NCBI RefSeq assembly: GCF_900116765.1
Contig: NZ_UETC01000002.1
Location: 1-64,000, forward strand
Length of the DNA: 64,000 nucleotides
Direction: 5' to 3'
Source of the DNA: Jannaschia seohaensis
GTDB lineage: Bacteria > Pseudomonadota > Alphaproteobacteria > Rhodobacterales > Rhodobacteraceae
In this document: positions 1 to 64,000 of the stretch, piece by piece
How positions within the stretch are numbered: the first letter of the stretch is position 1
Layout: every line of letters begins with the position of its first letter
Program-made: the position numbers and the translations under genes
The notes under the pieces: generated by a model
Told to the model about the DNA's origin: nothing
What the model saw: the letters and a program-made list of their open reading frames with translations, nothing else
The model's database searches: none

Positions 1-80
1 TCGGGCTTCTCCCGCTTCCCAGCCATCTCCTGGTCCTCCAATACACAGGGCAAATCTACCCCAGTTGGTGGACCACTTCA
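1..80 (-). mobile_element. End of an IS3-family element with the first codons of orfA
   Basis: On the minus strand an ATG at base 26, preceded by AGGACCAGGAG as ribosome-binding site, opens MAGKREKP and runs off the window edge. Start and spacing resemble orfA of IS3-family (IS407-like) elements, which with OrfB makes the transposase. The terminal repeat probably lies at bases 61-80, directly beside IS6 debris. The identification rests on eight residues plus context, so it is tentative. Confidence 0.4.
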
Positions 81-91
81 GTGGGGGCACT

Positions 92-190
92 CCAGCCGTT
101 CCTCAACGACAGTGGAAATCGGATGTGCAGCATCACCGACAGACGCACAATCTCAGGGAACGTCTTGAAGTAACGGAACATTGAACGCTT
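92..190 (-). pseudogene. IS6-family transposase fragment
   Basis: The minus strand from base 181 reads MFRYFKTFPEIVRLSVML followed by HIRFPLSLRN. This matches the conserved N-terminal block of IS6/IS26-type DDE transposases (FxxFPPEII..AV.LY.RF.LSLRDVE). The frame is cut at about base 92, just where the IS3-like end begins, so only some 30 residues remain and none of the catalytic DDE residues. It records an old insertion later cut by another element. Confidence 0.5.
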
Positions 191-340
191 GGTCATTGGG
201 CATGGGAAGAGCGCGGCCCCGCTTCAAGCCGACTTCCTCGGACACGACCGTCCAGCGGCTTCCAGCACAAGGAATAAGAGCCACGCCCGCGCCACGGATC
301 ATCGCCAAGGCGCAGTCGCAGCCCTTGCCTCCAACCACCT
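191..340 (-). pseudogene. Possible IS5-family transposase fragment
   Basis: The minus-strand frame ending at 153 reads VGGKGCDCALAMIRGAGVAL followed by IP and a basic stretch. This resembles the GDKGYDs..l...l...g...viPpRsNR segment around the second Asp of IS5-family transposases. The motif Asp/Tyr positions are degraded (GGKGCD instead of GDKGYD) and the frame then slides into unrelated sequence. It sits head-to-tail with the IS6 fragment. It may be chance similarity. Confidence 0.3.
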
Positions 341-371
341 GGAGCGGCCGGAGACTTCTTTTCGAGACGTC

Positions 372-800
372 TCAGGCGACCTTCACCAACTCCACGTCGA
401 AGGTCAGGTCATGGCCCGCCAGCGGGTGGTTGGCATCGAGAACGACATGGTCCTCGGTTACCTCGGCCACTGTCACTGGCATGGTCTGGCCATCTTGGGT
501 CTGCACCTGCAGCTGCGTGCCCAGATCGAGCGGGATGTGATCTGGAACCGCCTCGCGCGGAACCTGTTGCGTCGCGTCATCGCGGCGCGCGCCGTAGGCA
601 TCGGCGGCGGGGATCGTCACGGTCTTGCTGTCGCCCTCGGCCATGCCGTCAACGGCTGCCTCGAGGCCGGGAATGATCTGACCCGCGCCCATCTTGAACG
701 TCAGAGGATCACGCCCCTTGGAGGAGTCGAATGTGGTGCCATCGGCCAGGGTGCCTGTGTAATGCAATGATACGGTGGATCCGGCTGTTGCCTGGGTCAT
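372..800 (-). CDS. FKBP-type peptidyl-prolyl cis-trans isomerase, SlyD-like
   Basis: A 142-residue cytosolic FKBP fold: residues 8-70 carry VSLHYTGTLADGTTFDSS and the GAGQIIPGLEAAVDGM segment typical of the isomerase active site. Residues 71-120 form the insert-in-flap chaperone domain found in SlyD-class enzymes, and a conserved LAGHDLTFDVELVKV strand closes the fold. The His/Cys-rich nickel-binding tail of E. coli SlyD is absent. The ATG at 800 is preferred over an upstream in-frame start at 839 because the FKBP alignment begins right after it. Expected roles are proline isomerisation and folding help. It is a single gene with mobile debris on both sides, and appears intact. Confidence 0.9.
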   Translation of the reverse strand: MTQATAGSTVSLHYTGTLADGTTFDSSKGRDPLTFKMGAGQIIPGLEAAVDGMAEGDSKTVTIPAADAYGARRDDATQQVPREAVPDHIPLDLGTQLQVQTQDGQTMPVTVAEVTEDHVVLDANHPLAGHDLTFDVELVKVA

Positions 801-1101
801 GGGATATACCTGATGTCGGGAAGGTGGGTTCTGCGGCAAAGCTGTGTTCGCCGCGGCTCTGCCGCTATCTAGCCCAACCGGCCCGAAAATGAAACCTCTC
901 CAGCGCGAATGGTCGCGGACTGTACGTCGCGCAAGGATCCAGGGGCCGGCTGACAGCTTGGCTTAAGACAAGGAAAACGACTGGGATCACGACCTGCATC
1001 ACATATTCGCATGGAATTTGATGGTGTGACCCGGCCGCCGACGGCATCTGATGTGCCAAGGTGGGTCAGCTGCGATCCAAGGGGAGGACGGTCAGGTCGG
1101 A

Positions 1102-1299
1102 ATGACCACGGTCGGGCTCGATCTGGCGAAGAATGTGTTCCAGCGGCATGGGGCGGAGGCGTCCGGGCGGGCGGTGCGGCGTGGGCGGGTGCTTGAGGTG
1201 CTGGCGGGGCTTCCGCGCCGCACGGTGGCGATGGAGGCCTGCGACGGAACGGAGCGGGGAAGGCCAGCACCGAACGTGCTCTCGCACCTAAGCATATGA
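1102..1299 (+). pseudogene. IS110-family transposase, N-terminal fragment
   Basis: MTTVGLDLAKNVFQRHG is the DEDD-transposase start of the IS110 family, with the first catalytic Asp in GLDLAKN. The match continues to VAMEAC near base 1240 and then turns into unrelated sequence, so more than 80% of the expected ~340 residues are missing. The upstream stretch GACGGCATC..GATGTGCCAAG also occurs upstream of the fuller IS110 copy at 10.8-11.8 kb, which suggests the same IS subgroup. Confidence 0.7.
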
Positions 1300-1522
1300 T
1301 TTTTTTTATCGATAGTGTTCCAGATGGTAAGACGGCTCTGCGGCGACTGGCAATGAAACGGTCGAAGCGATCCCTTCGGATCTCCGCGGAACTCAGCGAC
1401 CCCATCGGCGGTGGCGCTGTGCACTTGGCATTCCTTCGTGCGCACCGAGGCGGTGCGCCGAAGCTCTGGTGGAAAAAGACATGGGCGTGCGAACGCGCGC
1501 AGGGACGAGCTTCCTTGAAATG

Positions 1523-2008
1523 TCATTGCTCCTCGTGATCTCCTTCCTTCGCTCGCGCTGCTTCGAATGCGATGAGCAAAGATGAAAGATAGGCGAGGGT
1601 ATCGCGGGTCGCGCCTTGAAGGTCTTCGGCTGCGCGGCGCGTCACGGCAAGGCGACCGTCGACTTCCTTGGTAACCCACCCTCTGTCTTGCAGAAGATTC
1701 ACCTTTCTCCGAACGGTCTCTCTCGGAATACCCGAAAAGTCAGCCACCGACTGTAGATTGATCGGAACCTGATTGCCGTTCCTGCGGTCCGCGTCGGTCA
1801 ACCTTCCAAGCTCGGTGAGCGCAGATGTCCATCGCTCGGGCGGCGTTCTGCTGCCGATAATGGCGAGGACCAGGACGAGGTCGAGGTCGCCGTCGAACCG
1901 GGTTCGGAGTTGTACGAGCAGGCGGGTGAAGCCATCCAGGTGAACGGGCCAGACAGTCTGGAAGTTCTGCCTGACAAAAGCTGCCTGCATGTTGTCTCGC
2001 GTTGGCAT
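1523..2008 (-). CDS. Winged-helix transcriptional regulator
   Basis: A 161-residue protein with a recognisable winged helix at residues 85-112: LQSVADFSGIPRETVRRKVN, then LLQDRGWV, as in Crp-type or MarR-like DNA-binding domains. The first 75 residues are predicted helical with no nucleotide-binding motif that I can see, so it is not a full Crp/Fnr protein. It is transcribed divergently from the porin operon across about 200 bases that hold an inverted repeat, the usual arrangement of a local regulator. Ligand unknown. Intact, with the ATG at 2008 the first in frame. Confidence 0.75.
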   Translation of the reverse strand: MPTRDNMQAAFVRQNFQTVWPVHLDGFTRLLVQLRTRFDGDLDLVLVLAIIGSRTPPERWTSALTELGRLTDADRRNGNQVPINLQSVADFSGIPRETVRRKVNLLQDRGWVTKEVDGRLAVTRRAAEDLQGATRDTLAYLSSLLIAFEAARAKEGDHEEQ

Positions 2009-2047
2009 GGCTCTTCCTCTGGTGGCCGCCCATTTTGGGTTAGAAAT

Positions 2048-2070
2048 GGCTTTCCCTGCAAGCGAAAGCC
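2048..2070. promoter_or_regulatory. Inverted repeat, candidate operator
   Basis: GGCTTTC (2048-2054) and GAAAGCC (2064-2070) form a perfect 7-base inverted repeat with a 9-base centre, flanked by TTAG and CTAA. It lies between the divergent regulator (start 2008) and porin gene (start 2208), a natural place for the regulator to bind. No strong sigma-70 boxes are obvious. Confidence 0.4.
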
Positions 2071-2207
2071 GCTAACACTGCAGATGACATTATTGTTGAA
2101 AGAATCTTTTGGAAGGATCCGTGGCGTTCCTTTTTTCATTTCTGGCACCTCTGGTTAGACGGAGTGCGCCGGACGGGAGGCGACGTTCCGTCCCGGCCCG
2201 TCTCGTG

Positions 2208-3635
2208 ATGCCTCTCTCAAGACCGATCATTGGGATCGCTCTCGTTGGGGGCCTGTCGACGCTGCCCGCGATAGCGCAGGATCGAGACCCGATGTTGTTC
2301 TACGACCAAAGCGGTCTGACCATACGCGGACACCTGCAGTTCGGGCTGAACGCCGTGGCCGAGCGCAATCTGTTCTGGGATCTTGCCGGGACCACTGCGC
2401 CGGGCAGCGGCTTCGATCCCGATACGAACTGGCTGGAGGGTTACGTCAAACCCGGCGTCAGCTTCGAGTATCAACTCGACACAGGCGCCATAGTATATGG
2501 CAAACTCTCGGCGGTTTCGTCCTACACGTGGGGGACGGACGCTTTCGATACCGGCGACACCGGTGCGACCACGCTTGAGGAAGCCTACCTGGCCCTCCGC
2601 GGGGATCTTCCTTCCGGTCTCTCGTATGACCTTTCGTTGGGAGCGCGAGAGTTGACGCTGGGCACCGGCATGCTGATCGCCAACGGCGCGACAAGCGGGT
2701 TCGAGCGCGGCGCGCTGAAATTCGGGCCCCGCAAGGCGTGGGAGATGGCCGCGATCGGGCGGCTTTCCTTCGGCAGTGTAACAGGGACCGCGTTCTACCT
2801 GGACCCGAACGAGCTGCCGTCCACCAACGGCGACAACGAACTGGCAGGGGTCGATCTGCGCTACGATGACCCGCGGGGCGGGTATCTGGGTGCAACTTAC
2901 GTGGATGTGCTCAATTCGGAGTCGTCCTACCCGCAGGCGGCGCCGGGCGGCCTGGGAGCCCCGACGGTGACGCCCGGCGCGCGGGAGGGGACGCGAACCC
3001 TCGGCCTCTATGGCAAGACCAATCCCTTCGAGGGTGCGCTGGCGAATTGGTCCTTCACGGGTGAGGTCGCGCTCCAGCGGAACGACCGGATCGACCTGGA
3101 GGCTTGGGGCGGGCGGGTCACCGCCGGCTACACCTTTGCAGATTTGCCGTGGTCGCCGAACGTGACGTTGGGCTACCAGACCTTTTCTGGCGACGACCCG
3201 GACACGGCGACGCTGGAGCGCTTCGACCCGCTCTACTACCAGGGCAGCCCGAGCGCCTGGGCCACCGGGTCGAAATCGGCCTCGACTTTCATCAATTCGA
3301 ACGTGAACGCGCTGTCGCTGGCGGTGCGGGTCAAGCCCACGCAAAAGGACACCTGGACGTTGCGTTACGCGCATATCCGCGCGAACGAGTTGAACAGCCC
3401 CGTGCAGTTCGGCCAGGCGACCCGCGTCGACGTGAACGGCAACGTCGTGTCCGGTGTCGACGATGCGCATTTGGCCGACGACCTGTTCCTCGAATACAGC
3501 CGCATCATCAACCGCAATACCTTCCTGACTGCAGGCGTCTCGGTCTCCTTCCCCGGAGCCGCGATCGACAATGTCGTCGGGACAAGTGCAGAGCCGTGGA
3601 CCGGAGGCTTCGTCAATGTCGTCGTCAATTTCTAA
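2208..3635 (+). CDS. Outer-membrane beta-barrel porin, alginate-export (AlgE-like) type
   Basis: A 475-residue protein with a signal peptide (MPLSRPIIGIALVGG, cleavage after ..PAIAQ) and a body of alternating beta strands rich in aromatic and Asp/Gly turns. It ends in VNVVVNF, a C-terminal Phe as required by the Bam assembly machinery. Strand pattern and the GHLQFGLNAVAERNLFWD start resemble AlgE-like porins, though the substrate cannot be told. The ATG at 2208 fits the signal peptide; an upstream in-frame start at 2109 would add a non-signal leader. The next gene starts inside its last codons, so this is the head of an operon with the hydrolase and the MscS channel. Confidence 0.75.
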   Translation: MPLSRPIIGIALVGGLSTLPAIAQDRDPMLFYDQSGLTIRGHLQFGLNAVAERNLFWDLAGTTAPGSGFDPDTNWLEGYVKPGVSFEYQLDTGAIVYGKLSAVSSYTWGTDAFDTGDTGATTLEEAYLALRGDLPSGLSYDLSLGARELTLGTGMLIANGATSGFERGALKFGPRKAWEMAAIGRLSFGSVTGTAFYLDPNELPSTNGDNELAGVDLRYDDPRGGYLGATYVDVLNSESSYPQAAPGGLGAPTVTPGAREGTRTLGLYGKTNPFEGALANWSFTGEVALQRNDRIDLEAWGGRVTAGYTFADLPWSPNVTLGYQTFSGDDPDTATLERFDPLYYQGSPSAWATGSKSASTFINSNVNALSLAVRVKPTQKDTWTLRYAHIRANELNSPVQFGQATRVDVNGNVVSGVDDAHLADDLFLEYSRIINRNTFLTAGVSVSFPGAAIDNVVGTSAEPWTGGFVNVVVNF

Positions 3636-4959
3636 ACTGATCACCTTGGCCGCTGGGGTCGCCATGACGCTGGCGTTCTCGTCCGGCGCGGAGGCGCAAT
3701 CCGCGCCGCTGTCGGCACAGGATTCCGATCCCCGTGTCATGGGCTGGATGCAGGGCTTTCCGCCGCCCGAAGACAAGCTGATTTCCCAACCGGATTCGAA
3801 CTATTTCAGCTTTCCCAAGCTGCGCTGGTCGGTTTGCCATCTGCGGGAATTCCTGCCGACCGAGGAGATCAGCCGCGGGCTGGGTGCGCCGATGCCCCTG
3901 GCCTATCCTTCGCCGTCGGAATTCGCCGAGATGGCCCGCGGGATCGACGCGCTGACCTTCATGCCAATGAACGCCGATACACCGATGACATGGGAGGAGT
4001 CGCTCTTCGCCAACTACACCGACGGCATGCTGATCATGCACCGCGGGCAGGTCGTCTATGAACGCTACTTCGGCTGTCTCGAGGAAGACGGCAAGCACGC
4101 CATCATGTCGATGACCAAATCGATCACCGGCCTTCTGGGCGAGATCCTCGTGGCCGAGGGCGTGCTGGACGACACGCTGCTCGTCCGCGACGTCATCCCC
4201 GAAATAGGCGACAGTGCCTTTGCCACGGCGACGGTGCGTGAGGTCATGGATATGACTACGGGCGTCCAGTATTCCGAAGACTACTCCGATCCGAACGCCG
4301 ACATCTGGCTTTATTCCCGCGCTGCGAGCCCGCTACCCAAGCCGGCGGATTACGACGGCCCGAACGGGTACTGGGAATACCTCCAGCAGGTGCCGCCCGA
4401 GGGCGAGCACGGCGAGGCCTTCCACTACAAGACGATCAATTCGGACATGCTGGGCTGGATCATCAGCCGTGTGACCGGCAAGGCGGTCACGACGCTTGCA
4501 TCCGAGAGGCTCTGGCGGCCGATGGGCGCCGAGCAGGACGCCTATCAGACCGTGGACGGCAAGGGCGTGCCCTTCGCGGGCGGCGGCGTGACGGCGGGGC
4601 TTCGGGATCTCGGACGCCTCGGTCAGTTGATGCTGGACGGCGGCGTGGCCGCGGACGGCGCGCGGCTGTTTCCGGCCGAGGTGGTCGAGACCATTGCCGC
4701 GGGCGGCGACCAGTCCAAATTCGCAGGGTTCTCGACGATCCCCGAGGGCAGCTATACCAGTCAGTGGTGGGTGTTCCACAACGATCACGGCGCCTTCGCC
4801 GCGCGCGGCGTGCATGGCCAGACAATCTATGTCGACCCGACCGCCGAGATGGTACTCGTGCGCGTTGCGTCCTACCCCCGTGCCCAGAACGGCTTCATCG
4901 ATCCGACGTCGTTGCCGGCCTATCAGGCCGTTGCAGAGTTCCTGATGTCGCGAGACTGA
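3616..4959 (+). CDS. Secreted serine hydrolase of the class C beta-lactamase fold (NylB/EstB-like)
   Basis: A 447-residue precursor with signal peptide (cleavage near ..GAEAQ). The S-x-x-K nucleophile motif is S165-M-T-K168 in AIMSMTKSITG. The FHYKTINSDMLGWII block matches the tyrosine region of 6-aminohexanoate-dimer hydrolase/EstB-type enzymes, and HGQTIYVDP provides the third active-site loop. These enzymes cleave amides or esters by serine acylation; the substrate here is unknown. Its ATG lies 20 bases upstream of the porin stop, and its own TGA overlaps the next ATG, so translation is probably coupled. Together with the porin it may process a compound brought through the outer membrane. 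Confidence 0.8.
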   Translation: MSSSISKLITLAAGVAMTLAFSSGAEAQSAPLSAQDSDPRVMGWMQGFPPPEDKLISQPDSNYFSFPKLRWSVCHLREFLPTEEISRGLGAPMPLAYPSPSEFAEMARGIDALTFMPMNADTPMTWEESLFANYTDGMLIMHRGQVVYERYFGCLEEDGKHAIMSMTKSITGLLGEILVAEGVLDDTLLVRDVIPEIGDSAFATATVREVMDMTTGVQYSEDYSDPNADIWLYSRAASPLPKPADYDGPNGYWEYLQQVPPEGEHGEAFHYKTINSDMLGWIISRVTGKAVTTLASERLWRPMGAEQDAYQTVDGKGVPFAGGGVTAGLRDLGRLGQLMLDGGVAADGARLFPAEVVETIAAGGDQSKFAGFSTIPEGSYTSQWWVFHNDHGAFAARGVHGQTIYVDPTAEMVLVRVASYPRAQNGFIDPTSLPAYQAVAEFLMSRD

Positions 4960-6302
4960 TGGCCACCGGGACGATCCAACGCCGCGCGCGTCGGCGTCCG
5001 TCGGCACGGCGCATGGCGGGATTTGTCGCGAGCCTGTGGCTTCTGGTGATCGCCGTTCTGGGCCTAGCCGGCTCGGCCTCTGCGCAAGAGGCCGGGTCGG
5101 AACGGGCCGGCGCCATCGAGGCGGACGCACCGGTCGACCCGGCCATCTCTACCGACGAATTGGCCTACAGGCTGATCCCGCTCACGAAGGACGAGCTCGA
5201 CCCTCTCGCGGATGCATGGCTGGAGATCGTCCGGTCCGCGACGCGGGACATCGCAGAGCAGCAGGTCAGACTGCTCAACGACCCCTCAACCGCCACGGAC
5301 GAGGCCTACCGAGCCCTCGCTCGGACGGTCGAGGCGCGTGCCGCGCTGTTCGAGCGTTTCTCCATGGTCGTGGAAGCGCTCGAAAGCAAGGGCGGCGATC
5401 CAGAGCACGTTGCGGAGCTGCGCGCCTATCGGGACTCCGTCCTGTTCAGTGAAACGATCCTCGCCAGCCCCAAGGCCATCGCGATCGCCTTCATCTCGTG
5501 GCTGACGAGACCGGATGGCGGCCTGGCGGTCGCCTTGGATATCGGCATCGTCATTCTGGCCTTTCTCGCGCTGCTCTTCGTGTCCAGCCTCGCGCGCGGC
5601 GCAGCCAGACGCTGGATCGGACGCGTGCCCAAGATCTCCAAGTTGCTGGAGGCGTTTTTGGTCGCGACGGTATTCTGGCTTGTCATCGCGTTGGGGCTTC
5701 TCTTCGTTCTGGCCGCACTGGGCGTCAACGTCACGCCGCTCTTTGCCATGATTGGCGGCGCGTCTTTCATCCTGGCTTTCGCGCTGCAGGACACATTGGG
5801 CAATCTCGCCAGCGGGCTGATGATTATGATCAACCGCCCGTTCGACGAAGGAGACTATGTTCTGGTCGGCGGTGTCGGCGGCACCGTGAAATCGGTCAAC
5901 ATCGTCGCGACAACGATCACGACGCCCGACAACCAGCTGATCGTGATCCCGAACAAGAACGTCTGGGGAAACGTCATCACGAACGTCACCGCTAGCGAGA
6001 CGCGCCGCGTGGACCTAGTGTTCGGCATTTCCTACGAAGACTCGATCCCCGATGCGCTGCGCGTGATCGAAGAGAGCGTGAAGGCGCATCCGCTCGTCCT
6101 GCGCGATCCCGAACCGACCATTCGTGTTCACGAGCTGGCGGCGAGTTCGGTCAACTTTATCTGCCGTCCGTGGACGAAAACCTCGGATTACTGGACCGTC
6201 TACTGGGATCTGACGCATCACATGAAAGAGGCGCTGACAGAGGCCGGCCTTTCAATTCCCTACCCTCAGCAGGACGTGCACATCAGGACCGGGGGCACAT
6301 GA
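4959..6302 (+). CDS. Mechanosensitive ion channel, MscS family
   Basis: A 447-residue protein: signal-like N terminus (..VLGLAGSASAQ), a periplasmic helical region to about residue 170, two to three membrane segments, then the MscS pore and beta domain. The pore helix reads FILAFALQDTLGNLASGLMI, followed by RPFDEGDYV and VIPNKNVWGNVITN, the usual MscS signatures. It releases osmolytes when membrane tension rises. It starts in the TGATG overlap with the hydrolase stop. An inner start at MAGFVAS (about residue 18) is also possible. Confidence 0.9.
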   Translation: MATGTIQRRARRRPSARRMAGFVASLWLLVIAVLGLAGSASAQEAGSERAGAIEADAPVDPAISTDELAYRLIPLTKDELDPLADAWLEIVRSATRDIAEQQVRLLNDPSTATDEAYRALARTVEARAALFERFSMVVEALESKGGDPEHVAELRAYRDSVLFSETILASPKAIAIAFISWLTRPDGGLAVALDIGIVILAFLALLFVSSLARGAARRWIGRVPKISKLLEAFLVATVFWLVIALGLLFVLAALGVNVTPLFAMIGGASFILAFALQDTLGNLASGLMIMINRPFDEGDYVLVGGVGGTVKSVNIVATTITTPDNQLIVIPNKNVWGNVITNVTASETRRVDLVFGISYEDSIPDALRVIEESVKAHPLVLRDPEPTIRVHELAASSVNFICRPWTKTSDYWTVYWDLTHHMKEALTEAGLSIPYPQQDVHIRTGGT

Positions 6303-6375
6303 GTGTTTTCACGCGCGGACGTGCCGCGAAGCTCGACTATGCACGGGCCAATCCGTGTCGCACCGGGAACGCGCC

Positions 6376-6873
6376 ATGAGCGGCGGCTCGGCATCCGGCT
6401 GGCAGCGCATCGACAAGGCCGCCTTCGGCATCATCTACGGCGCGATTATGGTGCTGAGCATCCTGCTCGCGCAGGGCAGACACCCGGCGCCACCACTCGA
6501 GACGGCCGTTGTCTTATTCGGCTCCGTGCTGGCAATCACGCTGGCCAAGGCCTTCGCCGAGTTTCTGTCTCAGGCCCTAGACAAAAGGGTGCGCATGACG
6601 CGGGGAAGTTGGCGCGCCGCCTGGCAGCACAGCACGTCGACGCTAGCGGTCGCCAATGTGCCGACCGCGCTTTTTCTGGCCGCATGGCAGGGATGGATCG
6701 GGGCCGAGATCGCGTTGGTGTGGTCCCAGCTCCTATGCGTGATCCTGCTGGCGGGGCTTGGTGCGAGAGCGGGCTGGGTGCTGGACAGCCGCGTGATGCC
6801 GGCCATCCTTGGAGCCGTGTTCGCGGGCGGGATCGGCGTGCTGCTGGCGATTGTGAAACATGTGATCCACTGA
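6376..6873 (+). CDS. Hypothetical four-helix membrane protein
   Basis: A 165-residue protein of unknown family with about four hydrophobic segments (AFGIIYGAIMVLSILL; AVVLFGSVLAITLA; a middle pair near 95-130; a C-terminal AGGIGVLLAIVKHV). Hydrophilic loops are short and there is no catalytic motif. It follows the MscS gene by about 75 bases on the same strand and likely ends the operon. The ATG at 6376 is chosen over a GTG at 6355 because the latter adds only MSHRERA. No function is proposed. Confidence 0.6.
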   Translation: MSGGSASGWQRIDKAAFGIIYGAIMVLSILLAQGRHPAPPLETAVVLFGSVLAITLAKAFAEFLSQALDKRVRMTRGSWRAAWQHSTSTLAVANVPTALFLAAWQGWIGAEIALVWSQLLCVILLAGLGARAGWVLDSRVMPAILGAVFAGGIGVLLAIVKHVIH

Positions 6874-6885
6874 ACCGGGGCGCGG

Positions 6886-7260
6886 CTAGTCGCGCGGCGC
6901 AGGCCGCAGGCTCCATAGAATTCCGCCCTGTACAACGAGGCCCAAACGCGCGTCGGCGCGTTCGCTGGAATGCAGCAGCCGGCGCAGATCGTCGCCCACG
7001 GCCTCGTTGTAGACATGATTTAGGTGCCCCGCCGGACCCTCGTTGGGCAGATCGCTGAGATCGATGACCTCTACGCCTTCGAGGTCCGATACACCGTTCC
7101 CGGCCTCGCCCAAACGCGGGTAGCCATGCAGCTGCGCCGAAAGCGCCAACGGCCTGTCGCCGGACATGGCATCGACCGTGATGTTTTGCGCGACGGGGCG
7201 GAATCGCGGCAGAATGCGCTTGAAGATGCCAAGATCAATATCCGGGGTGTGGATCGGCAT
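6886..7260 (-). CDS. Hypothetical protein
   Basis: A 124-residue soluble protein convergent with the membrane-protein gene. I do not recognise its family. It has no signal peptide, no membrane segment and no Cys-based motif; the centre is acidic (EGVEVIDLSDLPNEGPAGH). The ATG at 7260 gives a sensible N terminus (MPIHTPDIDLGIFKRILPRF), whereas the longer frame to 7476 runs through the IS21 remnant. Because an IS21 end begins about 20 bases upstream, the original gene may have been longer or lost its promoter. Confidence 0.4.
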   Translation of the reverse strand: MPIHTPDIDLGIFKRILPRFRPVAQNITVDAMSGDRPLALSAQLHGYPRLGEAGNGVSDLEGVEVIDLSDLPNEGPAGHLNHVYNEAVGDDLRRLLHSSERADARLGLVVQGGILWSLRPAPRD

Positions 7261-7360
7261 GCAATTTTGCCCCTGGTAGCGGGGTGATCGGCATCCAGAA
7301 GTGCCCCCCTGACAGTTGCAGTCAGACGCTTCCTCAAAGGGATGAGGGAGCAGTCGGGGG

Positions 7361-7820
7361 ATGTTGGTCGTGGAGACGATAGCGAAGATCAGGCGTGCAC
7401 ATTTCGTAGAAGGCAAGTCGATCAAGCAGACCTGCCGCGAACTGCGGGTGTCACGGAACACGGTGCGCAAGATCATCCGCTCGGGCGCGACCTAGTTTAG
7501 CTATGATCGGACGACGCAACCTCTGCCCAAGATCTGCCCTTGGCGGTCGGAACTGTACGAGATATTGGCCTGGAATGCCCGACGGCCGAAGCGAGATCGC
7601 CTGAGACCCATCCGGATCTACGAGGGACTTCGCAATCGTGGCTGTGGCGGGGGGGTCGATGCCGTGCGGCGCTATGCGTCTAACTGGTCTAAGGCAACGC
7701 AGGACGCGTCGGCTAGCGCATATGTTCCGCTCGTTTTAGATTCGGGCGAGGCATACAAGTTCGACTAGAGCCATGAGATCGTGATCTTCGACGGCGTAAC
7801 AGGGACGGTCAAGGTTGCCC
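7361..7820 (+). pseudogene. istA: IS21-family transposase IstA, truncated and interrupted
   Basis: From ATG 7361 the frame reads MLVVETIAKIRRAHFVEGKS then IKQTCRELRVSRNTVRKIIR: the IstA helix-turn-helix. Two in-frame TAG codons (7493-7495 and 7766-7768) break the frame, yet the IstA match continues across both (FSYDRTTQPLPK; YVPLVLDSGEAYKFD; SHEIVIFDGV). Homology stops near 7820, where a phage gene begins on the other strand. The leader with GATCGGCATCCAGAAGTG (from ~7287) is probably the IS left end. IstB and the DDE core are gone. Confidence 0.75.
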
Positions 7821-8461
7821 ATCTCGTAGCTGGTGTACGCCTTGAACCGCGGCAGCCGGGGCTGGTCCACGATGCCAGTGGCGTTGTCGACGCTCAGCCC
7901 GTCGAAGAAGGTGCTGCCGTCGGCCGAGACCGCGAGGCGGAAGCGGTCGGAGCCGAAGAGCCCCACCAGCGCCTTGGTCACGAAGCCGGTCTGCAGCGTG
8001 AGGCCGAGATCGTCGCCCGCGGCCCCCTTGTTCATGGTGTAGAACAGATCGCCGGTGCCGCCCTCGGCCACGGTCTTCGCAGTCCAGAGCGCTGCGTTCA
8101 GCTTGGCCGAGAACGGGTTCGACGCATCGGCCGTGGTCCCGACCGCGAGGAGCGCCAGGTTTTGCAGCGCCGCGGGTGTGGTCCCGATCCAGCCCGCGCC
8201 CTCGTAGACAAGCAGCAGCCCCTCGTCCTCGAGCCATGCCCGCCAACCGGTCTGCGGCGGCAGACGTAGCCAGGCGCCATCTGTCCAGAGCGCGACGTTC
8301 AGGTCCCAGCCGGCCCAGTTTCCGGTGGCGCCGACGCGACGATGAAGCAGTCGACGTTGGCGAGGCGGCGGGGCGCGTCGTAAGGTTCCGGTTGAAGACC
8401 GACATAGGATCAGGCTCGTTGCCTGGCGTTTGCCAGCGGAACTGAAGGCGTGGCAGAACAC
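7818..8461 (-). pseudogene. DUF2793-type phage tail protein remnant, frameshifted
   Basis: The minus strand carries GATGNWAGWDLNVALWTDGA followed by WLRLPPQTGWRAWLEDEGLL, the hallmark of DUF2793 proteins found in tail modules of Rhodobacteraceae phages. The start is split over three frames: SVFNRNLTTRPAASP, then ANVDCFIVAS, then GATGNWAGW, so at least two small frameshifts occurred near 8330-8375. The C terminus (..PRFKAYTSYE) is cut at the IS21 junction. A dead piece of an old prophage; no other tail genes surround it. Confidence 0.6.
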
Positions 8462-8492
8462 GATCTCAAGCGCTGGGGGAACTCGCAGGAAA

Positions 8493-9029
8493 ATGCATGG
8501 ATTGTTCTTTGAGGTGCGGCCGAAGACCGGGCAAATGAAGCATTATTTCGACCATGTGGCCCAGCTGAAGCCTGTGCTCGCGGGGCACACCGGGCTCATC
8601 TACCTGGAGCGGTTCGTGCCCTGCGATGACCCCGAAGCGCTGTTGTCCCACCAACTCTGGCGGGACGAGGCGGCGATCGCGGGCTGGCGGCGCGAGCCAG
8701 CCCATCGCAAGAGCCAGACCGCCGGCCGACATGTGCATTTCGAGAGCTACCGCATACGCGTCGGCCCCGAGGTTGGGCGCGATGCGGCTCCCGATGCCGA
8801 GACGAGCCGCCTTGTTGTCGCGATCTATGGTCCGAAACTGCCCGGAGTCGGTCGGCTGCACGAAAGTGTAACCGTGCCGGGCCGCTTCCTGACACTCGCC
8901 GACGCGGCCAACCATGCGGAGGCTCTGCGCCTCGTGGACCTCCACGCGTCGGAGGGCACGGCCGAGGCACGGCTGTTCTCGGTCTCGCGTGACTACACGT
9001 TGACCGACCGGGCGCAAGCGCCCACCTAA
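8493..9029 (+). CDS. Antibiotic-biosynthesis-monooxygenase (ABM) fold protein
   Basis: 178 residues. The first ~95 (MHGLFFEVRPKTGQMKHYFD ... GHTGLIYLERF ... LLSHQLWRDEAAIAGWRREP .. H) follow the dimeric alpha+beta barrel pattern of ABM/heme-degrading-like proteins. The C-terminal half is a second, weaker repeat of unclear role. Such proteins handle small-molecule oxidation or stress without a cofactor; no substrate can be named. The ATG at 8493 directly precedes the domain. A smaller protein of the same fold lies at 53.3 kb. Confidence 0.65.
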   Translation: MHGLFFEVRPKTGQMKHYFDHVAQLKPVLAGHTGLIYLERFVPCDDPEALLSHQLWRDEAAIAGWRREPAHRKSQTAGRHVHFESYRIRVGPEVGRDAAPDAETSRLVVAIYGPKLPGVGRLHESVTVPGRFLTLADAANHAEALRLVDLHASEGTAEARLFSVSRDYTLTDRAQAPT

Positions 9030-9101
9030 CCTTCAGCCGGTTCCTTCCCCGGCGGCTGTCCTCACAGGCCCAATGGCGATGTCCAGACAGCCGCTCGGGC
9101 G

Positions 9102-9335
9102 TCAGCTCCAGGGGCCGCGCCGGGGCGCGGCGCCCGTTCCGGCCATCTGGCGCAGGGCGGCAACGCGGTTTTGCTCGGACGGGTGGGTGGCGAAGAGGTT
9201 GTCGTAGCCGTGGGCGTGCAGCGGGTTGATGATGAACATGTGCGCCGTGCCGGGGTTGCGCTCGGCGGCATGGTTGTCGATCCGCGCGGCGAGCCCTCCG
9301 ATGCGCTCCAAGGCGGAGGCAGCCATCGGGGCGGA
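9102..9335 (-). pseudogene. htpX: C-terminal fragment of the membrane protease HtpX
   Basis: The minus strand reads [40 protein letters not shown], then [19 protein letters not shown], the characteristic tail of M48-family HtpX. The first ~75% of the gene, including the HExxH zinc site and the membrane helices, is missing. Homology breaks near base 9335, exactly where the PLD-like gene starts on the other strand, so a recombination event fused two gene ends tail-to-head. Confidence 0.75.
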
Positions 9336-10214
9336 CTGGCGAACCTTCAAGGACCTGATCGACCGCTTCGGTGCCGACAAGGGGCGGCTGTTTTCACGAT
9401 TCCCGACCAAGTGGAAAAGAAGGTCATCCAAGCCGCGAAAGAAGCGGGCCTGTCAGATATTCGAATGACTGATATCGTTGAACGTCTGCGCAACTCCAAG
9501 CACAAGGTCGTCGATTTCAGCCGCGCCTATGACCACGAGGCCAACTGGATCAACAACGCCCTGCTCGAACACGGTACCCGCCCCTTCAAAGCGATCATAT
9601 GTGACGCCGGAAAGGCTGCTTGCACTGAAGGGATGGAGCTGGACGCTTGCTCTGACGCTCACGCGCTTTTGGGAGCAGCCACCAGTTGTAACATGACCAG
9701 GACCGCAGACCAAATTGCGGATGCTTTGCACACTATTACTGCGGTTTCCAAAGAGGTCGACATCGTCGATCCGTATTTCGATCTCCGACCGACGAAGGGC
9801 AATTATCTTCCCACGCTAGTCGCGCTGCTCGCTCAGGATCCGGGGCAGCAAAAAGCCATCAGAATTCACTTCCGTGATCACGATACACGCCCATCGGCCG
9901 AGGTTCTCGCTCGAGACGGATGCGCCCAGGTGAGAGGCCTGCTGCCGCCCGGATATCACATAGAACTGTACGCGTGGTCGGAGAAACAAGGCGGGGAAGA
10001 CTTTCACGACCGTTACGTTCTGACCGACCTTGGCGGGGCCATGATCGGGGCGGGCCTGTCTGCGGACGGCCCCGGGGAGTCTGCTGCTTTTACGTTGCTC
10101 AACTTCGAGCACGCTCAAGGGACTCGGAGCATATTTGCCTTTGGATCAAGGACTTATTCCCGAATCGGATCGGCTGTCCGTATCGGTGACGATGGCAGAA
10201 CTGAACTGTTCTGA
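9336..10214 (+). pseudogene. Truncated, frameshifted protein with a PLD-like C-terminal domain
   Basis: Two frames join into one protein: [20 protein letters not shown] then SRFPTKWKR (9336-9415), continued one frame over by [20 protein letters not shown] and the rest to 10214. The slip lies in the A-run near 9413. The C terminus carries FHDRYVLTDLGG, which fits the HxK(x)4D pattern of phospholipase D-like folds with Arg for Lys, preceded by VDIVDPYFD and AIRIHFRDHD strands. Such modules occur as effector or partner domains in phage-defence loci, but the family is not one I can name. The N terminus is lost at the htpX junction. Confidence 0.5.
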
Positions 10215-10492
10215 TAGCGAGAGTTCGATTTATGTTCCATCTCACGAATGCCACCGACGTCGAAGTGTTCAGCGGCGATCTTGAAAAAGAAAAGCAATTT
10301 CATATGTTTGCAAGTTCTTCACCAAATCGGCGCAGTCATGAGGTCCGGAGGATATCGGCCGTGGGAGACCGCCTCCGGGCCTCCTTGCACCATGGCCAGT
10401 GCTCAGCCCCACCCGCATAATCCTCGAAAACAACGGAAAAATCCGGCAGCAGGCGGATCGGGAGAACGCTTTCGCGGGGGCAAGTGGCGGAG
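10210..10492. repeat. Left copy of a ~285-base direct repeat (tRNA-Ser 3' flank)
   Basis: Collinear with 47405-47690 at a constant offset of 37,195 bases, with about one indel. The stretch 10441-10492 matches 47636-47687 at 46 of 52 positions. It keeps the last eight bases of the tRNA-Ser (TGGCGGAG at 10485-10492, reading GCCA on the minus strand) and a degraded copy of its terminator (10441-10458). To the right the sequence departs from the tRNA. Read as the outer boundary of a genomic island. Confidence 0.7.
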
Positions 10493-10784
10493 CGGACGAG
10501 ACACATATCGAACGCTCTTTTGTGGATGCCGCTCGGTTTGCAAGGAATTTCTGATCGTCGGGACATGTGATCGAGTGCGTTCTTTTGTCAGGCCTGTTCT
10601 TTGCGGCTGACACGGCGCCGCTGGCCGGGATGGTGATGCGCGGACCGGGGCCAAATCTCCAACAGCGAGCTCGAGGCTCGGAGAACGTCTCTGGTTTGCC
10701 CGACCCGGATCATGTGGATCATGTGCCCATTCGGATCATGCCTTCCTCACAACTCGGTGGTTGCGTTGTCCGCCTGTCGCCCGA
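10493..10784. other. Gene-free stretch inside the island edge
   Basis: No coding frame with a recognisable product. It contains short repeated words (GGATCATGTGGATCATGTG near 10710) and probably the outer end of the following IS110 element. Nothing further can be supported. Confidence 0.4.
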
Positions 10785-11814
10785 TCAGGCGCCGATCAGC
10801 ACCGGGCCACGATAATCCTCGCCCCGCTTCAGCATCGCCCAGATGCCGCGCGCCATCTTGTTCGCCAGCGCCACTGCGACCACCGACAGAGGCTTGCGCT
10901 CCAGCATCCGAGCCAGCCAGGAGCCCTTCGGCGAGCCTCGCCGGGTGGCCCATCGGATCACGGCCATGGCGCCGGTGATCAGCAATCGTCGGATGTCGCG
11001 CTGGCCCATCTTCGAGGTCTTCCCAAGCCGTTGCTTTTCGCCGGTTGAATGCTGACGCGGCACGAGACCAAGCCAGGCGGCAAAGTCGCGCCCGCGGCGG
11101 AACTGGTCCATCGGCGGCGCGAAGGTCTCGACGGCGAGCGCGGTGATCGGGCCGACGCCGGGCATCGTTCGCAGCCGCCGGGGCATTTCGGCCTCTTCTG
11201 ACATGGCCTCGATCCTGGCCTTCAGGTCCTTGAGCCTTTCCGTGAGGTGCGCGATCTGCTCGAGGAGCATCCGGCAGGTGTCGCGGGCCAGCTCGGGCAT
11301 GTCCGTGTCGGGATCTTCGACGATCCTGGCCAGGCGCGGCACGAACCCGATGCCCGTGGGCGCGACATGGCCGAACTCGTAGAGATGCGAGCGAAGCGCG
11401 TTGATCGTCTCGGTGCGCTGCTTCACGAGTTGCTCGCGCGCGCGGAACGCGATTGCGCGTGCCTGCTGGTCGACGGTCTTCGGCTCCACGAACCGCATGG
11501 TCGGTCGCAATGCCGCCTCGACGATGGCCTCCGCGTCGGCCGCGTCGTTCTTCTGCCGCTTGATGAACGGCTTGACGTAGTGCGGTGCGATCAGCCGGGC
11601 CTCATGACCCTGCCGCATCATCTGTCGCGCCCAGTGATGCGCGCTGGCGCAGGCTTCCATCGCCACGCAGCTCGGCGGCTGTTCCGCCATGAAACGGATG
11701 AACTGCGGCCGTGACAGCCTTTTTCCGGAACAGCACCGATCCGTCCGCCGCCGCACCGTGCACCAGGAACGCGTTCTTTGCGAGATCGACGCCGATGATG
11801 GTAACCTCTCCCAT
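10785..11814 (-). pseudogene. IS110-family transposase with one frameshift
   Basis: The N terminus (MGEVTIIGVDLAKNAFLVHG, ending LFRKK) lies in one frame from 11814. The remainder, from LSRPQFIRFMAEQPPS through VAMEAC, APHYVKPFIKRQKNDAADAEA, PGVGPITALAVE and SMGQRDIRRLLI-type blocks, lies in the next frame to 10785. One extra base in the AAAAAGG run near 11720 explains the split. Otherwise the length (~343 residues) is complete, with the DEDD Asp of GVDLAKN and the C-terminal tnp20 block both present. IS110 proteins normally need no frameshift, so the copy is probably inactive unless the read is wrong. The element likely spans to about 11905 on the right. Confidence 0.8.
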
Positions 11815-12006
11815 GGATGCCCTCTCCTTCAGCTTGTGCGTTGACACCGCAAGCTTGGCACATCGCGATGCCGTCAGGGGAGAGCGGCATCCACCCCATC
11901 TCCGACGCCTAGATCATTGATATTAATATGTTTCTGATCTCCGGGAGCACAGAAACGAGAAACAATGGTCAGGTGCTACCAGCCTTCCTGACGCTCCATG
12001 CTCGCT

Positions 12007-12915
12007 TTAATGCGTCCGCGTAATATCGATGTCCTCGGCTCCTGCTTCGTCGAGGCATCTGTCTTCAACCTGAAGCGTGACCAGGAAGAAGCCGAATTTT
12101 TCCTTCAGCAATGCATGCGCGGCTGGCAAGACCGCGGCGGCATCGGCACCGGATGACATCAGCACGTGCCCGGAAAAGACGTCCTTGCCACTTGTCAACG
12201 TCCATGCGTGGACATGATGTACGTCGGCGACGCCCTCCAGACCGCCAATTGCCGCGATGACATCATTCAAGTCCACGTCTTCCGGCGTTCCCTCCATCAA
12301 CATGTGGATCGACTCCTTCAGGATACCCCAGCTCGCCCAAACAAGGACAAAGCCGAAGGCCATGCCGAGGAGCGGGTCGATCAGCAGGAAGCCGGTGAAC
12401 TGGATCACGAGTGCGGTGACGATGATGAGCAGACTGCCAACGAATGTCTGCACGATGTGCCAGACGGCCCCACGCGTGTTCAGATCTCTGCGACCTTCTT
12501 TCCAAAGCAGTCCGAGCGATATCACCTCGGTCACCAGGCCTCCGGCGGCAGCCCATAGCATCGGGCCGGTCGGCAGATCGATCGGCGAAGAAAGCCGCAT
12601 AGCCGCCATTCCGATGACAATCAGCGCCATGGCCAGAAGAAAGGCCCCGTTGATCGCCGCCCCGACGATTTCGGCCCTGTGCCAGCCAAAGCTCCGGTCG
12701 CTGTCGGCGGGACGTCGAGCGATCCGCGCTGCGACGATGGCGACAAGAACACCACCAACGGCCGAAAAGGTATGGAACGCATCGGAAATCACGGCGATCG
12801 AACCCGTCCATATGCCGATCCCGAGTTCGACGACGAAGTAAAGGCCAGTCAACCAGGCCGAGATCGTCAAAGCCCGACCTCCGCTGGGCAGATGCCCTGA
12901 GTGTCCATGATCCAT
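12007..12915 (-). CDS. Cation diffusion facilitator (CDF) efflux protein with altered metal-site residues
   Basis: 302 residues, His-rich start (MDHGHSGH), six membrane segments, and a C-terminal cytosolic domain with VADVHHVHAWTL as in CzcD/ZitB. CDF proteins export Zn2+, Co2+ or related ions against protons. Aligned to CzcD/ZitB, the TM2 motif HxxxD reads H48-T-F-S-A52 and the TM5 motif HxxxD reads H153-I-V-Q-T157, so both membrane-site aspartates are replaced. The metal may therefore not be zinc. The ATG at 12915 has a strong site (TTAGGAGGGG). It is the third gene after glutaredoxin and cueR, with a 61-base gap to cueR. Confidence 0.85.
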   Translation of the reverse strand: MDHGHSGHLPSGGRALTISAWLTGLYFVVELGIGIWTGSIAVISDAFHTFSAVGGVLVAIVAARIARRPADSDRSFGWHRAEIVGAAINGAFLLAMALIVIGMAAMRLSSPIDLPTGPMLWAAAGGLVTEVISLGLLWKEGRRDLNTRGAVWHIVQTFVGSLLIIVTALVIQFTGFLLIDPLLGMAFGFVLVWASWGILKESIHMLMEGTPEDVDLNDVIAAIGGLEGVADVHHVHAWTLTSGKDVFSGHVLMSSGADAAAVLPAAHALLKEKFGFFLVTLQVEDRCLDEAGAEDIDITRTH

Positions 12916-12976
12916 GCCTTCCCCTCCTAAAGCCGCCAGCGGCGACGCACGCGTGGCCGACCACACGGAAATGTAA

Positions 12977-13441
12977 TCAGAGCTTTACGGCATGAACTGC
13001 CGCCCCGACCGCACCGGCCCGGGGCTTGGGCTTGCCTCGGCCGCTTCCTGGGTCGGACTTCGCGAGATCGGCGATGATTGGGCAGTCCGGGCGATGATCG
13101 CCGTGGCAGGACTCGATCAGCGTCTCCAGCGTCTCCGACATGGCCTCGAGTTCGTCGATCTTCCGGCGAAGATTGCTCAGATGGCCCTCTGCCAGCTGCC
13201 GGACATCCGCGCTCCTGCGCGATTGATCCGTCCAGAGCCCCAGCAGTTCACCGATCACCTCAACCGAAAACCCGAGGTCCCGGGCGCGGCGCACGAAGCT
13301 GAGCATGTGGACGTCTCGGTCGCTGTAATCCCGGTAGCCGGAGTCCGTACGCTGTGCGGGCGGGATCAGGCCGGTCTGCTCATAGTAGCGGATCATTTTT
13401 GCCGAAATGCCGGATTTCTTGGCAGCTTCTCCGATGTTCAT
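12977..13441 (-). CDS. cueR: Copper-responsive MerR-family regulator CueR
   Basis: 154 residues. The winged helix at the N terminus (MNIGEAAKKSGISAKMIRYY) and the dimerisation helix match MerR proteins. The metal loop holds C112 and C120 (SCHGDHRPDC), the same numbers and C-x7-C spacing as E. coli CueR, which binds Cu(I) with two cysteines. It activates promoters whose -10 and -35 are 19 bases apart; two such sites occur here, upstream of both copper ATPases. Its ATG overlaps the glutaredoxin stop (ATGA), so both are co-translated. Confidence 0.93.
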   Translation of the reverse strand: MNIGEAAKKSGISAKMIRYYEQTGLIPPAQRTDSGYRDYSDRDVHMLSFVRRARDLGFSVEVIGELLGLWTDQSRRSADVRQLAEGHLSNLRRKIDELEAMSETLETLIESCHGDHRPDCPIIADLAKSDPGSGRGKPKPRAGAVGAAVHAVKL

Positions 13442-13716
13442 GTGCGTTCCTCCTCGAACAGGTTCAGCGCTGCTTCGATCTTGGGTCTCTGTTCGGAGTA
13501 GGTTCCGTAGGTAAACCATTCCCCCATCACCGTAATCGGCGCGACGCGCACCCCGTAACGCGCCTTGGCTTCCTGCATTACCTCCGGGTCGGCCAGATCG
13601 CGCTCCTCGTAGACGATGCCGGTCCGCTCCATCCATGCCTTGATCTGGCGACAATCGGGACAGGTGGGCGTGGTGTAGAGGACGACATGGGCCGTGTTCT
13701 TCGTTCGCTTTTGCAC
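13438..13716 (-). CDS. Glutaredoxin family protein
   Basis: 92 residues with a thioredoxin fold: VVLYTTPTCPDCRQIKAWME carries the C-P-D-C redox pair, followed by YEERDLADPE and the cis-Pro segment VRVAPITVMGE. Cytosolic, likely a small thiol reductase or Cu(I)-handling partner of the regulator encoded next. Start 13716 is the only good ATG. It heads a grx-cueR-CDF operon and lies only 64 bases from the copA stop on the same strand, so readthrough from copA is possible. Confidence 0.85.
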   Translation of the reverse strand: MQKRTKNTAHVVLYTTPTCPDCRQIKAWMERTGIVYEERDLADPEVMQEAKARYGVRVAPITVMGEWFTYGTYSEQRPKIEAALNLFEEERT

Positions 13717-13780
13717 TGGTCCGCTCCTTCAATCTGCTTCGGTGAATGCCCCGGGCATGGACTGCCCGGAGCGATCGTGG

Positions 13781-16309
13781 TCATTCCGCCGGAACGACCG
13801 TGGGCGCAGCGGCCCATCTGCGGGCAGGCGCATCGGCTGGCGACGGAACAGCAAACCGCTTGAGCCGCAGTGCGTTGCCGAGGACGAACACGCTGGACAA
13901 TGCCATGGCGCCCGCCGCGAAGACGGGTGACAGCAAGATACCGAAGGCCGGATAGAGAACGCCGGCAGCGACCGGGATCAGCGCCGTGTTGTAGGCGAAG
14001 GCCCAGAACAGGTTTTGCCGGATGTTGCCGATCGTAGCCTGGCTGAGTGCGATGGCATTGGGGATGCCTCTCAGGCTGCCCGACATCAAGACCACATCGG
14101 CCGCCTCGATGGCCACATCCGTGCCGGTTCCTATGGCGAGGCCCACGTCCGCTTCGGCCAGCGCCGGGGCGTCGTTGATGCCGTCCCCGACATAGGCCAG
14201 CCGGCCCAGGGCCTTCAGTCGCTTCACGGCTTCGACCTTGCCGTCGGGCAGCACCTCGGACACGACCTCGTCGATCCCGAGCCGACGGGCGATGGCATCG
14301 GCCGTGCGCGCGTTGTCGCCGGTGATCATCGCGACCTTGAGGCCCAGAGCGTGGAGCGCCGAGATTGCCTCGGGGGTTGTCTCCTTGATCGGATCGGCCA
14401 CGGCGATGATCGCGGCAAGCTTACCGTCGATGGCAGTATAGAGCGGCGTCTTGCCTTCGTCGCCAAGGCGCTCGGCCGTCTGGTCGAACACGTCGATAAC
14501 GAGGCCGAGCTTGCGCATGTAGCGGTCGGCACCAATCTGAACGCGCGTGCCCGCAACCGTGGCCTCGACGCCGTAGCCAGTCACGGAGTTGAACCCCTCG
14601 ACAGGAAGCGACCCTGCCCCTTCTGCTTGCGCCGCCTCGACGATGGCCCGCGCGATGGGATGCTCGGACCGTTCCTCGACCGCAGCGACCAGCGACAGGA
14701 CTTGCGCCCGGTCGAACCCATCTACGAGTTCGAGATCGGTGAGCGCGGGCTTGCCCTCGGTCAGCGTGCCGGTCTTGTCGAGCGCGACGACACGGGCTTC
14801 CTTTAGAAGCTGCAGGGCTTCCCCCTTGCGGAAGAGCACGCCCATTTCGGCGCCGCGCCCCGTCCCGACCATGATCGAGGTCGGCGTTGCGAGCCCCATG
14901 GCGCAGGGGCACGCGATGATCAGCACGGCCACAGCATTCACGAGGCCGAAGGTCAGCGCGGGATCGGGCCCCCAGATCAACCAGACACCGAAGGTCAGGG
15001 CGGCCAGCGTCATCACCGCCGGGACGAACCACATGGTCACACGGTCGACGAGCGCCTGGATCGGCAGTTTCGAGCCTTGTGCCGCCTCGACCATCCGGAT
15101 GATCTGCGACAGCATCGTGTCCCCGTCTACCGCGGTCGCGCGGAAGGCCAAGGCCCCGTTCTGGTTCACCGTGCCACCGACAACCTGCGCGCCGGCGCTC
15201 TTGGCAACGGGGACCGGCTCTCCCGTGATCATCGACTCGTCGACGTAGCTTTCACCCTCGACAACCTCGCCGTCGACAGGCAGCCGGTCGCCCGGTCGGA
15301 CTTCGACAATATCGCCCGGGGCGACATCGGCCACCGGAATCTCCATGACCGTGCCCTTGCGGCGCACGCGGGCCGTTTTGGCCTGGAGGCCGACCAGCCG
15401 CTTGATCGCCTCGGAGGTTCGACCCTTGGCGCGCGCCTCCAGGTAGCGACCCAGCAGGATGAGCGTGACGATCACCGCCGCGGCCTCGTAGTAGACGTTC
15501 ACCGTGCCCGCCGGGAGGACACCCGACGCAAAGGTCGCCACGACCGAGTAGAAATAGGCGGCAAGCGTACCGACCGCGACCAAGCTGTTCATGTCGGGTG
15601 CGCCACGGAGGAGCGCCGGGATGCCCTTGGTGTAGAAACGCAGTCCCGGCACCGCGAGAACGAAACTCGTGAGCGCAAATTGAAGGAGCCAGCTCGCCTG
15701 ATGCCCGATTGTGGACCCGATCAGTGCGTGCATGCCGGGAATGAGGTGGCTGCCCATCTCAAGCAAGAAGACCGGCAAGGTTAGCACCGCGGCAAGGCCG
15801 AGGTCACGCCTCAGGGCCGCCTGTTCGGCATCTTTGCGCGCTGTTTTTCCTTCGTCCTCACCGGCCTGTTGGGAGACCTCCCGGGCTATGTATCCGGTTT
15901 CCGCGACGGCGGCGATCAGCGTCGATACGTCCGCTGTGCCCTCGACAGTCGCCTGCTCGGTCGCGAGATTCACGGTTGCTTCGGTGACGCCGGGGATGGC
16001 CTGAAGCGCCCGCTCGACCCGGCCGACGCAAGACGCGCAGGTCATGCCGTCAACGGCGAGCACGATGGTCTGTCGAGGCACAGCATAGCCTGTCGCCTCG
16101 ATCGCTCGGATCAGTTCAGGTCGAACAGACGGCTCGGCGATACTCACCTCGGCAGACTCGGTCGCAAGGTTGACGTTGGCCGACAGCACGCCGGGCACTG
16201 CCGACAGCGCTCGTTCGACCCGGCCAACACAGGAGGCGCAGGTCATGCCTTCTATCGGGATCCGCACCGTCCCGCCCGTCTGCGGCGGCGTATCCGTGTG
16301 AGCTTTCAT
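13781..16309 (-). CDS. copA: Copper-exporting P1B-type ATPase CopA
   Basis: 842 residues. Two N-terminal heavy-metal-associated domains each carry GMTCASC (residues 21-27 and 88-94). Eight membrane helices follow; the transport motif C467-P-C469 sits in helix 6, the phosphorylated Asp is D511 in DKTGTLT, and [10 protein letters not shown] closes the P-domain. This is the Cu(I)-type ATPase that pumps copper from cytosol to periplasm. The ATG at 16309 follows AAAGGACAAGCC and starts just ahead of the first metal domain; an in-frame upstream extension to 16378 would overlap the promoter. A CueR-type promoter lies 39-69 bases upstream. Confidence 0.97.
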
Positions 16310-16347
16310 GGCTTGTCCTTTCGTGTTCGAATCATTGCTCACATGTC

Positions 16348-16378
16348 GAGATAAGGGCTCCAACGATTGGAAGGTCAA
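16348..16378 (-). promoter_or_regulatory. CueR-type promoter of copA
   Basis: On the minus strand: -35 TTGACC (16378-16373), a 19-base spacer holding the near-palindrome CCAATCGTTGG, then -10 TATCTC (16353-16348). The long spacer, the TTGACC box and the dyad centred between the boxes are the known layout of CueR-activated copA promoters. The same arrangement stands before the second ATPase. Confidence 0.75.
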
Positions 16379-16629
16379 GCGCCGTGCGAGTACGCGAAAG
16401 TCGAGGGATCAATCGGCAAGCTCGCAGAAATGGCCAGGTCGGAGCATCCAGCTCGTCAGACAGCTGCGAACGGCGATGTCCCTATTTCCAGCCAAGAGTA
16501 TTCGGCGTGGGCAAAGCACCCTATTCAAGGCTGAAGAGGCCCAAACCTGGAGCCAGGCCGACAAGGTTACAGTACATTCTGCGGCGATGGGCCTGATCAG
16601 CGTTTCCGTAGTAGGCTACAGAAGCAAGG
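16379..16629. other. Intergenic region between copA and the membrane-protein gene
   Basis: About 250 bases without a supported gene, lying between the divergent copA promoter and the ATG at 16630. Frames here are short and lack family resemblance. It presumably holds the promoter of the rightward gene, but no clear boxes were seen. Confidence 0.4.
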
Positions 16630-17277
16630 ATGCAACGCTTCTTCTCACTCGAAATGCCGTTCTCGCGATTTGCATGGAACACCATGCTTGTCAGCCTCGC
16701 AGGGCTGCTGCCGCTCCTTGCGATCTTCGTCGCGCTGACGCCAGGCTTCGCGACCGCATTGTTCGAGAACGAACAGGCGCTCGAGCGGTTCCTGCGCCAG
16801 GTTGTCACCAACGGGCTACCCGTCGTCTTCGTTGTGAATTATCTCACCCTCTTCCTCTACGCCTCGACAAACGCGCGCGGAGACCTTGAGCGACGACCAG
16901 GCTTGGTCCTGTTCCTTGACGTAGCCGCAAGGCTCGTTGCCTTCATTGTACTGCACATCTTGATCTACGTGCTTTCCGCTGACTGGTTCGGGTCTTTCGG
17001 AGGCAGTCGCGCAACGGCGGTTCGCGTTGTGGCGCCAACCCTCGCGCGTTCGGCTTTCTTCGAGAATATCTCGGGGGTCTATCTCTACGCGACGCTGGTC
17101 AGCGCAATTCCCCTCTATGTCTCCGTGATCGAGGGTTGGCTCGCGAAGGGCCGATCATTTGCGCATAGACGTTCTCGGGGAATCGCTGTGTTCTTGTCGC
17201 TCGTGCTCTTCGGTGCAGTCGTCGTGCTTTTGACCGGCATCGGCTATCTTGTGTCAGCGCTCCAATCATCCAGCTGA
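16630..17277 (+). CDS. Hypothetical multi-pass membrane protein
   Basis: 215 residues with about five hydrophobic segments (SLAGLLPLLAIFVALTPGF; VVFVVNYLTLFLYAS; VAFIVLHILIYVLSA; GVYLYATLVSAIPLYVSVI; IAVFLSLVLFGAVVVLL). No conserved catalytic or metal motif is visible and the family is not one I recognise. It stands alone between copA and a small lipoprotein gene on the same strand as the latter. Location in the copper block suggests but does not show a role in metal stress. Confidence 0.6.
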   Translation: MQRFFSLEMPFSRFAWNTMLVSLAGLLPLLAIFVALTPGFATALFENEQALERFLRQVVTNGLPVVFVVNYLTLFLYASTNARGDLERRPGLVLFLDVAARLVAFIVLHILIYVLSADWFGSFGGSRATAVRVVAPTLARSAFFENISGVYLYATLVSAIPLYVSVIEGWLAKGRSFAHRRSRGIAVFLSLVLFGAVVVLLTGIGYLVSALQSSS

Positions 17278-17403
17278 TGCAACGACGCACCCTGGTAGAG
17301 GATCGGGCCACGCATAACGCGAAATTCATATGACCATCGTTGCTACCCGTGGCCAGATTGTTCACTCAGGGAACAAAAAACCTACTGGCAGAGGGCGGTT
17401 CGC

Positions 17404-17691
17404 GTGAAGTCGAGACATCTGGCGCAAGGAAGTCTGGTATTGGTCCTTGGCGGATGTTCGCCATCTTTCGATCAGGGAGGCCGCGAAACTGAACGTGCCG
17501 CAGCGCCTGTGCCCGAAGCCGTCATCCAGCTCGCAGCGCCTTACCAGGATCTCACGACGGCCCGCCTTCGCGCGGAGGACGGATGTTACTGGTATCTCCA
17601 CTCGGGGCCCGTTGAAACGACCCTTCTGCCACTTCGAACGGTGGAGGGTCGCCCGATCTGCACAGCATCCAGCCCGGCAGTTTCCGGCTGA
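17404..17691 (+). CDS. Small putative lipoprotein
   Basis: 95 residues from a GTG start. The N terminus (MKSRHLAQGSLVLVLGGC) ends in a lipobox-like LGGC, so the Cys at residue 18 could be lipidated. The mature part has the sequence EDGCYWYLHSGPVETTLLPL followed by RTVEGRPIC, with two cysteines that could form a disulfide. No family name is known to me. It is convergent with the L,D-transpeptidase gene. A periplasmic or outer-membrane-anchored role is inferred from the signal only. Confidence 0.5.
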   Translation: MKSRHLAQGSLVLVLGGCSPSFDQGGRETERAAAPVPEAVIQLAAPYQDLTTARLRAEDGCYWYLHSGPVETTLLPLRTVEGRPICTASSPAVSG

Positions 17692-17754
17692 TGCACATTG
17701 GCGCTGGCACGGCCCGGCGGGTTCAAATCCGTTAAGGGCCTTCGACTTTGATGC

Positions 17755-18420
17755 TCAACTCCGTGCGCTGACGTAGTCTTCGGGAGGATGCAGGTACGCC
17801 GTCACGCCGTTATCGACCTTTGGATAGAGCGAGATCATATGGGCATTGACCAGCCGCACGCAGCCTGAACTCGCGCGGCCCCCGATGGAGCGCGGCTCCG
17901 GCGAGCCATGGATGCGCAGGTAGGTGTCGCGATCACCGACGAAGAGATACAAAGCCCGAGACCCAAGCGGATTATCGGGCCCAGGTTCCATTCCGTCTTC
18001 CACGTCTGCGTATAGGTCCGGATCGCGCTCGATCATGGAGCGCGTCGGTGTCCAGTGCGGCCACCGAACTTTGCGCCGGATCGTGTAAGTGCCCGGCTCG
18101 TACAGCCTGCCTCGTGCGATGGCCACGCCAAAGCGCATAGCCGTTCCGCCTTCCTCGATGTGGTAAAGGTACCGCGCGACCGCGTCGACATGGATGTCGC
18201 CCGGTCTCAAACCATCGTTTGCGATCACCTGGGTTGGCAGGAAGCGCGGATGAAGGCCCCAGGGGTTCGACGTGGCCGGATCGTAGTTCGCAGGCGTGAC
18301 CTGCGCATCCCAGTCCGCTTTCTGTGCCTCGCTCGGCCAGGTGCTGGCAACCAGCGGACCGGTGATGGGCGGCGAGAACAAAGCGGCCGTCGAAACGATG
18401 AAATGGCGGCGGGTCAGCAT
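17755..18420 (-). CDS. L,D-transpeptidase (YkuD domain), Tat-exported
   Basis: 221 residues. Signal MLTRRHFIVSTAALFSPPIT has a twin-arginine start. The YkuD catalytic block is H171 (RIHGSPEPRSIGG) and C187 in SSGCVRL, with the Arg just after it. Such enzymes make 3-3 peptidoglycan cross-links or attach proteins to the wall. It is the last gene of the minus-strand operon headed by the cytochrome at 23505, following dsbA by 37 bases. The catalytic Cys depends on a reduced thiol, which may explain why it travels with a thiol oxidoreductase and why copper, which inhibits these enzymes, matters. Confidence 0.88.
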   Translation of the reverse strand: MLTRRHFIVSTAALFSPPITGPLVASTWPSEAQKADWDAQVTPANYDPATSNPWGLHPRFLPTQVIANDGLRPGDIHVDAVARYLYHIEEGGTAMRFGVAIARGRLYEPGTYTIRRKVRWPHWTPTRSMIERDPDLYADVEDGMEPGPDNPLGSRALYLFVGDRDTYLRIHGSPEPRSIGGRASSGCVRLVNAHMISLYPKVDNGVTAYLHPPEDYVSARS

Positions 18421-18457
18421 CGCGCGTAACTCCGGTCAGTCGATCGCAGGCGCGCGG

Positions 18458-19186
18458 TCATTCGGACCCATCACGCACCTGCGCGACCAAGGCCTGCAAC
18501 TGCTCCTGTTCGACGAGACCCGGAACGAGCGCCTCGCCGATCACGAAGGACGGAGTGCCGTTGAACCCCAGAGCCTGGCTAAGGCGCATGGAGGTTGCGA
18601 TATGCTCTTCGATCTCGGGCGCCGCCATGTCCCGACGGAGCTGCACGAGATCGAGCCCGACTTCTTCGGCCACCCGCATGACGGCTGCTTCTTCCGCCCG
18701 GCCGTTCATCCCCATCAGAGCCCAGTGGAATTCCTCGTAAAGGTCCTGTTCGCGTGCGGCGAGTGCCGCCCGCGCGGCAAAAACAGATCCCTCGCCCAAA
18801 ATGGGCCACTCACGATAGACAAGTCGAACGTTTGGATCGGAGGCCAACAAGGCCTCGATCTCTGGTTTTACGCGCCTGCAGTAGGGGCAGTTGTAGTCGA
18901 AGAACTCGACGATGGTGACGTCGCCATCCGGATTTCCGAGTACGGGCGCGTTCGGATCGCGCTCGAGAAGATCGCGCTCGTCCTCCAGAACCTGCGATTG
19001 TGCCTGGGCCTGTGCGTCGGCCTCCTGACGTTGCAGGATGGCGACGGCTTCCATCACAATTTGCGGGTTCTCGCGTATGGTCTCAAGGACCAGCTCGCGT
19101 ACCCTATCCTCCGACAGGTCGTCCGCGATCGCGGCGATTGGCAGAAAAACAGCCAATGCCGTGGCGGAGAGAATGGATTTCTTCAT
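18458..19186 (-). CDS. DsbA-family periplasmic thiol:disulfide oxidoreductase
   Basis: 242 residues: signal peptide (MKKSILSATALAVFLPIAAI), a helical N-terminal extension (residues 24-75, a DsbA-associated oligomerisation-like segment), then the thioredoxin fold with C100-P-Y-C103 in VEFFDYNCPYC. The cis-Pro loop is NGTPSFVIG. The layout matches ScsC/BcfH-type or DsbG-like proteins often linked to copper stress. ATG 19186 begins the signal peptide. It follows the cytochrome gene by four bases in the multicopper-oxidase operon. A second DsbA-like gene lies at 23.7 kb beside scsB. Confidence 0.9.
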   Translation of the reverse strand: MKKSILSATALAVFLPIAAIADDLSEDRVRELVLETIRENPQIVMEAVAILQRQEADAQAQAQSQVLEDERDLLERDPNAPVLGNPDGDVTIVEFFDYNCPYCRRVKPEIEALLASDPNVRLVYREWPILGEGSVFAARAALAAREQDLYEEFHWALMGMNGRAEEAAVMRVAEEVGLDLVQLRRDMAAPEIEEHIATSMRLSQALGFNGTPSFVIGEALVPGLVEQEQLQALVAQVRDGSE

Positions 19187-19190
19187 TGGG

Positions 19191-19679
19191 TCAACTCCCT
19201 TCGTTGGCGAGGCTCGCCTCTGTACGGGCGGCCTGCGCGGCACGCGCGCGCTCCGGCCAAGTCGATCGGATGTAGGCGAGAATGGTCCAGATTTCCTGAT
19301 CGCTTAGCTGCCCGGTGAAGCCGGGCATGCCACTGTCGAACTCGATGCCCTGCAAGGCCAGCGTCTCACGGCCGCCAAGCTTCGTGTATTGAAACAGGAC
19401 GCTGTCGGGGTGGTGCCATGTATGCCCGGTCTCGTCATGAGGGGGCGCCGGCAACCGGCCGTCAGACCCCGGGCTTTGCCAGTCAGGCTGCCCTTCCAGG
19501 TTTACGCCATGACAGGACGCGCAGTACTCGCCGTAGAGCACCTCACCTTGTGCCAGGTCGAGACCTTCTGGAATGACCATTGCAGCTTTCGACTCCGAGC
19601 CTCCGCCCGTCCACCAGAAAGCAACCAGCGCAACGGAGACGATGGCGCCAGAAGCTACCGCGACCACACTCCTCCGCAT
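19191..19679 (-). CDS. Membrane-anchored cytochrome c (class I)
   Basis: 162 residues with an uncleaved or signal-anchor N terminus (VVAVASGAIVSVALVAFWW). One heme site is C53-A-S-C56-H57; the axial Met is probably in DSGMPGFTGQLSDQEIW, followed by the usual C-terminal helix (TILAYIRSTWP). Periplasmic electron carrier. Its ATG overlaps the stop of the multicopper oxidase (ATGA), so the two are co-translated, which suggests a direct redox partnership. Confidence 0.9.
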   Translation of the reverse strand: MRRSVVAVASGAIVSVALVAFWWTGGGSESKAAMVIPEGLDLAQGEVLYGEYCASCHGVNLEGQPDWQSPGSDGRLPAPPHDETGHTWHHPDSVLFQYTKLGGRETLALQGIEFDSGMPGFTGQLSDQEIWTILAYIRSTWPERARAAQAARTEASLANEGS

Positions 19680-21073
19680 CAAGTCACCCTGACCCAAGTC
19701 ATCATCCCTGAGGCGGCATGGGAAAGCATGTGGCAGTGAAACAGCCAGTCGCCGGGGTTGTGCGCCGAGAACGCGATCTCGCGCGTCTCGCCCCCGAATG
19801 TCAGAATGGTATCCCGGAGCGGTCCCAGGGTGCCGTCTGCCGCGATCTCGCGGAAGTGCATACCGTGGAGGTGCATGGCATGCGGGAAGGAGGTGTCATT
19901 GACAATTTCAAGACGGACCGGCTCATCACGTGCTAGATTGGCCAGTGGGTCATCTGTCATGCCGATGACGTCATTGAAGGCCCAGAACTGGTTGGCATCG
20001 ACCAGTTGGCGAAAGGTTCTCCGCTCTCCGTTGAATTGGGCCGACTGCAAGCGGCCCATCGCGCCTCCACCCATGTTAAGGCGCACACGCCGGGCTTGTG
20101 AGAGATCCGGAAGAGCCATGTTGGCGTTTGGCGGCAAGGCCTGCGGAGCATCCCTGCGCGCGCCGGACGATGCCCCGATCACCGGGAAGGCCGACTGAAC
20201 GAACCCCTCGCCATTGTCGACACGAACCAGATAGACCGTCTCACCTTGCTCCGCCACGACGTCCACAAGGAGGTCGGCCCGCTGCCCCGGCCCGAGCAAA
20301 ACCGTCTCGAACACGGGCTGCGGCGCTTCCAGCGGCATGCCGTCGAGCGCCATCACCCAGCCCTCGAGGCCGGCCAGTGCCAGTTCGAAGATCCGGGCAT
20401 TTGCCGCGTTCACGAGGCGAAGCCGCAGCCGCTCATGTCGGCGCACATCAAGGCTGTGCCCGTACTGCCCGTTCGTCGCGATGAAGTTCCCGACCCGGCC
20501 CGCGTGGCTGCGATCGTGGCGCGAGGTGAAGTCGGGATCGATCTGCGCAGTGTCAGGGTTCAGGAGCCAGTCATCGAGGATCAGGACCTCGTCGCGATCC
20601 ACGTCGCGCCCCTCCGGTTCTTCGACCACGAGAGCGCCGTAGAGACCACGCGCGACCTGTTCCATGGAGCGGTTGTGGGCGTGGTACCAGTAGGTGCCGG
20701 CATCGGGCGCGACGAAATCGATGTCGAAGGACGCGCCGGGGGCGACGGCCTCCTGCGTCAGGCCCGCGACACCGTCCATCGCGTTGTCGATCCGGACGCC
20801 GTGCCAGTGGATCGACGTGGCCTGAGGCAGTTCATTGACCAGCCGGCGCGTGACGCGACCGCCCTGCCGAACCCGGATCACCGGTCCCGGCATGGAGCCG
20901 TCAAAGCCCCAGATGGCGGTCTGGGGATAGTCCGGCGGCGCCAGTTGCAGGCTGGCTTCGCGGGTCGTCAGCGGCACGGCCGAGTTGCTCTGCGCGAACA
21001 GATTGGACGGTGCGGTCGAGGCGAGCCCCGCGGCCGCCCCGATCTTCAGGATATCGCGTCTTGAGTAGATCAT
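19679..21073 (-). CDS. Multicopper oxidase, CueO/CopA-like, Tat-exported
   Basis: 464 residues. The signal MIYSRRDILKIGAAAGLAST contains the twin-arginine motif used for folded copper proteins. The four copper-ligand blocks are present: H89-W-H91-G, Y-H131-A-H133, HAMHLHGMHF, and HCHMLSHAASGMM near residues 446-458, supplying the T1 Cys and the trinuclear centre. Such enzymes oxidise toxic Cu(I) to Cu(II) with O2. There is no long Met-rich insert as in CueO, but Met-rich partners are encoded nearby. ATG 21073 starts the Tat signal; the frame's upstream extension overlaps the previous gene and is not coding. Confidence 0.93.
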   Translation of the reverse strand: MIYSRRDILKIGAAAGLASTAPSNLFAQSNSAVPLTTREASLQLAPPDYPQTAIWGFDGSMPGPVIRVRQGGRVTRRLVNELPQATSIHWHGVRIDNAMDGVAGLTQEAVAPGASFDIDFVAPDAGTYWYHAHNRSMEQVARGLYGALVVEEPEGRDVDRDEVLILDDWLLNPDTAQIDPDFTSRHDRSHAGRVGNFIATNGQYGHSLDVRRHERLRLRLVNAANARIFELALAGLEGWVMALDGMPLEAPQPVFETVLLGPGQRADLLVDVVAEQGETVYLVRVDNGEGFVQSAFPVIGASSGARRDAPQALPPNANMALPDLSQARRVRLNMGGGAMGRLQSAQFNGERRTFRQLVDANQFWAFNDVIGMTDDPLANLARDEPVRLEIVNDTSFPHAMHLHGMHFREIAADGTLGPLRDTILTFGGETREIAFSAHNPGDWLFHCHMLSHAASGMMTWVRVT

Positions 21074-21117
21074 GTCATCTTCCTCGGGGGCGCACGCCAG
21101 GATCGGATCGCGCCTTC

Positions 21118-22056
21118 TCAGTCGGCCTCGCCTTCCGTCGCATGCACACCTGCCATCTCGATCCCTGCGACATCGCTGTCGAGCAGGTATGTCGCCATTG
21201 CCTCGAGGTCCGCGGGTGTCAGAAAGCTCGTCCCGTACATGACGACCTCTCCCATCGAGCCTCCGAAAGCGTCGCCGGAGGGCGTGATGCCCGTTCTGAG
21301 AGCGTAGGCGAGGTTGGAGACGGTCCAGCCGCCCGCAATCAGGTCGGGGGGCCTGATCGACGGAGCATCGTTGCCGCCGGGAAGCGCATCGTTGCCGGCG
21401 AACGCGGCGTCGACCACGCGCGCACCCGCAAGGTTCCGCTCCGTATGGCAGGCACCGCAATGTGTCGCGCCCCGAACCAGTTCCCGCCCGCGGTTCCACA
21501 TCTCACTCTGCCCATCGACCGGCTCCGTCGCCGGATCATCGAGATAGGTCGCCCGCCAGAGCTTCAGACCCCAGCGCTGATCGAAAGGGAACACCACGTC
21601 ATGCGAGGGCGCATTTTCGGCCACCGGAGGAACCGTCTGGAATGCGGCCCACAGGTCGGCAATGTCCTGGTCGGAAAAGTCGGCGTAAAACGGATAGGTG
21701 AATGTCGGATAGTAGGGCGCGCCATCCGGCCCGATGCCTTGCCGCACCGCGCGGGCGAAGTCCTCGACAGTCCACGCTCCGATGCCAAAGTCGGGGTCAG
21801 TGGTGATGTTCGGCGGATAGAACGTGCCGAAGTCGGTGGGAAGAGGCGCGCCGCCGGCAAGCGGCGCGCCTCCGTCCTCGAAGTTGGTGTGACAGGCAAT
21901 ACAGCCGCTTGCGCGGGCCAGATAGGCCCCACGCTCGACATCTCCGACCAGCTCGATCGGTTCCGGCTCCACCCCAACCGGCCATGCGGCCAGCGCAGCG
22001 ACGGAGGCCACACCAAGCACCGCGGTCGCTGTGCCGAATTTCAGGACCGGTCGCAT
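21118..22056 (-). CDS. Diheme cytochrome c
   Basis: 312 residues with a signal peptide (..GVASVAALAAWP) and two c-type heme sites, C52-I-A-C55-H56 and C200-G-A-C203-H204, each in its own class I-like domain (GCIACHTNFEDGGAPLAGG; ATHCGACHTERNLAGAR). The arrangement resembles the cytochrome subunits of periplasmic dehydrogenases and thiosulfate/diheme cytochromes. The ATG at 22056 has GAGGA ten bases upstream; a GTG at 22062 overlapping the previous stop is possible. It lies just before the multicopper oxidase, implying electrons pass between them or on to an oxidase. Confidence 0.88.
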   Translation of the reverse strand: MRPVLKFGTATAVLGVASVAALAAWPVGVEPEPIELVGDVERGAYLARASGCIACHTNFEDGGAPLAGGAPLPTDFGTFYPPNITTDPDFGIGAWTVEDFARAVRQGIGPDGAPYYPTFTYPFYADFSDQDIADLWAAFQTVPPVAENAPSHDVVFPFDQRWGLKLWRATYLDDPATEPVDGQSEMWNRGRELVRGATHCGACHTERNLAGARVVDAAFAGNDALPGGNDAPSIRPPDLIAGGWTVSNLAYALRTGITPSGDAFGGSMGEVVMYGTSFLTPADLEAMATYLLDSDVAGIEMAGVHATEGEAD

Positions 22057-22058
22057 CG

Positions 22059-22658
22059 TCACTCGTCCTCGGCGCGAAACCGGGTGTGGCAGGCCGAACA
22101 GACCTGGCTCGCCATCGCGAAGGCCGCATCGGCGGGCATGGCGCCGATATCAGCGGCCGTCATGCCACTCATCATGCCGCCGCCCATCATGCCGCTGCCA
22201 CTGCCCATCATGGCGCTGCCGTTTCCACCCATCATGCTGCCGCCGCCCATCATGGTGCCGGTAGACATCCCACCTTGCTCATGAGCGAGGCCGTTGTCTG
22301 CGGCCATGGCGAGACCGCGTGCGGCCACCTGCATCTGCTCAGCGAGGGCGGCGAACCTGTCCCACTCCTCCCAGATCAGATCGCGGGCCTCGGAGGGATC
22401 GCCGTTGCTGCCTTCGGGGAACAGGTCCGTCATTGCGCTGCCGGAATGCGCCTCGATGGTTTCCGCCGCACGCCTCAAGGCGTCTGCATCGTATTCGCGT
22501 TCGCCGCGCATCATGGGGGCGACGGCCTGCACCGCATCGCCCATAGCCTTCATGCCTTCCATGCGCTCCAGGACAACGCCGGTGGCGCCCGTGTGCGCCA
22601 GCGCCGCCGCACCGGCGATGACACTGGCAAGAGCAATGCTCGTCAGTCTGATTTTCAT
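22059..22658 (-). CDS. Cytochrome c' family protein with a methionine-rich insert
   Basis: 199 residues. Signal peptide (MKIRLTSIALASVIAGAAALA), then the four-helix pattern of class II cytochromes (ERMEGMKAMGDAVQAVAPMM; DLIWEEWDRFAALAEQM) and the C-terminal heme site C187-S-A-C190-H191. Between helix 3 and helix 4, residues 131-166 hold 12 methionines separated by Gly/Ser, a likely Cu(I)-binding loop not usual for this family. Cytochromes c' bind gases or carry electrons; here copper binding and heme are joined in one protein. Stop is three bases before the diheme gene start. Confidence 0.88.
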   Translation of the reverse strand: MKIRLTSIALASVIAGAAALAHTGATGVVLERMEGMKAMGDAVQAVAPMMRGEREYDADALRRAAETIEAHSGSAMTDLFPEGSNGDPSEARDLIWEEWDRFAALAEQMQVAARGLAMAADNGLAHEQGGMSTGTMMGGGSMMGGNGSAMMGSGSGMMGGGMMSGMTAADIGAMPADAAFAMASQVCSACHTRFRAEDE

Positions 22659-22699
22659 GGGGTTTCTCCTCGTCTTGGGGGTCGAAATTCTTGAAGAGC

Positions 22700-23050
22700 T
22701 CACGACCCATTTCGGGGAGGCGGTAGATCAAAAGGTATCGTCACGCTTTGGCCATCGCTTCTAGTCAAAGCAAAGCGATGGTCGAATTCCGCAAGTTGGA
22801 TTTCGAGCCAGGGATCATTCAGAAACACGGATACGGTCTGGCAATCGAGCCCCGGATGACAGTGCCGGTCCACCGCTGCATTTTCATCCTCGGCATAGGC
22901 CGGATGAGCGTCCGCATGGTCGTGCAAGTGTACTTGCTTGGACACTCCGCCCATAGCCTCAGCGGTATCGGGCAAAGACGAGAGGGCCATCGACAGCATG
23001 ATGCAGATGACGAGCGCAGCTTTGGCAAAGGTGCGATGCCCGGTTCGCAT
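22700..23050 (-). CDS. Small periplasmic His-rich protein, putative metal-binding
   Basis: 116 residues with a signal peptide (..KAALVICIMLSMALSSLPDT). The mature start is rich in His and acidic residues (VHLHDHADAHPAYAEDENAA then VDRHCHPGLDC), giving several likely Cu(II) or Zn(II) ligands plus two cysteines. The rest is short beta-like sequence (FLNDPWLEIQLAEFDHRFAL). No named family. ATG 23050 overlaps the stop of the upstream cytochrome gene, so it belongs to the operon. Confidence 0.7.
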   Translation of the reverse strand: MRTGHRTFAKAALVICIMLSMALSSLPDTAEAMGGVSKQVHLHDHADAHPAYAEDENAAVDRHCHPGLDCQTVSVFLNDPWLEIQLAEFDHRFALTRSDGQSVTIPFDLPPPRNGS

Positions 23051-23505
23051 CAATTGATTCCGTTTGCACGCTGCAGTTCACGGACATACGCCGTGATGGC
23101 CATGACATCAGCGCGCGTAACGCCTTCGACCGGCGGCATGTTCCCGAAGTTCCAGTGATGCGCCCTCACGCCGTTCTGGGCGGCCAGAAGAAACGCGGCA
23201 TCTGCGTGGTGGCTAGGTTCATAGATGCGGTGCACGAGCGGCGGCCCGATCCCCTGGCGTCCGGACGCGTTCTCGCCATGACACTGGACGCACAGACCCT
23301 CGAACCCGCGTCGCCCGATCTGCGCCTGTCCCGAGAGTGTGTCCGGCACCTGCACCTCGACCATGGGTGAGCCTTGTGCGACCGCCACTGCGTCCGAGGC
23401 GGCCGCTGGACTCTGGTCGTTGCCGCCCGGCGCGAACAGCCACCAGCCAGCTCCTACGATGACCGCGATGAATGCGATCGCGACCGTGACAGCCTTTGAA
23501 TTCAT
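23050..23505 (-). CDS. Membrane-anchored cytochrome c (class I), first gene of the operon
   Basis: 151 residues: N-terminal anchor (VTVAIAFIAVIVGAGWWLF), an Ala/Gln linker, then one heme domain with C72-V-Q-C75-H76 (GLCVQCHGENASGRQGIGPP) and a Met ligand probably in GNMPPVEGVTRADVMAI. It heads the eight-gene leftward operon (cytochrome, His-rich protein, cytochrome c', diheme cytochrome, multicopper oxidase, cytochrome, DsbA, L,D-transpeptidase), with gaps of 0-60 bases throughout. The divergent intergenic region to the right contains TGTATC repeats. Confidence 0.9.
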   Translation of the reverse strand: MNSKAVTVAIAFIAVIVGAGWWLFAPGGNDQSPAAASDAVAVAQGSPMVEVQVPDTLSGQAQIGRRGFEGLCVQCHGENASGRQGIGPPLVHRIYEPSHHADAAFLLAAQNGVRAHHWNFGNMPPVEGVTRADVMAITAYVRELQRANGIN

Positions 23506-23598
23506 TCCACTCTCACATCTTGTCGTGTGCTCGGTGTAACGCCCACGAATTTCTTACCCGCTTCGCACAATGCATCAACCTGACAAGGCAGTGATTTT

Positions 23599-23644
23599 TG
23601 TATCGGTATGTATCCTTGACCTACCGATGGTGATGGACTGCAAA
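23599..23644 (+). promoter_or_regulatory. Candidate response-regulator boxes and promoter for the dsbA-scsB operon
   Basis: TGTATC occurs at 23599-23604 and 23609-23614, a direct repeat with the 10-base period typical of OmpR-family binding. It stops one base before a -35 like TTGACC (23616-23621); a weak -10 may lie near 23639-23644. TGTATC also occurs at 29104-29109 beside the two-component genes. CueR control is less likely because the dyad of the two copA promoters is missing. Confidence 0.5.
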
Positions 23645-23671
23645 TGGCTTTAAAGGGTCGGGAACCGATTG

Positions 23672-24436
23672 ATGGCCGACAGGCGCACACTTCTCTTGAT
23701 GCTTGTTGCAGGCGGAACCGTGGTCGGCGGATTTCGCGTGCTGCCTGTCCTGTTCGAAGGTTTGCCCGAGTTTGAACCCCTCGATGACCCGCCGGGATTT
23801 CGACGGGTCGCTGGCGGATCCGTCTCTTCGAGCTTCAATCCGTTTGCGGGTCTGAGCGTCGGAGGATCAGAGGAGACACCGGCGCGCGTGCCCCCTGACA
23901 GCCTCCGCGCAGATCTGTGTTCGCATCTCTTCGGAACTGCGGCGAGATCCGAAGGCGTGGTCCCGATTGCGTCTTTCGCCGACTACTACTGCCCATATTG
24001 CAGGGTTCAGACCAAGCGGCTGTCAGAACTGGGATCCGAACTTGGCTCAGAGGTCGCCATCGAGTGGCATGAGCTGCCGCTTCTTGGCGAAACCTCGATC
24101 CTTGCAGCGCGCGCTGCGCTCGCCGCAAAGCGCCAAGACGCCTACGTAGTGTTCCACGAGAACCTTCTGACAAGCCCGTTCCGCGCGAACGCGGAATATC
24201 TATCCCTGCTGTCCGAGCGGATTGGCGTGGACCATGCTCAATTGATCGCAGACATGGAGAGCGAAAGCGTCTCCCGCGAACTTGAAATCAGTGCCGCGCT
24301 CTCGCGGCTGTTCGCTTTCGTGGGGACGCCCGCAATGGTGGTCGGTCGGACCGTGATCCAGGGAGAGGTGTCGGATCGAACCTTGCGCCGGATCATCAGC
24401 CTGGAGCGAGAGGAAGGCTGGTCCTCCGTATGCTGA
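23672..24436 (+). CDS. DsbA-like thiol:disulfide oxidoreductase
   Basis: 254 residues. Signal or anchor MADRRTLLLMLVAGGTVVGG, a linker of ~60 residues, then a thioredoxin fold with C107-P-Y-C110 (FADYYCPYC) and cis-Pro loop FVGTPAMVVG. An extra Cys occurs at 83 in RADLCSHLFG and at the extreme C terminus (SSVC). The ATG at 23672 is preceded by a TTG in frame. Its stop overlaps the next gene's start by seven bases; that neighbour encodes a broken ScsB, the membrane electron donor that would keep this protein reduced. Confidence 0.85.
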   Translation: MADRRTLLLMLVAGGTVVGGFRVLPVLFEGLPEFEPLDDPPGFRRVAGGSVSSSFNPFAGLSVGGSEETPARVPPDSLRADLCSHLFGTAARSEGVVPIASFADYYCPYCRVQTKRLSELGSELGSEVAIEWHELPLLGETSILAARAALAAKRQDAYVVFHENLLTSPFRANAEYLSLLSERIGVDHAQLIADMESESVSRELEISAALSRLFAFVGTPAMVVGRTVIQGEVSDRTLRRIISLEREEGWSSVC

Positions 24437-26566
24437 CTTGCTTCAGGGCAGATTGTCTCCGCATTTTGGCGGGCGCCATGCTCGCAGCTACCGTCCTTTC
24501 CGCTACCCCTTTCCAAGTCAGCGCCGCCAGTTCGGATCCCGTCACGACACCGGCAGTGTCCGCGCGGCTGCTGACCGTCGAGAACGGGATAGCGCCCGGG
24601 GCCGGCACGCTTTCGGCCGGACTGGCGCTGGATCTCGCCGAGGGCTGGAAGACCTACTGGCGCACGCCCGAAGAGGTTGGCTTTCCACCGGAGATCGACT
24701 GGTCGGGATCGCAGAACGTTGCGTCGATTGATTTTCAGTGGCCGGCGACGGAGCGCTTCACCGCATTTGGCATCGAGAACTTCGGCTATCACGACGAAGT
24801 TGTCTTTCCGATCCGCATAACGCTGGAGGAACCGGGCGCGCCGGTGCGGCTTTCTGCGGACGTGACACTGCTCACATGCTCGGACATCCGCGTACCACAG
24901 TAGTTCTCCTTGCCCCTCGATGTGCCGACCGGCATCGGCATCGACGAGGCGAGCGCCGCACGCATCATGGCGTTTGCCGATCGGGTTCCTGTCGATGCAT
25001 CGGCGGCGGGTATCACCGACATTTCCGCTTATGTCGATCCGGCTATGAGCGCGGTGGTGGTCTCGCTGCGGGGCGAAGCGCCCTTCACCGTTCCGGACAT
25101 CTTTGCCGAACTTGGGCCGTCTACCTCCCTGGGCCGTCCGGACATCCGGCTGGGCGACGATGGGTATCTCCTTTGGGCCCGCGTTCCGATCCTCTCTGCG
25201 CTGGACAGCCCTTTGCAGGACCTCTCGGTGACGGTAACTGACGCGGGCGGGTTCGCTGTGACCGCAGCCCCCAAATCGCTTTCGGACCCGCCTGAACCGC
25301 CCTTCGCTGTCGCGACCTCAGGCGTCGATTTTGCGGCGCTGGTCTGGATCGCTGCCACCGCGTTCCTTGGAGGACTCGTTCTCAACGCGATGCCTTGTGT
25401 CCTTCCAGTTCTGTCGATCAAGCTCGCTTCCGCCATGCGGCTGGGTGGCGACGACAGGATCGAGGTCCGACGGGGGTTCCTGGCTTCGGCTGCGGGCGTG
25501 ATGGCATTAATGTGGGGCCTTGCCGCCATTCTTTTTATGCTGCGGGAGATCGCCGTCACGGTGGGATGGGGCCTTCAATTCCAGAACCCGGTCTTCCTGT
25601 CCCTGATGGTGCTGGTCCTTGGGATCTTTGCGGCCAACCTCGTGGGCGCGTTCGAGATCGCGCTGCCGTCTCGCCTGCCGACGCGGCTGGCGAATGCCGG
25701 CTCCACGCCAGGTCTGTTCGGGGACTTCGCCGCGGGAGCGTTCGCGGCCGTCCTCGCGACCCCGTGTTCGGCCCCCTTCCTCCGAACGGCCGTCGCCTTC
25801 GCGCTGGCCGGTCGCGGCATCGACATCGCGGTCGTCTTCACGCTCCTCGGTCTCGGACTGGCGGCCCCGTAGCTGGCCATCGCCGCGCGGCCCGGATTGA
25901 TCCGGCGCCTCCCGAGACACGGGAGGTGGATGGGCGTGTTACGCGCGGTTCTCGGTCTCTTGCTCGGCGGAACCGCTTTGGCTGGTTTGGGTCATGATTG
26001 GCGTTTCAGGACCGATCGCGACCCTCGCGTCCGTTGCAGTGACCGCAGTCATTGTCGGGGTTCTCAGTATGCGCGGTGTGAGCGGTACGGCGCGCGGTGC
26101 AACCGCAGCCGCTCTCGCCGTCGTGATGCTGATCGTCTCCGGAACCCTGCCGGATCGCCTGTCGTCGCGAGGAACGATTGCATCCGAGACGGGCGGAATT
26201 GCCTGGCTCCCTTTTGAACGGGCCGAAATCGCCCGACGCATCTCCACAGGGGAAGTTGTCTTCGTCGACGTGACCGCGGACTGGTGCCTGACCTGCAAGG
26301 CGAACAAGGCGCTTGTGCTGGACCGAGACCCGGTCGTGACTGCGTTAGGCCGTCCTGGGGTCGCAGCGATGCAGGCCGACTGGACCCGCCCGGACGAGGC
26401 GATTTCCCGCTATCTCGAGGGCTTCGACCGCTTCGGTATCCCGTTCAACGTCGTCTATGGGCCGGGTGCGACGGAGGGTATCGTTCTGCCGGAACTGCTG
26501 ACAGCCGACGCAGTCATGGACGCCCTCCATCGGGCCAGAACCCGCGAGTTCAGCCGGACCGAGTGA
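24430..26566 (+). pseudogene. scsB: ScsB/DsbD-type thiol:disulfide interchange protein, interrupted
   Basis: Read through, the product would have an N-terminal periplasmic domain (..GLALDLAEGWKTYWRTPEEV..), a membrane domain with LNAMPCVLPVLSIK and LATPCSAPFLRTA, and a C-terminal thioredoxin domain with DWCLTCKANK. Breaks: TAG at 24901-24903 after VPQ, TAG at 25870-25872 after GLGLAAP, and a frameshift near 25972 (GGTAL joins WLVWVMIGVSGP one frame over). The N-terminal domain also reads C-S-D-I-R where a second Cys is expected. Four independent lesions argue for a true pseudogene. It would have carried electrons from cytosolic thioredoxin to periplasmic DsbA-like proteins. Confidence 0.8.
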
Positions 26567-26587
26567 CCGGCCCGACGAGGTGACGCT

Positions 26588-26908
26588 TCAGCGCTCCAGC
26601 GCCTTCTTCCGGCGTTCAAATTCCTCTTCGTCGATTTCACCGGCGGCAAATCGTTCGCGCAGGATGTCGATCGCGTCGCGCCTTCCACGATTGCCGCCGG
26701 CCTGGTTGTCGGTGAACCATTTCACGGCCAAAACGATCAAGACGATGACGACGCCCCAGAAGAGCAGCATCATCAGGCCACCCACCATGCCGTAGCCGCT
26801 GCCCCACATCATGTGATCATACCTCCCCTGCCAATCCGCCTGAGGATCGGCGGCCACTGCCGTCGGAAGCATGGCGAACGTCGCCACTATCGCTATCGAT
26901 CTCAGCAT
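26588..26908 (-). CDS. SHOCT-domain membrane protein
   Basis: 106 residues: signal peptide (MLRSIAIVATFAMLPTAVAA), a Met/Trp/Gly segment (YDHMMWGSGYGMVGGLMMLL), one membrane helix, and a C-terminal SHOCT motif (AIDILRERFAAGEIDEEEFE, ending RRKKALER). SHOCT is a short oligomerisation or targeting motif common in copper loci. The ATG at 26908 has AGAGGAG upstream and lies inside the 3' end of the kinase gene, overlapping it by 92 bases in another frame. It is therefore the third gene of the regulator-kinase operon. Confidence 0.8.
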   Translation of the reverse strand: MLRSIAIVATFAMLPTAVAADPQADWQGRYDHMMWGSGYGMVGGLMMLLFWGVVIVLIVLAVKWFTDNQAGGNRGRRDAIDILRERFAAGEIDEEEFERRKKALER

Positions 26909-28328
26909 TCTCCCACTCCTCTCTCTTCGTTGACGTCTTGTGAGACCGCCTGCCCGCGAGCGGGACGGCCATGGTCGCCACGAGTCCGCCATCCCTCCGG
27001 TTCGCGAGATGGATCTCGCCGCCATGCGCACGGACGATGGATCGGGCGATGGAAAGCCCCAGACCATGCCCGCCGGTCTCGAGGGAGCGCGAGCCTTCGA
27101 GCCGATAAAACGGGTCGAAGACCTGCTCGAGCTTGTCGGACGGGATGCCCGGGCCCCTGTCGCGTATCTCGATGACGAGAGTATCGTCCTCGGACCGCCA
27201 GGCGATCTCGGCGCTCCCCCCGTAGCGGAGCGCGTTCTCCGCGACGTTTCGCACTGCGCGGCGAAACGAGACCGGGCGCAGGCGCGCATGAACGCCGGGG
27301 CCACCAAGGATCTCCGGCGGGTCCGGCATGTCGGATGTCAGGTCCCGAAGAAACCTACCGACATCGACCTCTCGCGGCTCTTCGGTGCCGGTTAGGTCCT
27401 CGGCGAAGCTCAACGTCGCCTCCGCCATGGTCTGCATTTCCTCGATCGACTCGATCAGGCTTTCACGGGTTTCGTCATCGTCCACCATCTCGGCGCGCAC
27501 CCTGAGCGCTGTGAGCGGCGAGCGCAGATCATGGCCCACGGCGGCAAGAACTCGCGTCCTGTCGGCGACGTATCTGGTCAGGCGTTCCTGCATCAGATTG
27601 AACGCCAGCGTCAGGTCCTCGACCTCCGCAGGGCCGACCAGCGGTTGCGGAACCGCGTCTTCGCCACGACCAAACCGCTCGGCCGCGCCTGCCAGTTCGC
27701 GCAATGGCCCGGTCAGGCGCGTGACCAGAAACCAGCACACCGTGATGAGTATGAGCGCCGCCGTCAGCGCGAAAGTGAAGGTGGAGAACAGGGGCCACTG
27801 CAGCGGCGGCCGCTCGAACCGGGTCCCGACGTTCAGCCATTGCCCTCCGGCTAGCGCAATGGACAGCGTCATCTCCAGCGCCGCCATCTCGCCCCGCATC
27901 ATCGAGCGGTGCATTTCCGCCATCTCCGGCGAGAGGTTCGGCAACGGCAGGACCGGCGTGTCGATATCGTCGATTTGGACACGAATATCGCGGCTGTAGC
28001 TGTCGCCAAGAAGCGCCCGCACGCGGGCTTCCACGGGCGCCGCATGGTGGTGGTCCGGCTCCGTTACGTTCGGTGCGTCGGACAATTCGAAACGCACGAG
28101 CGGCGAGTTTGCAGAACGGAGGATCGACGCGTGAAGGTCGGGCGGCGCTTCTTCCAGAAGCCGGGCGACGTTGGCGGCCCGGCCGGCGGCCTCGAAGCCA
28201 AGCGCCGCGCGGATGGCCAGGCTGCGCTCGTCCACGAAGAGCCACAGGCTGATGGCCTGCGCGACGACGAGTGCGGCGACGATCAGAATGACGAGTTGCG
28301 CGCGCAGGCTTCGGAACGGCCGTCTCAT
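26817..28328 (-). CDS. Sensor histidine kinase of a copper-linked two-component system
   Basis: 503 residues. Two membrane helices (residues 11-32 and 180-203) bracket a periplasmic sensor. That sensor contains PDHHHAAP at 91-98 and MAEMHRSMMRGEM at 136-148, which are plausible copper ligands. A HAMP region follows, then the phosphoacceptor H266 (AAVGHDLRSPLTAL), the N box (NVAENALRYGG), G1 DRGPGIP and G2 HGLGLSIARS. The final ~40 residues after VPLAGRR are polar and overlap the SHOCT gene; the stop may be a late mutation. Its start overlaps the regulator stop (ATGA). Confidence 0.9.
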   Translation of the reverse strand: MRRPFRSLRAQLVILIVAALVVAQAISLWLFVDERSLAIRAALGFEAAGRAANVARLLEEAPPDLHASILRSANSPLVRFELSDAPNVTEPDHHHAAPVEARVRALLGDSYSRDIRVQIDDIDTPVLPLPNLSPEMAEMHRSMMRGEMAALEMTLSIALAGGQWLNVGTRFERPPLQWPLFSTFTFALTAALILITVCWFLVTRLTGPLRELAGAAERFGRGEDAVPQPLVGPAEVEDLTLAFNLMQERLTRYVADRTRVLAAVGHDLRSPLTALRVRAEMVDDDETRESLIESIEEMQTMAEATLSFAEDLTGTEEPREVDVGRFLRDLTSDMPDPPEILGGPGVHARLRPVSFRRAVRNVAENALRYGGSAEIAWRSEDDTLVIEIRDRGPGIPSDKLEQVFDPFYRLEGSRSLETGGHGLGLSIARSIVRAHGGEIHLANRRDGGLVATMAVPLAGRRSHKTSTKREEWENAEIDSDSGDVRHASDGSGRRSSGGLAGEV

Positions 28329-29050
28329 TCGACGACCTCGACATCCGTTGCGAGGCAGTAGCCCCCGTTTCGGACCGTCGTGATGATCCTCGGCCGCAGG
28401 GGATCCGGCTCGATCTTGCGCCTGAGCCTGCTGATCTGGTTGTCGATGGTCCGGTCCATGGGGCCCGCAGCCCGGCCCGAGGTCAGGTCGAGCAGCTGAT
28501 CCCGGCTCAGGACCTTCCGGGGGCGCTCAAGGAGGACCGTCAGCAGGCGAAAGTCCGCGGTCGTCAGCGGCAGACGTTCCCCGCCTGGCGTCTCGATCGC
28601 CTGTCCATCCGTGTCGAGCGTCATGCCGGCGAAGCGAACGCGTTTTCCTGCGAGTTCCCCGGCGTGGTTCTCGGCGGATGAACTCCTGCGCAACACGGCC
28701 TTGATGCGCGCCAGCAGCTCACGGGGGTTGAAGGGCTTCGGCAGGTAGTCGTCCGCACCGAGTTCCAGGCCCACAATCCGGTCCGTCTCCTTGCCTAGCG
28801 CAGTCAACATTATGATTGGGAGGCTTGATTGCCCCGCAAGCCTTCGGCAGACGGAAAGACCGTCCTCGCCCGGCATCATCACATCCAGCACCAGCAGATC
28901 GTAATGGCCAGAGGCCAACCGGGCGTCCATTTCGACCGCGTCCTTGGCCGCGGTTGCACGCATGCCGTTCTTTTCAAGGAACCGGGTGACCGACTCCCGG
29001 ATCTGCCTGTGGTCATCCACTACCAGGATATGAGGGCTGCTGGACATCAT
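28325..29050 (-). CDS. OmpR-family response regulator
   Basis: 241 residues: receiver domain with phosphoacceptor D56 (LLVLDVMMPGEDG), acidic pair DD near residue 12, Lys in LPKPFNPREL; then an OmpR/PhoB winged helix (LTTADFRLLTVLLERPRKVL, RDQLLDL, ISRLRRKIE, TVRNGGYCL). It forms an operon with the kinase whose sensor has His/Met clusters, so copper is the likely signal. Divergent from the Met-rich EF-hand gene; a TGTATC-type inverted repeat lies between them and the same word occurs upstream of the two periplasmic operons. Confidence 0.93.
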   Translation of the reverse strand: MMSSSPHILVVDDHRQIRESVTRFLEKNGMRATAAKDAVEMDARLASGHYDLLVLDVMMPGEDGLSVCRRLAGQSSLPIIMLTALGKETDRIVGLELGADDYLPKPFNPRELLARIKAVLRRSSSAENHAGELAGKRVRFAGMTLDTDGQAIETPGGERLPLTTADFRLLTVLLERPRKVLSRDQLLDLTSGRAAGPMDRTIDNQISRLRRKIEPDPLRPRIITTVRNGGYCLATDVEVVE

Positions 29051-29093
29051 CTCCTTGTTTACCGAACCGGCTTTCCACGGTCAGAGGCTGCTT

Positions 29094-29141
29094 TGTCTCC
29101 ATTTGTATCAGATCGGCTGCCTGCGACACGCGGATACAAAT
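29094..29141. promoter_or_regulatory. TGTATC-type repeats between the regulator and EF-hand genes
   Basis: ATTTGTATC (29101-29109) and GATACAAAT (29133-29141) are a perfect 9-base inverted repeat with a 23-base centre. On the plus strand a degenerate TGTCTC at 29094-29099 precedes the TGTATC at 29104-29109 by 10 bases, as in the boxes at 23.6 kb. Good position for control of both divergent units by the encoded regulator. Confidence 0.5.
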
Positions 29142-29217
29142 CCCTGAATGACGCCCGTTCCGATTTGCGCTGTGACTACCGAAATGAGGCGTGCAAGGCA
29201 AAACGGAGGATAATCGA

Positions 29218-29883
29218 ATGACATTGCGTGGAAAGATGGCAGCTTCCGCGGTGGCAGTCCTGTTGGCGGCAGGAGCGGCAATGGCGGACAGCGGGTCGCA
29301 TCATGGGGATGCGCGCGGAGCCGGCACGGGCGGCGGGCATGACATGATGGAGATGATGATGCGCATGCACGGCATGATGGGCGCCGATGGCGCAATGCCC
29401 GGTATGGGGACGATGGGCGGTCAGTTGGGAATGGGGATGATGGGCATGCCTGTCGGCATGGGCATGATGGGCCCCGGCGGACCCATGATGGGCGGCATGA
29501 CAGCTTTACCCGGCATGGGAATGATGGCGGATCTCGATGCGGATGGCGACGGTGTGGTGACGCCCGAAGAGGCGCAGTCCGGGCTCGGCAGTCTCCTGTC
29601 GGACTACGATGCGGACGGCGATGGCACACTCTCCATCGCAGAGTTCGAGACGCTGCACAGCGCGCTCATCCGCGAGACGATGGTCGACCGGTTCCAGCAT
29701 CTCGATGCGGACGGCGACGGCCGGATCACCGCAGAAGAGATGCAGGCACCTGCCGCGCAGATGCAACGTATGCAAGGCCTGCGAGAGCGGATGATGAACG
29801 AAGGTGGATATGCTCCGGGCCAGATGATGCCCGGTCAGGGACGCATGATGGATGAAGGCGGCCCGCGCATGCAGGGTAACTGA
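29218..29883 (+). CDS. Secreted Met-rich EF-hand protein
   Basis: 221 residues with signal peptide (cleavage after ..GAAMA). Residues 43-103 contain a dense run of Met separated by Gly (repeats such as GMGMMGMP), likely Cu(I) ligands in the periplasm. Then come three EF-hand loops starting at D107, D131 and D163 (DADGDG each) with the closing Glu at 118, 142 and 174, so Ca2+ binding is expected. A second Met-rich tail follows. The combination of a calcium domain with a copper-type region is unusual. The ATG at 29218 directly begins the signal; start at 29191 is unlikely. Confidence 0.75.
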   Translation: MTLRGKMAASAVAVLLAAGAAMADSGSHHGDARGAGTGGGHDMMEMMMRMHGMMGADGAMPGMGTMGGQLGMGMMGMPVGMGMMGPGGPMMGGMTALPGMGMMADLDADGDGVVTPEEAQSGLGSLLSDYDADGDGTLSIAEFETLHSALIRETMVDRFQHLDADGDGRITAEEMQAPAAQMQRMQGLRERMMNEGGYAPGQMMPGQGRMMDEGGPRMQGN

Positions 29884-29966
29884 CGGCCTCTGCAAGCGTT
29901 ATCGAGAATGAGGGCCGGAGCGAAACTCCGGCCCATACCCATTGAAGAAGAAGGAGGTAACCCGAG

Positions 29967-30353
29967 TTGGCATACACCCATGATCGCCTGCTCGCCGACA
30001 CTAGCATCGAGGAAGCGGACCGGCGCGTGCGCGAGGCGCTGACGGCCGAAGGCTTTGGCGTCCTGACCGAGATCGACGTGAAGGCCACGATGAAGAAGAA
30101 GATCGATGCCGATATGGACGGCTATCTGATCCTTGGCGCCTGCAACCCGAAAATGGCGTGGGAGGCCATCGGTCTCGAGCCGCGGATTGGCGCGATGTTG
30201 CCCTGCAACGTGATCCTGCGCAGCGTCGAGGGCGGCACCGAGGTGAGCGCTATCGACCCCGTCGCCTCGATGGCGGCCGTGGAAAACCCCGACCTGCACG
30301 CGGTCGCCGGTCAGGTCGGCGACATGCTCGTGCGCGCTGTGGATGCGGCCTGA
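29967..30353 (+). CDS. DUF302 family protein
   Basis: 128 residues from a TTG start at 29967 with a strong ribosome-binding site (GAAGGAGGTAACC) ten bases upstream. The DUF302 core is present: EADRRVREALTAEGFGVLTE, DVKATMKKK, YLILGACNPKMAWEAI and GAMLPCNVILR. The conserved Cys in GACNP and LPCN may bind metal or a small ligand. Such proteins are often found beside copper and sulfur genes and have no assigned reaction. It begins a compact operon with rhodanese, TVP38 and the APC permease, with 12 bases to the next gene. Confidence 0.85.
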   Translation: MAYTHDRLLADTSIEEADRRVREALTAEGFGVLTEIDVKATMKKKIDADMDGYLILGACNPKMAWEAIGLEPRIGAMLPCNVILRSVEGGTEVSAIDPVASMAAVENPDLHAVAGQVGDMLVRAVDAA

Positions 30354-30365
30354 AGGAGACAACCG

Positions 30366-30839
30366 ATGACACTGGCTCACGGTCGGCGCGTCTTCGTTCT
30401 TGGGCTGGCGGCAGCACCTGTCGCCCTCGTCACGTCTCCCCTCAACGCGCAGGCGCGGACTGTCTGGTCGGCGGACGAAGCATACGACGCGCTTCTGGCA
30501 GACAGCGCGCGCGTGATCGATGTGAGGTCGCGCGAGGAATGGCTGGAAACCGGCGTCGGCGCCGGGGTTTGGCCGATCAGCATGCACGAGGACCGTTTTC
30601 CGGATCGCCTCTTCGCGGCGAAGGCGCTGGCCGGATCCCGAAACGTCGGCCTGATCTGCGCCACCGGGGGGCGTTCGGCGTCCCTGCTCCGCGCGCTCCG
30701 GCAGGCGCGCTACGATGGCTATGTGGACATCTCCGAGGGAATGCTGGGATCTCGCAGGGGCCCCGGCTGGCTAGCTGCCAGGCTGCCTGTCGTTCCGCTG
30801 GACGCGGCGCTTGCCTCGATGCCGAAGGAACTTGCCTGA
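30366..30839 (+). CDS. Periplasmic rhodanese-like protein
   Basis: 157 residues. A Tat- or Sec-type signal (HGRRVFVLGLAAAPVALVTS), then one rhodanese domain: ARVIDVRSREEWLETGVGAG, and the active-site loop C98-A-T-G-G-R-S (ICATGGRSAS). Rhodaneses move sulfane sulfur to thiols or cyanide; in the periplasm of a copper locus it may handle persulfide or keep copper in a sulfur-bound form. The latter is inference. The next gene begins two bases after its stop. Confidence 0.85.
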   Translation: MTLAHGRRVFVLGLAAAPVALVTSPLNAQARTVWSADEAYDALLADSARVIDVRSREEWLETGVGAGVWPISMHEDRFPDRLFAAKALAGSRNVGLICATGGRSASLLRALRQARYDGYVDISEGMLGSRRGPGWLAARLPVVPLDAALASMPKELA

Positions 30840-30840
30840 C

Positions 30841-31572
30841 GTGCCCCAGGAGAGCGACCCGAAGAAGACGCACGCACTGCCCGCCGGCAAGGGCGCCGTC
30901 CTTGCGGTCGGCGCCGTCCTCGGGCTGGGTCTTTTGGGCTGGGCCGCAGGATGGTGGTCCTTCGACCTGGACCGGGCGACAGTCGAGGCGTGGGTCGCAA
31001 GCGCCGGGCCTTTGGGACCGCTCGCGGTCGTCTGCCTCATGACGATCGCGGTCGTTGCCAGCCCCATTCCCAGCGCACCGATCGCGCTGGCCTCGGGGGC
31101 CGCCTACGGCCACTATGCCGGCACTCGCTCTGTGGCCCTCGGGTCGGAGATCGGCGCAATTGCGGCCTTCCTCATCGCCCGCGGTTTGGGGCGTGGACCG
31201 GTCGAGCGCCTTCTCGGCGAAAAGGCCGACTATGGTCTGCTGGGGTCGCAAAACGCTTTGACGCTTATGGTTTTCGCAAGCCGTCTCCTGCCCTTCGTCT
31301 CATTCGATGCGATGAGCTATGCCGCCGGGCTCAGCCGGCTGCATTTCTGGCGGTTTGCTCTGGCGACGATGACCGGGATCCTGCCCGCGAGTTTCGTGCT
31401 CGCGCATTTCGGCAGCGCCGCGATGGAGGGCGCCTTCGACAGCGCGGAATGGATCGCGCTTGGACTGGGGCTGATGACGGGACTCCCGCTCCTGCTGGTT
31501 GCGCTTCGGCGTGGTGCAGCTTCGAGAAACTCCAGACCAAAGAAGGACGCTACGGAGGCCAGTCGATCATGA
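30841..31572 (+). CDS. TVP38/TMEM64 (DedA-like) membrane protein
   Basis: 243 residues from a GTG start placed two bases after the rhodanese stop, with AAGGAACTT upstream. About five membrane helices; the core motif region reads IPSAPIALASGAAYGHYAGT then EIGAIAAFLIARGLGRGPVE and FASRLLPFVSFDAMSYAAGL, typical of the SNARE-associated/TVP38 family. These proteins act in lipid or small-molecule flipping, and similar ones accompany mercury and other metal genes. Its TGA overlaps the ATG of the permease. Confidence 0.85.
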   Translation: MPQESDPKKTHALPAGKGAVLAVGAVLGLGLLGWAAGWWSFDLDRATVEAWVASAGPLGPLAVVCLMTIAVVASPIPSAPIALASGAAYGHYAGTRSVALGSEIGAIAAFLIARGLGRGPVERLLGEKADYGLLGSQNALTLMVFASRLLPFVSFDAMSYAAGLSRLHFWRFALATMTGILPASFVLAHFGSAAMEGAFDSAEWIALGLGLMTGLPLLLVALRRGAASRNSRPKKDATEASRS

Positions 31573-32915
31573 GTTCCGACTACAAGAAGAACAGCCTCAG
31601 CCTTCCCGACGCCGTGGCGATGGGAACGGGCGTGATGATCGGCGCCGGTATCCTTGCCCTGACCGGGCAGATTGCCGAACTGGCGGGACCGTTGTTCCCA
31701 TTGGCGTTCGTCGCTGGCGCCGTCGTGACCGCGTTCAGCGCCTACACCTACATCAAGATGTCGAATGCCTGGCCGTCCGCTGGCGGCATCGGCATGATCC
31801 TGAAGAAGGCCTACGGGCCGACGACGATTGCTGCAGGCGCGGCACTTCTGATGGCCCTGTCGATGGTCATCAACGAAAGCCTCGTCGCGCGGACTTTCGC
31901 CACCTACCTGATGCGCGGGCTGGGGATGGAGCCGGGCGGCTGGCTGGTTCCGACTATTGGCGTCGGCCTCATCATCTTCGCCTACCTCGTGAATGCCTCC
32001 GGCAACAGGTCCGTGGGACTCCTGTCGCAGATCATGGCCGTTCTCAAGGTCGGCGGTATCGCGCTCTTCGGGATCGCAGCGCTTTGGGCGGGCGGTCTCT
32101 CCTTCGAGGCGACAGGCGAGACGGAAACGGGTGCTGCCGGCTTCGTCGCATCGCTGGCGCTCGCGATCCTCGCGTTCAAGGGCTTCACGACGATCACGAA
32201 TTCCGGCGCCGAGATCACGGACCCGCACCGCAACGTCGGCCGCGCCATCGTCATCTCCATCGCGATTTGCGTGGTGGTCTACCTGCTGGTGGCCATTGCC
32301 GTGGGCTCGAGCCTGCCGCTCGATCGGATCATCGCCGCAAAAGACTACGCGCTCGCCGAAGCGGCGGAGCCCGCGCTCGGCCGGACCGGATTCTACCTGA
32401 CGGTGGCGCTGGCGCTCGTCGCGACGGCCTCGGGCGTGATCGCAAGCATTTTCGCGGTGTCGCGCATGCTCGCCATGCTGACTGACATGAAGATGATCCC
32501 GCACAGTCATTTCGGGATGCCGGGCACGATCCGGGATCACACTCTTGTCTACACGGTCGTGATCGCCGGCGCGCTCACCGTCTTCTTCGACCTCAGTCGC
32601 ATCGCGTCCCTCGGAGCTTTCTTCTACCTCGTGATGGACATGCTGATCCATTGGGGCGTCTGGCGACATCTGAGGGAAGACATCGGCGCGCGCGGGTGGA
32701 TCCTCCTTACGGCCATCGGGCTCGACGCCGTCGTGCTCGGAGCTTTCGCGGTGATGAAATGGCAGAGCGATCCGACAATCGTCCTGATCGCCATCGCCGC
32801 CATGGCCGCCGTCTTTGCGTTCGAGCATGTCTTCCTGAAGCTCAACCCGCCCATGGACGGTGATCATGACCACGGGCCAGCAGACACCGGTGAAACAGAG
32901 AAAGCATCCCCTTGA
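31569..32915 (+). CDS. APC-superfamily amino acid permease
   Basis: 448 residues, about 12 membrane segments. The first helix region [20 protein letters not shown] carries the broken-helix substrate motif of APC transporters, and [20 protein letters not shown] the conserved loop after TM6. The substrate is unknown; amino acids, polyamines or a thiol compound such as cysteine are possible. ATGA overlap with the TVP38 gene supports cotranslation; the tail is His/Asp rich (MDGDHDHGP). It ends just before the second copper promoter. Confidence 0.88.
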
Positions 32916-32942
32916 CCTTCCAACCGTTGGAAGCCCCACATT
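32912..32942 (+). promoter_or_regulatory. CueR-type promoter of the second copper ATPase
   Basis: -35 TTGACC (32912-32917), a 19-base spacer, -10 near CACATT (32937-32942). The spacer holds a perfect palindrome with 8-base arms, CTTCCAAC C GTTGGAAG (32917-32933), a near copy of the site before the first copA. The ATG is at 32965, giving a short leader. It overlaps the last codon of the permease. Confidence 0.75.
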
Positions 32943-32964
32943 AGGTCCCGAAAGGGGAATACCG

Positions 32965-35298
<2,334 letters not shown>

Positions 35299-35448
35299 GA
35301 GGTGCGACTTGCCAGTCCTGCTTTTCCCGCAAATGCAGAGAACCGAAAATCGGGAACAAGGCCCGGTTCGTCCAAGGGGGCAATACAGCCTTCGGCTTGC
35401 CGCCAGAAGGCAGTCCCCTAAGACTCAAAATGAAAAGGAGAGACTAAA

Positions 35449-35643
35449 ATGAAGTTTCACGTCCCGGACATGAGCTGCGGTCATTGCACGGCCGCCATCG
35501 ACAAGGCGCTCAAGGCGATCGATCCGGATGCCAAGGTCGATACCGACCTGCCATCGAAGACCGTGACGATCGGCTCGGCCAAGGATCCCGCTTCCGTACA
35601 GGCCGCCCTGAAGGGGGCCGGGTATCCCGCCACACCGGCCTGA
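35449..35643 (+). CDS. copZ: Copper chaperone CopZ-like (HMA domain)
   Basis: 64 residues, a single heavy-metal-associated domain: MKFHVPDMSCGHCTAAIDKA, with the M-x-C-x-x-C Cu(I) site (C11-G-H-C14), and the second half VTIGSAKDPASVQAALKGAG. It likely carries cytosolic Cu(I) to the ATPase encoded just upstream, which itself has no HMA domain. Strong ribosome-binding site AAAAGGAGAG. About 150 bases separate it from the ATPase stop, so it may have its own promoter or be a processed part of one transcript. Confidence 0.88.
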   Translation: MKFHVPDMSCGHCTAAIDKALKAIDPDAKVDTDLPSKTVTIGSAKDPASVQAALKGAGYPATPA

Positions 35644-35711
35644 CGCACTTGATGTGAAGTCTTGGGCCAACGGAACCTGAAAAACTTACAGGATTAAAAC
35701 TGGAACCACGC

Positions 35712-36164
35712 ATGAACAGACGATCATTTCTTTTGACGGTCGCCGCCGCCGGGCTGGCAGGCAGGACTTCTGCTCAGTCGCTGCCGCCGCGCATCAACGT
35801 CTACAAATCGCCAACCTGCGGATGTTGCTCGGCCTGGGTCGACCACATGGCGCGCGCGGGCTTCGCCGTGGACGCCCAAGACATTGATCAGGAATCGCTT
35901 TATGCGCTCAAGGCTCAGTCCGGAATTACGCCCGACCTGGCCTCTTGCCATACGGCGCTCGTAGACGGGTATGTCGTTGAGGGTCACGTGCCGGTCGCAG
36001 ATGTCGAACGTCTGCTCGCCGAACGTCCCGAGGCCATCGGCCTGTCGGTTCCCGGTATGCCGATCGGATCTCCGGGCATGGAGATGGGCAATCAGCACGA
36101 CGCCTTCGATACCCTGTTGGTGATGCGTGACGGATCTACGGAAGTCTTCCAACGACACGCCTAG
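35712..36164 (+). CDS. DUF411 metal-binding protein
   Basis: 150 residues. Tat-like signal (MNRRSFLLTVAAAGLAGRTS), then NVYKSPTCGCCSAWVDHMAR with the C-x-C-C cluster of the DUF411 family and the SCHTALVDGYVVEGHVPV segment with Cys-His. DUF411 proteins occur in copper resistance operons and are thought to bind copper in the periplasm. It follows copZ by about 70 bases on the same strand and ends the metal section; the next genes are convergent phage genes. Confidence 0.9.
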   Translation: MNRRSFLLTVAAAGLAGRTSAQSLPPRINVYKSPTCGCCSAWVDHMARAGFAVDAQDIDQESLYALKAQSGITPDLASCHTALVDGYVVEGHVPVADVERLLAERPEAIGLSVPGMPIGSPGMEMGNQHDAFDTLLVMRDGSTEVFQRHA

Positions 36165-36172
36165 CGCATCGC

Positions 36173-36421
36173 TCAACAGGCTCTCGCCTGTTCCCGCCTC
36201 ACGGCGTAGTCGGTCATCATCTCCGCGATCGCCCAGCGCTCCGCCAGCAGGGTCAGTCCCTCTGCCGCCCGCGCCTGGAACTCCGGGCTGTACTCGACGA
36301 CGGGTGGGCATTGCCCGAGGTGGCCGACGTCAGAAGCGCCCGTTGCGCAGCCGCTCAGCCAGATCGTCGCGAGAGCGAGGCCGACGCGCCGCAGCCTCCA
36401 GCATCCGCCTATGTAGGTCAT
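36173..36421 (-). CDS. Rz1-like outer-membrane spanin lipoprotein
   Basis: 82 residues. The signal (..RVGLALATIWLSGC) ends in a lipobox with Cys 25, and the mature part is short and helical (PPVVEYSPEFQARAAEGLTL then LAERWAIAEMMTDY). It overlaps the Rz-like gene by 92 bases in another frame, as Rz1 nests in Rz of many phages. In lysis it pairs with the inner-membrane spanin to fuse the membranes. Part of a captured lysis cassette; convergent with DUF411, nine bases away. Confidence 0.7.
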   Translation of the reverse strand: MTYIGGCWRLRRVGLALATIWLSGCATGASDVGHLGQCPPVVEYSPEFQARAAEGLTLLAERWAIAEMMTDYAVRREQARAC

Positions 36422-36587
36422 GGCTTCTCTCCGTGGTCTTGAGCTGCTCGGCCAGCCGGCCGGCGCGCGCGCCGGAGCGACGCAGGGCCAGCAGGAACAG
36501 AAGGATCGCGAGGGCGGTGACGCCGTAGCGGAGCGCCGTGCGCGCCCATGCCGATCCAGCGAGCACGGCGATAAGCCCGCCGATCAC
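36330..36587 (-). CDS. Rz-like inner-membrane spanin
   Basis: 85 residues with one N-terminal membrane helix (YGVTALAILLFLLALRR) and a following polar helix that could form a coiled coil (GRLAEQLKTTERSHDLHRRM). Size, topology and the nested downstream Rz1-like gene identify it as the i-spanin of a phage lysis module. Its ATG overlaps the endolysin stop. Sequence alone gives little family signal, so the call depends on gene order. Confidence 0.6.
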   Translation of the reverse strand: MIGGLIAVLAGSAWARTALRYGVTALAILLFLLALRRSGARAGRLAEQLKTTERSHDLHRRMLEAAARRPRSRDDLAERLRNGRF

Positions 36588-37258
36588 CGCCGCCCCCGCT
36601 TCCAGTCATCAAGGCGGGCGTAGATCGTGACGGCGATCCCGCCGAGGGCGACCGCGATGAACACCCAGCGCAGCGTGTCGAGATACGGGACGAGCGGCAG
36701 GATCGCGGTCTGCGTCTCGGTCAGAACCTGCTGCGCCACCTCGACGCCGGCCGCTCCGAGCGTCGCGACGCCCGCCGCGCCGCCGCCTTTCATGGTGCGG
36801 CTCTGCGCCAGGATCTCGCGCACCGGCGGGGTCTCGGGCGCAAACGGCACCGGGCGCGCGGGGAAGCGCTCGCCCCATTGGCGCGCCTGGCCGAGGTCGA
36901 CGTGCATGAAGCCCGAACGTGGGTAGAAGCCGAACCCAAGGAACCCGACCTCGCGCGCAGCCGCCTCGAACGCCACAGAATCGTGGTTCGCCATGGCGAT
37001 GTCGAAGGCCGCGCCTTCGAGGTGCTTGGAGCGGGTCGCGCCGCCGACAGCAAGGTTGTGCTCGGGGCTGCGATAAGCGCAGCGGACGATCAGCGGCTTG
37101 CCCAGCCGGTCGCGCAGCGCCTGCGGCTTGTCGAGGGCCGGTTCGTTGATGAGTAGCTTGCCGGTGCCGCGGCAGGCAATTTCGGCCGGGCTGAAATTCG
37201 GCCAGCGCCAGGTGCCCTCCGGCACGTCGCGCCAGTTGCGGTGGAACGTTGTGGTCAT
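36584..37258 (-). CDS. Phage endolysin, peptidase M15 family, with C-terminal membrane segment
   Basis: 224 residues. Peptidase M15A-like domain: FSPAEIACRGTGKLLINEPA, VRCAYRSPEHNLAVGGATRS with KHLEGAAFDIA (zinc His and Asp) and FMHVDLGQARQWG (second His). It cuts cross-link peptides of the wall. The last ~60 residues contain a membrane helix (LRWVFIAVALGGIAVTIYAR) followed by a basic tail, perhaps tethering it. Strong site GGAGGACCTCC before ATG 37258. A terminator lies just upstream, separating it from the DUF6127 remnant. Confidence 0.85.
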   Translation of the reverse strand: MTTTFHRNWRDVPEGTWRWPNFSPAEIACRGTGKLLINEPALDKPQALRDRLGKPLIVRCAYRSPEHNLAVGGATRSKHLEGAAFDIAMANHDSVAFEAAAREVGFLGFGFYPRSGFMHVDLGQARQWGERFPARPVPFAPETPPVREILAQSRTMKGGGAAGVATLGAAGVEVAQQVLTETQTAILPLVPYLDTLRWVFIAVALGGIAVTIYARLDDWKRGRR

Positions 37259-37276
37259 GGAGGTCCTCCAAAACAG

Positions 37277-37297
37277 AAAACCCGCCTCGAGGGCGGG
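37277..37297 (-). terminator. Rho-independent terminator between DUF6127 remnant and endolysin
   Basis: On the minus strand CCCGCC, loop CTCGA, GGCGGG, followed by TTTTC (37297 down to 37277). Stem of six G:C pairs and a T-run. It would stop transcription coming from the DUF6127 side before the lysis genes. Confidence 0.65.
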
Positions 37298-37330
37298 TGC
37301 GGTTTGACTGATGGATGGGATGCTGACGGG

Positions 37331-37556
37331 CTACGGGCTGCCGCCGAAAATCTTGAGCTTGATGCGCGAGCAACGCAAGCATGACGCCGGTGGTGATCAT
37401 GCGGACGGCGGTCTGCATCGCGGTCCGCCGCACCAGCCGGATGCAATCCACCAGGGAGCGCAGGTCGCGTATGTCGAGTGCGGCCTCGTCGCCCTCGAGC
37501 CCTACATCGGCAACAGCACGCTTCGCGCCTTCCTCGGCCACGCGTGCAATGATCGG
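37331..37556 (-). pseudogene. DUF6127 phage protein fragment, frameshifted
   Basis: The minus strand reads IARVAEEGAKRAVADVGLEG, DEAALDIRDLRSLVDCIRLV and RRTAMQTAVRMITTGVMLAL, then after a slip near 37366 RIKLKIFGGSP and TAG at 37331. This is the DUF6127 pattern with its single membrane helix, usually encoded before M15 endolysins in Rhodobacteraceae phages (perhaps a holin-type helper). The N terminus is cut at 37556, where the recombinase fragment begins on the opposite strand. Confidence 0.55.
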
Positions 37557-38260
37557 GGACGGAACTGGCGCGGGAGGTCACAAAGCGCGGTATCCGCACG
37601 CCACGGGGCAACCGGATCGACAAGAAGTACCTCTACCGGATGTTGAACAACCGCGCCTATGTCGGCGAAGCGGTCCACAAGGGCGACAGCTACCCCGGCG
37701 AGCATGACGCGATTATCCACCGCGAGACTTGGGACCGCGTTCACGCGATCCTCCATGAGAGCCCGCGCAAGCGGGCGATGCGAACACGCGCCGAGACGCC
37801 GGCACTGCTGAAGGGGCTGCTGTTCGGGCTGGATGGCGCAACGTTTTCGCCGACCCACACCCGCAAGGGCGATAGGCTCTACCGCTACTATGTCAGCCAG
37901 ACGGTGCTAAAGCACGGCGCCGGATCCTGCCCCATCGGCCGCGTGCCCGCAGGCGAGATCAAGGCCGTGGTCATCGACCAGGTTCGCGCCGTGTTCCGCC
38001 AGCCCGAGATCGTGGCGGGGACATGGAAGGCCGCGCGCGCCAACGCCGACGGCATTACCGAAGCCGACGCCCATGCGGCCCTGCAGCAACTCGACCCGCT
38101 GTGGGACGAACTCTTCCCCGCCGAGCAGGCGCGCATCGTGGCACTGCTGGTGAAGCGCGTGGACATCAGCACGGATGGTCTCAACGTCCGGCTCCGCGTC
38201 GACGGACTAAGCGGCCTCGCGCGAGAGATGCTAGCCGGTGGCATCGAGGCAGCCGCATGA
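37553..38260 (+). pseudogene. Large serine recombinase, C-terminal part only
   Basis: The frame runs ELAREVTKRGIRTPRGNRID, KKYLYRMLNNRAYVGEAVHK, then a recombinase/zinc-ribbon type region (SQTVLKHGAGSCPIGRVPAG) and a C-terminal helix set. The N-terminal catalytic domain with the nucleophilic Ser is absent: a stop precedes the homology at 37550-37552. It would have integrated a phage or element; the remnant cannot act alone. An ATG at 37640 could still express the C-terminal piece. It overlaps the next gene by ATGA. Confidence 0.75.
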
Positions 38261-38640
38261 CCCGCACCGCTCCCATCGCCGACACGGTGACGCTCCACGT
38301 CCCGTTCCGCGTCGTAAAGCGCGGCGGGCGAAAGGAAATGCAGAGGCCGGACGGTGCCCCCCAGCTGCGCCGGATGGATAGCGCGCTGGTCAGGGCGCTG
38401 GCGCGCGCGTTCCACTGGAAACGGATGCTGGAGGCGGGTGAGTTCGCGACGATCGCCGAACTGGCCGAGCGCGAAGGCATCGCGTCCTCCTACATGACCC
38501 GGGTCCCGCGTCTGGCCCTGCTCTCCCCGGAGATCGTTGAGGCGATCCTGGACGGCAAGCAGGGGCCGGAGGTGACACTGGCGCAGGTGTTGCAGCCTTT
38601 GCCAGTGACGTGGGGCGAGCAGCCACAGCACTTCCGCTGA
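38257..38640 (+). CDS. Small HTH protein that accompanies serine recombinases
   Basis: 127 residues. The middle carries a helix-turn-helix: ATIAELAEREGIASSYMTRV then PRLALLSPEIVEAILDG, a pattern I know from the small gene found directly after large serine recombinases in alphaproteobacterial prophages. It is likely a DNA-binding partner, perhaps directing excision or phage promoter choice. ATG 38257 overlaps the recombinase stop, the usual arrangement. Intact, although its partner is truncated. Confidence 0.7.
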   Translation: MTRTAPIADTVTLHVPFRVVKRGGRKEMQRPDGAPQLRRMDSALVRALARAFHWKRMLEAGEFATIAELAEREGIASSYMTRVPRLALLSPEIVEAILDGKQGPEVTLAQVLQPLPVTWGEQPQHFR

Positions 38641-38822
38641 CGGCCCATACCGGACTCTTAGCGAGGCTTCAGATGCCGCGCTGCGGCTTCGCAAAACCGG
38701 CCATTCGCCGCACTCGCATGATCTTTGGCCATGCCTACTAAAACTCAGCACAGCAAGTCTTCAACTCGACCAAACAGTTACAATAGACGTGTTGTCTCGC
38801 TTCCAGATCCGTCCATGCAGGA

Positions 38823-39422
38823 TTAGGGCGCCTTGCCCGGACCGAAAATTACGCCAAGCAGGTTCTCCTTGAGTCCCTCAATCATCGGCTCCTTCATCAC
38901 CAACGTGCGCTGGAAAACGGTGCCGACGATCACATCGAGCAGGAAATGCAGGTCTTCGGCGGACACGTCGCCCCTCGCCTGTGCGCGCTCCAGCGCCTCG
39001 AAGGCCGAGACGCGCCATGGATAGACGTATCGGTCACGGAAGATCTGCGCCATCTTCGGATCGCTGCCACCGGTCGTTATCGCCGCAAAGATGACAATCG
39101 ATGCTAGGGGGCGCGTGAACGTGTCGAGCAGCTGACCTATGGCGGTTTCCATGTCGTCTCTGGAGTCGCCCGTATCGGGCACGGTCCCAATGGCGATCTC
39201 CTGATCGGCCGCTTCGAGGACAAGCTCTCCCTTGGTCTTCCACCAGCGGTAGATCGTCGCCTTGCTGACGCCGGCCCGTCGCGCAACAGCCTCGATTGTC
39301 AGATTTGCATAGCCATCCTTGAGCAGCAGCCCTCTGACTGCCACGAGGATTGCAGCCTTCGATCGTTCGCTTCGAGGGCGGCCACTGCTGCGGCCTTCGA
39401 CATCCTTGTTCTTGTCGGGCAT
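38823..39422 (-). CDS. TetR-family transcriptional repressor
   Basis: 199 residues. HTH near residues 25-60: AILVAVRGLLLKDGYANLTI then EAVARRAGVSKATIYRWWKT, the classic TetR DNA-binding domain; the C-terminal part matches TetR_C regulators (FTRPLASIVIFAAITTGGSD). Divergent from the CPBP protease and serine hydrolase pair across 116 bases with a dyad, so it probably represses them and itself. Ligand unknown. Confidence 0.9.
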   Translation of the reverse strand: MPDKNKDVEGRSSGRPRSERSKAAILVAVRGLLLKDGYANLTIEAVARRAGVSKATIYRWWKTKGELVLEAADQEIAIGTVPDTGDSRDDMETAIGQLLDTFTRPLASIVIFAAITTGGSDPKMAQIFRDRYVYPWRVSAFEALERAQARGDVSAEDLHFLLDVIVGTVFQRTLVMKEPMIEGLKENLLGVIFGPGKAP

Positions 39423-39473
39423 TCACTCGCCTAATCCGAAACTGCCTGATCCGTAGAGCCGAATTCGAGAAAC

Positions 39474-39507
39474 TTGACAAGTTAAGAAACGAAACGCATC
39501 GTTTAGT
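39474..39507. promoter_or_regulatory. Promoter/operator between tetR and the CPBP gene
   Basis: TTGACA at 39474-39479 fits a rightward -35. It is followed by AAACG ... CGTTT (39487-39504 region), an inverted repeat around GAAACGCAT, and an AT-rich TTTAGT that could be a -10 with a long spacer. A TetR dimer binding here would block RNA polymerase. Confidence 0.4.
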
Positions 39508-39538
39508 AATTGCGAATCCTCATTGGGGAGGGGGGCCG

Positions 39539-40309
39539 ATGGATACAATTCGCGGTTTTGCCGATCGACATCCGTTCTGGTTTGTCGTCGCACTCGCCAT
39601 TCTTCAGCCGATAATCGCGGTGCCCTTCGTGGCCGCCTCGAAGATGCTGGGGACCGAGATCACGCCTCTGAGGTTGATCATTCCGACGGTTCAATCGGTA
39701 TTCCTCCTTTGGCTGATCTGGGCGCTGGGGTGGTGGCGGCTCAGCGGTCTGGTTGGCCCCGTTCGCAACACGCATCTGCTGGTCTACCCGTCGCTGATCC
39801 TTTTCGTGCCCGTCCTGCTTTACGGAACCGTCGAAATCTCTGCGGGATGGGTCCTGTTCTATTTCCTGGCCGTGCTGGCGACCGGTGTCAGCGAGGAAGG
39901 CTTCGCGCGCGGCATCGCGCTGCCTGTACTGCTCAAGTTCGGCAAATGGAGCGCCGTCCTGAGTGCGGCGGCGATCTTCAGTGCCGGGCATCTGACGAAC
40001 GCGGCGTTCGAAGAGTTCACGTTGCTGCAATGGGTCGACAAGTTCGGCAACACCTTCGGTTTCGCGGTGCTCTATGGTGCGCTGTTCCTGCGGACCGGCA
40101 GTCTCTTGCCTCTGATCCTCCTCCACACCCTTCTGGACTACATCTACGTGACCTCGGGCACCGCAGGTCCCTTCGTTGTCGAGCCGCTGGACATCCGAAT
40201 TCACCTCGGCATCGCGGTGCTCAACACCGCTGTCGGGCTCTACTTGATGACGGGCGTGACCGAGGAGGACATGCCGCGGGTCGGCCGCGGCGGTGCCGTG
40301 CCCGCATGA
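39539..40309 (+). CDS. CPBP-family intramembrane metalloprotease
   Basis: 256 residues, about seven membrane helices. The signature glutamates are E119-E120-x-x-x-R124 (GVSEEGFARGIALPVLLKFG), with the later motifs AIFSAGHL and LILLHTLLDYIY supplying His residues, as in Abi/CaaX-protease-like enzymes. They cut membrane-embedded peptides such as bacteriocin precursors or act in self-immunity. ATG 39539 follows GAGGGGGG. The next gene starts in its stop (ATGA), so the pair is co-translated. Confidence 0.85.
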   Translation: MDTIRGFADRHPFWFVVALAILQPIIAVPFVAASKMLGTEITPLRLIIPTVQSVFLLWLIWALGWWRLSGLVGPVRNTHLLVYPSLILFVPVLLYGTVEISAGWVLFYFLAVLATGVSEEGFARGIALPVLLKFGKWSAVLSAAAIFSAGHLTNAAFEEFTLLQWVDKFGNTFGFAVLYGALFLRTGSLLPLILLHTLLDYIYVTSGTAGPFVVEPLDIRIHLGIAVLNTAVGLYLMTGVTEEDMPRVGRGGAVPA

Positions 40310-41841
40310 GGCTCAACAGCCTGCGCGTACTGCTGTGCCTCGCGACGGCGATTGGCCTGACCCAGGCTGCGTGGGCTCAGGACGCCCCGCGGGCGGCGAT
40401 CACGGCGGTCGAGCAGGCCGCTCCCGCTGCCCTGTCCCGGCAAGGCACGCCGGGGGTCGGGGTTGCCATCGTATTCGACGGCGAGCCGGTCTGGTCCGGC
40501 GGTTTCGGAGTGACCCATGTCGAGACCGGGGCGCCGGTGACAGCGGACACGGTCTTCGAAATCGCATCCGTCACCAAGCCGGTGACCGCCTGGGCAATTC
40601 TGAAGCTCGCCGAAGACGGCAGGATCGACCTCGACGCGCCGATCGAGACCTACCTCGGCGGCTGGACCCTTCCGCCTTCGGACTTCGACCACGCATTGGT
40701 GACCGCTCGGGCGATCCTGGCCCATGGTGCGGGCCTGTCTGAAGGTGGCGATTCCGGTGTCGAGCCAGGCGAAGTCCCCCCGTCGCTTCTGGAAGCCGCG
40801 AACGGCGCGACCATGGAATACGGCCCTGTCCGGGTCGCCCATCCGCCCGGGGAAGGCTACCACTATTCTTCGAAGGGATTCATCCTGCTCGAGATGGCCG
40901 TGGAGGCCGTCACGGGGGAGAGGTTCGGCGATTATGTGACCCGGGAAATCCTCCACCCCCTCGGGATGAACGACACTGCCTTCGGTTGGACACCAGAGTT
41001 GGAGGCGCGGGCTGCCTGGGGGCACGACTGGTACGGGAACCCCCTGCCGCATTACGAACATGCGACCAAAGCGCAGGGAGGACTGGTCGCCACCGCTGCC
41101 GACGTGGCGCGATTTCTGGCGGCGTCGATGGCGGACGCGTCGGGTACCGAACCGGGCCGCGGAGTGATCACGCCCGCTTCCGTCAGGGAGACCTTCGAGC
41201 CTTTTCCCTTTGCCGAAGACACCGTCGACATCGGCCTCGGCTACAACCTGCACCTTGACGGCGACACGCTTGTCGCCCGCAAAAGCGGCGATCATCGCGG
41301 CTACAAGGCTGTCGTCTTCCTGATGCCCGACAGCAAGGACGGGCTCGTGATCCTCGCCAACAGCGATCGTGCGGCCCCTGGCATCTTCGCCGACATCGCC
41401 TGTCCGTGGAGCCGTACCCTTCAGGACGACCCGCTGGGGCGGGTGTGCGTGCAGCTGGCGCGACTGCATAAGGCGCACCTGGGGGCAGCGCTCGTGCTGG
41501 CGACTGCGGGCGCATCGATATTTGGGGCCGTTCTGGCGGGGTGGAGACGCGACCGCCGCTCCGTGCCTTCAAGATATTCGGTTTGGCGCAGAACGGCAGC
41601 AATCCTGCCGATCCTCGTCGTCGCCGTTTGGTGGGCCTACTGGTATTCGGACATCCCGCTTCGCCTGCAGGGCTTTCCGCCGACGTTCTACACCGTCAGG
41701 GCCACGCTCTGGCCGACAGCCTTTGTGTGGATCAGTATCGGGGTAAGCACCTTGGGCCTTGCGCTGGCGTGTCTCATCCTCCTGCCGAGGACAAACGCAC
41801 TGGAAACGAAACGCCCGAGCCGGCCGGCCCGCTCGTCCTGA
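40306..41841 (+). CDS. Serine hydrolase (beta-lactamase family) with C-terminal membrane domain
   Basis: 511 residues. Signal peptide (LRVLLCLATAIGLTQAAWAQ), then the class C beta-lactamase/penicillin-binding fold: S88-V-T-K91 (EIASVTKPVTAW), Y187-S-S (EGYHYSSKGF) and the KSGDHRGYKAVVF segment. After residue ~385 come three to four membrane helices, so the enzyme is held at the inner membrane facing the periplasm. Likely a peptidase or esterase acting on cell-wall or peptide substrates; pairing with a CPBP protease under TetR hints at defence against a peptide antibiotic (inference). Confidence 0.85.
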   Translation: MRLNSLRVLLCLATAIGLTQAAWAQDAPRAAITAVEQAAPAALSRQGTPGVGVAIVFDGEPVWSGGFGVTHVETGAPVTADTVFEIASVTKPVTAWAILKLAEDGRIDLDAPIETYLGGWTLPPSDFDHALVTARAILAHGAGLSEGGDSGVEPGEVPPSLLEAANGATMEYGPVRVAHPPGEGYHYSSKGFILLEMAVEAVTGERFGDYVTREILHPLGMNDTAFGWTPELEARAAWGHDWYGNPLPHYEHATKAQGGLVATAADVARFLAASMADASGTEPGRGVITPASVRETFEPFPFAEDTVDIGLGYNLHLDGDTLVARKSGDHRGYKAVVFLMPDSKDGLVILANSDRAAPGIFADIACPWSRTLQDDPLGRVCVQLARLHKAHLGAALVLATAGASIFGAVLAGWRRDRRSVPSRYSVWRRTAAILPILVVAVWWAYWYSDIPLRLQGFPPTFYTVRATLWPTAFVWISIGVSTLGLALACLILLPRTNALETKRPSRPARSS

Positions 41842-42156
41842 TCGGTCCATATCGACCGTGTTACGCGCAGCGCGACATGCGGTGATGTTGTTGAAGATCC
41901 GGCGCTTGCGATGACCTCTCCGTCGGTGGCGGCCCCATGCGGACGTTGGTGCCCTGTGCGTCGAACAACCGCTTGGAGCCCAAATTGAATTGTTCTACTG
42001 ATTAGTCCACGGGCATCTGTGCAAATTATTTTTTACGCTAACGAAGATTCTTCGCGGCCTCTTTGGACTCTTTCGGGGTAACCTTTTGAGTGGCATGGTT
42101 ACTGTTGGCGGATTTGAAAGCGCCTGCCTTATCGGGCCCAGCATAGGCATCTATGG
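41842..42156. other. Intergenic region between convergent genes
   Basis: About 315 bases between the serine hydrolase and tctA stops. A G+C-rich left part changes near 42000 to AT-rich sequence (TTATTTTTTACGCTAAC), which marks the entry into the lower-G+C transporter module. No frame or hairpin with a T-run could be supported. Confidence 0.4.
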
Positions 42157-43755
42157 TTATGCCTGCGTGCTGTCGGTCCGTTTTTGCCGCAGTGCGAGCA
42201 CAACAGTCACAACGGAACCTGCCAGAAAAAAGATCGAGATCCAGCTGGAAAACAGGAAATAAGGATCTCCGCCCGTGGCCGAGAATGCCTGTCGTGCGCT
42301 GTTCTCAAGACTCCCCCCCAAAACGAAAGCAATCACAAAAGGCAGAGGGGACATGTCGACCTTACGCATCAAATACCCCAAAATGCCAAAACCCAAGGTG
42401 AACCAAAGCGACTCCATGCTTGGTTCCTGAGCATAGACAGCAGTAAAGGTTAGAAGCAACACGACAGGCAGCAAGGTTCGTTTTGGCGCCCTTACCATGA
42501 CCGTCGCGGCCCGCATGAACGCCCCACCAAAGGTCCAGTTAACGAGGTTGGCAAACAGCATCGCAGTGAACAATCCGAATACCAAGACGAGCTCTGTGTT
42601 CACAACGCTTTCGCTGAAGCGAAACACCGAAGGTCCTGGAGTGAACCCTCCAATGGAATCGGTTGCGAGGATAATAAAGACTGCCGCGGCGTTTCCAGGA
42701 ATGCCCAGACCGAGGACTGGGATCAGATTTGATCCGGAAACCGAACTGTTGGCGGCCTCAGTCGCCGCCACGCCCTCGATGGCCCCTTCGCCAAAGGCTG
42801 GCGCTCCTTCTGGGCGGCGGCGTTCATGTCGTGCGCGCCCCAGTTGGTAACCGAGCGCCGCTGCCAGCGTCGTTCCAATGCCGGGAAGTGCACCGATAAT
42901 CGTGCCTACGATTGACGACTGGCCAATGTAGGGAGCAATGCGCAGGATTTCCGCGCGGGTTAAGCGCTGGTCCCCGTTATCGACAATCCGTTCACACGTT
43001 CCAGACAGGTTGCTTCTGTGCCAAAGGTCTTCGTATTCTTTCAGGACCGCGCCGACGATCAATACCCCCAGAATTGCCGTCATAATTGAAAACCCACCCG
43101 CCAAAGCGTCAGTGCCCAAAGACAGGCGTGGGTAGAAGTCTTCGCCACCGCCGATGAAGACAGCAATCAATCCCAATGCGACCGAAATCAGCCCCTTTCC
43201 AGGAGAGCCGCCGATAACTGCCGCAATGAAACTGAGCGACAGGATCAGAAGCGCGGTCTTCTCAGGAAAATCCAGATGCCGCTCAACCATCAAGGCAACG
43301 AATGGCGCGCACACGAAAAGCGCAATGTCGGAAAACGTGTCACCAGAAACAGAGGACAGATGTGCGACCTTCAATGCCTTGCGAGACTGGCCCTTCTTCG
43401 TCAGAGGATAGCCATCCAATGTGGTCATATAGGCATCCGGTGTCCCGGGGGTGTTGAACAGAATGGCTGGGACCGCCCCTCCGAGCGTCGCACCTTTCAT
43501 GATGCCGATCAGAAACCCCAAAACTGGCAGCAAGGCTTCGACATTATATCCAAAGAACGAAATCAGGATCGGCAGGGAAATCGCCATTGCCATCGGCCCG
43601 GCCAGACCAGGCGTTGCGCCAACCAAGATGCCTGTGACCACGCCAGCAAAGACCATCACCAGCGTCAGTGGGACTGGAACACCGAGCAGTTCGAAAGCGG
43701 CTGGGCCAAAAATGACAGCCTGTATCCCGGCTGCGATGTAGTCCAGTGGCTGCAT
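42157..43755 (-). CDS. tctA: Tripartite tricarboxylate transporter, large membrane subunit (TctA)
   Basis: 532 residues, about 12 membrane segments. TctA signatures: TGILVGATPGLAGPMAMAIS near the N terminus, GATLGGAVPAILFNTPGTPD, and PGIGTTLAAALGYQ/GLGIPGNAAAVF in the second half. It forms the channel for a carboxylate delivered by TctC, driven by the ion gradient. The ATG at 43755 sits in the stop of tctB (TGATG). G+C is lower than the flanks (the 60 bases from 42181 contain 29 G+C). Confidence 0.93.
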   Translation of the reverse strand: MQPLDYIAAGIQAVIFGPAAFELLGVPVPLTLVMVFAGVVTGILVGATPGLAGPMAMAISLPILISFFGYNVEALLPVLGFLIGIMKGATLGGAVPAILFNTPGTPDAYMTTLDGYPLTKKGQSRKALKVAHLSSVSGDTFSDIALFVCAPFVALMVERHLDFPEKTALLILSLSFIAAVIGGSPGKGLISVALGLIAVFIGGGEDFYPRLSLGTDALAGGFSIMTAILGVLIVGAVLKEYEDLWHRSNLSGTCERIVDNGDQRLTRAEILRIAPYIGQSSIVGTIIGALPGIGTTLAAALGYQLGRARHERRRPEGAPAFGEGAIEGVAATEAANSSVSGSNLIPVLGLGIPGNAAAVFIILATDSIGGFTPGPSVFRFSESVVNTELVLVFGLFTAMLFANLVNWTFGGAFMRAATVMVRAPKRTLLPVVLLLTFTAVYAQEPSMESLWFTLGFGILGYLMRKVDMSPLPFVIAFVLGGSLENSARQAFSATGGDPYFLFSSWISIFFLAGSVVTVVLALRQKRTDSTQA

Positions 43756-44309
43756 CAATAATCACCGTTGGGCGGCAGCAAAAGATCATCAAATGGCACA
43801 TCGACGAGCGCAACCAAGCCTATTGTCACTACGCCGGCAATCAGGACCGTCCGGGCCTGCAAGCGTCCAGCGGACAAAGAAGCCATTCCACCAATAATTG
43901 CGACACCTCCAAGGAAATAACCGATGTATTTCCACGGGAAGGTTTCTCGCAACAGGCGGTACTCTGTGTCTGTGGCGCCGAACCATTCGGCAACGAGCAG
44001 AAAGCCCGGACCTGCATGCCGCATCAACAAAAGACCCAGGATGATGACAGCGACAAGTGCGCCCGTATGCAAGAACGGCGCCAACATCACGTCGGTGGAA
44101 CTGTGCTTGCGCCGCTCGATCAGTAGAAGCGCGCCGCCAATCGCCAGCAGGGTGAAGGCGATAGTCGGCGCAAGTGCGTCCCCGATGCTGACTTGCCGAC
44201 GGACGCGAACGATCAGGCCGGTTCCTGTGTCCTGAGGAATCCAGAGGAACAAACCGACAAGCGCCAAAAGCACCGCGCCAGTCCCGATATAGATGTTCAA
44301 TCGGTACAT
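43755..44309 (-). CDS. tctB: Tripartite tricarboxylate transporter, small membrane subunit (TctB)
   Basis: 184 residues with four membrane helices (IGTGAVLLALVGLFLWIP; APTIAFTLLAIGGALLLI; GALVAVIILGLLLM; YIGYFLGGVAIIGGMASL), matching TctB in size and topology; sequence conservation in this subunit is always low, so the call leans on order (tctC-tctB-tctA). It lies 63 bases after tctC and is translationally coupled with tctA. Confidence 0.85.
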   Translation of the reverse strand: MYRLNIYIGTGAVLLALVGLFLWIPQDTGTGLIVRVRRQVSIGDALAPTIAFTLLAIGGALLLIERRKHSSTDVMLAPFLHTGALVAVIILGLLLMRHAGPGFLLVAEWFGATDTEYRLLRETFPWKYIGYFLGGVAIIGGMASLSAGRLQARTVLIAGVVTIGLVALVDVPFDDLLLPPNGDY

Positions 44310-44372
44310 CTGGCCTTCCTCACAAGTCTGTTGGTCGCGCCAACGCGAGCTGGCACGACCCAGAGGCCAAAA

Positions 44373-45323
44373 CTACTCGGAAGCCGCCTGCATCAGGTCC
44401 TTGGCGGATACAAAGCTCGCGTCGATAAAGGCTTGGAGCGCCTCACCCGAAATGGCCTCCGCACCTCCGAAATTCGCTTCTAGCAGCGCGCCCGCCTTCG
44501 TGGTATCGTCCAACACGATCTCCGAAATCGATTGAGCTAATTTGGCCTGAGCTGCGCCGTCCATGTCCTTTGGCCCGAAGTACATGAAATAGATATCAAG
44601 GTTGAACGGCACGCCGAGATCGGCCAACAACGGCGCATCCGGCGTCAGGCTCAGTGGGCGTGACATGCCCGAAACAAGCTCTACCAGTTCACCGGCTTCG
44701 ACACCCCTTGAATGAGCGCCAGCGACAAATCCAGCGTCAAGATCCCCAGCATAAAGCGCGTTCAGCATCCCGCGCCCGCCCTGGACCATAGTGATGTTCA
44801 TCTCAATACCGGCCTCTTTGCCCATCAGATAAGTCACATCAGCGATCTTTGGCGTAATGGCGCCAACTCTCATAGGTTCGCCGGCCATGGCAGCAGCGAC
44901 AAAATCGTCGAAGGTTTTCCAACCTTTCGAGGCGGGTACGACGAACGCAACTTCCGCCAGCGTCGTGGTGACGATCGGCGTCACATCATCTGGTGTCATG
45001 CCGGCGGTTCCGTCTGCCATGCCGTAGTCAAGTGCTTCTGAAATACCCAAGCCAAAGACGGTGCCATCTGTCGGTGCACCCTGCATTTCCTTTGCCATGA
45101 TAAGCCCCGCTTTCCCGGGCGTGTTCTGCGGCGTGATCGTCCACCCGTAACGGGTTTCCAGCTCTTCCGCGATCAATCGTCCCTGGCTGTCTGAGCCTCC
45201 TCCGGGAGGGAACGCGATGTGCATCGTGATTGGCCCCGGTGGAGTCCAGTCTTCAGCGAGGCTCGCCGTCGCCGCTATGGAATACCCAAGCGCGAGTGCC
45301 CCAAGAGCGAGAAATTTTTTCAT
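44373..45323 (-). CDS. tctC: Tripartite tricarboxylate transporter substrate-binding protein (TctC)
   Basis: 316 residues. Signal peptide (MKKFLALGALALGYSIAATA), then the TctC/Bug fold: ITMHIAFPPGGGSDSQGRLI, the GKAGLIMAKEMQGAPTDGT segment and GDLDAGFVAGAHSRGVEAGE. Bug proteins bind carboxylates in the periplasm. ATG 45323 is the start of the signal; an in-frame start at 45347 lies in the leader. It heads the leftward transporter operon, divergent from marR with a palindromic operator between. Confidence 0.92.
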   Translation of the reverse strand: MKKFLALGALALGYSIAATASLAEDWTPPGPITMHIAFPPGGGSDSQGRLIAEELETRYGWTITPQNTPGKAGLIMAKEMQGAPTDGTVFGLGISEALDYGMADGTAGMTPDDVTPIVTTTLAEVAFVVPASKGWKTFDDFVAAAMAGEPMRVGAITPKIADVTYLMGKEAGIEMNITMVQGGRGMLNALYAGDLDAGFVAGAHSRGVEAGELVELVSGMSRPLSLTPDAPLLADLGVPFNLDIYFMYFGPKDMDGAAQAKLAQSISEIVLDDTTKAGALLEANFGGAEAISGEALQAFIDASFVSAKDLMQAASE

Positions 45324-45370
45324 GGTAGTTCCTCCCAAAATCTCCATGTTGGAGCGGTAGCAGCACTAAC

Positions 45371-45404
45371 CCGGACATATCAACCTTTTACTGGACATGT
45401 CCGG
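45371..45404. promoter_or_regulatory. Palindromic operator between tctC and marR
   Basis: GGACATGTCC (45393-45402) is a perfect 10-base palindrome, extended by CCGGACAT at 45371-45378 and ATGTCCGG at 45397-45404, so three CCGGACAT-type half-sites occur in 34 bases. This is the size and place expected for a MarR dimer controlling both divergent units. Confidence 0.65.
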
Positions 45405-45442
45405 CAAAAGGTCGTATTGAGCCCTTAAGCGAAGGATCACCT

Positions 45443-45934
45443 ATGGAGCAAAAAAGCCCAAAACCGTTCGACACGAATGAGCCCCTTCAGGAGTCTGTGA
45501 CGTTCAAAATATCCCGGCTCAGTCAGAGACATGCATCTCAGGCTTCGAGGGTTCTGCGGGAATTGTCGGGTCCACCGCTGTCAGAGTGGAGGGTCTTGAT
45601 GCTGCTGGCGACCTATGGACCCGGCACGGCCGCCGAAATCGCAAGATATCTGCAAGCTGACGACTCCTTGATCAGCCGAACGGTAAAGACGATGCTGAGC
45701 AAGGGCCTTTTGCAAAGCACTCCTGACCCTAAGGATCGCAGGGCCAGCAGGCTATCCCTTAGCCAGGAGGGAAGCGCTCTCTATGAGCGGATGCGACCAA
45801 GCATGCATCGCCGCCGCGTCGCTGTTCATGACGCTCTCAGCAAAGAGGAGCGGGACACGCTAGGCGCGCTGCTGGCCAAACTGGACAGGCGCATGGATGA
45901 AATCGACGAGGACTTGCAGAGGTTCATTGAATGA
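45443..45934 (+). CDS. MarR-family transcriptional regulator
   Basis: 163 residues with the MarR winged helix: LSEWRVLMLLATYGPGTAAE then IARYLQADDSLISRTVKTML and the wing PDPKDRRASRLSLSQEG. It likely responds to a carboxylate or its CoA ester and controls the transporter and the CoA transferase. Its stop overlaps the next ATG (ATGA), so regulator and enzyme are made together. Confidence 0.92.
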   Translation: MEQKSPKPFDTNEPLQESVTFKISRLSQRHASQASRVLRELSGPPLSEWRVLMLLATYGPGTAAEIARYLQADDSLISRTVKTMLSKGLLQSTPDPKDRRASRLSLSQEGSALYERMRPSMHRRRVAVHDALSKEERDTLGALLAKLDRRMDEIDEDLQRFIE

Positions 45935-47097
45935 CGAGCACCACCCCCCCCGTTTCGCACTTGCCACTTGAAGGCGTTAGAGTGCTTGATCTGACCCACG
46001 TCATCGCGGGTCCGTTGGCGACTCATCAATTGTGCATGATGGGGGCCGAGGTAATCAAAGTCGAACGTCCGGGTGATGGTGACGGCATGCGTGCGAGCCG
46101 CACACAACCAGACCAAAACGGAGTACCACCAGCGTTCCGTGCCCTGAACGCTGGAAAGAAGTCCGTCGTGTTGGACCTGAAAGTCGCAAAAGATCGAGAT
46201 CATTTGCTCACGTTGGCCAAGTCGTGCCCAGTGTTCGTCGAGAACTTCCGACCCGGTGTCGCAGAGCGTCTCGGCTTATCTGCAGCTGACATCCGGCGCG
46301 TTCGCCCCGACGTGATATACTGCTCCATTTCGGGCTGGGGGCAAACCGGAGAGCTGTCTAAGCTACCCGCCTACGATCACGTGATACAAGCCGCCACAGG
46401 AATGATGGCGATGCAAGGCTCAGAGGGACCACCGGTCAAAGTCGGTTTCCCGGTCGTCGATACGGCAACTGGCATGTCGGCAGCCACTGCGATTCTCGCG
46501 GCTTTGTTGCGCCGCGCAAAAGGCGACACATCGAACATCGAAATAGATGTATCCATGGTCGACAGCGCGATGCTCCTGATGGCAACCGTCTATGCTCAAA
46601 CAATTGCCACAAACGCCGCGCCTCCCCGCGTGGGCAATCGAGGATTTGTTGGCAGTCCAGGCGCGAGCACCTTCGAAACCGCTGATGGTCATGTGTCGAT
46701 TGCCGCTAATACAATGGGTCAGTTTCGAATATTGTGCAGCATAGTGGGCCGACCGGACTTGGCACTGCCACCATACCTGCCAGACGGTTTGTCCAACAAC
46801 GATTTTTTGTTCAACCTTGCCAGCCCCGAACTTGGCTCCGAATTGTCAGCAAGAATTCGAAAACTTGAAGCAGCCGAGTTCGAAAGAGCTCTAATCGCAG
46901 GGGGCGTTCCAGCCGCGCGTGTTCGCGATCTTCACGAGTTTTTGACAGAGTTGTACGACAAGACCCCGGGCTTGAATGTTCCGGAAGAACCAACGGCTCT
47001 CATGCCTGGTTTTCGCAGCGAAGGCGCTCTCAAAATGGAAAATTTTCAAGCGCCGCTGCTTGGTGAACATTCGAAAGAGGTGCCTGAAACTGCATGA
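45931..47097 (+). CDS. CaiB/BaiF (family III) CoA transferase
   Basis: 388 residues. LEGVRVLDLTHVIAGPLATH at the N terminus and VENFRPGVAERLGLSAAD are typical. D177 in FPVVDTATGMSA aligns with the catalytic Asp that forms the acyl anhydride in formyl-CoA transferase. It moves CoA from one acid to another, activating the imported carboxylate. With TctABC and MarR it makes a self-contained uptake-and-activation module; the acid cannot be named. Codon use is more AT-tolerant than in the copper genes. Confidence 0.92.
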   Translation: MTSTTPPVSHLPLEGVRVLDLTHVIAGPLATHQLCMMGAEVIKVERPGDGDGMRASRTQPDQNGVPPAFRALNAGKKSVVLDLKVAKDRDHLLTLAKSCPVFVENFRPGVAERLGLSAADIRRVRPDVIYCSISGWGQTGELSKLPAYDHVIQAATGMMAMQGSEGPPVKVGFPVVDTATGMSAATAILAALLRRAKGDTSNIEIDVSMVDSAMLLMATVYAQTIATNAAPPRVGNRGFVGSPGASTFETADGHVSIAANTMGQFRILCSIVGRPDLALPPYLPDGLSNNDFLFNLASPELGSELSARIRKLEAAEFERALIAGGVPAARVRDLHEFLTELYDKTPGLNVPEEPTALMPGFRSEGALKMENFQAPLLGEHSKEVPETA

Positions 47098-47404
47098 AGT
47101 CTGCTAGAGGCGAAAGAAAATCACGCGCAATGCCGACGAGCCGAAAATCTAAATCTCCTGCCGCGCATACTGAGTTTCGAGTACGCAGTTTCATGGCGGA
47201 AAAAGAAACGTTTCCGGAAACTCCAGTTTTGGTCGCGTAACCGTTATTCATACCGTTCTTGCCCTCCGCGATGCAGCGTAAGGCCGCTTCGTCCGCACAT
47301 CCGACCTTCGCGCTCTGTGCCGCGAAGGTCGGCCCCCCGCCGTTCCTGCAGTGCCTGGCAAGATGCTGCGCTGCGGAAATCTCAGTGCTTCGATACATTA
47401 CGGA
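47098..47404. other. Gene-free region after the CoA transferase
   Basis: About 307 bases with no supported gene. It includes an inverted repeat-like stretch around GAAGGTCGG/CCGACCTTC (about 47300-47335), which could act as a hairpin; the T-run is missing. Frames here are short. The tRNA-flank repeat begins next. Confidence 0.4.
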
Positions 47405-47690
47405 CGATCAGCGAATGTTTGATTTCCGTTCCATATCAGCGAACGCGACTCCGGTCGAAGTGTTCAGGCTACCCTTCCGGAAAGTTATTTGGTTACAGTG
47501 CCTTGCAAGCAATTCATCAAATCAGCGCAGTCATCAGGTCCGGAGAATAACCGGCTGAGAGAACGGATTTCGGGTTAACAGACGGCGCGGTGGTGTTCAG
47601 CCCGGTCCGCAAACCCCTTTTGAAAACACGGAAAAATCCGGCTGTAGCCGGATCGGGAGAACGCCTTCGCGAAGGCAAGTGGCGGAGACG
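47405..47690. repeat. Right copy of the ~285-base direct repeat (tRNA-Ser 3' flank)
   Basis: Collinear with 10210-10492 at an offset of 37,195 bases. Shared words include GTCGAAGTGTTCAG, GCGCAGTCAT, AGGTCCGGAG, GGATCGGGAGAACGC and GGCAAGTGGCGGAG. It comprises the downstream region, the terminator and the last bases of tRNA-Ser(GCU), so the tRNA is intact at this copy. Interpreted as the tRNA-side boundary of the island. Confidence 0.7.
47631..47653 (-). terminator. Terminator of tRNA-Ser
   Basis: Minus strand: ATCCGGC, loop TACA, GCCGGAT, then TTTTTC. A perfect 7-base stem with a T-run, about 27 bases after the tRNA CCA end. Confidence 0.8.
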
Positions 47691-47769
47691 AAGGGATTCG
47701 AACCCTCGAGACGGTTTCCCGCCTACTCCCTTAGCAGGGGAGCGCCTTCGACCACTCGGCCACGTCTCC
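47680..47769 (-). tRNA. tRNA-Ser (anticodon GCU), CCA encoded
   Basis: 90 bases on the minus strand, beginning GGAGACGTGGCCGAGTGG and ending TTCGTCTCCGCCA. Acceptor stem GGAGACG/CGTCTCC pairs fully; the anticodon stem CTCCC/GGGAG encloses loop CTGCTAA with anticodon GCT (codons AGC/AGU); there is a long class II variable arm; the T loop reads GTTCGAATC. CCA is encoded at 47682-47680. The 3' end is repeated at 10485-10492. Confidence 0.95.
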
Positions 47770-47777
47770 GCCCTGGG

Positions 47778-47806
47778 CCCTATCAGTCTGCGGCCCTCGT
47801 CCGCAA
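47778..47806 (-). promoter_or_regulatory. Predicted promoter of tRNA-Ser
   Basis: On the minus strand TTGCGG (47806-47801) and ATAGGG (47783-47778) are 17 bases apart, placing the start about 5-9 bases before the tRNA. Moderate matches to sigma-70 boxes. Confidence 0.45.
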
Positions 47807-48935
47807 GGCCGAAGAGATGACGACCAGCGGTTGCCCGCGCGAACCGTCGAAAGCACCACACGTCCAGCCTTTCGACCGACGGCCAATTTCGCCTGACGGC
47901 CCGTGTGACGGCGCCTCCTTGGCGCCGCCGTTGCCTCATCCCCCTCGCCCGCCGCGCCGGGGGCGGCTTCGTCGGGGAGCGGGTGGAGCATGGGACCGGC
48001 TGCGGCGCGAGGTGGGCGCGGTCCGGCTCCGCGGGGCGCGCGCGCTCCCGATGCGCGAGGCGTCGCGGCACCCGCGCGTCGTCCGGCGCCAAATCGTTGA
48101 CGCGGCCCCGACCGCTGCCCTTTTCGCGCGTGCCCGGGCCGGTCGCGCAGGCATCCTCGATTCCAAGGACGGCTCCCTGGGTCGGTGCATGATGTGGCTT
48201 TCGGCTCCACAGGTCGCAGAGCTTGGTTGTCCGGCACCAGGACTGCTCCCAAGGGGGTCGTTTTGGCCGCGCCGCGCGTCCTTTGGGCCTGGGCCGACCG
48301 GATGCCCCGTCTGAGCCCCCTCCGGCCGCCGCAGGCCTTTCCTTTGTTGCGACCGTCCTTCGGCGATTGGACAGCGCCCGTCCACGGGGCCTCTAGATTT
48401 CCGTCTCGGGACACACCCCGCGCTCCCGAACGCTTCCGATCAGCCTGACCGAGCGGAACCCATCGAGCGTACGGCCAGACCCGCCGAGACGTCTCGAGCG
48501 GTGAGACGGGATCTCCAATCGCGAACCACCTCGCAACAGGCCCCCGGACGTCAGCGCCTCGCATGCGCACGGCGCCCCTGCTCACCCTGACACGGGCGGC
48601 TTGGCAGGCCGCGCCTCCACCAACCGACCGCCCCCCGGTGGACCCGGTCCCGATTGCAATCGAGACAAACCGGCTCGAACCGGCCAGCACGCCGAGGCCA
48701 GGGCGCGTCCAGCAGGACGGGCCGACCCGCGCGATGGAGCGCGTGGCGCGATTCGCCTGCACCGGCGCGTCGGCACGCTTCGGGGGCACGGACATGCCGT
48801 TCCGCCAAGCAGAAGAGTAAGCATGGGGCTGGTTCCGCGCTCTTGCGCGGGGGAACGATGAGAAATGAGGCTCATTTCTTTGCCTATTCCTCGACTTCCG
48901 ATATGTAACTATGTGGCGGTGCGGGAGGAAATGCG
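47807..48935. other. Long high-G+C region without a supported gene
   Basis: About 1.1 kb with open frames on both strands, none with a recognisable domain; the frames are rich in Arg, Ala and Pro as expected for random high-G+C DNA. Local features: GAGACGTCTC near 48489 and a hairpin GAAATGAGGCTCATTTC at 48861-48877 shortly before the kinase gene, which could be part of its leader. Possibly a decayed gene or an island scar. Confidence 0.4.
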
Positions 48936-50288
48936 ATGTTGATGGGTCAAAACCAGTGCCGCGGACAACCGTCTCTCGACGAGAAGGCGACGCTGCGCAC
49001 ACTGAATGCTTTTGCCGTTGACCTGATATCGATCCGCTCGGCGGAGGACCTCTTTTGGCATATCGCCCGCGAAGTCGTGGGACGGCTCAACTTCGTCGAT
49101 TGCGTCGTCTATCGCCTGGACGAGGCCCGGGGCGAGTTGGTGCAAGCGGCCGCGCTCGGCGACAAGAACCCCCATGACCGGACGATCATCAACCCACTGC
49201 GGATCCAGATCGGCCACGGCATCACCGGGCGCTGCGCACAGGCCGGACAGCCGGTCATCGTGGACGATCTCATCGCGGATCAGGACTACATCCTGGACAC
49301 CGCCCCTGCCCGCTCGGAGATCAGCGTGCCGATCCTGTCAGACGGTCGGGTCGTCGGCGTGCTCGACAGCGAACATCCCGAGCCGTACGCCTTCGGCGTG
49401 GCCGAGCTTGAAATCCTGACCACGGTCGCGGCGATGACGGGCGCCAAGCTGGAATTGCTGCGCGAGGCCGAGGTCTCGGCGGAGCGCTACCGCGCGCTGG
49501 TCCGCTCCCATTCGCAACTGGCCGACGAGACGGAGCGTCGCCGCAAGCTCGAGGCGGAGCTCTTCGAGGCGCGGCGGCTCGAAGCGATCGGACGGCTGAC
49601 GGGCGGCTTCGCCCATGCGTTCAACAATACGCTCACCGCCGTGGGCGGGCATCTCGAACTGGCCGAGGCCGAGGGCCTGTCCGAGAATGCCGCCGAAGCA
49701 GTGGCGCAAGCGCGCGCGGCCACCCAGGCTGGCGCCCAGTTGATCCGCGACATGCTGGCCTTCTCCCGCCGCAGCGCGCTGTCGCCGCAGACCCTCGACA
49801 TCACTCAGCTGATCGAGGGAGCGCGCAACGCCATGTCGGATGGCGACCGCTTCGAGGCGGAGATCGCTACGGGGGTGTGGCCCGTACGCGCCGATCGCGC
49901 GGCCGCCGAGGTCGCCCTGGTCAACGTGCTGATGAACGCGGTGCAGGCGACCAAGGCGGCCCGGAGCGCGGCCCCCGTCCGAATCGAAGCCATTCCGATC
50001 TTCGTTCCCGTTGGCGGCGTGGTCGCGCCGACGGAACTGCTCCCCGGGCGCTACGTCCGCATCGACGTGATCGACACGGGCAACGGCATCGCGGACGAGC
50101 TGCTCGACCGGGTCTTCGACCCGTTCTTCACCACGAAATCGGTCGCCGAGAATTCGGGCCTCGGTCTCTCGATGGTGAAGGGGTTCATGCGACAAAGCGG
50201 CGGCGACGTGGCGGTGCGGACCAACGAGGCGGGCGGGGCCACGGTCAGCCTTTGGTTTCCCGCGGTCACCGCCGATCCCGGAGGCTGA
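48936..50288 (+). CDS. GAF-domain histidine kinase
   Basis: 450 residues, cytosolic. GAF domain about 20-175 (RSAEDLFWHIAREVVGRLNF, GITGRCAQAGQPVIVDDLIA, VGVLDSEHPEPY), a coiled-coil linker (YRALVRSHSQLADETERRRK), then a kinase core with the phosphoacceptor H227 in LTGGFAHAFNNTLTAVGGHL. The usual HDFNN reads H-A-F-N-N, so the Asp after His is Ala. ATPase boxes: NVLMNAVQATKAA, DTGNGIADELLDRVFDPFFT, GLGLSMVKGFM. No receiver or partner regulator is encoded next to it. It starts at ATG 48936 after GGGAGGAAATGCG. Confidence 0.88.
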   Translation: MLMGQNQCRGQPSLDEKATLRTLNAFAVDLISIRSAEDLFWHIAREVVGRLNFVDCVVYRLDEARGELVQAAALGDKNPHDRTIINPLRIQIGHGITGRCAQAGQPVIVDDLIADQDYILDTAPARSEISVPILSDGRVVGVLDSEHPEPYAFGVAELEILTTVAAMTGAKLELLREAEVSAERYRALVRSHSQLADETERRRKLEAELFEARRLEAIGRLTGGFAHAFNNTLTAVGGHLELAEAEGLSENAAEAVAQARAATQAGAQLIRDMLAFSRRSALSPQTLDITQLIEGARNAMSDGDRFEAEIATGVWPVRADRAAAEVALVNVLMNAVQATKAARSAAPVRIEAIPIFVPVGGVVAPTELLPGRYVRIDVIDTGNGIADELLDRVFDPFFTTKSVAENSGLGLSMVKGFMRQSGGDVAVRTNEAGGATVSLWFPAVTADPGG

Positions 50289-50291
50289 AAC

Positions 50292-51389
50292 ATGCACCCG
50301 AGCCCCCGGCTCCCTGCATCGAAGGGCCAGGCAGTTGAGTGCACCGAGCCCGCCGGCGTGCCCCCGCTCATCGATGTAAGCGCGCGCCGCTTGCAGGATC
50401 CGGTGGCCAGGCGAGAGTTGGGCGACCGCTTGGGCAACGCGGCGCGCACGTCGGGATTCTTCCGGATCAAGGGGCATGGCATCGCGCTTCAGACCATCGA
50501 GGCGGCCTATGGCGCGGCGCGCCGCTTTTTCGCGCGGCCGGACGCGGAAAAGCGGCGCTGGTATATCGGCCATTCCCCCAATCATCGCGGCTATGTGCCG
50601 TTCACGGAAAAAGGCGACTACCCGGACGAGGTGCACCGCTCCTATGAGGCGTTCGATCTGGGCCATGACGGGTCCAGGAACGACCCCGGCTATGTACCGG
50701 GCCGGCTTCTCTGCGGCCCCAATGTCTGGCCCGACGACGCGGAGTTCCGCAAGGCCGTCTCGGCCTACCACGATCAGGTCGCCGCGCTAGGGCAGGATCT
50801 CTGTCAACTGCTGGAGCTGCACCTCCGGGTGCCGGCGGGCGCCATCACCTCGCGGATGCGCAATCCGATGTCGCAGCTGCGCCTGCTTCACTATGTGCGC
50901 GCCGCCGGCACCCGCGACGCCAAAAGCGTCAACATGGGCGCCCATACCGATTACGAATGCCTGACGCTGCTGCACACGCGCAACGAGGGGTTGCAGGTTC
51001 TTACCGAATCCGGCGCATGGATCGACGTGCCCGTCGATCCGCGCGTCCTGGTGGTGAATATCGGGGACATGCTGGAGGCCTGGACGAACGGCCTGTTCCG
51101 CTCGACACCGCATCGCGTGCTCAACCTGCGGCCCGAGCGGTTTTCGATGCCCTATTTCGTTTCCGCCGATTACGACACCGAGATCGCCCCCCTGCCCGGC
51201 CTCGTCGATGCGGGATGTGCCAGCCGCTATCCGCCCTTCCGGGCGGGCGACCATCTGGAACGAATGTTGCGCCGCGACTTCCCCTATCTGCGCGCGCAGG
51301 CTAGGTCTGGGGTAAATGAAGGCCCCGTGACCAACCCATTCGAAGATCGCATCCGCGCCGCCGCGGCGGCCGAAGCTAGGCCCGACTGA
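50292..51389 (+). CDS. 2-oxoglutarate/Fe(II)-dependent oxygenase, isopenicillin N synthase family
   Basis: 365 residues. N-terminal DIOX_N part (VPPLIDVSARRLQDPVARRE) and C-terminal 2OG-FeII domain with iron ligands H218, D220 (MGAHTDYECLTLLH) and H274 (STPHRVLN), plus R283-F-S285 for 2-oxoglutarate. It hydroxylates a small molecule; flavonoid- or ethylene-forming-type relatives exist but the substrate is unknown. It lies three bases after the kinase stop and eight before the LysE gene, so the three form one unit. Confidence 0.9.
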   Translation: MHPSPRLPASKGQAVECTEPAGVPPLIDVSARRLQDPVARRELGDRLGNAARTSGFFRIKGHGIALQTIEAAYGAARRFFARPDAEKRRWYIGHSPNHRGYVPFTEKGDYPDEVHRSYEAFDLGHDGSRNDPGYVPGRLLCGPNVWPDDAEFRKAVSAYHDQVAALGQDLCQLLELHLRVPAGAITSRMRNPMSQLRLLHYVRAAGTRDAKSVNMGAHTDYECLTLLHTRNEGLQVLTESGAWIDVPVDPRVLVVNIGDMLEAWTNGLFRSTPHRVLNLRPERFSMPYFVSADYDTEIAPLPGLVDAGCASRYPPFRAGDHLERMLRRDFPYLRAQARSGVNEGPVTNPFEDRIRAAAAAEARPD

Positions 51390-51396
51390 TTTTTTT

Positions 51397-52035
51397 ATGC
51401 CCTCACTCGACACGATTTTTGCTGTCATGCTGGCGGGGTTGGCCCTGTCATCGACCCCCGGCCCCTCCATGCTCTACGTTCTGTCGCGCAGCGTCGGACA
51501 AAGCCGCGTCGCCGGGCTGGCCTCGGCGGTGGGGCTCGCGCTCGGCGGCGTGGCGCTGGCCATCGCCACGGCGCTCGGCCTCGCCGCGCTCTTTGCGGCG
51601 GTGGACTGGATCGTCCCCACGCTCCGGGTGGCCGGGACGGTCTATCTCGTATGGCTGGGCGTCGGCCTGATCCGGGAGGCCCACGCGACCGCCGATTCGG
51701 ACCTGGTGGCGCAGCCCATGTCGGCGGCGTCTCCGGGTCGCATTCTCTGGCAAGGGATCTGGGTGGAGGTGCTGAACCCGAAGACGGTCCTGTTCTTCGC
51801 GCTGTTCCTGCCCCCTTTCGTCCAGCCGGAGGCCGGACCGGCCTGGCTGCAACTCCTGGTTCTGGGCGCGCTCGTGCCGCTCACGGCCGTCCCGTCGGAT
51901 CTGGTGGTGGCCTGGATGGGCGGGAGCACGGCCGCTTGGCTGCGGCGGAGCCACAGGGCCCGTCTCGCCCTCGGCTGGATGGGGGGGCTGGCGCTCCTCG
52001 CCATCGCCGCGAACCTCCATTTCGGCCTGATCTAG
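51397..52035 (+). CDS. LysE/RhtB-family amino acid exporter
   Basis: 212 residues, six membrane helices. The conserved start FAVMLAGLALSSTPGPSMLY then VLSRSVGQSRVAGLASAVGL and the loop PGRILWQGIWVEVLNPKTVL match LysE/RhtB. It exports amino acids or related metabolites and may remove the product of the neighbouring oxygenase (inference). The start is spaced eight bases from the previous stop. Confidence 0.92.
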   Translation: MPSLDTIFAVMLAGLALSSTPGPSMLYVLSRSVGQSRVAGLASAVGLALGGVALAIATALGLAALFAAVDWIVPTLRVAGTVYLVWLGVGLIREAHATADSDLVAQPMSAASPGRILWQGIWVEVLNPKTVLFFALFLPPFVQPEAGPAWLQLLVLGALVPLTAVPSDLVVAWMGGSTAAWLRRSHRARLALGWMGGLALLAIAANLHFGLI

Positions 52036-52143
52036 TCGATGGGAGGCGCTCCCGCCCTGTCCGGGCGGGCACGCGATATGGGGTAAAATAAAACCCCACA
52101 TTCAAGGCACTGTTTTACCAGCGCTTTGCCAAGCCGATGCCCG

Positions 52144-52171
52144 TTGACACTGCGCAAACCCTGCTTATAAG
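52144..52171 (+). promoter_or_regulatory. Sigma-70 promoter of rplM-rpsI
   Basis: TTGACA (52144-52149), 16-base spacer, TATAAG (52166-52171). Near-consensus on both boxes. The transcript leader is about 55 bases to ATG 52233. Confidence 0.8.
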
Positions 52172-52232
52172 CGCGCCATCTCCGGGGCCCGAGCCTCGCC
52201 GTCACGTTCACCGATCAGATCAAGGGCAAGGC

Positions 52233-52691
52233 ATGAAGACCTTCACCATGACCCCCGACCAGATCGAGAAGAAGTGGATCCTGATCGACGCCGAAGGCGT
52301 CGTTCTGGGCCGCCTCGCCTCGATCGTCGCGACCCGCCTCCGCGGCAAGCACAAGCCGACCTTCACGCCGTCCATGGACATGGGCGACAACGTCATCGTC
52401 ATCAACGCCGACAAGGTGCAGCTGACGGGCAAGAAGCGCGACAAGCCAAACTACTGGCACACCGGCTATCCGGGCGGCATCAAGTCCCGCACGACCGGCC
52501 AGATCCTGGACGGCAAGTATCCCGAGCGCGTCGTCATGCAGGCCGTGAAGCGCATGCTGCCCGGCAACAAGCTGAGCCGCCAACAGATGACCAACCTGCG
52601 CGTCTACGCCTCCGCCGAGCACCCGCACGAGGCGCAGTCCCCCGAAGTGCTGGACGTCAAGTCCATGAACTCCAAGAATACCCGGAGCTGA
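52233..52691 (+). CDS. rplM: 50S ribosomal protein L13 (uL13)
   Basis: 152 residues, full length. [60 protein letters not shown] and [20 protein letters not shown] are the family's conserved blocks. Early-assembly protein of the large subunit. The ATG at 52233 follows AAGGGCAAGGC; an in-frame start at 52137 would lie inside the promoter. It is co-transcribed with rpsI, the usual bacterial pair, with five bases between them. Confidence 0.98.
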
Positions 52692-52696
52692 CAGCG

Positions 52697-53200
52697 ATGG
52701 CCGAACAACTCAACTCCCTCGAAGAGCTCAAGGGCGCCGTCGACACCTCCGCCGCCACGGGCGAAGATGTGCTCCTCGACACCTCCGCCCCGCGTGAGCC
52801 CGTCCGCGACGAGCTGGGCCGCTCCTACGCGACCGGCAAGCGCAAGGACGCGGTCGCCCGCGTCTGGATCAAGCCGGGCTCCGGCAAGGTCACGGTGAAC
52901 GGCAAGGACATCAACAAGTACTTCGCCCGCCCCGTGCTGCAAATGATCCTCAAGCAGCCCTTCGAGATCACCGACCGCGAAGGCCAGTTCGACGTGACCG
53001 CCACCGTCAAGGGCGGCGGCCTCTCGGGCCAGGCCGGCGCGGTGAAGCACGGTGTCTCCAAGGCGCTGCAACTCTACGAACCCGGCCTGCGCGCGCCGCT
53101 CAAGGCCGCGGGCTTCCTGACCCGCGACAGCCGCGTCGTCGAGCGCAAGAAGTACGGCAAGGCCAAGGCCCGCAAGAGCTTCCAGTTCTCCAAGCGCTGA
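52697..53200 (+). CDS. rpsI: 30S ribosomal protein S9 (uS9)
   Basis: 167 residues. The first ~40 are an acidic/Ala-rich alphaproteobacterial extension ([20 protein letters not shown]); the rest is uS9: [40 protein letters not shown] and the basic C terminus ending FQFSKR that reaches the P-site tRNA. A strong terminator follows. Confidence 0.98.
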
Positions 53201-53220
53201 GCCGAGACCGATCGAGACAA

Positions 53221-53246
53221 GGGCCGCCCATCCGGGCGGCCCTTTT
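53221..53246 (+). terminator. Terminator after rpsI
   Basis: GGGCCGCCC, loop ATCC, GGGCGGCCC, then TTTTG. Nine-base G:C-rich stem with a T-run, 20 bases after the rpsI stop. Confidence 0.9.
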
Positions 53247-53318
53247 GCGTTGCCGGGGCGGTTGTGGCGCCCCCCGCTTTCCGGTCAAATCCTGCGGACA
53301 GGAACTCGGAGGCCCGCG

Positions 53319-53630
53319 ATGTATCTGACCATGAACCGTTTCCGCGTTAGGGAAGGCCAGGAGGCGGCCTTCGAAGAGGTCTGGCAAAGCCGCGACTCGC
53401 ATCTGAAATCGGTCGACGGGTTCGAGAGCTTCCACCTCCTCAAGGGAGAGGCCGCGGACGGCATCCGCCTCTATGCCAGCCACACCGCCTGGCGCGACCG
53501 CGCCGCCTTCGAGGCCTGGACCCGTTCGGAAGCCTTCCGCGCGGCCCATCGCGGCGCGGGCAGCCATGCCGACATGTATGACGGCCCGCCGGTGCTGGAG
53601 GTCTTCGAGAGCGTGCAGTCCATCGCCTAA
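53319..53630 (+). CDS. ABM/IsdG-like small monooxygenase-fold protein
   Basis: 103 residues: MYLTMNRFRVREGQEAAFEE then VWQSRDSHLKSVDGFESFHL, the dimeric alpha+beta barrel of heme-degrading or antibiotic-biosynthesis monooxygenases, followed by YASHTAWRDRAAFEAWTRSE and AFRAAHRGAGSH, whose His may face heme. It possibly binds or cleaves heme in the cytosol. ATG 53319 has GGAACTCGGAGG upstream. Single gene after the ribosomal terminator. Confidence 0.8.
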   Translation: MYLTMNRFRVREGQEAAFEEVWQSRDSHLKSVDGFESFHLLKGEAADGIRLYASHTAWRDRAAFEAWTRSEAFRAAHRGAGSHADMYDGPPVLEVFESVQSIA

Positions 53631-53690
53631 GGCCGCCGCGCCCGGGCGCCCGGCCTTGCACCGCGGGATGCGGGGCCTCATGTCGGACCC

Positions 53691-54023
53691 ATGTTCGTGT
53701 TCTCCCGCATCGCGCTCTTCATCACGCTGGTGGCCGGCTGGTTCATGATAGCGTTCGGCGGCTGGATCGCGTGGCGCGGCTTGACGTTCTACGGGCTGGA
53801 TCATGTGCTCGTGGGCACGGGCGGCGGCATACTTCTAGGTGGCCTGCTGGTGGTCGCGCTCTCGGTCGGGGCAAACGCGCAGCTCTCGACCGCCCGCGAC
53901 ACGGCCGCCCTGCGCCGTCTGGCCGAGCGGCGCCCGCCCCCGGCCGAGGAGGGCCGGAAGGGCCGACGAGGCGATGTCCCGTCCTTGCGCGCCGAGCCGG
54001 TTCTCCCGCCGCGCAAATCGTGA
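53691..54023 (+). CDS. Hypothetical two-helix membrane protein
   Basis: 110 residues with two membrane helices (IALFITLVAGWFMIAFGGWI; VGTGGGILLGGLLVVALSVG) and a charged, proline-rich cytosolic tail. No known domain. It precedes the ABC transporter genes by 65 bases on the same strand, but a link with them is not evident. Coding is supported by helix pattern and G+C-rich third positions. Confidence 0.5.
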   Translation: MFVFSRIALFITLVAGWFMIAFGGWIAWRGLTFYGLDHVLVGTGGGILLGGLLVVALSVGANAQLSTARDTAALRRLAERRPPPAEEGRKGRRGDVPSLRAEPVLPPRKS

Positions 54024-54088
54024 GCGGAACCACGCAATCCGCTTGCCCCCGCTCGCGCCCGGCGCAACTCTAGAGCAGCAAACCGGGG

Positions 54089-54949
54089 GTGCCTTTGGAT
54101 CAAGAGACACGACGCGGCATGGTGCTGATCGCCCCGCCGCTCATCTATGCGCTCGCGCTGCTGGCGCTGCCGCTGGGCGCGGTCCTGCTGTTCAGCTTCT
54201 GGACGCAGGACTATCTGACCATCGACCGGACGCCGACCCTGGCCAATTATGTCGAGGTCGCCACCGATCCGCTCTATCGGACGATTCTGGGCCGGTCCCT
54301 CGTGATCTCCGGCTCGGTCACCCTGCTGACCGTCCTCCTGGCGTTTCCGGTCGCCTATTACGTCAGCTTCCATGTTCGGCCCGACCGCAAGTCGCTCTGG
54401 CTCTTTCTGATCACCATCCCGTTCTGGACCAGCTACCTGCTGCGCATCTTCCTGTGGAAGGTGATGCTGGGCTACAACGGCGTCATCAACTCGGCCCTGA
54501 CCGGCATCGGAATCATCGACGAGCCGCTGACCTTCCTTCTCTACAATGCCAATGCTGTGGTTCTGACGCTCAGCCATGCCTTCGCGCCCTTCGCCATCCT
54601 TCCGATCTTCGTCGCGTTGGAAAAGATCGACCGCAGCCTGCTGGAGGCCTCTCGCGATCTGGGCGAGACCGCCTTCACCACCTTCTTCCGCGTGACCCTG
54701 CCCCTCGCCCTGCCCGGCGTGATCGCCGCCGTGCTGATCGTCTTCATCCCGACGGTCGGAGACTACGTCACGCCCGCGCAGGTCGGCGGCTCCCAGGGCA
54801 CCATGATCGCCAATCTGATCCAGGCGCATTTCGGCGGGCTCAATGACGCGCCGATGGGAGCGACGCTCAGCATCGTAGCCATGGCGACGGTGACGGTGAT
54901 CGCGCTGGCGCTGGTCTGGATCACGCGGCGGCTCGGGGGGGCGCGCTGA
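54089..54949 (+). CDS. ABC transporter permease, PotB/PotH type
   Basis: 286 residues with six membrane helices and the permease EAA loop EASRDLGETAFTTFFRVTLP. Start is GTG at 54089 or TTG at 54095. The family imports spermidine/putrescine or other small cations and opines. It couples with the PotC-type gene (TGATG overlap) and the ATPase. No substrate-binding protein is encoded beside it in this window, so that part must lie elsewhere. Confidence 0.9.
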   Translation: MPLDQETRRGMVLIAPPLIYALALLALPLGAVLLFSFWTQDYLTIDRTPTLANYVEVATDPLYRTILGRSLVISGSVTLLTVLLAFPVAYYVSFHVRPDRKSLWLFLITIPFWTSYLLRIFLWKVMLGYNGVINSALTGIGIIDEPLTFLLYNANAVVLTLSHAFAPFAILPIFVALEKIDRSLLEASRDLGETAFTTFFRVTLPLALPGVIAAVLIVFIPTVGDYVTPAQVGGSQGTMIANLIQAHFGGLNDAPMGATLSIVAMATVTVIALALVWITRRLGGAR

Positions 54950-55746
54950 TGCTCAGAGCCTATACCATAGCCTTCCTGATCTTCCTCTACGCGCCGATCC
55001 TGCTCTTGCCGGTCTTCGCCTTCAACGACGGCACGGTCATCGCCTTTCCGCTGGATGGCTTCACCACCAAGTGGTTCGCAGAGCTCTGGACCAATTCGGA
55101 GCTGCACGCGGCTCTGGTCAATTCGCTGCTGGTGGCTGGGGCCTCGTCGGTCCTGGCGGTCCTCCTCGGCATAGCGGCGGCTCGGGCGAATATCCGCTAC
55201 AAATTCCCGGGCAAGGCGGCGGCGATGGGCCTGATCATGCTGCCGCTCGTGCTGCCTGAGATCATCGTCGCGGTCTCGCTTCTGGTGGTGGCGGTCCGCA
55301 TCCTGGGGTTCGATCTGTCGCTCTGGACGGTGGTGGCGGCCCATGTCCTGATCTGCACGCCCTTCGCGGTGGCGATCCTCAACGCGTCCTTCCAATCCCT
55401 CGATCCCTCGCTGGAGGAGGCCGCCATCGACCTCGGCTTCTCCCGCCCCGAGACTTTCCGCCTGATCACGCTGCCGCTGATCATGCCCGGCATCGTGGCG
55501 GCCTTGCTGATCTGCTTCACCATCTCGCTGGACGAGTTCATCATTGCCTTCTTCCTCACCGGCTCCGACCCGACCCTGCCCGTCTATATCTGGTCGCTCC
55601 TGCGCTTTCCGCGGCTCATCCCCGTGGTGATGGCGCTGGGCACGATCCTGATGGTGGTGTCGGTCTCACTGCTGGTGCTGGCCGAATGGAACCGCCGCCG
55701 GGGCCTGGCCCGCGCGGGCGTCGCCGACAAGGGAGGTTTCCTGTGA
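54949..55746 (+). CDS. ABC transporter permease, PotC/PotI type
   Basis: 265 residues, six membrane helices, EAA loop EEAAIDLGFSRPETFRLITL. The N terminus (FLIFLYAPILLLPVFAFNDG) is typical of PotC. It forms a heterodimer with the previous permease. The TGA overlaps the GTG start of the ATPase gene, so all three are translationally coupled. Confidence 0.92.
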   Translation: MLRAYTIAFLIFLYAPILLLPVFAFNDGTVIAFPLDGFTTKWFAELWTNSELHAALVNSLLVAGASSVLAVLLGIAAARANIRYKFPGKAAAMGLIMLPLVLPEIIVAVSLLVVAVRILGFDLSLWTVVAAHVLICTPFAVAILNASFQSLDPSLEEAAIDLGFSRPETFRLITLPLIMPGIVAALLICFTISLDEFIIAFFLTGSDPTLPVYIWSLLRFPRLIPVVMALGTILMVVSVSLLVLAEWNRRRGLARAGVADKGGFL

Positions 55747-56813
55747 AGGAACCGCTGATCCGCCTGAAAGGCATCGAGAAATACTACGGCGACTACCACG
55801 CGTTGCGCGGCATCGACCTAGATATCGGCCAGGGGGAGTTCTTCTCGCTGCTGGGCCCGTCGGGCTGCGGCAAGACCACGCTGCTACGCACCATCGCGGG
55901 GTTCGAGGGCGTGTCCAAGGGCACCGTGACCATCGCCGGGCAGGACATGACCGACGTGCCGCCGAACAAGCGGCCCACCAATATGGTGTTCCAATCCTAC
56001 GCGATCTTCCCGCATCTGACGGTGGCGCAGAATGTGGGCTTCGGCCTGCGCAAGCTGCCCGGCAGCCAGTCTGAGAAGACCGCGCGCGTCGGCGAGGCGC
56101 TGGAGATGGTGGGCCTTGGCGGCTACGGCGCCCGCGCGGCCTATGCGCTCTCGGGCGGGCAGAGGCAGCGCGTGGCGCTGGCCCGCGCCTTGGTGCTCAA
56201 GCCGCGCGTTCTGCTGCTGGACGAGCCGCTCTCGGCGCTCGACAAGAAGATGCGCGAGCAGATGCAGGTCGAGTTGATGCGCCTTCAACGGCAGGTCGGC
56301 ATCACCTTCATCCTCGTGACCCACGACCAGGAGGAGGCGCTGGTCATGTCCGACCGGATCGCCGTCATGTTCGAGGGCGACGTCGCGCAGGTTTCCGAGG
56401 CGGAGGCCCTCTATCGCCGCCCCGTCTCCCGCCGGGTGGCGGAGTTCATCGGGACGATGAACTTCCTTCCCGCCCAGGTGGCGGGGGACGAGGTGGCCGT
56501 GGCCGGGCTGGGCCGGATGCCATTGAATGCGCTGCAATCCAACGGAGACACCGATGGAGACTGCGTCGCCGGGTTCCGCCCCGAGACCGTGACGCTGCTC
56601 TTCCCCGGAGAAAAGGCCTCCGATCGCGAGGCTGAGGGCGTCGTGACCGAGGTCGTCTATTACGGCGACATGACCTATTACGACATCCGCCTCGTGGGCG
56701 CGGCCGATCCGGTGCGCGTCTCGATGCGCAACGTCTTCGGCCGCCCGGTGCTGGAGGTCGGCACCGAAGCGCGCCTCGCCTGGTCGCCCGGTGCGGTGTC
56801 GCTGTTCGGCTGA
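55743..56813 (+). CDS. ABC transporter ATPase, PotA type
   Basis: 356 residues from GTG 55743. Walker [12 protein letters not shown] (K44), signature [15 protein letters not shown], Walker [12 protein letters not shown], switch His in [10 protein letters not shown]-terminal TOBE domain ([14 protein letters not shown]). It powers the PotBC-type pair. An upstream in-frame start at 55686 lies inside the permease gene and is rejected. Substrate, by family, polyamines or a related cation. Confidence 0.93.
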
Positions 56814-56958
56814 GGCACAGGGCCCGCTGCGACCGCTCACCCCGCGCCCGCTGCCGAGGCGCGGCCCCGTGCGCGCCCCGCCCGGTTGGGCGCCCACGAG
56901 ACGGCTTGGGCTCCGACCGTTTGCGCCCTGCCCCACTGGGGCGATCACGAGACGGCGC

Positions 56959-57589
56959 TCACTCCTCGCGCAATCCCAATCGGGTCGCGTGTCGCGCCGC
57001 ATCGGCCCGACTGGAGATCCCAGCTTCCGGTAGATCGCCTTGATATGCCCGGCCGCCGTGGTCTCGGCGAACCCAAGGTCGCGCGCCGCCTCCGCGGTCC
57101 GCAGGCCCCGTCCGATTAACGCGAGCACGTGCTTCTCCCGCTCGGTCAGTTGCACTTCCGCCTCCATCGGCCCGGTCCGGCGGAAATGCTCCATGATGCG
57201 CCGCGCGATGGGCGGCGACAGGGCGAGGAGGCCGTGCATCATCTGCCGCAGCTGGTGCACCAGCAGCGCCCCATCCGTCTCCTTCAGAAGGTCGCCATCC
57301 GCCCCCGCGGAGAGCGCCGCCACCAGCTTCACATCGTCCGACATCACCGTCGCCAAGACGCAGGTCGTGCACGGGGCCGCCTTTTTTACTTCGCGCAGCA
57401 GGGTCGCGCCGTTCCCGTCCGGCAGGTTCAGGTCGACGACCAACAGATCGCAAGGCGTGGCCAGCGCCTGACGCCCCGCGCCATCGTCGCGGCGCAATCC
57501 ACCTCGCACCCGGGGAACGTCTCCCGGATGACATCCCGCAGCCAGGCCCGGGTCTCGGCCACGTCTTCCACCAAGACGACGCGGCGCAT
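56959..57589 (-). pseudogene. LuxR/NarL-type response regulator with two frameshifts
   Basis: Pieces: MRRVVLVEDVAETRAWLRDV then IRETFPGCEVDCAATMA in one frame from 57589; RQALATPCDLLVVDLNLPDG (receiver Asp) through QLTEREKHVLALIGRGLRTA and AGHIKAIYRKLG (LuxR HTH) in a second; ISSRADAARHATRLGLREE to the stop at 56959 in a third. Single-base indels near 57475 (GCGGGGC) and 57018 (G run) explain the splits. It follows the kinase remnant directly. It may be inactive, or the base calls in G-runs may be wrong. Confidence 0.7.
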
Positions 57590-57890
57590 GGCGCAGGCCT
57601 CCGCCGCGCGGCGCAGGGGCCCCTCGAGCGGCAGCCGCGCATCCACGCGGGTCCCCGCCTCGCCCGTGGCCAGGGTCAGCGTCCCGCCCGCATCCTGCGC
57701 CCGCGCCCGGAGGTTCCCCAGGCCCTTTCCGCGCGGCGCGGTCGGATCGATCCCGTTGCCGTCATCTTAGACCAGCAGGCGGAGCATCCCGGCCTCGACC
57801 GACAGCGCGACCGAGACCCACGTCGTGCCGCTATGGCGCAGCGCGTTCCCCGTCACCTGACAAGGCTTCAAGCCGCCCTGGTCCCCGTGA
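57590..57890 (-). pseudogene. Histidine kinase ATPase-domain remnant
   Basis: Reading leftward: NALRHSGTTWVSVALSVEAG, MLRLLV, then TAA (57769-57767), then DDGNGIDPTAPRGKGLGNLR and ARAQDAGGTLTLATGEAG. These are the N and G boxes of a NarX/DesK-type kinase (HisKA_3 family) with an ochre stop in the G1 box. The N-terminal half is gone, replaced by the IS5 fragment. It was the partner of the adjacent regulator. Confidence 0.65.
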
Positions 57891-58350
57891 CCTGCGCGCG
57901 CCCAGTCGAGGCCGCGATGAACGGTCTGTGCCCGGCCGGCCGCCCACGGTCTTGGTCCAGCCGAAGGGTTCCTCGATCTTCTTCCGGCGCCGCAGGAACA
58001 AGGAGGAGCCGGGAGGCTGGGTGGCCCGCCCATCGATGGCGGAGTGTCGAGCCTTCTGCGCGACATGCGGCGTTACGACCATCCGTCTGAGCGCGGCGAC
58101 GAAGTCAGCGCTGTCGTATCCCTTATCTGCTCCAAGCATCAGGCGCCGGGCCGACCCCGGGGCGTGCCGATTGCTCGTCTCGGCGCCGCCTTGCGCTCAC
58201 CATGGCCGTCGGCGCGGGTCCGTTTCGCCTGCACGACAAGGCCGTTGCGATTTTCCATCAGCCTATGCCCCATGCATCACAGCATCGCCGCGGCGCCCGG
58301 CGCCTTCTCGTAAAGGCGAGCATCAGGATCCGTCACGGAGGCGCGGGGCG
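57891..58350 (-). pseudogene. IS5-family transposase remnant
   Basis: Leftward: MNAPRASVTDPDARLYEKAP, GAAAML, TGA, then MENRNGLVVQAKRTRADGHG, a frame change, MLGADKGYDSADFVAALRRM, VTPHVAQKARHSAIDGRATQ and RKKIEEPFGWTKTVGG. This is the DDE core and C terminus of an IS5-type transposase, with stop and frame lesions. It has replaced the front of the kinase gene and abuts the Slam-like remnant on the right. Confidence 0.75.
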
Positions 58351-58448
58351 CGTTCATCCATGCCTCGAGCCTCGCGCTACTGCTTGCCTAGGCGCCCGTG
58401 GGGTAGGCCCGGGCGGACGAGGCGCGCGGTGTTTCGGCCGGGGAGTTC

Positions 58449-59369
58449 GTGTGTGCAGGTCAGTTTGCACAGGCCCTTCCGCTGCGGGAGATCCTCGTCT
58501 CCCACCAACTCGGCAACGCCCCTACCGGCTGGGAGTCGCCACGGTGCTGCTGCAACTCGGTGAGGGCGCGCGCGCTCCGTTTCACCTGGCACAGGCCCGG
58601 GGCTGCGAACTGCCCGTCGAGGTGCGTGAGACGGTGAACGGCCTGCTGGCGGGGCTGCCTCTGCGCACCCGGTGGGAGCGGTCGCTCTCCTTCGCGGTCC
58701 AGCCCGAAACGAACCCAGCCCGCAGCTCCACCGGCTTCATCCTCGGGAACGGGTTTCCCGTGGAGGTCGGGCCTGCGGCCGCGGGCAAGTCGAGCCGGTC
58801 GTTCACGGTCCTGGGCAGCTTTGGCCACCAATGGGCGCTGAGCGCGCACCGTGGCAGTTTCCTTGGCACCTGGATCGAGTACGCGGCCCGCTTCGGCAAG
58901 CTGGCGGACACGACCGTCCTGCGCACGACCGCAGGCCGCCACGCCGCCTCAGGCATGAGCGGCTGGAAGCGGCGCTGCGGGGCTCGCCCTGGGCTATTCC
59001 CACGCCCTGACCCCGGCCACCCGCCTCTCCGTCGCCTTGAGCTCTACGCGGCGGGACGCGCGGGCCGAGGGCTCCAGCCTGATCACGGGCAACCAGGCGG
59101 TGGGCATCGACCATCGCATTCGCGGCGGGCTCTCCTTGGGCGCGACGGTCACTCGGACGCGGACCTGGCGGGACGCGGCGGTTGGCTTCTTCACCGTCGT
59201 GCAGAAGGACGCGCGCGCCATCCTCACCCTCCGCGCCTTGCATTCGCGGCTGAAGCTGATGGGCTTCCCGCCCGTCCTGGAAATTGCGCAGGAACGGCAG
59301 GAGAGCACCATCCCGCTCCAACGCTACGAGACCGACCGCGCGGCGATCACGCTCACGCGGCGGTTCTGA
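58449..59369 (+). pseudogene. Slam-like (DUF560) outer-membrane protein, broken
   Basis: Fragments in several frames: GVATVLLQLGEGARAPFHLA (TPR-like end), SLSFAVQPETNPARSSTGFI and SFTVLGSFGHQWALSAHRGS (first barrel strands); then after slips near 58960-59010, SHALTPATRLSVALSSTRRD and a barrel end PVLEIAQERQESTIPLQRYE with the terminal TRRF. This pattern of tetratricopeptide part plus barrel ending LTRRF is that of surface lipoprotein assembly modulators. The N terminus is lost at the IS5 junction. Confidence 0.55.
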
Positions 59370-59419
59370 GAGCGGTGGCGCGTCTCGGGTCGAGCCGCGC
59401 CTGCCGAGAGGACGGGACC

Positions 59420-59463
59420 GGGGGCCAGCCCCCGGACCCCCGAGGTATTTTCGGCAAGATGAA
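59420..59463 (+). repeat. Short Rhodobacteraceae-type dispersed repeat with hairpin
   Basis: GGGGGCCAGCCCCCGGACC, then CCCGAGGTATTTTCGGCAAG and ATGAA. The first part folds (GGGGGC/GCCCCC); the second is an AT-rich tail. I remember near-identical units scattered after genes in Roseobacter-group genomes; they may act as terminators. It lies between the Slam remnant and the convergent tauC stop. Confidence 0.6.
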
Positions 59464-59492
59464 ACCCGAGCCGCGTGGCAGAGCGCCTCGCG

Positions 59493-60755
59493 TCAGCTCC
59501 GCCCCTTCCACGGCACCAGCCAGTTCTCGGCCTTGCGCATCAGGATGTCGATGCCGAAGCCGATGATGCCGATCAGGATGATCCCCATCAGGACCACGTC
59601 GGTCATCTGGAACTTGGAGGCGGCGATGATCATCATGCCCGCCCCCTGCTGCGCGGCGACCAGTTCGGCGGCGACGACCGTGCCCCAGCAGACGCCCATG
59701 GCGACGCGCGCGCCGGTGAAGATCTCGGGCAGGGAGTTGGGGATGATGACGTAGCGCAGGATCTGCCATTTGGAGGCGCCCAGCGAATAGGCCGCGTGGA
59801 CCTTGGTGATGTTCACCCCCGAGACCCCCGCCCGTGCCGCGATCGCCATGATCCAGAGCGCGGCCAGGAAGAGCAGCACGATCTTGCCCGTCTCGCCGAT
59901 GCCGAACCAGATGATGACCAGCGGGATCAGCGCTAGCGGCGGGACCGGGCGCATGAACTCCACAATCGGGTCGAACCATCCGCGGAACCAGTCGTTCAGG
60001 CCCATGGCGTAGCCCAGCGGGATGCCGACCAGGGCGCCGCAGGCAAAGCCCACAAGGACGCGCATCAGCGAATAGAACAGATGCTCCCAAAGGGTCACGT
60101 TCTGGAACCCGTTCGCCGCGATATCGAAGAGCGAGCCGACCACGCTTTCGGGAGAGGGCAGCCAGATCTCCTCCATCTGGAAGCCCCGCGCGGGCGAGAC
60201 GTTGAGCGAACCGCGCGGCGTCATCGTCACTTCGCCATCGGAGAAGGTGACGGTCATGCCCGGCTCGATGGGCTGGCCCTCGACGGCGATGACACGGACC
60301 TCCTCGCCCTCGTCGTTGCGCGCGGCGCGAACGAGTTCGGAGCGGTAGGCCGGAATCAGCGTCACGTCGTTCTTGGCGAAGCCATCCCCCGGCTCGATCT
60401 CAGGCGTCTCCGGATCTTCGCCCAGCGGGTGGACCAGCATGGTGACGATGGCGTCATCGGTCGCCCCGCTCGCATCCTGGGCGGTGTAGGAGAAGCTCGT
60501 CTCCCCCAGGAACGGGCCGGGGACGTGGATCGGGACCAGCTTGGAGCCGGTGAATGCGCCCCAGAGCAGAAAGATCACCACGACCGAGATGATCGAGGCC
60601 GCGCGATTGGGGCGCACCGCACTCTCATCGCCGAAGGTGACGGTCTTGAGCGAGGTGAAGTCCTTGCGCTGGCGACCCCGGGTGAGGACGCCGACGATCA
60701 GCATCGCGCCGACGAAGAGGGCGATATAGAGAGCAAGCAGGATGATACCGGTCAT
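59493..60755 (-). CDS. tauC: Taurine ABC transporter permease TauC, with N-terminal extension
   Basis: 420 residues. The permease core starts near residue 225 (LWEHLFYSLMRVLVGFACGA, FMRPVPPLALIPLVIIWFGI, EAA-like loop HAAYSLGASKWQILRYVIIP). Before it come two membrane helices (residues 3-22 and 52-70) and a ~140-residue region predicted outside the membrane (SYTAQDASGATDDAIVTMLV .. MTVTFSDGEVTMTPRG), absent from the ~270-residue E. coli TauC. It is last in tauABC; its ATG at 60755 is one base before the tauB stop region. Confidence 0.88.
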   Translation of the reverse strand: MTGIILLALYIALFVGAMLIVGVLTRGRQRKDFTSLKTVTFGDESAVRPNRAASIISVVVIFLLWGAFTGSKLVPIHVPGPFLGETSFSYTAQDASGATDDAIVTMLVHPLGEDPETPEIEPGDGFAKNDVTLIPAYRSELVRAARNDEGEEVRVIAVEGQPIEPGMTVTFSDGEVTMTPRGSLNVSPARGFQMEEIWLPSPESVVGSLFDIAANGFQNVTLWEHLFYSLMRVLVGFACGALVGIPLGYAMGLNDWFRGWFDPIVEFMRPVPPLALIPLVIIWFGIGETGKIVLLFLAALWIMAIAARAGVSGVNITKVHAAYSLGASKWQILRYVIIPNSLPEIFTGARVAMGVCWGTVVAAELVAAQQGAGMMIIAASKFQMTDVVLMGIILIGIIGFGIDILMRKAENWLVPWKGRS

Positions 60756-60756
60756 G

Positions 60757-61560
60757 TCAGGCGTTCTCCGTCCGGCCCATGATTTCCTCTTCCATCTCCC
60801 AGATCATCGAAAGGATCTCCTCCCGCTTCTGGCCGAAATCCGGGTGTTTCTTGACCTCGCGCAGGTCCTGATCGACGCCCATCTCGGCGAAGGGCAGTCG
60901 GTATTCCTTGTGGATGCGGCCCGGGCGCGGCGCCATCACCAGCAGCCGCTCCCCCAGGAGGAGCGCCTCCTCGACCGAATGGGTGATGAGGATGATGGTC
61001 TTGCCGGTCTCCTTCCAGAGCTTCAGCACCAGCCCCTGCATCTTCTCGCGGGTCAACGCGTCCAGCGCGCCCAGCGGCTCGTCCATCAGAATCACGTCCG
61101 GCTCATTGGCGAGGCAGCGGGCCAGGGCCACGCGCTGCTGCATCCCGCCGGAGAGTTCGTAGATCGCCTTCTCCTTGAAGGCGCCGAGGCCGGTGATCTC
61201 CAGCAGGCGGTCGGAGGTCTTTCGGCGCTCCTCCAGGGGTACGCCGGCCATGCGGGGGCCGAATTCCACATTCTCGCGCACGCTCATCCATTCGAACAGC
61301 GCGCCTTGCTGAAAGACCATGCCGCGCTCGGCATCGGGGCCCGTGACCTTGTGGCCGTTGAGCACAATCTGCCCCTCGGTCGGCGCGAGAAATCCGGCCA
61401 CGATATTGAGAAGCGTCGTCTTTCCGCAGCCCGATGGGCCCAGTACGCTCATCAGCTCGCCCGCCTTGAGATCGAGCGTCACGTTCTTGAGTGCCTGTAC
61501 GAAGCTGCCATTGGGCAGGTCAAAGCGCATCGACACGTCGTCGATTTTAAGTCCGGTCAT
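60757..61560 (-). CDS. tauB: Taurine ABC transporter ATPase TauB
   Basis: 267 residues: Walker [21 protein letters not shown], signature LSGGMQQRVALARCLANEPD, Walker B ILMDEPLGALDALTREKMQ, switch TIILITHSVEEAL. The ATG at 61560 begins MTGLKIDDVSMRF; the longer frame to 61626 lacks a ribosome-binding site. It energises taurine import with TauC. Order tauA-tauB-tauC is standard. Confidence 0.95.
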   Translation of the reverse strand: MTGLKIDDVSMRFDLPNGSFVQALKNVTLDLKAGELMSVLGPSGCGKTTLLNIVAGFLAPTEGQIVLNGHKVTGPDAERGMVFQQGALFEWMSVRENVEFGPRMAGVPLEERRKTSDRLLEITGLGAFKEKAIYELSGGMQQRVALARCLANEPDVILMDEPLGALDALTREKMQGLVLKLWKETGKTIILITHSVEEALLLGERLLVMAPRPGRIHKEYRLPFAEMGVDQDLREVKKHPDFGQKREEILSMIWEMEEEIMGRTENA

Positions 61561-61635
61561 CCTGTCCCCCTGCCCCGGTCTGGTCTGCTGGGCCGGGGCG
61601 CCCTCGCGCGCCCCGGCCCGTCGCATCGGTTGGGT

Positions 61636-62646
61636 TCACATGCCCTGCGTCGCCGCCAGAGGCCCGGTATCGACCGCGTCCTCATAGGTCTCCAGCGCGG
61701 CGGGAATGGAGCCCGCCTCGGCGAAGACACCGGCCACGCCCTTCATGAAGTTCTGCGCGGCCCCGCCCAGCCAGCGCTCGCTCAGCTGCGCCTCGACCGA
61801 GGGGAAGACGAAGGTGGCGATCGTGTCGCGCGTGGCCTCAAGCTCCATGCCCGCGTCTTCGGCGATCACGGCCAGCATCTCTTCGGTGTTCTCGCCCGAG
61901 TTCCACATCGCGTTGGCGTCGGCGGTCACCTTCAAGAACTTGGCGACCAGATCCGGGTTCTCGGCGACGAAGTCGGCGGGGGCCGAGGTCACGTCGAAGA
62001 CCAGGATGCCCAGCTCTTCCTTCTCGGCGCCGGTCAGCAGGACGTTGCCATGCTCCTTCATGCGTCGCAGCGCGCCGCCCCAGCCGCAGGCCATGTCGAG
62101 CGAGCCCTGCGCGAGCGCGGCGGCGCCTTCCGCGGGGGCCATATCGACCACTTCCATCGTCGTGACGTCGACGCCGAAATGGTTCATCTGGCTGAGGAAG
62201 CCGTAATGGGCGGCGGTCCCGATCGGCACGGCGACGCGCTTGCCTTCGAGATCGGCGGTCGTGTCCTTGTCGATCTCCAGCGCCTCGGCGACGACGCAGT
62301 TGTCGTTGTCCGAGTAGCTGACCGCCACGTCCACGATCTTGAGGTCCTGGCCCGCCGAGGCCGCGACGACGAAGGGCGGCACGCCCTGGCTGACGGCGAG
62401 TTGCACATCGCCCGAGGCCATCGCCGCCGACATGGCGGTACCGGTGTCGAAGGCGACCCAGTTGATACCGACGCCCATCTCTTCTTCGTAGGTGCCGTTC
62501 ACCTTCGCGTATTGGAAGGGCATCGGCCATTCCAGGAAGTAGGCGACGGTGATCTCGTCGATATGCGCATCGGCCAGCGCGACCTGAGCGCCAGACAGCA
62601 TCGCACCGGCGGCGACCGCACCAAGCAACTTGGACTTGAGTTTCAT
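61636..62646 (-). CDS. tauA: Taurine-binding periplasmic protein TauA
   Basis: 336 residues with signal peptide (MKLKSKLLGAVAAGAMLSGA, cleavage after ..VALA). NitT/TauT-type fold: ITVAYFLEWPMPFQYAKVNG, AMSAAMASGDVQLAVSQGVP, VAVPIGTAAHYGFLSQMNHF. It captures taurine or a similar sulfonate and feeds TauBC. It heads the leftward operon, divergent from tpa, whose product uses the imported taurine. Confidence 0.93.
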   Translation of the reverse strand: MKLKSKLLGAVAAGAMLSGAQVALADAHIDEITVAYFLEWPMPFQYAKVNGTYEEEMGVGINWVAFDTGTAMSAAMASGDVQLAVSQGVPPFVVAASAGQDLKIVDVAVSYSDNDNCVVAEALEIDKDTTADLEGKRVAVPIGTAAHYGFLSQMNHFGVDVTTMEVVDMAPAEGAAALAQGSLDMACGWGGALRRMKEHGNVLLTGAEKEELGILVFDVTSAPADFVAENPDLVAKFLKVTADANAMWNSGENTEEMLAVIAEDAGMELEATRDTIATFVFPSVEAQLSERWLGGAAQNFMKGVAGVFAEAGSIPAALETYEDAVDTGPLAATQGM

Positions 62647-63000
62647 TCGATCTCTCCCGTTGAGTAACGTACTCGGAGGCTCTGCGACCTCTCTGGCCCT
62701 TACGGGAACATGGGGACATGGGGCTGTGCAAGCCGCTAGCGGCCTGGATATACCGGGGAGCGCGTGCTGGACCTATCCGACGGACCGACCCGGTCCGCGT
62801 CGGCGCATCGGAGGGCGACACGCCCGAATCCTGCGCGCTCCGTTTGCGGGAACGGGATCGGCGCCCTCCCGCCCGGCGCCGGCTGGACCTAGGGGCCGCG
62901 CAGGCCTGGCCCTATCCCCGGCTGGACGCAGACGGCAAATCCGCAGATGATCGCGCCCGCAGAGCCACGCCTGCGCGGCTCCCCCCCCGGAGGACATGAT
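62647..63000. promoter_or_regulatory. tauA-tpa divergent control region with CTGGAC repeats
   Basis: 354 bases without a gene. CTGGACCTA occurs at 62767-62775 and 62883-62891, a near copy CTGGCCCTA at 62906-62914 and CTGGACGCA at 62922-62930, all on the plus strand. From memory, TauR (MocR-type activator of taurine genes in Rhodobacter) binds CTGGAC-type direct repeats, so these are good operator candidates. No tauR gene lies in the window. A ribosome-binding site GGAGG at 62989-62993 serves tpa. Confidence 0.6.
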
Positions 63001-64000
63001 ATGGACGACTTGAAACCCAACGACCTGAGCGCCGTCGTCGAAGCCGATCGGGCGCATATCTGGCACCACCTGCTGCCGCACAAGGCGCTCGAGACGACCG
63101 ATCCCCGCATCATCGTCGAAGGCCGCGGGATGAAGGTCTGGGACCAGCACGGCAAGGAGCATCTCGACGCGGTCTCTGGCGGCGTCTGGACCGTCAATGT
63201 GGGCTATGGCCGCGAGGAGATCGCGGACGCCGTGCGCGACCAGCTCGTCAAGATGAACTATTTCGCGCAGACCGCGGGCTCCATCCCCGGCTCGATGTTC
63301 GCCGAAAAGCTGATCTCGAAGATGCCGGGCCTGAGCCGGGTCTTCTACGCCAACTCGGGCTCTGAGGCGAACGAGAAGGCGTTCAAAATGATCCGCCAGA
63401 TCAGCGCGCGCAAGCATGGCGGCAAGAAGCACAAGATCCTCTACCGCGAGCGCGACTATCACGGCACCACCATCGCCTGCCTCTCGGCCGGCGGCCAGCA
63501 GGAGCGGAACGCCCATTACGGGCCGTTCACGCCGGGCTTCGTCGAGGTCCCGCACTGCCTGGAATATCGCCGCCACGAACAGGGGCTGGAGCATCTCTCG
63601 GGCGCCGAATACGGCCGCGCCGCCGCCGATGCCATCGAAGAGGTCATCCTGCGCGAGGGCCCCGACACGGTCGGCGCGCTCTGCCTTGAGCCGATCACGG
63701 CGGGCGGCGGCGTCATCGTGCCGCCCGAAGGCTATTGGGAGCGCGTGCAGGAGATCGTCGAGAAATACGACCTTCTGCTGCATATCGACGAGGTCGTCTG
63801 CGGCGTCGGCCGCACCGGCACCTGGTTCGGCTATCAGCATTACGGCGTGAAGCCCGATTTCGTGACCATGGCCAAGGGCGTCGCCTCGGGCTACGCGGCG
63901 ATCTCCTGCCTGGTGACCACCGAGGCGGTGTTCGAGCAGTTCAAGGACGATCCCACCGACAAGCTGCACTATTTCCGCGACGTGTCGACCTTCGGCGGCT
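63001..64000 (+). CDS. tpa: Taurine:pyruvate aminotransferase, 3' end outside the window
   Basis: The first 333 residues of a class III aminotransferase: HIWHHLLPHKALETTDPRII, the PLP-binding ANSGSEANEKAFKMIRQISA, the acidic IDEVVCGVGRTGTWFGYQHY, and the Schiff-base Lys at residue 292 (VTMAKGVASGYAAISC). Tpa moves the amino group of taurine to pyruvate, giving sulfoacetaldehyde and alanine. ATG 63001 has GGAGG seven bases upstream. The frame is open to the last base. Confidence 0.93.
   Translation, partial: MDDLKPNDLSAVVEADRAHIWHHLLPHKALETTDPRIIVEGRGMKVWDQHGKEHLDAVSGGVWTVNVGYGREEIADAVRDQLVKMNYFAQTAGSIPGSMFAEKLISKMPGLSRVFYANSGSEANEKAFKMIRQISARKHGGKKHKILYRERDYHGTTIACLSAGGQQERNAHYGPFTPGFVEVPHCLEYRRHEQGLEHLSGAEYGRAAADAIEEVILREGPDTVGALCLEPITAGGGVIVPPEGYWERVQEIVEKYDLLLHIDEVVCGVGRTGTWFGYQHYGVKPDFVTMAKGVASGYAAISCLVTTEAVFEQFKDDPTDKLHYFRDVSTFGG

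Follow-up and report, generated by a model that had tools for sequence, protein, structure and literature searches.

The window (the whole 64,000-nucleotide stretch of Jannaschia seohaensis DNA analysed here) carries on its minus strand, at 23505-17755, an operon of eight genes in the order A-B-C-D-E-F-G-H (Table 1): a cytochrome c (A), a small His/Cys protein (B), a cytochrome c' (C), a diheme cytochrome (D), a multicopper oxidase (E), a cytochrome c (F), a ScsC-like DsbA (G) and an L,D-transpeptidase (H). The initial annotation had proposed such an operon with five heme sites, and both proposals were borne out: the Pfam search found Cytochrom_C in A, D and F, Cytochrom_C_2 in C, three Cu-oxidase domains in E, DSBA and ScsC_N in G and YkuD in H, with no match for B alone, and CxxCH motifs were present in A (one), C (one), D (two) and F (one). 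The overlapping stops and starts also described there held for A/B, C/D and E/F, which touch or overlap, but not for F/G (spacing of 4 nt) or for B/C, D/E and G/H (gaps of 41, 44 and 37 nt respectively). C likely starts at ATG 22658 rather than at GTG 22703, and E likely at ATG 21073.

Table 1. Features of the operon and of its flanks; positions are those of the window.
Feature	Position	Strand	Basis
A: monoheme cytochrome c (CVQCH), N-terminal anchor by eye, first operon gene	23050..23505	-	
B: CutF-like exported leader protein, 116 aa, HCHPGLDC motif, C-terminal PPPR-NGS-stop	22700..23050	-	
Candidate stalling motif, the PPPR codons of B; overlaps the hairpin 5' arm	22712..22723	-	
Predicted hairpin, end of B to ribosome-binding site GAGGAG (22671-22666) of the cytochrome c' gene	22666..22719	-	
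C: cytochrome c', C-terminal CSACH heme site	22059..22658	-	Pfam, model, fold match
Met-rich (MMG repeat) insert of C, residues ~130-162, low model confidence	22173..22271	-	
D: diheme cytochrome c	21118..22062	-	Pfam
E: three-domain multicopper oxidase, Tat-like signal	19679..21073	-	Pfam, motifs
F: monoheme cytochrome c (CASCH), N-terminal anchor by eye	19191..19679	-	
G: ScsC-like DsbA-fold thiol oxidoreductase (CPYC), ScsC N-terminal domain	18458..19186	-	
H: L,D-transpeptidase (YkuD, LdtE-like)	17755..18420	-	
CopA-type P1B copper ATPase, two HMA domains	13781..16378	-	
MerR-family (CueR-like) regulator	12977..13732	-	
Second DsbA-fold protein, divergent	23669..24436	+	
Disrupted gene for a ScsB-like disulfide reductase, with a frame change and two in-frame stops	24430..26566	+	
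Histidine kinase (26817-28328) and response regulator (28325-29050)	26817..29050	-	

The multicopper oxidase contained all four copper-ligand motifs (HWH, HAH, HxxHLHG and HCHxxxHxxxxM), those of the trinuclear O2 site included, and no Met-rich insert, Met making up 15 of its 464 residues. With three Cu-oxidase domains and a laccase as its best PDB relative, it belongs to the three-domain laccase type; its scores against the NCBIfam CopA/PcoA and CueO equivalogs were below the curated cut-offs (193.3 vs. 478.95 and 134.1 vs. 525 bits respectively). The earlier label of G, DsbA, was right as to the DSBA domain and was refined to ScsC-like, since the ScsC N-terminal domain is also present (PF01323 together with PF18312; 29.2 bits, cut-off 25.8). 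The PDB relatives of G included 4gxz, a protein named suppression of copper sensitivity. H combines a YkuD domain and the catalytic SxGC motif with a single Cys, the catalytic one (SSGCVR). Transpeptidase thiols are protected by DsbG. Copper is said to inhibit L,D-transpeptidases, a result reportedly due to Peters et al. in 2018. Protection of the transpeptidase by the thiol protein of the operon is plausible, with a single Cys in H and ScsC next door, yet H was interrupted in three of the five nearest complete relatives (L004, L006 and L007).

The initial annotation had made its proposal depend on these families occurring together elsewhere, and the neighbourhood search found that they do. 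Matches to all eight genes in the same order were detected by tblastn in L003-L007 and L070 (6 of 80 loci). A was found near the oxidase in 76 and F in 75 of the 80 loci, and G in 66; an L,D-transpeptidase was found in 66 (downstream in 22, upstream in 50) and a CopA ATPase downstream in 47, all these counts including loci that stop at contig ends and several near-identical copies. The upstream L,D-transpeptidases, 48 of 50 without the Arg-containing catalytic motif, look like a different subclass, because the copies inspected in full show SxGCIG. The setting of the operon in the window also concerns copper (CopA, the MerR regulator and ScsC), and the operon is best read as a periplasmic copper-detoxification cluster. 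No description of such a gene composition was found in the full text of open-licence papers.

C is a class II cytochrome c' (PF01322, E-value 4.8e-23) with its CxxCH at the C-terminus; its structure model showed the four-helix fold, with a Foldseek match to 3vrc. The c'-type assignment of the initial annotation was therefore correct, but it had overlooked a Met-rich insert, present in all 28 full-length distinct C proteins and probably a copper-binding loop. In 15 of the 80 loci the slot after A/B was occupied by a Met-rich cupredoxin, and this exchange behind a similar leader suggests that cytochrome c' can act as a copper-buffering scaffold.

The abundance of A and F near the oxidase bears on the fate of the electrons of Cu(I). 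The initial annotation had proposed that these might leave by way of cytochromes and not solely go to O2; the respiratory chain would then be their destination, with the oxidase or the Met-rich cytochrome c' as donor and A, D and F as carriers. Such a route would agree with the relationship of D to the cytochrome subunits of membrane-bound sugar/alcohol dehydrogenases and with the N-terminal anchors recognised by eye in A, D and F. It is nevertheless considered unlikely: the trinuclear motif set of E is complete and its nearest solved relative is a laccase, 39 of the 80 slots (contig ends counted) had no recognisable C or D despite the presence of E, and among 29 loci with more distant oxidases (~40-56% identical) only six had an F-like cytochrome, and one had C plus D, within 1.5 kb. 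These 29 loci also argue against cytochrome linkage as a general trait of the oxidase superfamily, and that idea was rejected.

The cluster was also present on plasmids of marine Rhodobacterales relatives, and in one of them, pP66_b, genes for CcmI, a cytochrome c biogenesis protein, DsbE and a DsbD-domain reductase lie beside the operon. The cytochromes might be replacement electron carriers: as excess copper damages cytochrome c maturation, the cluster would supply spares together with a thiol chaperone, to which some plasmids add genes for maturation. The available sections of PMC8456105 describe the maturation of cytochromes c as a major target of copper in the periplasm. Maturation genes were found in just one of the two plasmid neighbourhoods inspected, and the Met-rich insert and the cupredoxin swap would be left unexplained, making this explanation possible but doubtful.

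B had been described as a His-rich protein, and its mature part is indeed His/Cys-rich; the description missed a resemblance to CutF and with it a probable regulatory role. Its N-terminus is hydrophobic and signal-like (by eye), its length is below the approximately 150 aa taken as the limit for CutF-like proteins, and its PPPR begins 7 residues before the C-terminus, where CutF-like proteins are expected to have PP within the last 15; tails in the cupredoxin clade were mostly longer (19-24 residues). Both A and E occur in 77 sequences, those of 76 loci plus the window, and motif searches detected B in 51 of them. In every one of these 51 the Cys motif and PPPR are separated by 37-40 residues, the value for the window clade being 39, and the C, H and C of CHxxxxC were invariant in a 31-row alignment. 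Outside the window clade B was mostly only 15-31% identical to the protein of the window (44% in L009). The dN/dS of B against L003-L008 was 0.43-1.82, compared with 0.09-0.53 for the remaining genes (F, G and H computed against L003-L007, with certain H pieces short). By these substitution rates B is under near-neutral drift, with almost no purifying selection over most of the protein.

Of the 55 loci in which the slot following A holds a cytochrome c'/diheme cytochrome or a cupredoxin, 50 had B; none of the 21 loci lacking such a gene did. Twenty further loci were recovered through weaker hits of a B profile, several of them without any oxidase match: the next gene encoded a Met-rich cytochrome c' in 13, L105 among them, a cupredoxin came next in 3, and in L107, L111, L113 and L114 a B with an extra CxxC was followed by an A-like cytochrome and an oxidase, with no Met-rich protein. 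The profile detected B in 56 of 394 genomes at the family level (E-value ≤ 0.01, the window's own genome included) and, in a class-wide sample, in one of 385 (E-value ≤ 0.001), which was the window's own. Membership of B in DUF2946 (PF11162) was considered and discarded: none of 31 members matched at an E-value ≤ 1, and the assignment is unsupported since B is without a Pfam match. B may already figure among the published CutF-like proteins.

A hairpin was predicted at the B/C junction. In the window alone the fold was modest (z -1.99; 5 of 200 shuffles equally good). Among 34 junctions located before cytochrome c' genes, 29 were distinct and 28 were used (L008 omitted), and the hairpin touched the ribosome-binding site in 26 of these (shuffles: mean 14.2, maximum 24). 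The 20 B-profile loci yielded 14 located junctions; after omission of four whose gaps measured 122-166 nt, the hairpin touched the site in 10 of the 10 used, two of which precede a cupredoxin (shuffles: mean 3.9, maximum 8). When arms were swapped between junctions, own arms paired better in both sets: none of 20,000 permutations was as good for 15 representatives of the first, and 8 of 20,000 for the 10 junctions of the second. Control junctions showed a weak arm preference (188 of 5,000 for E and 378 of 5,000 for D), the junction before E likewise folded more stably than shuffles, and the mean pairing of the ribosome-binding site was slightly over shuffles (0.682 vs. 0.595, sd 0.041). A conserved hairpin in the cupredoxin operons was dropped although B persists there: the site was touched in 3 of 12 junctions (shuffles: mean 6.7) and the arm swap gave 5,981 of 20,000 (n=6; start codons picked by rule, 14 junctions located, L022 and L065 omitted).

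The persistence of B in operons lacking the hairpin would be expected if B were an ordinary periplasmic copper-binding protein or chaperone loading the oxidase or the Met-rich cytochrome, the hairpin being incidental; its signal-like N-terminus, its His/Cys-rich mature part and the different next genes in 4 of the 20 B-profile loci point the same way, and a chaperone function was also the first proposal made for CutF, according to the available sections of PMC8456105. This seems improbable for a protein with such high dN/dS and yet a constant spacing to its C-terminal PPPR, encoded beside a hairpin whose arms co-vary in two sets of junctions. B is most likely a copper sensor acting on translation of the next gene, not a simple copper binder.

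The operon is probably a copper-detoxification operon in which B is a CutF-type cis-acting sensor rather than mainly a working protein. Export of B would begin during its own translation; in the presence of Cu(I) its CHxxxxC would bind copper outside the membrane, the C-terminal PPPR would slow the ribosome on nascent B, and the stalled ribosome would open the hairpin hiding the ribosome-binding site of the cytochrome c' gene. We infer that copper may in this way open translation of cytochrome c', followed by that of the diheme cytochrome through coupling and perhaps of the oxidase too. The Met-rich loop (in sister operons, the Met-rich cupredoxin) would capture Cu(I), the multicopper oxidase would oxidise it with O2, the anchored cytochromes might exchange electrons with the oxidase or the respiratory chain, ScsC would keep thiols reduced or rightly paired, and the extra L,D-transpeptidase may replace wall cross-linking inhibited by copper. 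That the Met-rich cytochrome c' is itself a new copper-heme protein, its loop capturing Cu(I) and its own heme taking the electron and passing it to the diheme and anchored cytochromes, with Cu(I) oxidised without O2 and synthesis switched on by the copper-sensing nascent leader, is a speculative and very unlikely extension.

The closest known system is CutF-CutO (cutFOG) of R. capsulatus. The available sections of PMC8456105 and PMC9973294 describe an exported protein of small size that has a copper motif of Cys and His and a C-terminal PPPR, a short gap, a hairpin over the next ribosome-binding site and a multicopper oxidase; the operon described here has the same layout, with a candidate variant of the copper motif and a predicted hairpin; CutF has C69xxH72C73, ends in PEPEGPPPRL118 and has a gap of 40 residues (39 in B), loss of the Cys motif or of PPPR cut CutO activity by ~90%, and variants of the Cys motif were accepted (PMC8456105). 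The differences are that B is followed here by the gene of a Met-rich cytochrome c', the oxidase gene lying two genes further on, and that the motif is CHxxxxC instead of CxxxC. Leader-type control is already known from CutF, where nascent-export sensing was worked out for one multicopper oxidase; what would be new is CutF-type control of a Met-rich cytochrome c', which a diverged relative appears to exert here. The co-varying arms of these naturally occurring hairpins open the model to direct tests.

CruR (DUF2946), encoded by an upstream ORF of Bordetella pertussis, has a similar layout in the available sections of PMC9426467: an exported leader that senses copper, with a spaced Cys motif and a C-terminal proline motif, the spacing being constant within one or two residues in the family. 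In CruR, unlike B, copper lowers a TonB-dependent transporter operon, CXXC and RAPP are 45 residues apart, and the protein belongs to DUF2946. CopI of Rubrivivax gelatinosus, a His/Met-rich periplasmic cupredoxin (PMC13308877, available sections), bears a general likeness to the slot cupredoxin, but the slot of the window holds a heme protein, the cytochrome c' with its Met-rich loop.

In Nitrosomonas europaea, ncgABC-nirK joins a multicopper oxidase and small cytochromes c in one operon tied to nitrite reductase; it is not known to include B, ScsC or a transpeptidase. ScsABCD (suppressor of copper sensitivity) is echoed by the ScsC_N domain of G and the ScsB-like gene nearby, but that gene is broken and the remaining operon genes are not Scs. 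The broken gene was also considered as a recoded enzyme, and this was rejected; decay is the simpler reading, because long open frames are kept in relatives (L006 and L007) and two stops and a frame change have accumulated here. An open second copy is present elsewhere in the genome.

The eight genes (A to H in the table) formed one operon in the window, as the initial annotation had claimed, and all five heme motifs attributed to them were present. Overlapping stops and starts were confirmed at A/B, C/D and E/F, but not at F/G, B/C, D/E and G/H, where 4, 41, 44 and 37 nt, respectively, lay between the genes. G had the N-terminal domain of ScsC and, among its relatives in the PDB, a suppression of copper sensitivity protein, so that ScsC-like is the better name for it. 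E had no Met-rich segment (15 Met in 464 residues). Genes around the operon encode a CopA ATPase and a cation-efflux protein as well as regulators, one of the MerR type and a histidine kinase paired with a response regulator; judged by these neighbors the setting is copper, and a copper role for the operon is very probable.

Features of the operon and its surroundings in the window
Feature	Position	Strand	Description
Operon A-H	23505-17755	minus	eight genes
A		minus	cytochrome c with N-terminal anchor
B		minus	small His/Cys protein, exported
C		minus	cytochrome c'
D		minus	diheme cytochrome c
E		minus	multicopper oxidase with Tat-like signal
F		minus	second cytochrome c with anchor
G		minus	DsbA-fold protein
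H		minus	L,D-transpeptidase
B/C stem	22719-22666		predicted RNA hairpin
ScsB-like gene	24430-26566	plus	broken: in-frame stops 24901-24903 and 25870-25872, frame change near 25985
Transposase	10785-11756	minus	IS110 type, close to the copper cluster
Membrane protein	16630-17277	plus	predicted, family unknown, between CopA and H

One genome per species was scanned with the oxidase, and the best 80 of 356 relatives, by their titles nearly all Rhodobacterales or Alphaproteobacteria, were used. Among these, tblastn matches to all eight genes in the same order were found at 6 loci (L003-L007 and L070); A, F and G lay near the oxidase in 76, 75 and 66 loci. An L,D-transpeptidase was present on one side or the other in 66, and 47 had CopA downstream. 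Some loci were cut by contig ends and several were near-identical copies, so the 80 are not independent events. Around 29 more distant oxidases (about 40-56% identity), an F-like cytochrome was found within 1.5 kb in 6 and C plus D in 1; the cytochrome link is thus mainly a property of this clade and not of the oxidase type. Two annotated plasmids were also compared. The conjugative pP66_b of Phaeobacter inhibens carried a transpeptidase, a cytochrome c, B, two cytochromes c, the oxidase, a cytochrome c, a DsbA-family protein and CopA; next to these were a DsbD-domain reductase and genes for cytochrome maturation. Its full B frame (L148, 6072-6443) lay inside a gap with no annotated gene. Roseovarius indicus pRIdsm_02 had the oxidase between two cytochromes c, preceded by the transpeptidase and followed by the DsbA-family protein, and B, C and D were absent from its operon.

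Between A and E, the 76 loci that have A held cytochrome c' and/or diheme cytochrome (40), a Met-rich cupredoxin (15), a CopC-like protein (5) or nothing recognized (16). B was present in 50 of the 55 loci of the first two kinds and in none of the other 21; among the five exceptions, L032 and L038 had a B with longer Cys spacing and L017 a B frame running off. In 20 further loci, chosen by weaker hits of the B profile, B was followed by a Met-rich cytochrome c' (13) or a cupredoxin (3), in seven cases with no oxidase match in the stretch (L100, L101, L106, L108, L109, L110 and L115). The other four (L107, L111, L113 and L114) showed a third arrangement, a B with an extra CxxC and with its PPPR adjoining the stop, then an A-like cytochrome and the oxidase. 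B thus accompanies a Met-rich protein mostly, not exclusively.

Pfam, sequence relatives in the PDB and the predicted fold all placed C with cytochrome c', but with an MMG-repeat loop (residues 130-162, a low-confidence part of the model) inserted ahead of the last, heme-bearing helix. All 28 full-length distinct C proteins had a Met-rich loop. Because C plus D are replaced by a Met-rich cupredoxin in other loci, we infer that this loop binds Cu(I). Three further C proteins (L015, L018 and L019) were cut short, perhaps within the repeats or close to them, possibly through slippage.

According to the CutF reports, the Rhodobacter capsulatus protein has a C69xxH72C73 motif and a PEPEGPPPRL118 C-terminus, both required for CutO production (PMC8456105), and copper bound by the nascent, exported protein allows the opening of a hairpin that covers the ribosome-binding site of cutO (PMC9973294). 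A and E were both present in the window and in 76 loci. Of these 77 sequences, 51 had a B with a CH-x4-C-type motif, diverged from that of CutF, and a C-terminal PPPR-type motif; the two motifs lay 37-40 residues apart, mostly 39, against 40 in CutF. Only C64, H65, C70, P110 and P112 were invariant in a 31-row alignment, where identity to the window's B was mostly 15-31% outside its clade. With respect to L003-L008, dN/dS was 0.43-1.82 for B and 0.09-0.53 for the other seven genes; the high values owe partly to low dS in B, which is consistent with constraint on the RNA. We are rather confident that B is a CutF-type sensor.

In the predicted fold of the window, the proline codons of B lay within the 5' arm, opposite GGAG of the cytochrome c' ribosome-binding site. 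At least 3 pairs fell on the ribosome-binding region in 26 of 28 distinct B-to-cytochrome c' junctions (100 shuffles keeping that region: mean 14.2, sd 2.8, maximum 24). The B-profile loci gave 10 of 10 (shuffles: mean 3.9, maximum 8), two of them preceding a cupredoxin. The 14 junctions located in these loci included four more, with gaps of 122-166 nt, that were excluded. When the 5' arms were combined with the 3' arms of all other loci, arms of one locus averaged -15.42 vs. -10.34 kcal/mol swapped in 15 loci (at most 80% alike; 0 of 20,000 permutations as good) and -14.96 vs. -10.78 in the second set, of 10 loci (8 of 20,000). For the junctions preceding A, D, E, F and G, used as controls, the counts were 3,885, 378, 188, 920 and 2,451 of 5,000. 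Against the hairpin, mean pairing of the ribosome-binding site was only about 2 sd above shuffles, and the window junction alone gave z -1.99. In cupredoxin operons with B the hairpin was not kept (3 of 12 junctions vs. 6.7 in shuffles; arm swap 5,981 of 20,000, n=6), and since this set as a whole lacks it, B probably acts in another way there. In nine cupredoxin operons (L054, L056, L059, L061, L062, L065, L072, L076 and L077) B had a gap of 38, and its PPPR lay 19-24 residues before the end.

The reading we favor, and consider probable, is that of an oxidase-based detoxification operon in which copper controls how much of a Cu(I)-binding cytochrome is synthesized. Exit of Cu(I) electrons through the cytochromes, proposed initially, is possible. 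Protection of a thiol-dependent H, proposed with it, is reasonable given the single cysteine of H and the adjacent ScsC, though H was interrupted in L004, L006 and L007 and the window's ScsB-like gene close to the operon is broken; a second ScsB-like gene with an open frame (C36) is present at another place in the genome, close to a second match to ScsC. The interruptions affected three of the five closest complete relatives and were downstream of G, with the rest of the operon still 85-97% identical (B 82-84%). The ScsB-like gene was open over long frames in L006 and L007.

As for novelty, the sensing principle is already known from CutF and CruR, and this gene composition was not among the matches listed by open-text literature searches of limited coverage. 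B occurred in 56 of 394 genomes of the family and, in a sample across the class, in 1 of 385. What is new is which gene follows the leader, the divergence of the motif, the restricted range of B in these samples and the exchange with a cupredoxin.

A second L,D-transpeptidase subclass lay upstream of A in 50 of the best 80 loci, with SxGCIG, not SxGCxR, as catalytic motif in the copies printed in full. The membrane protein between CopA and H was matched in some relatives (e.g. L003, L005, L006 and L007).
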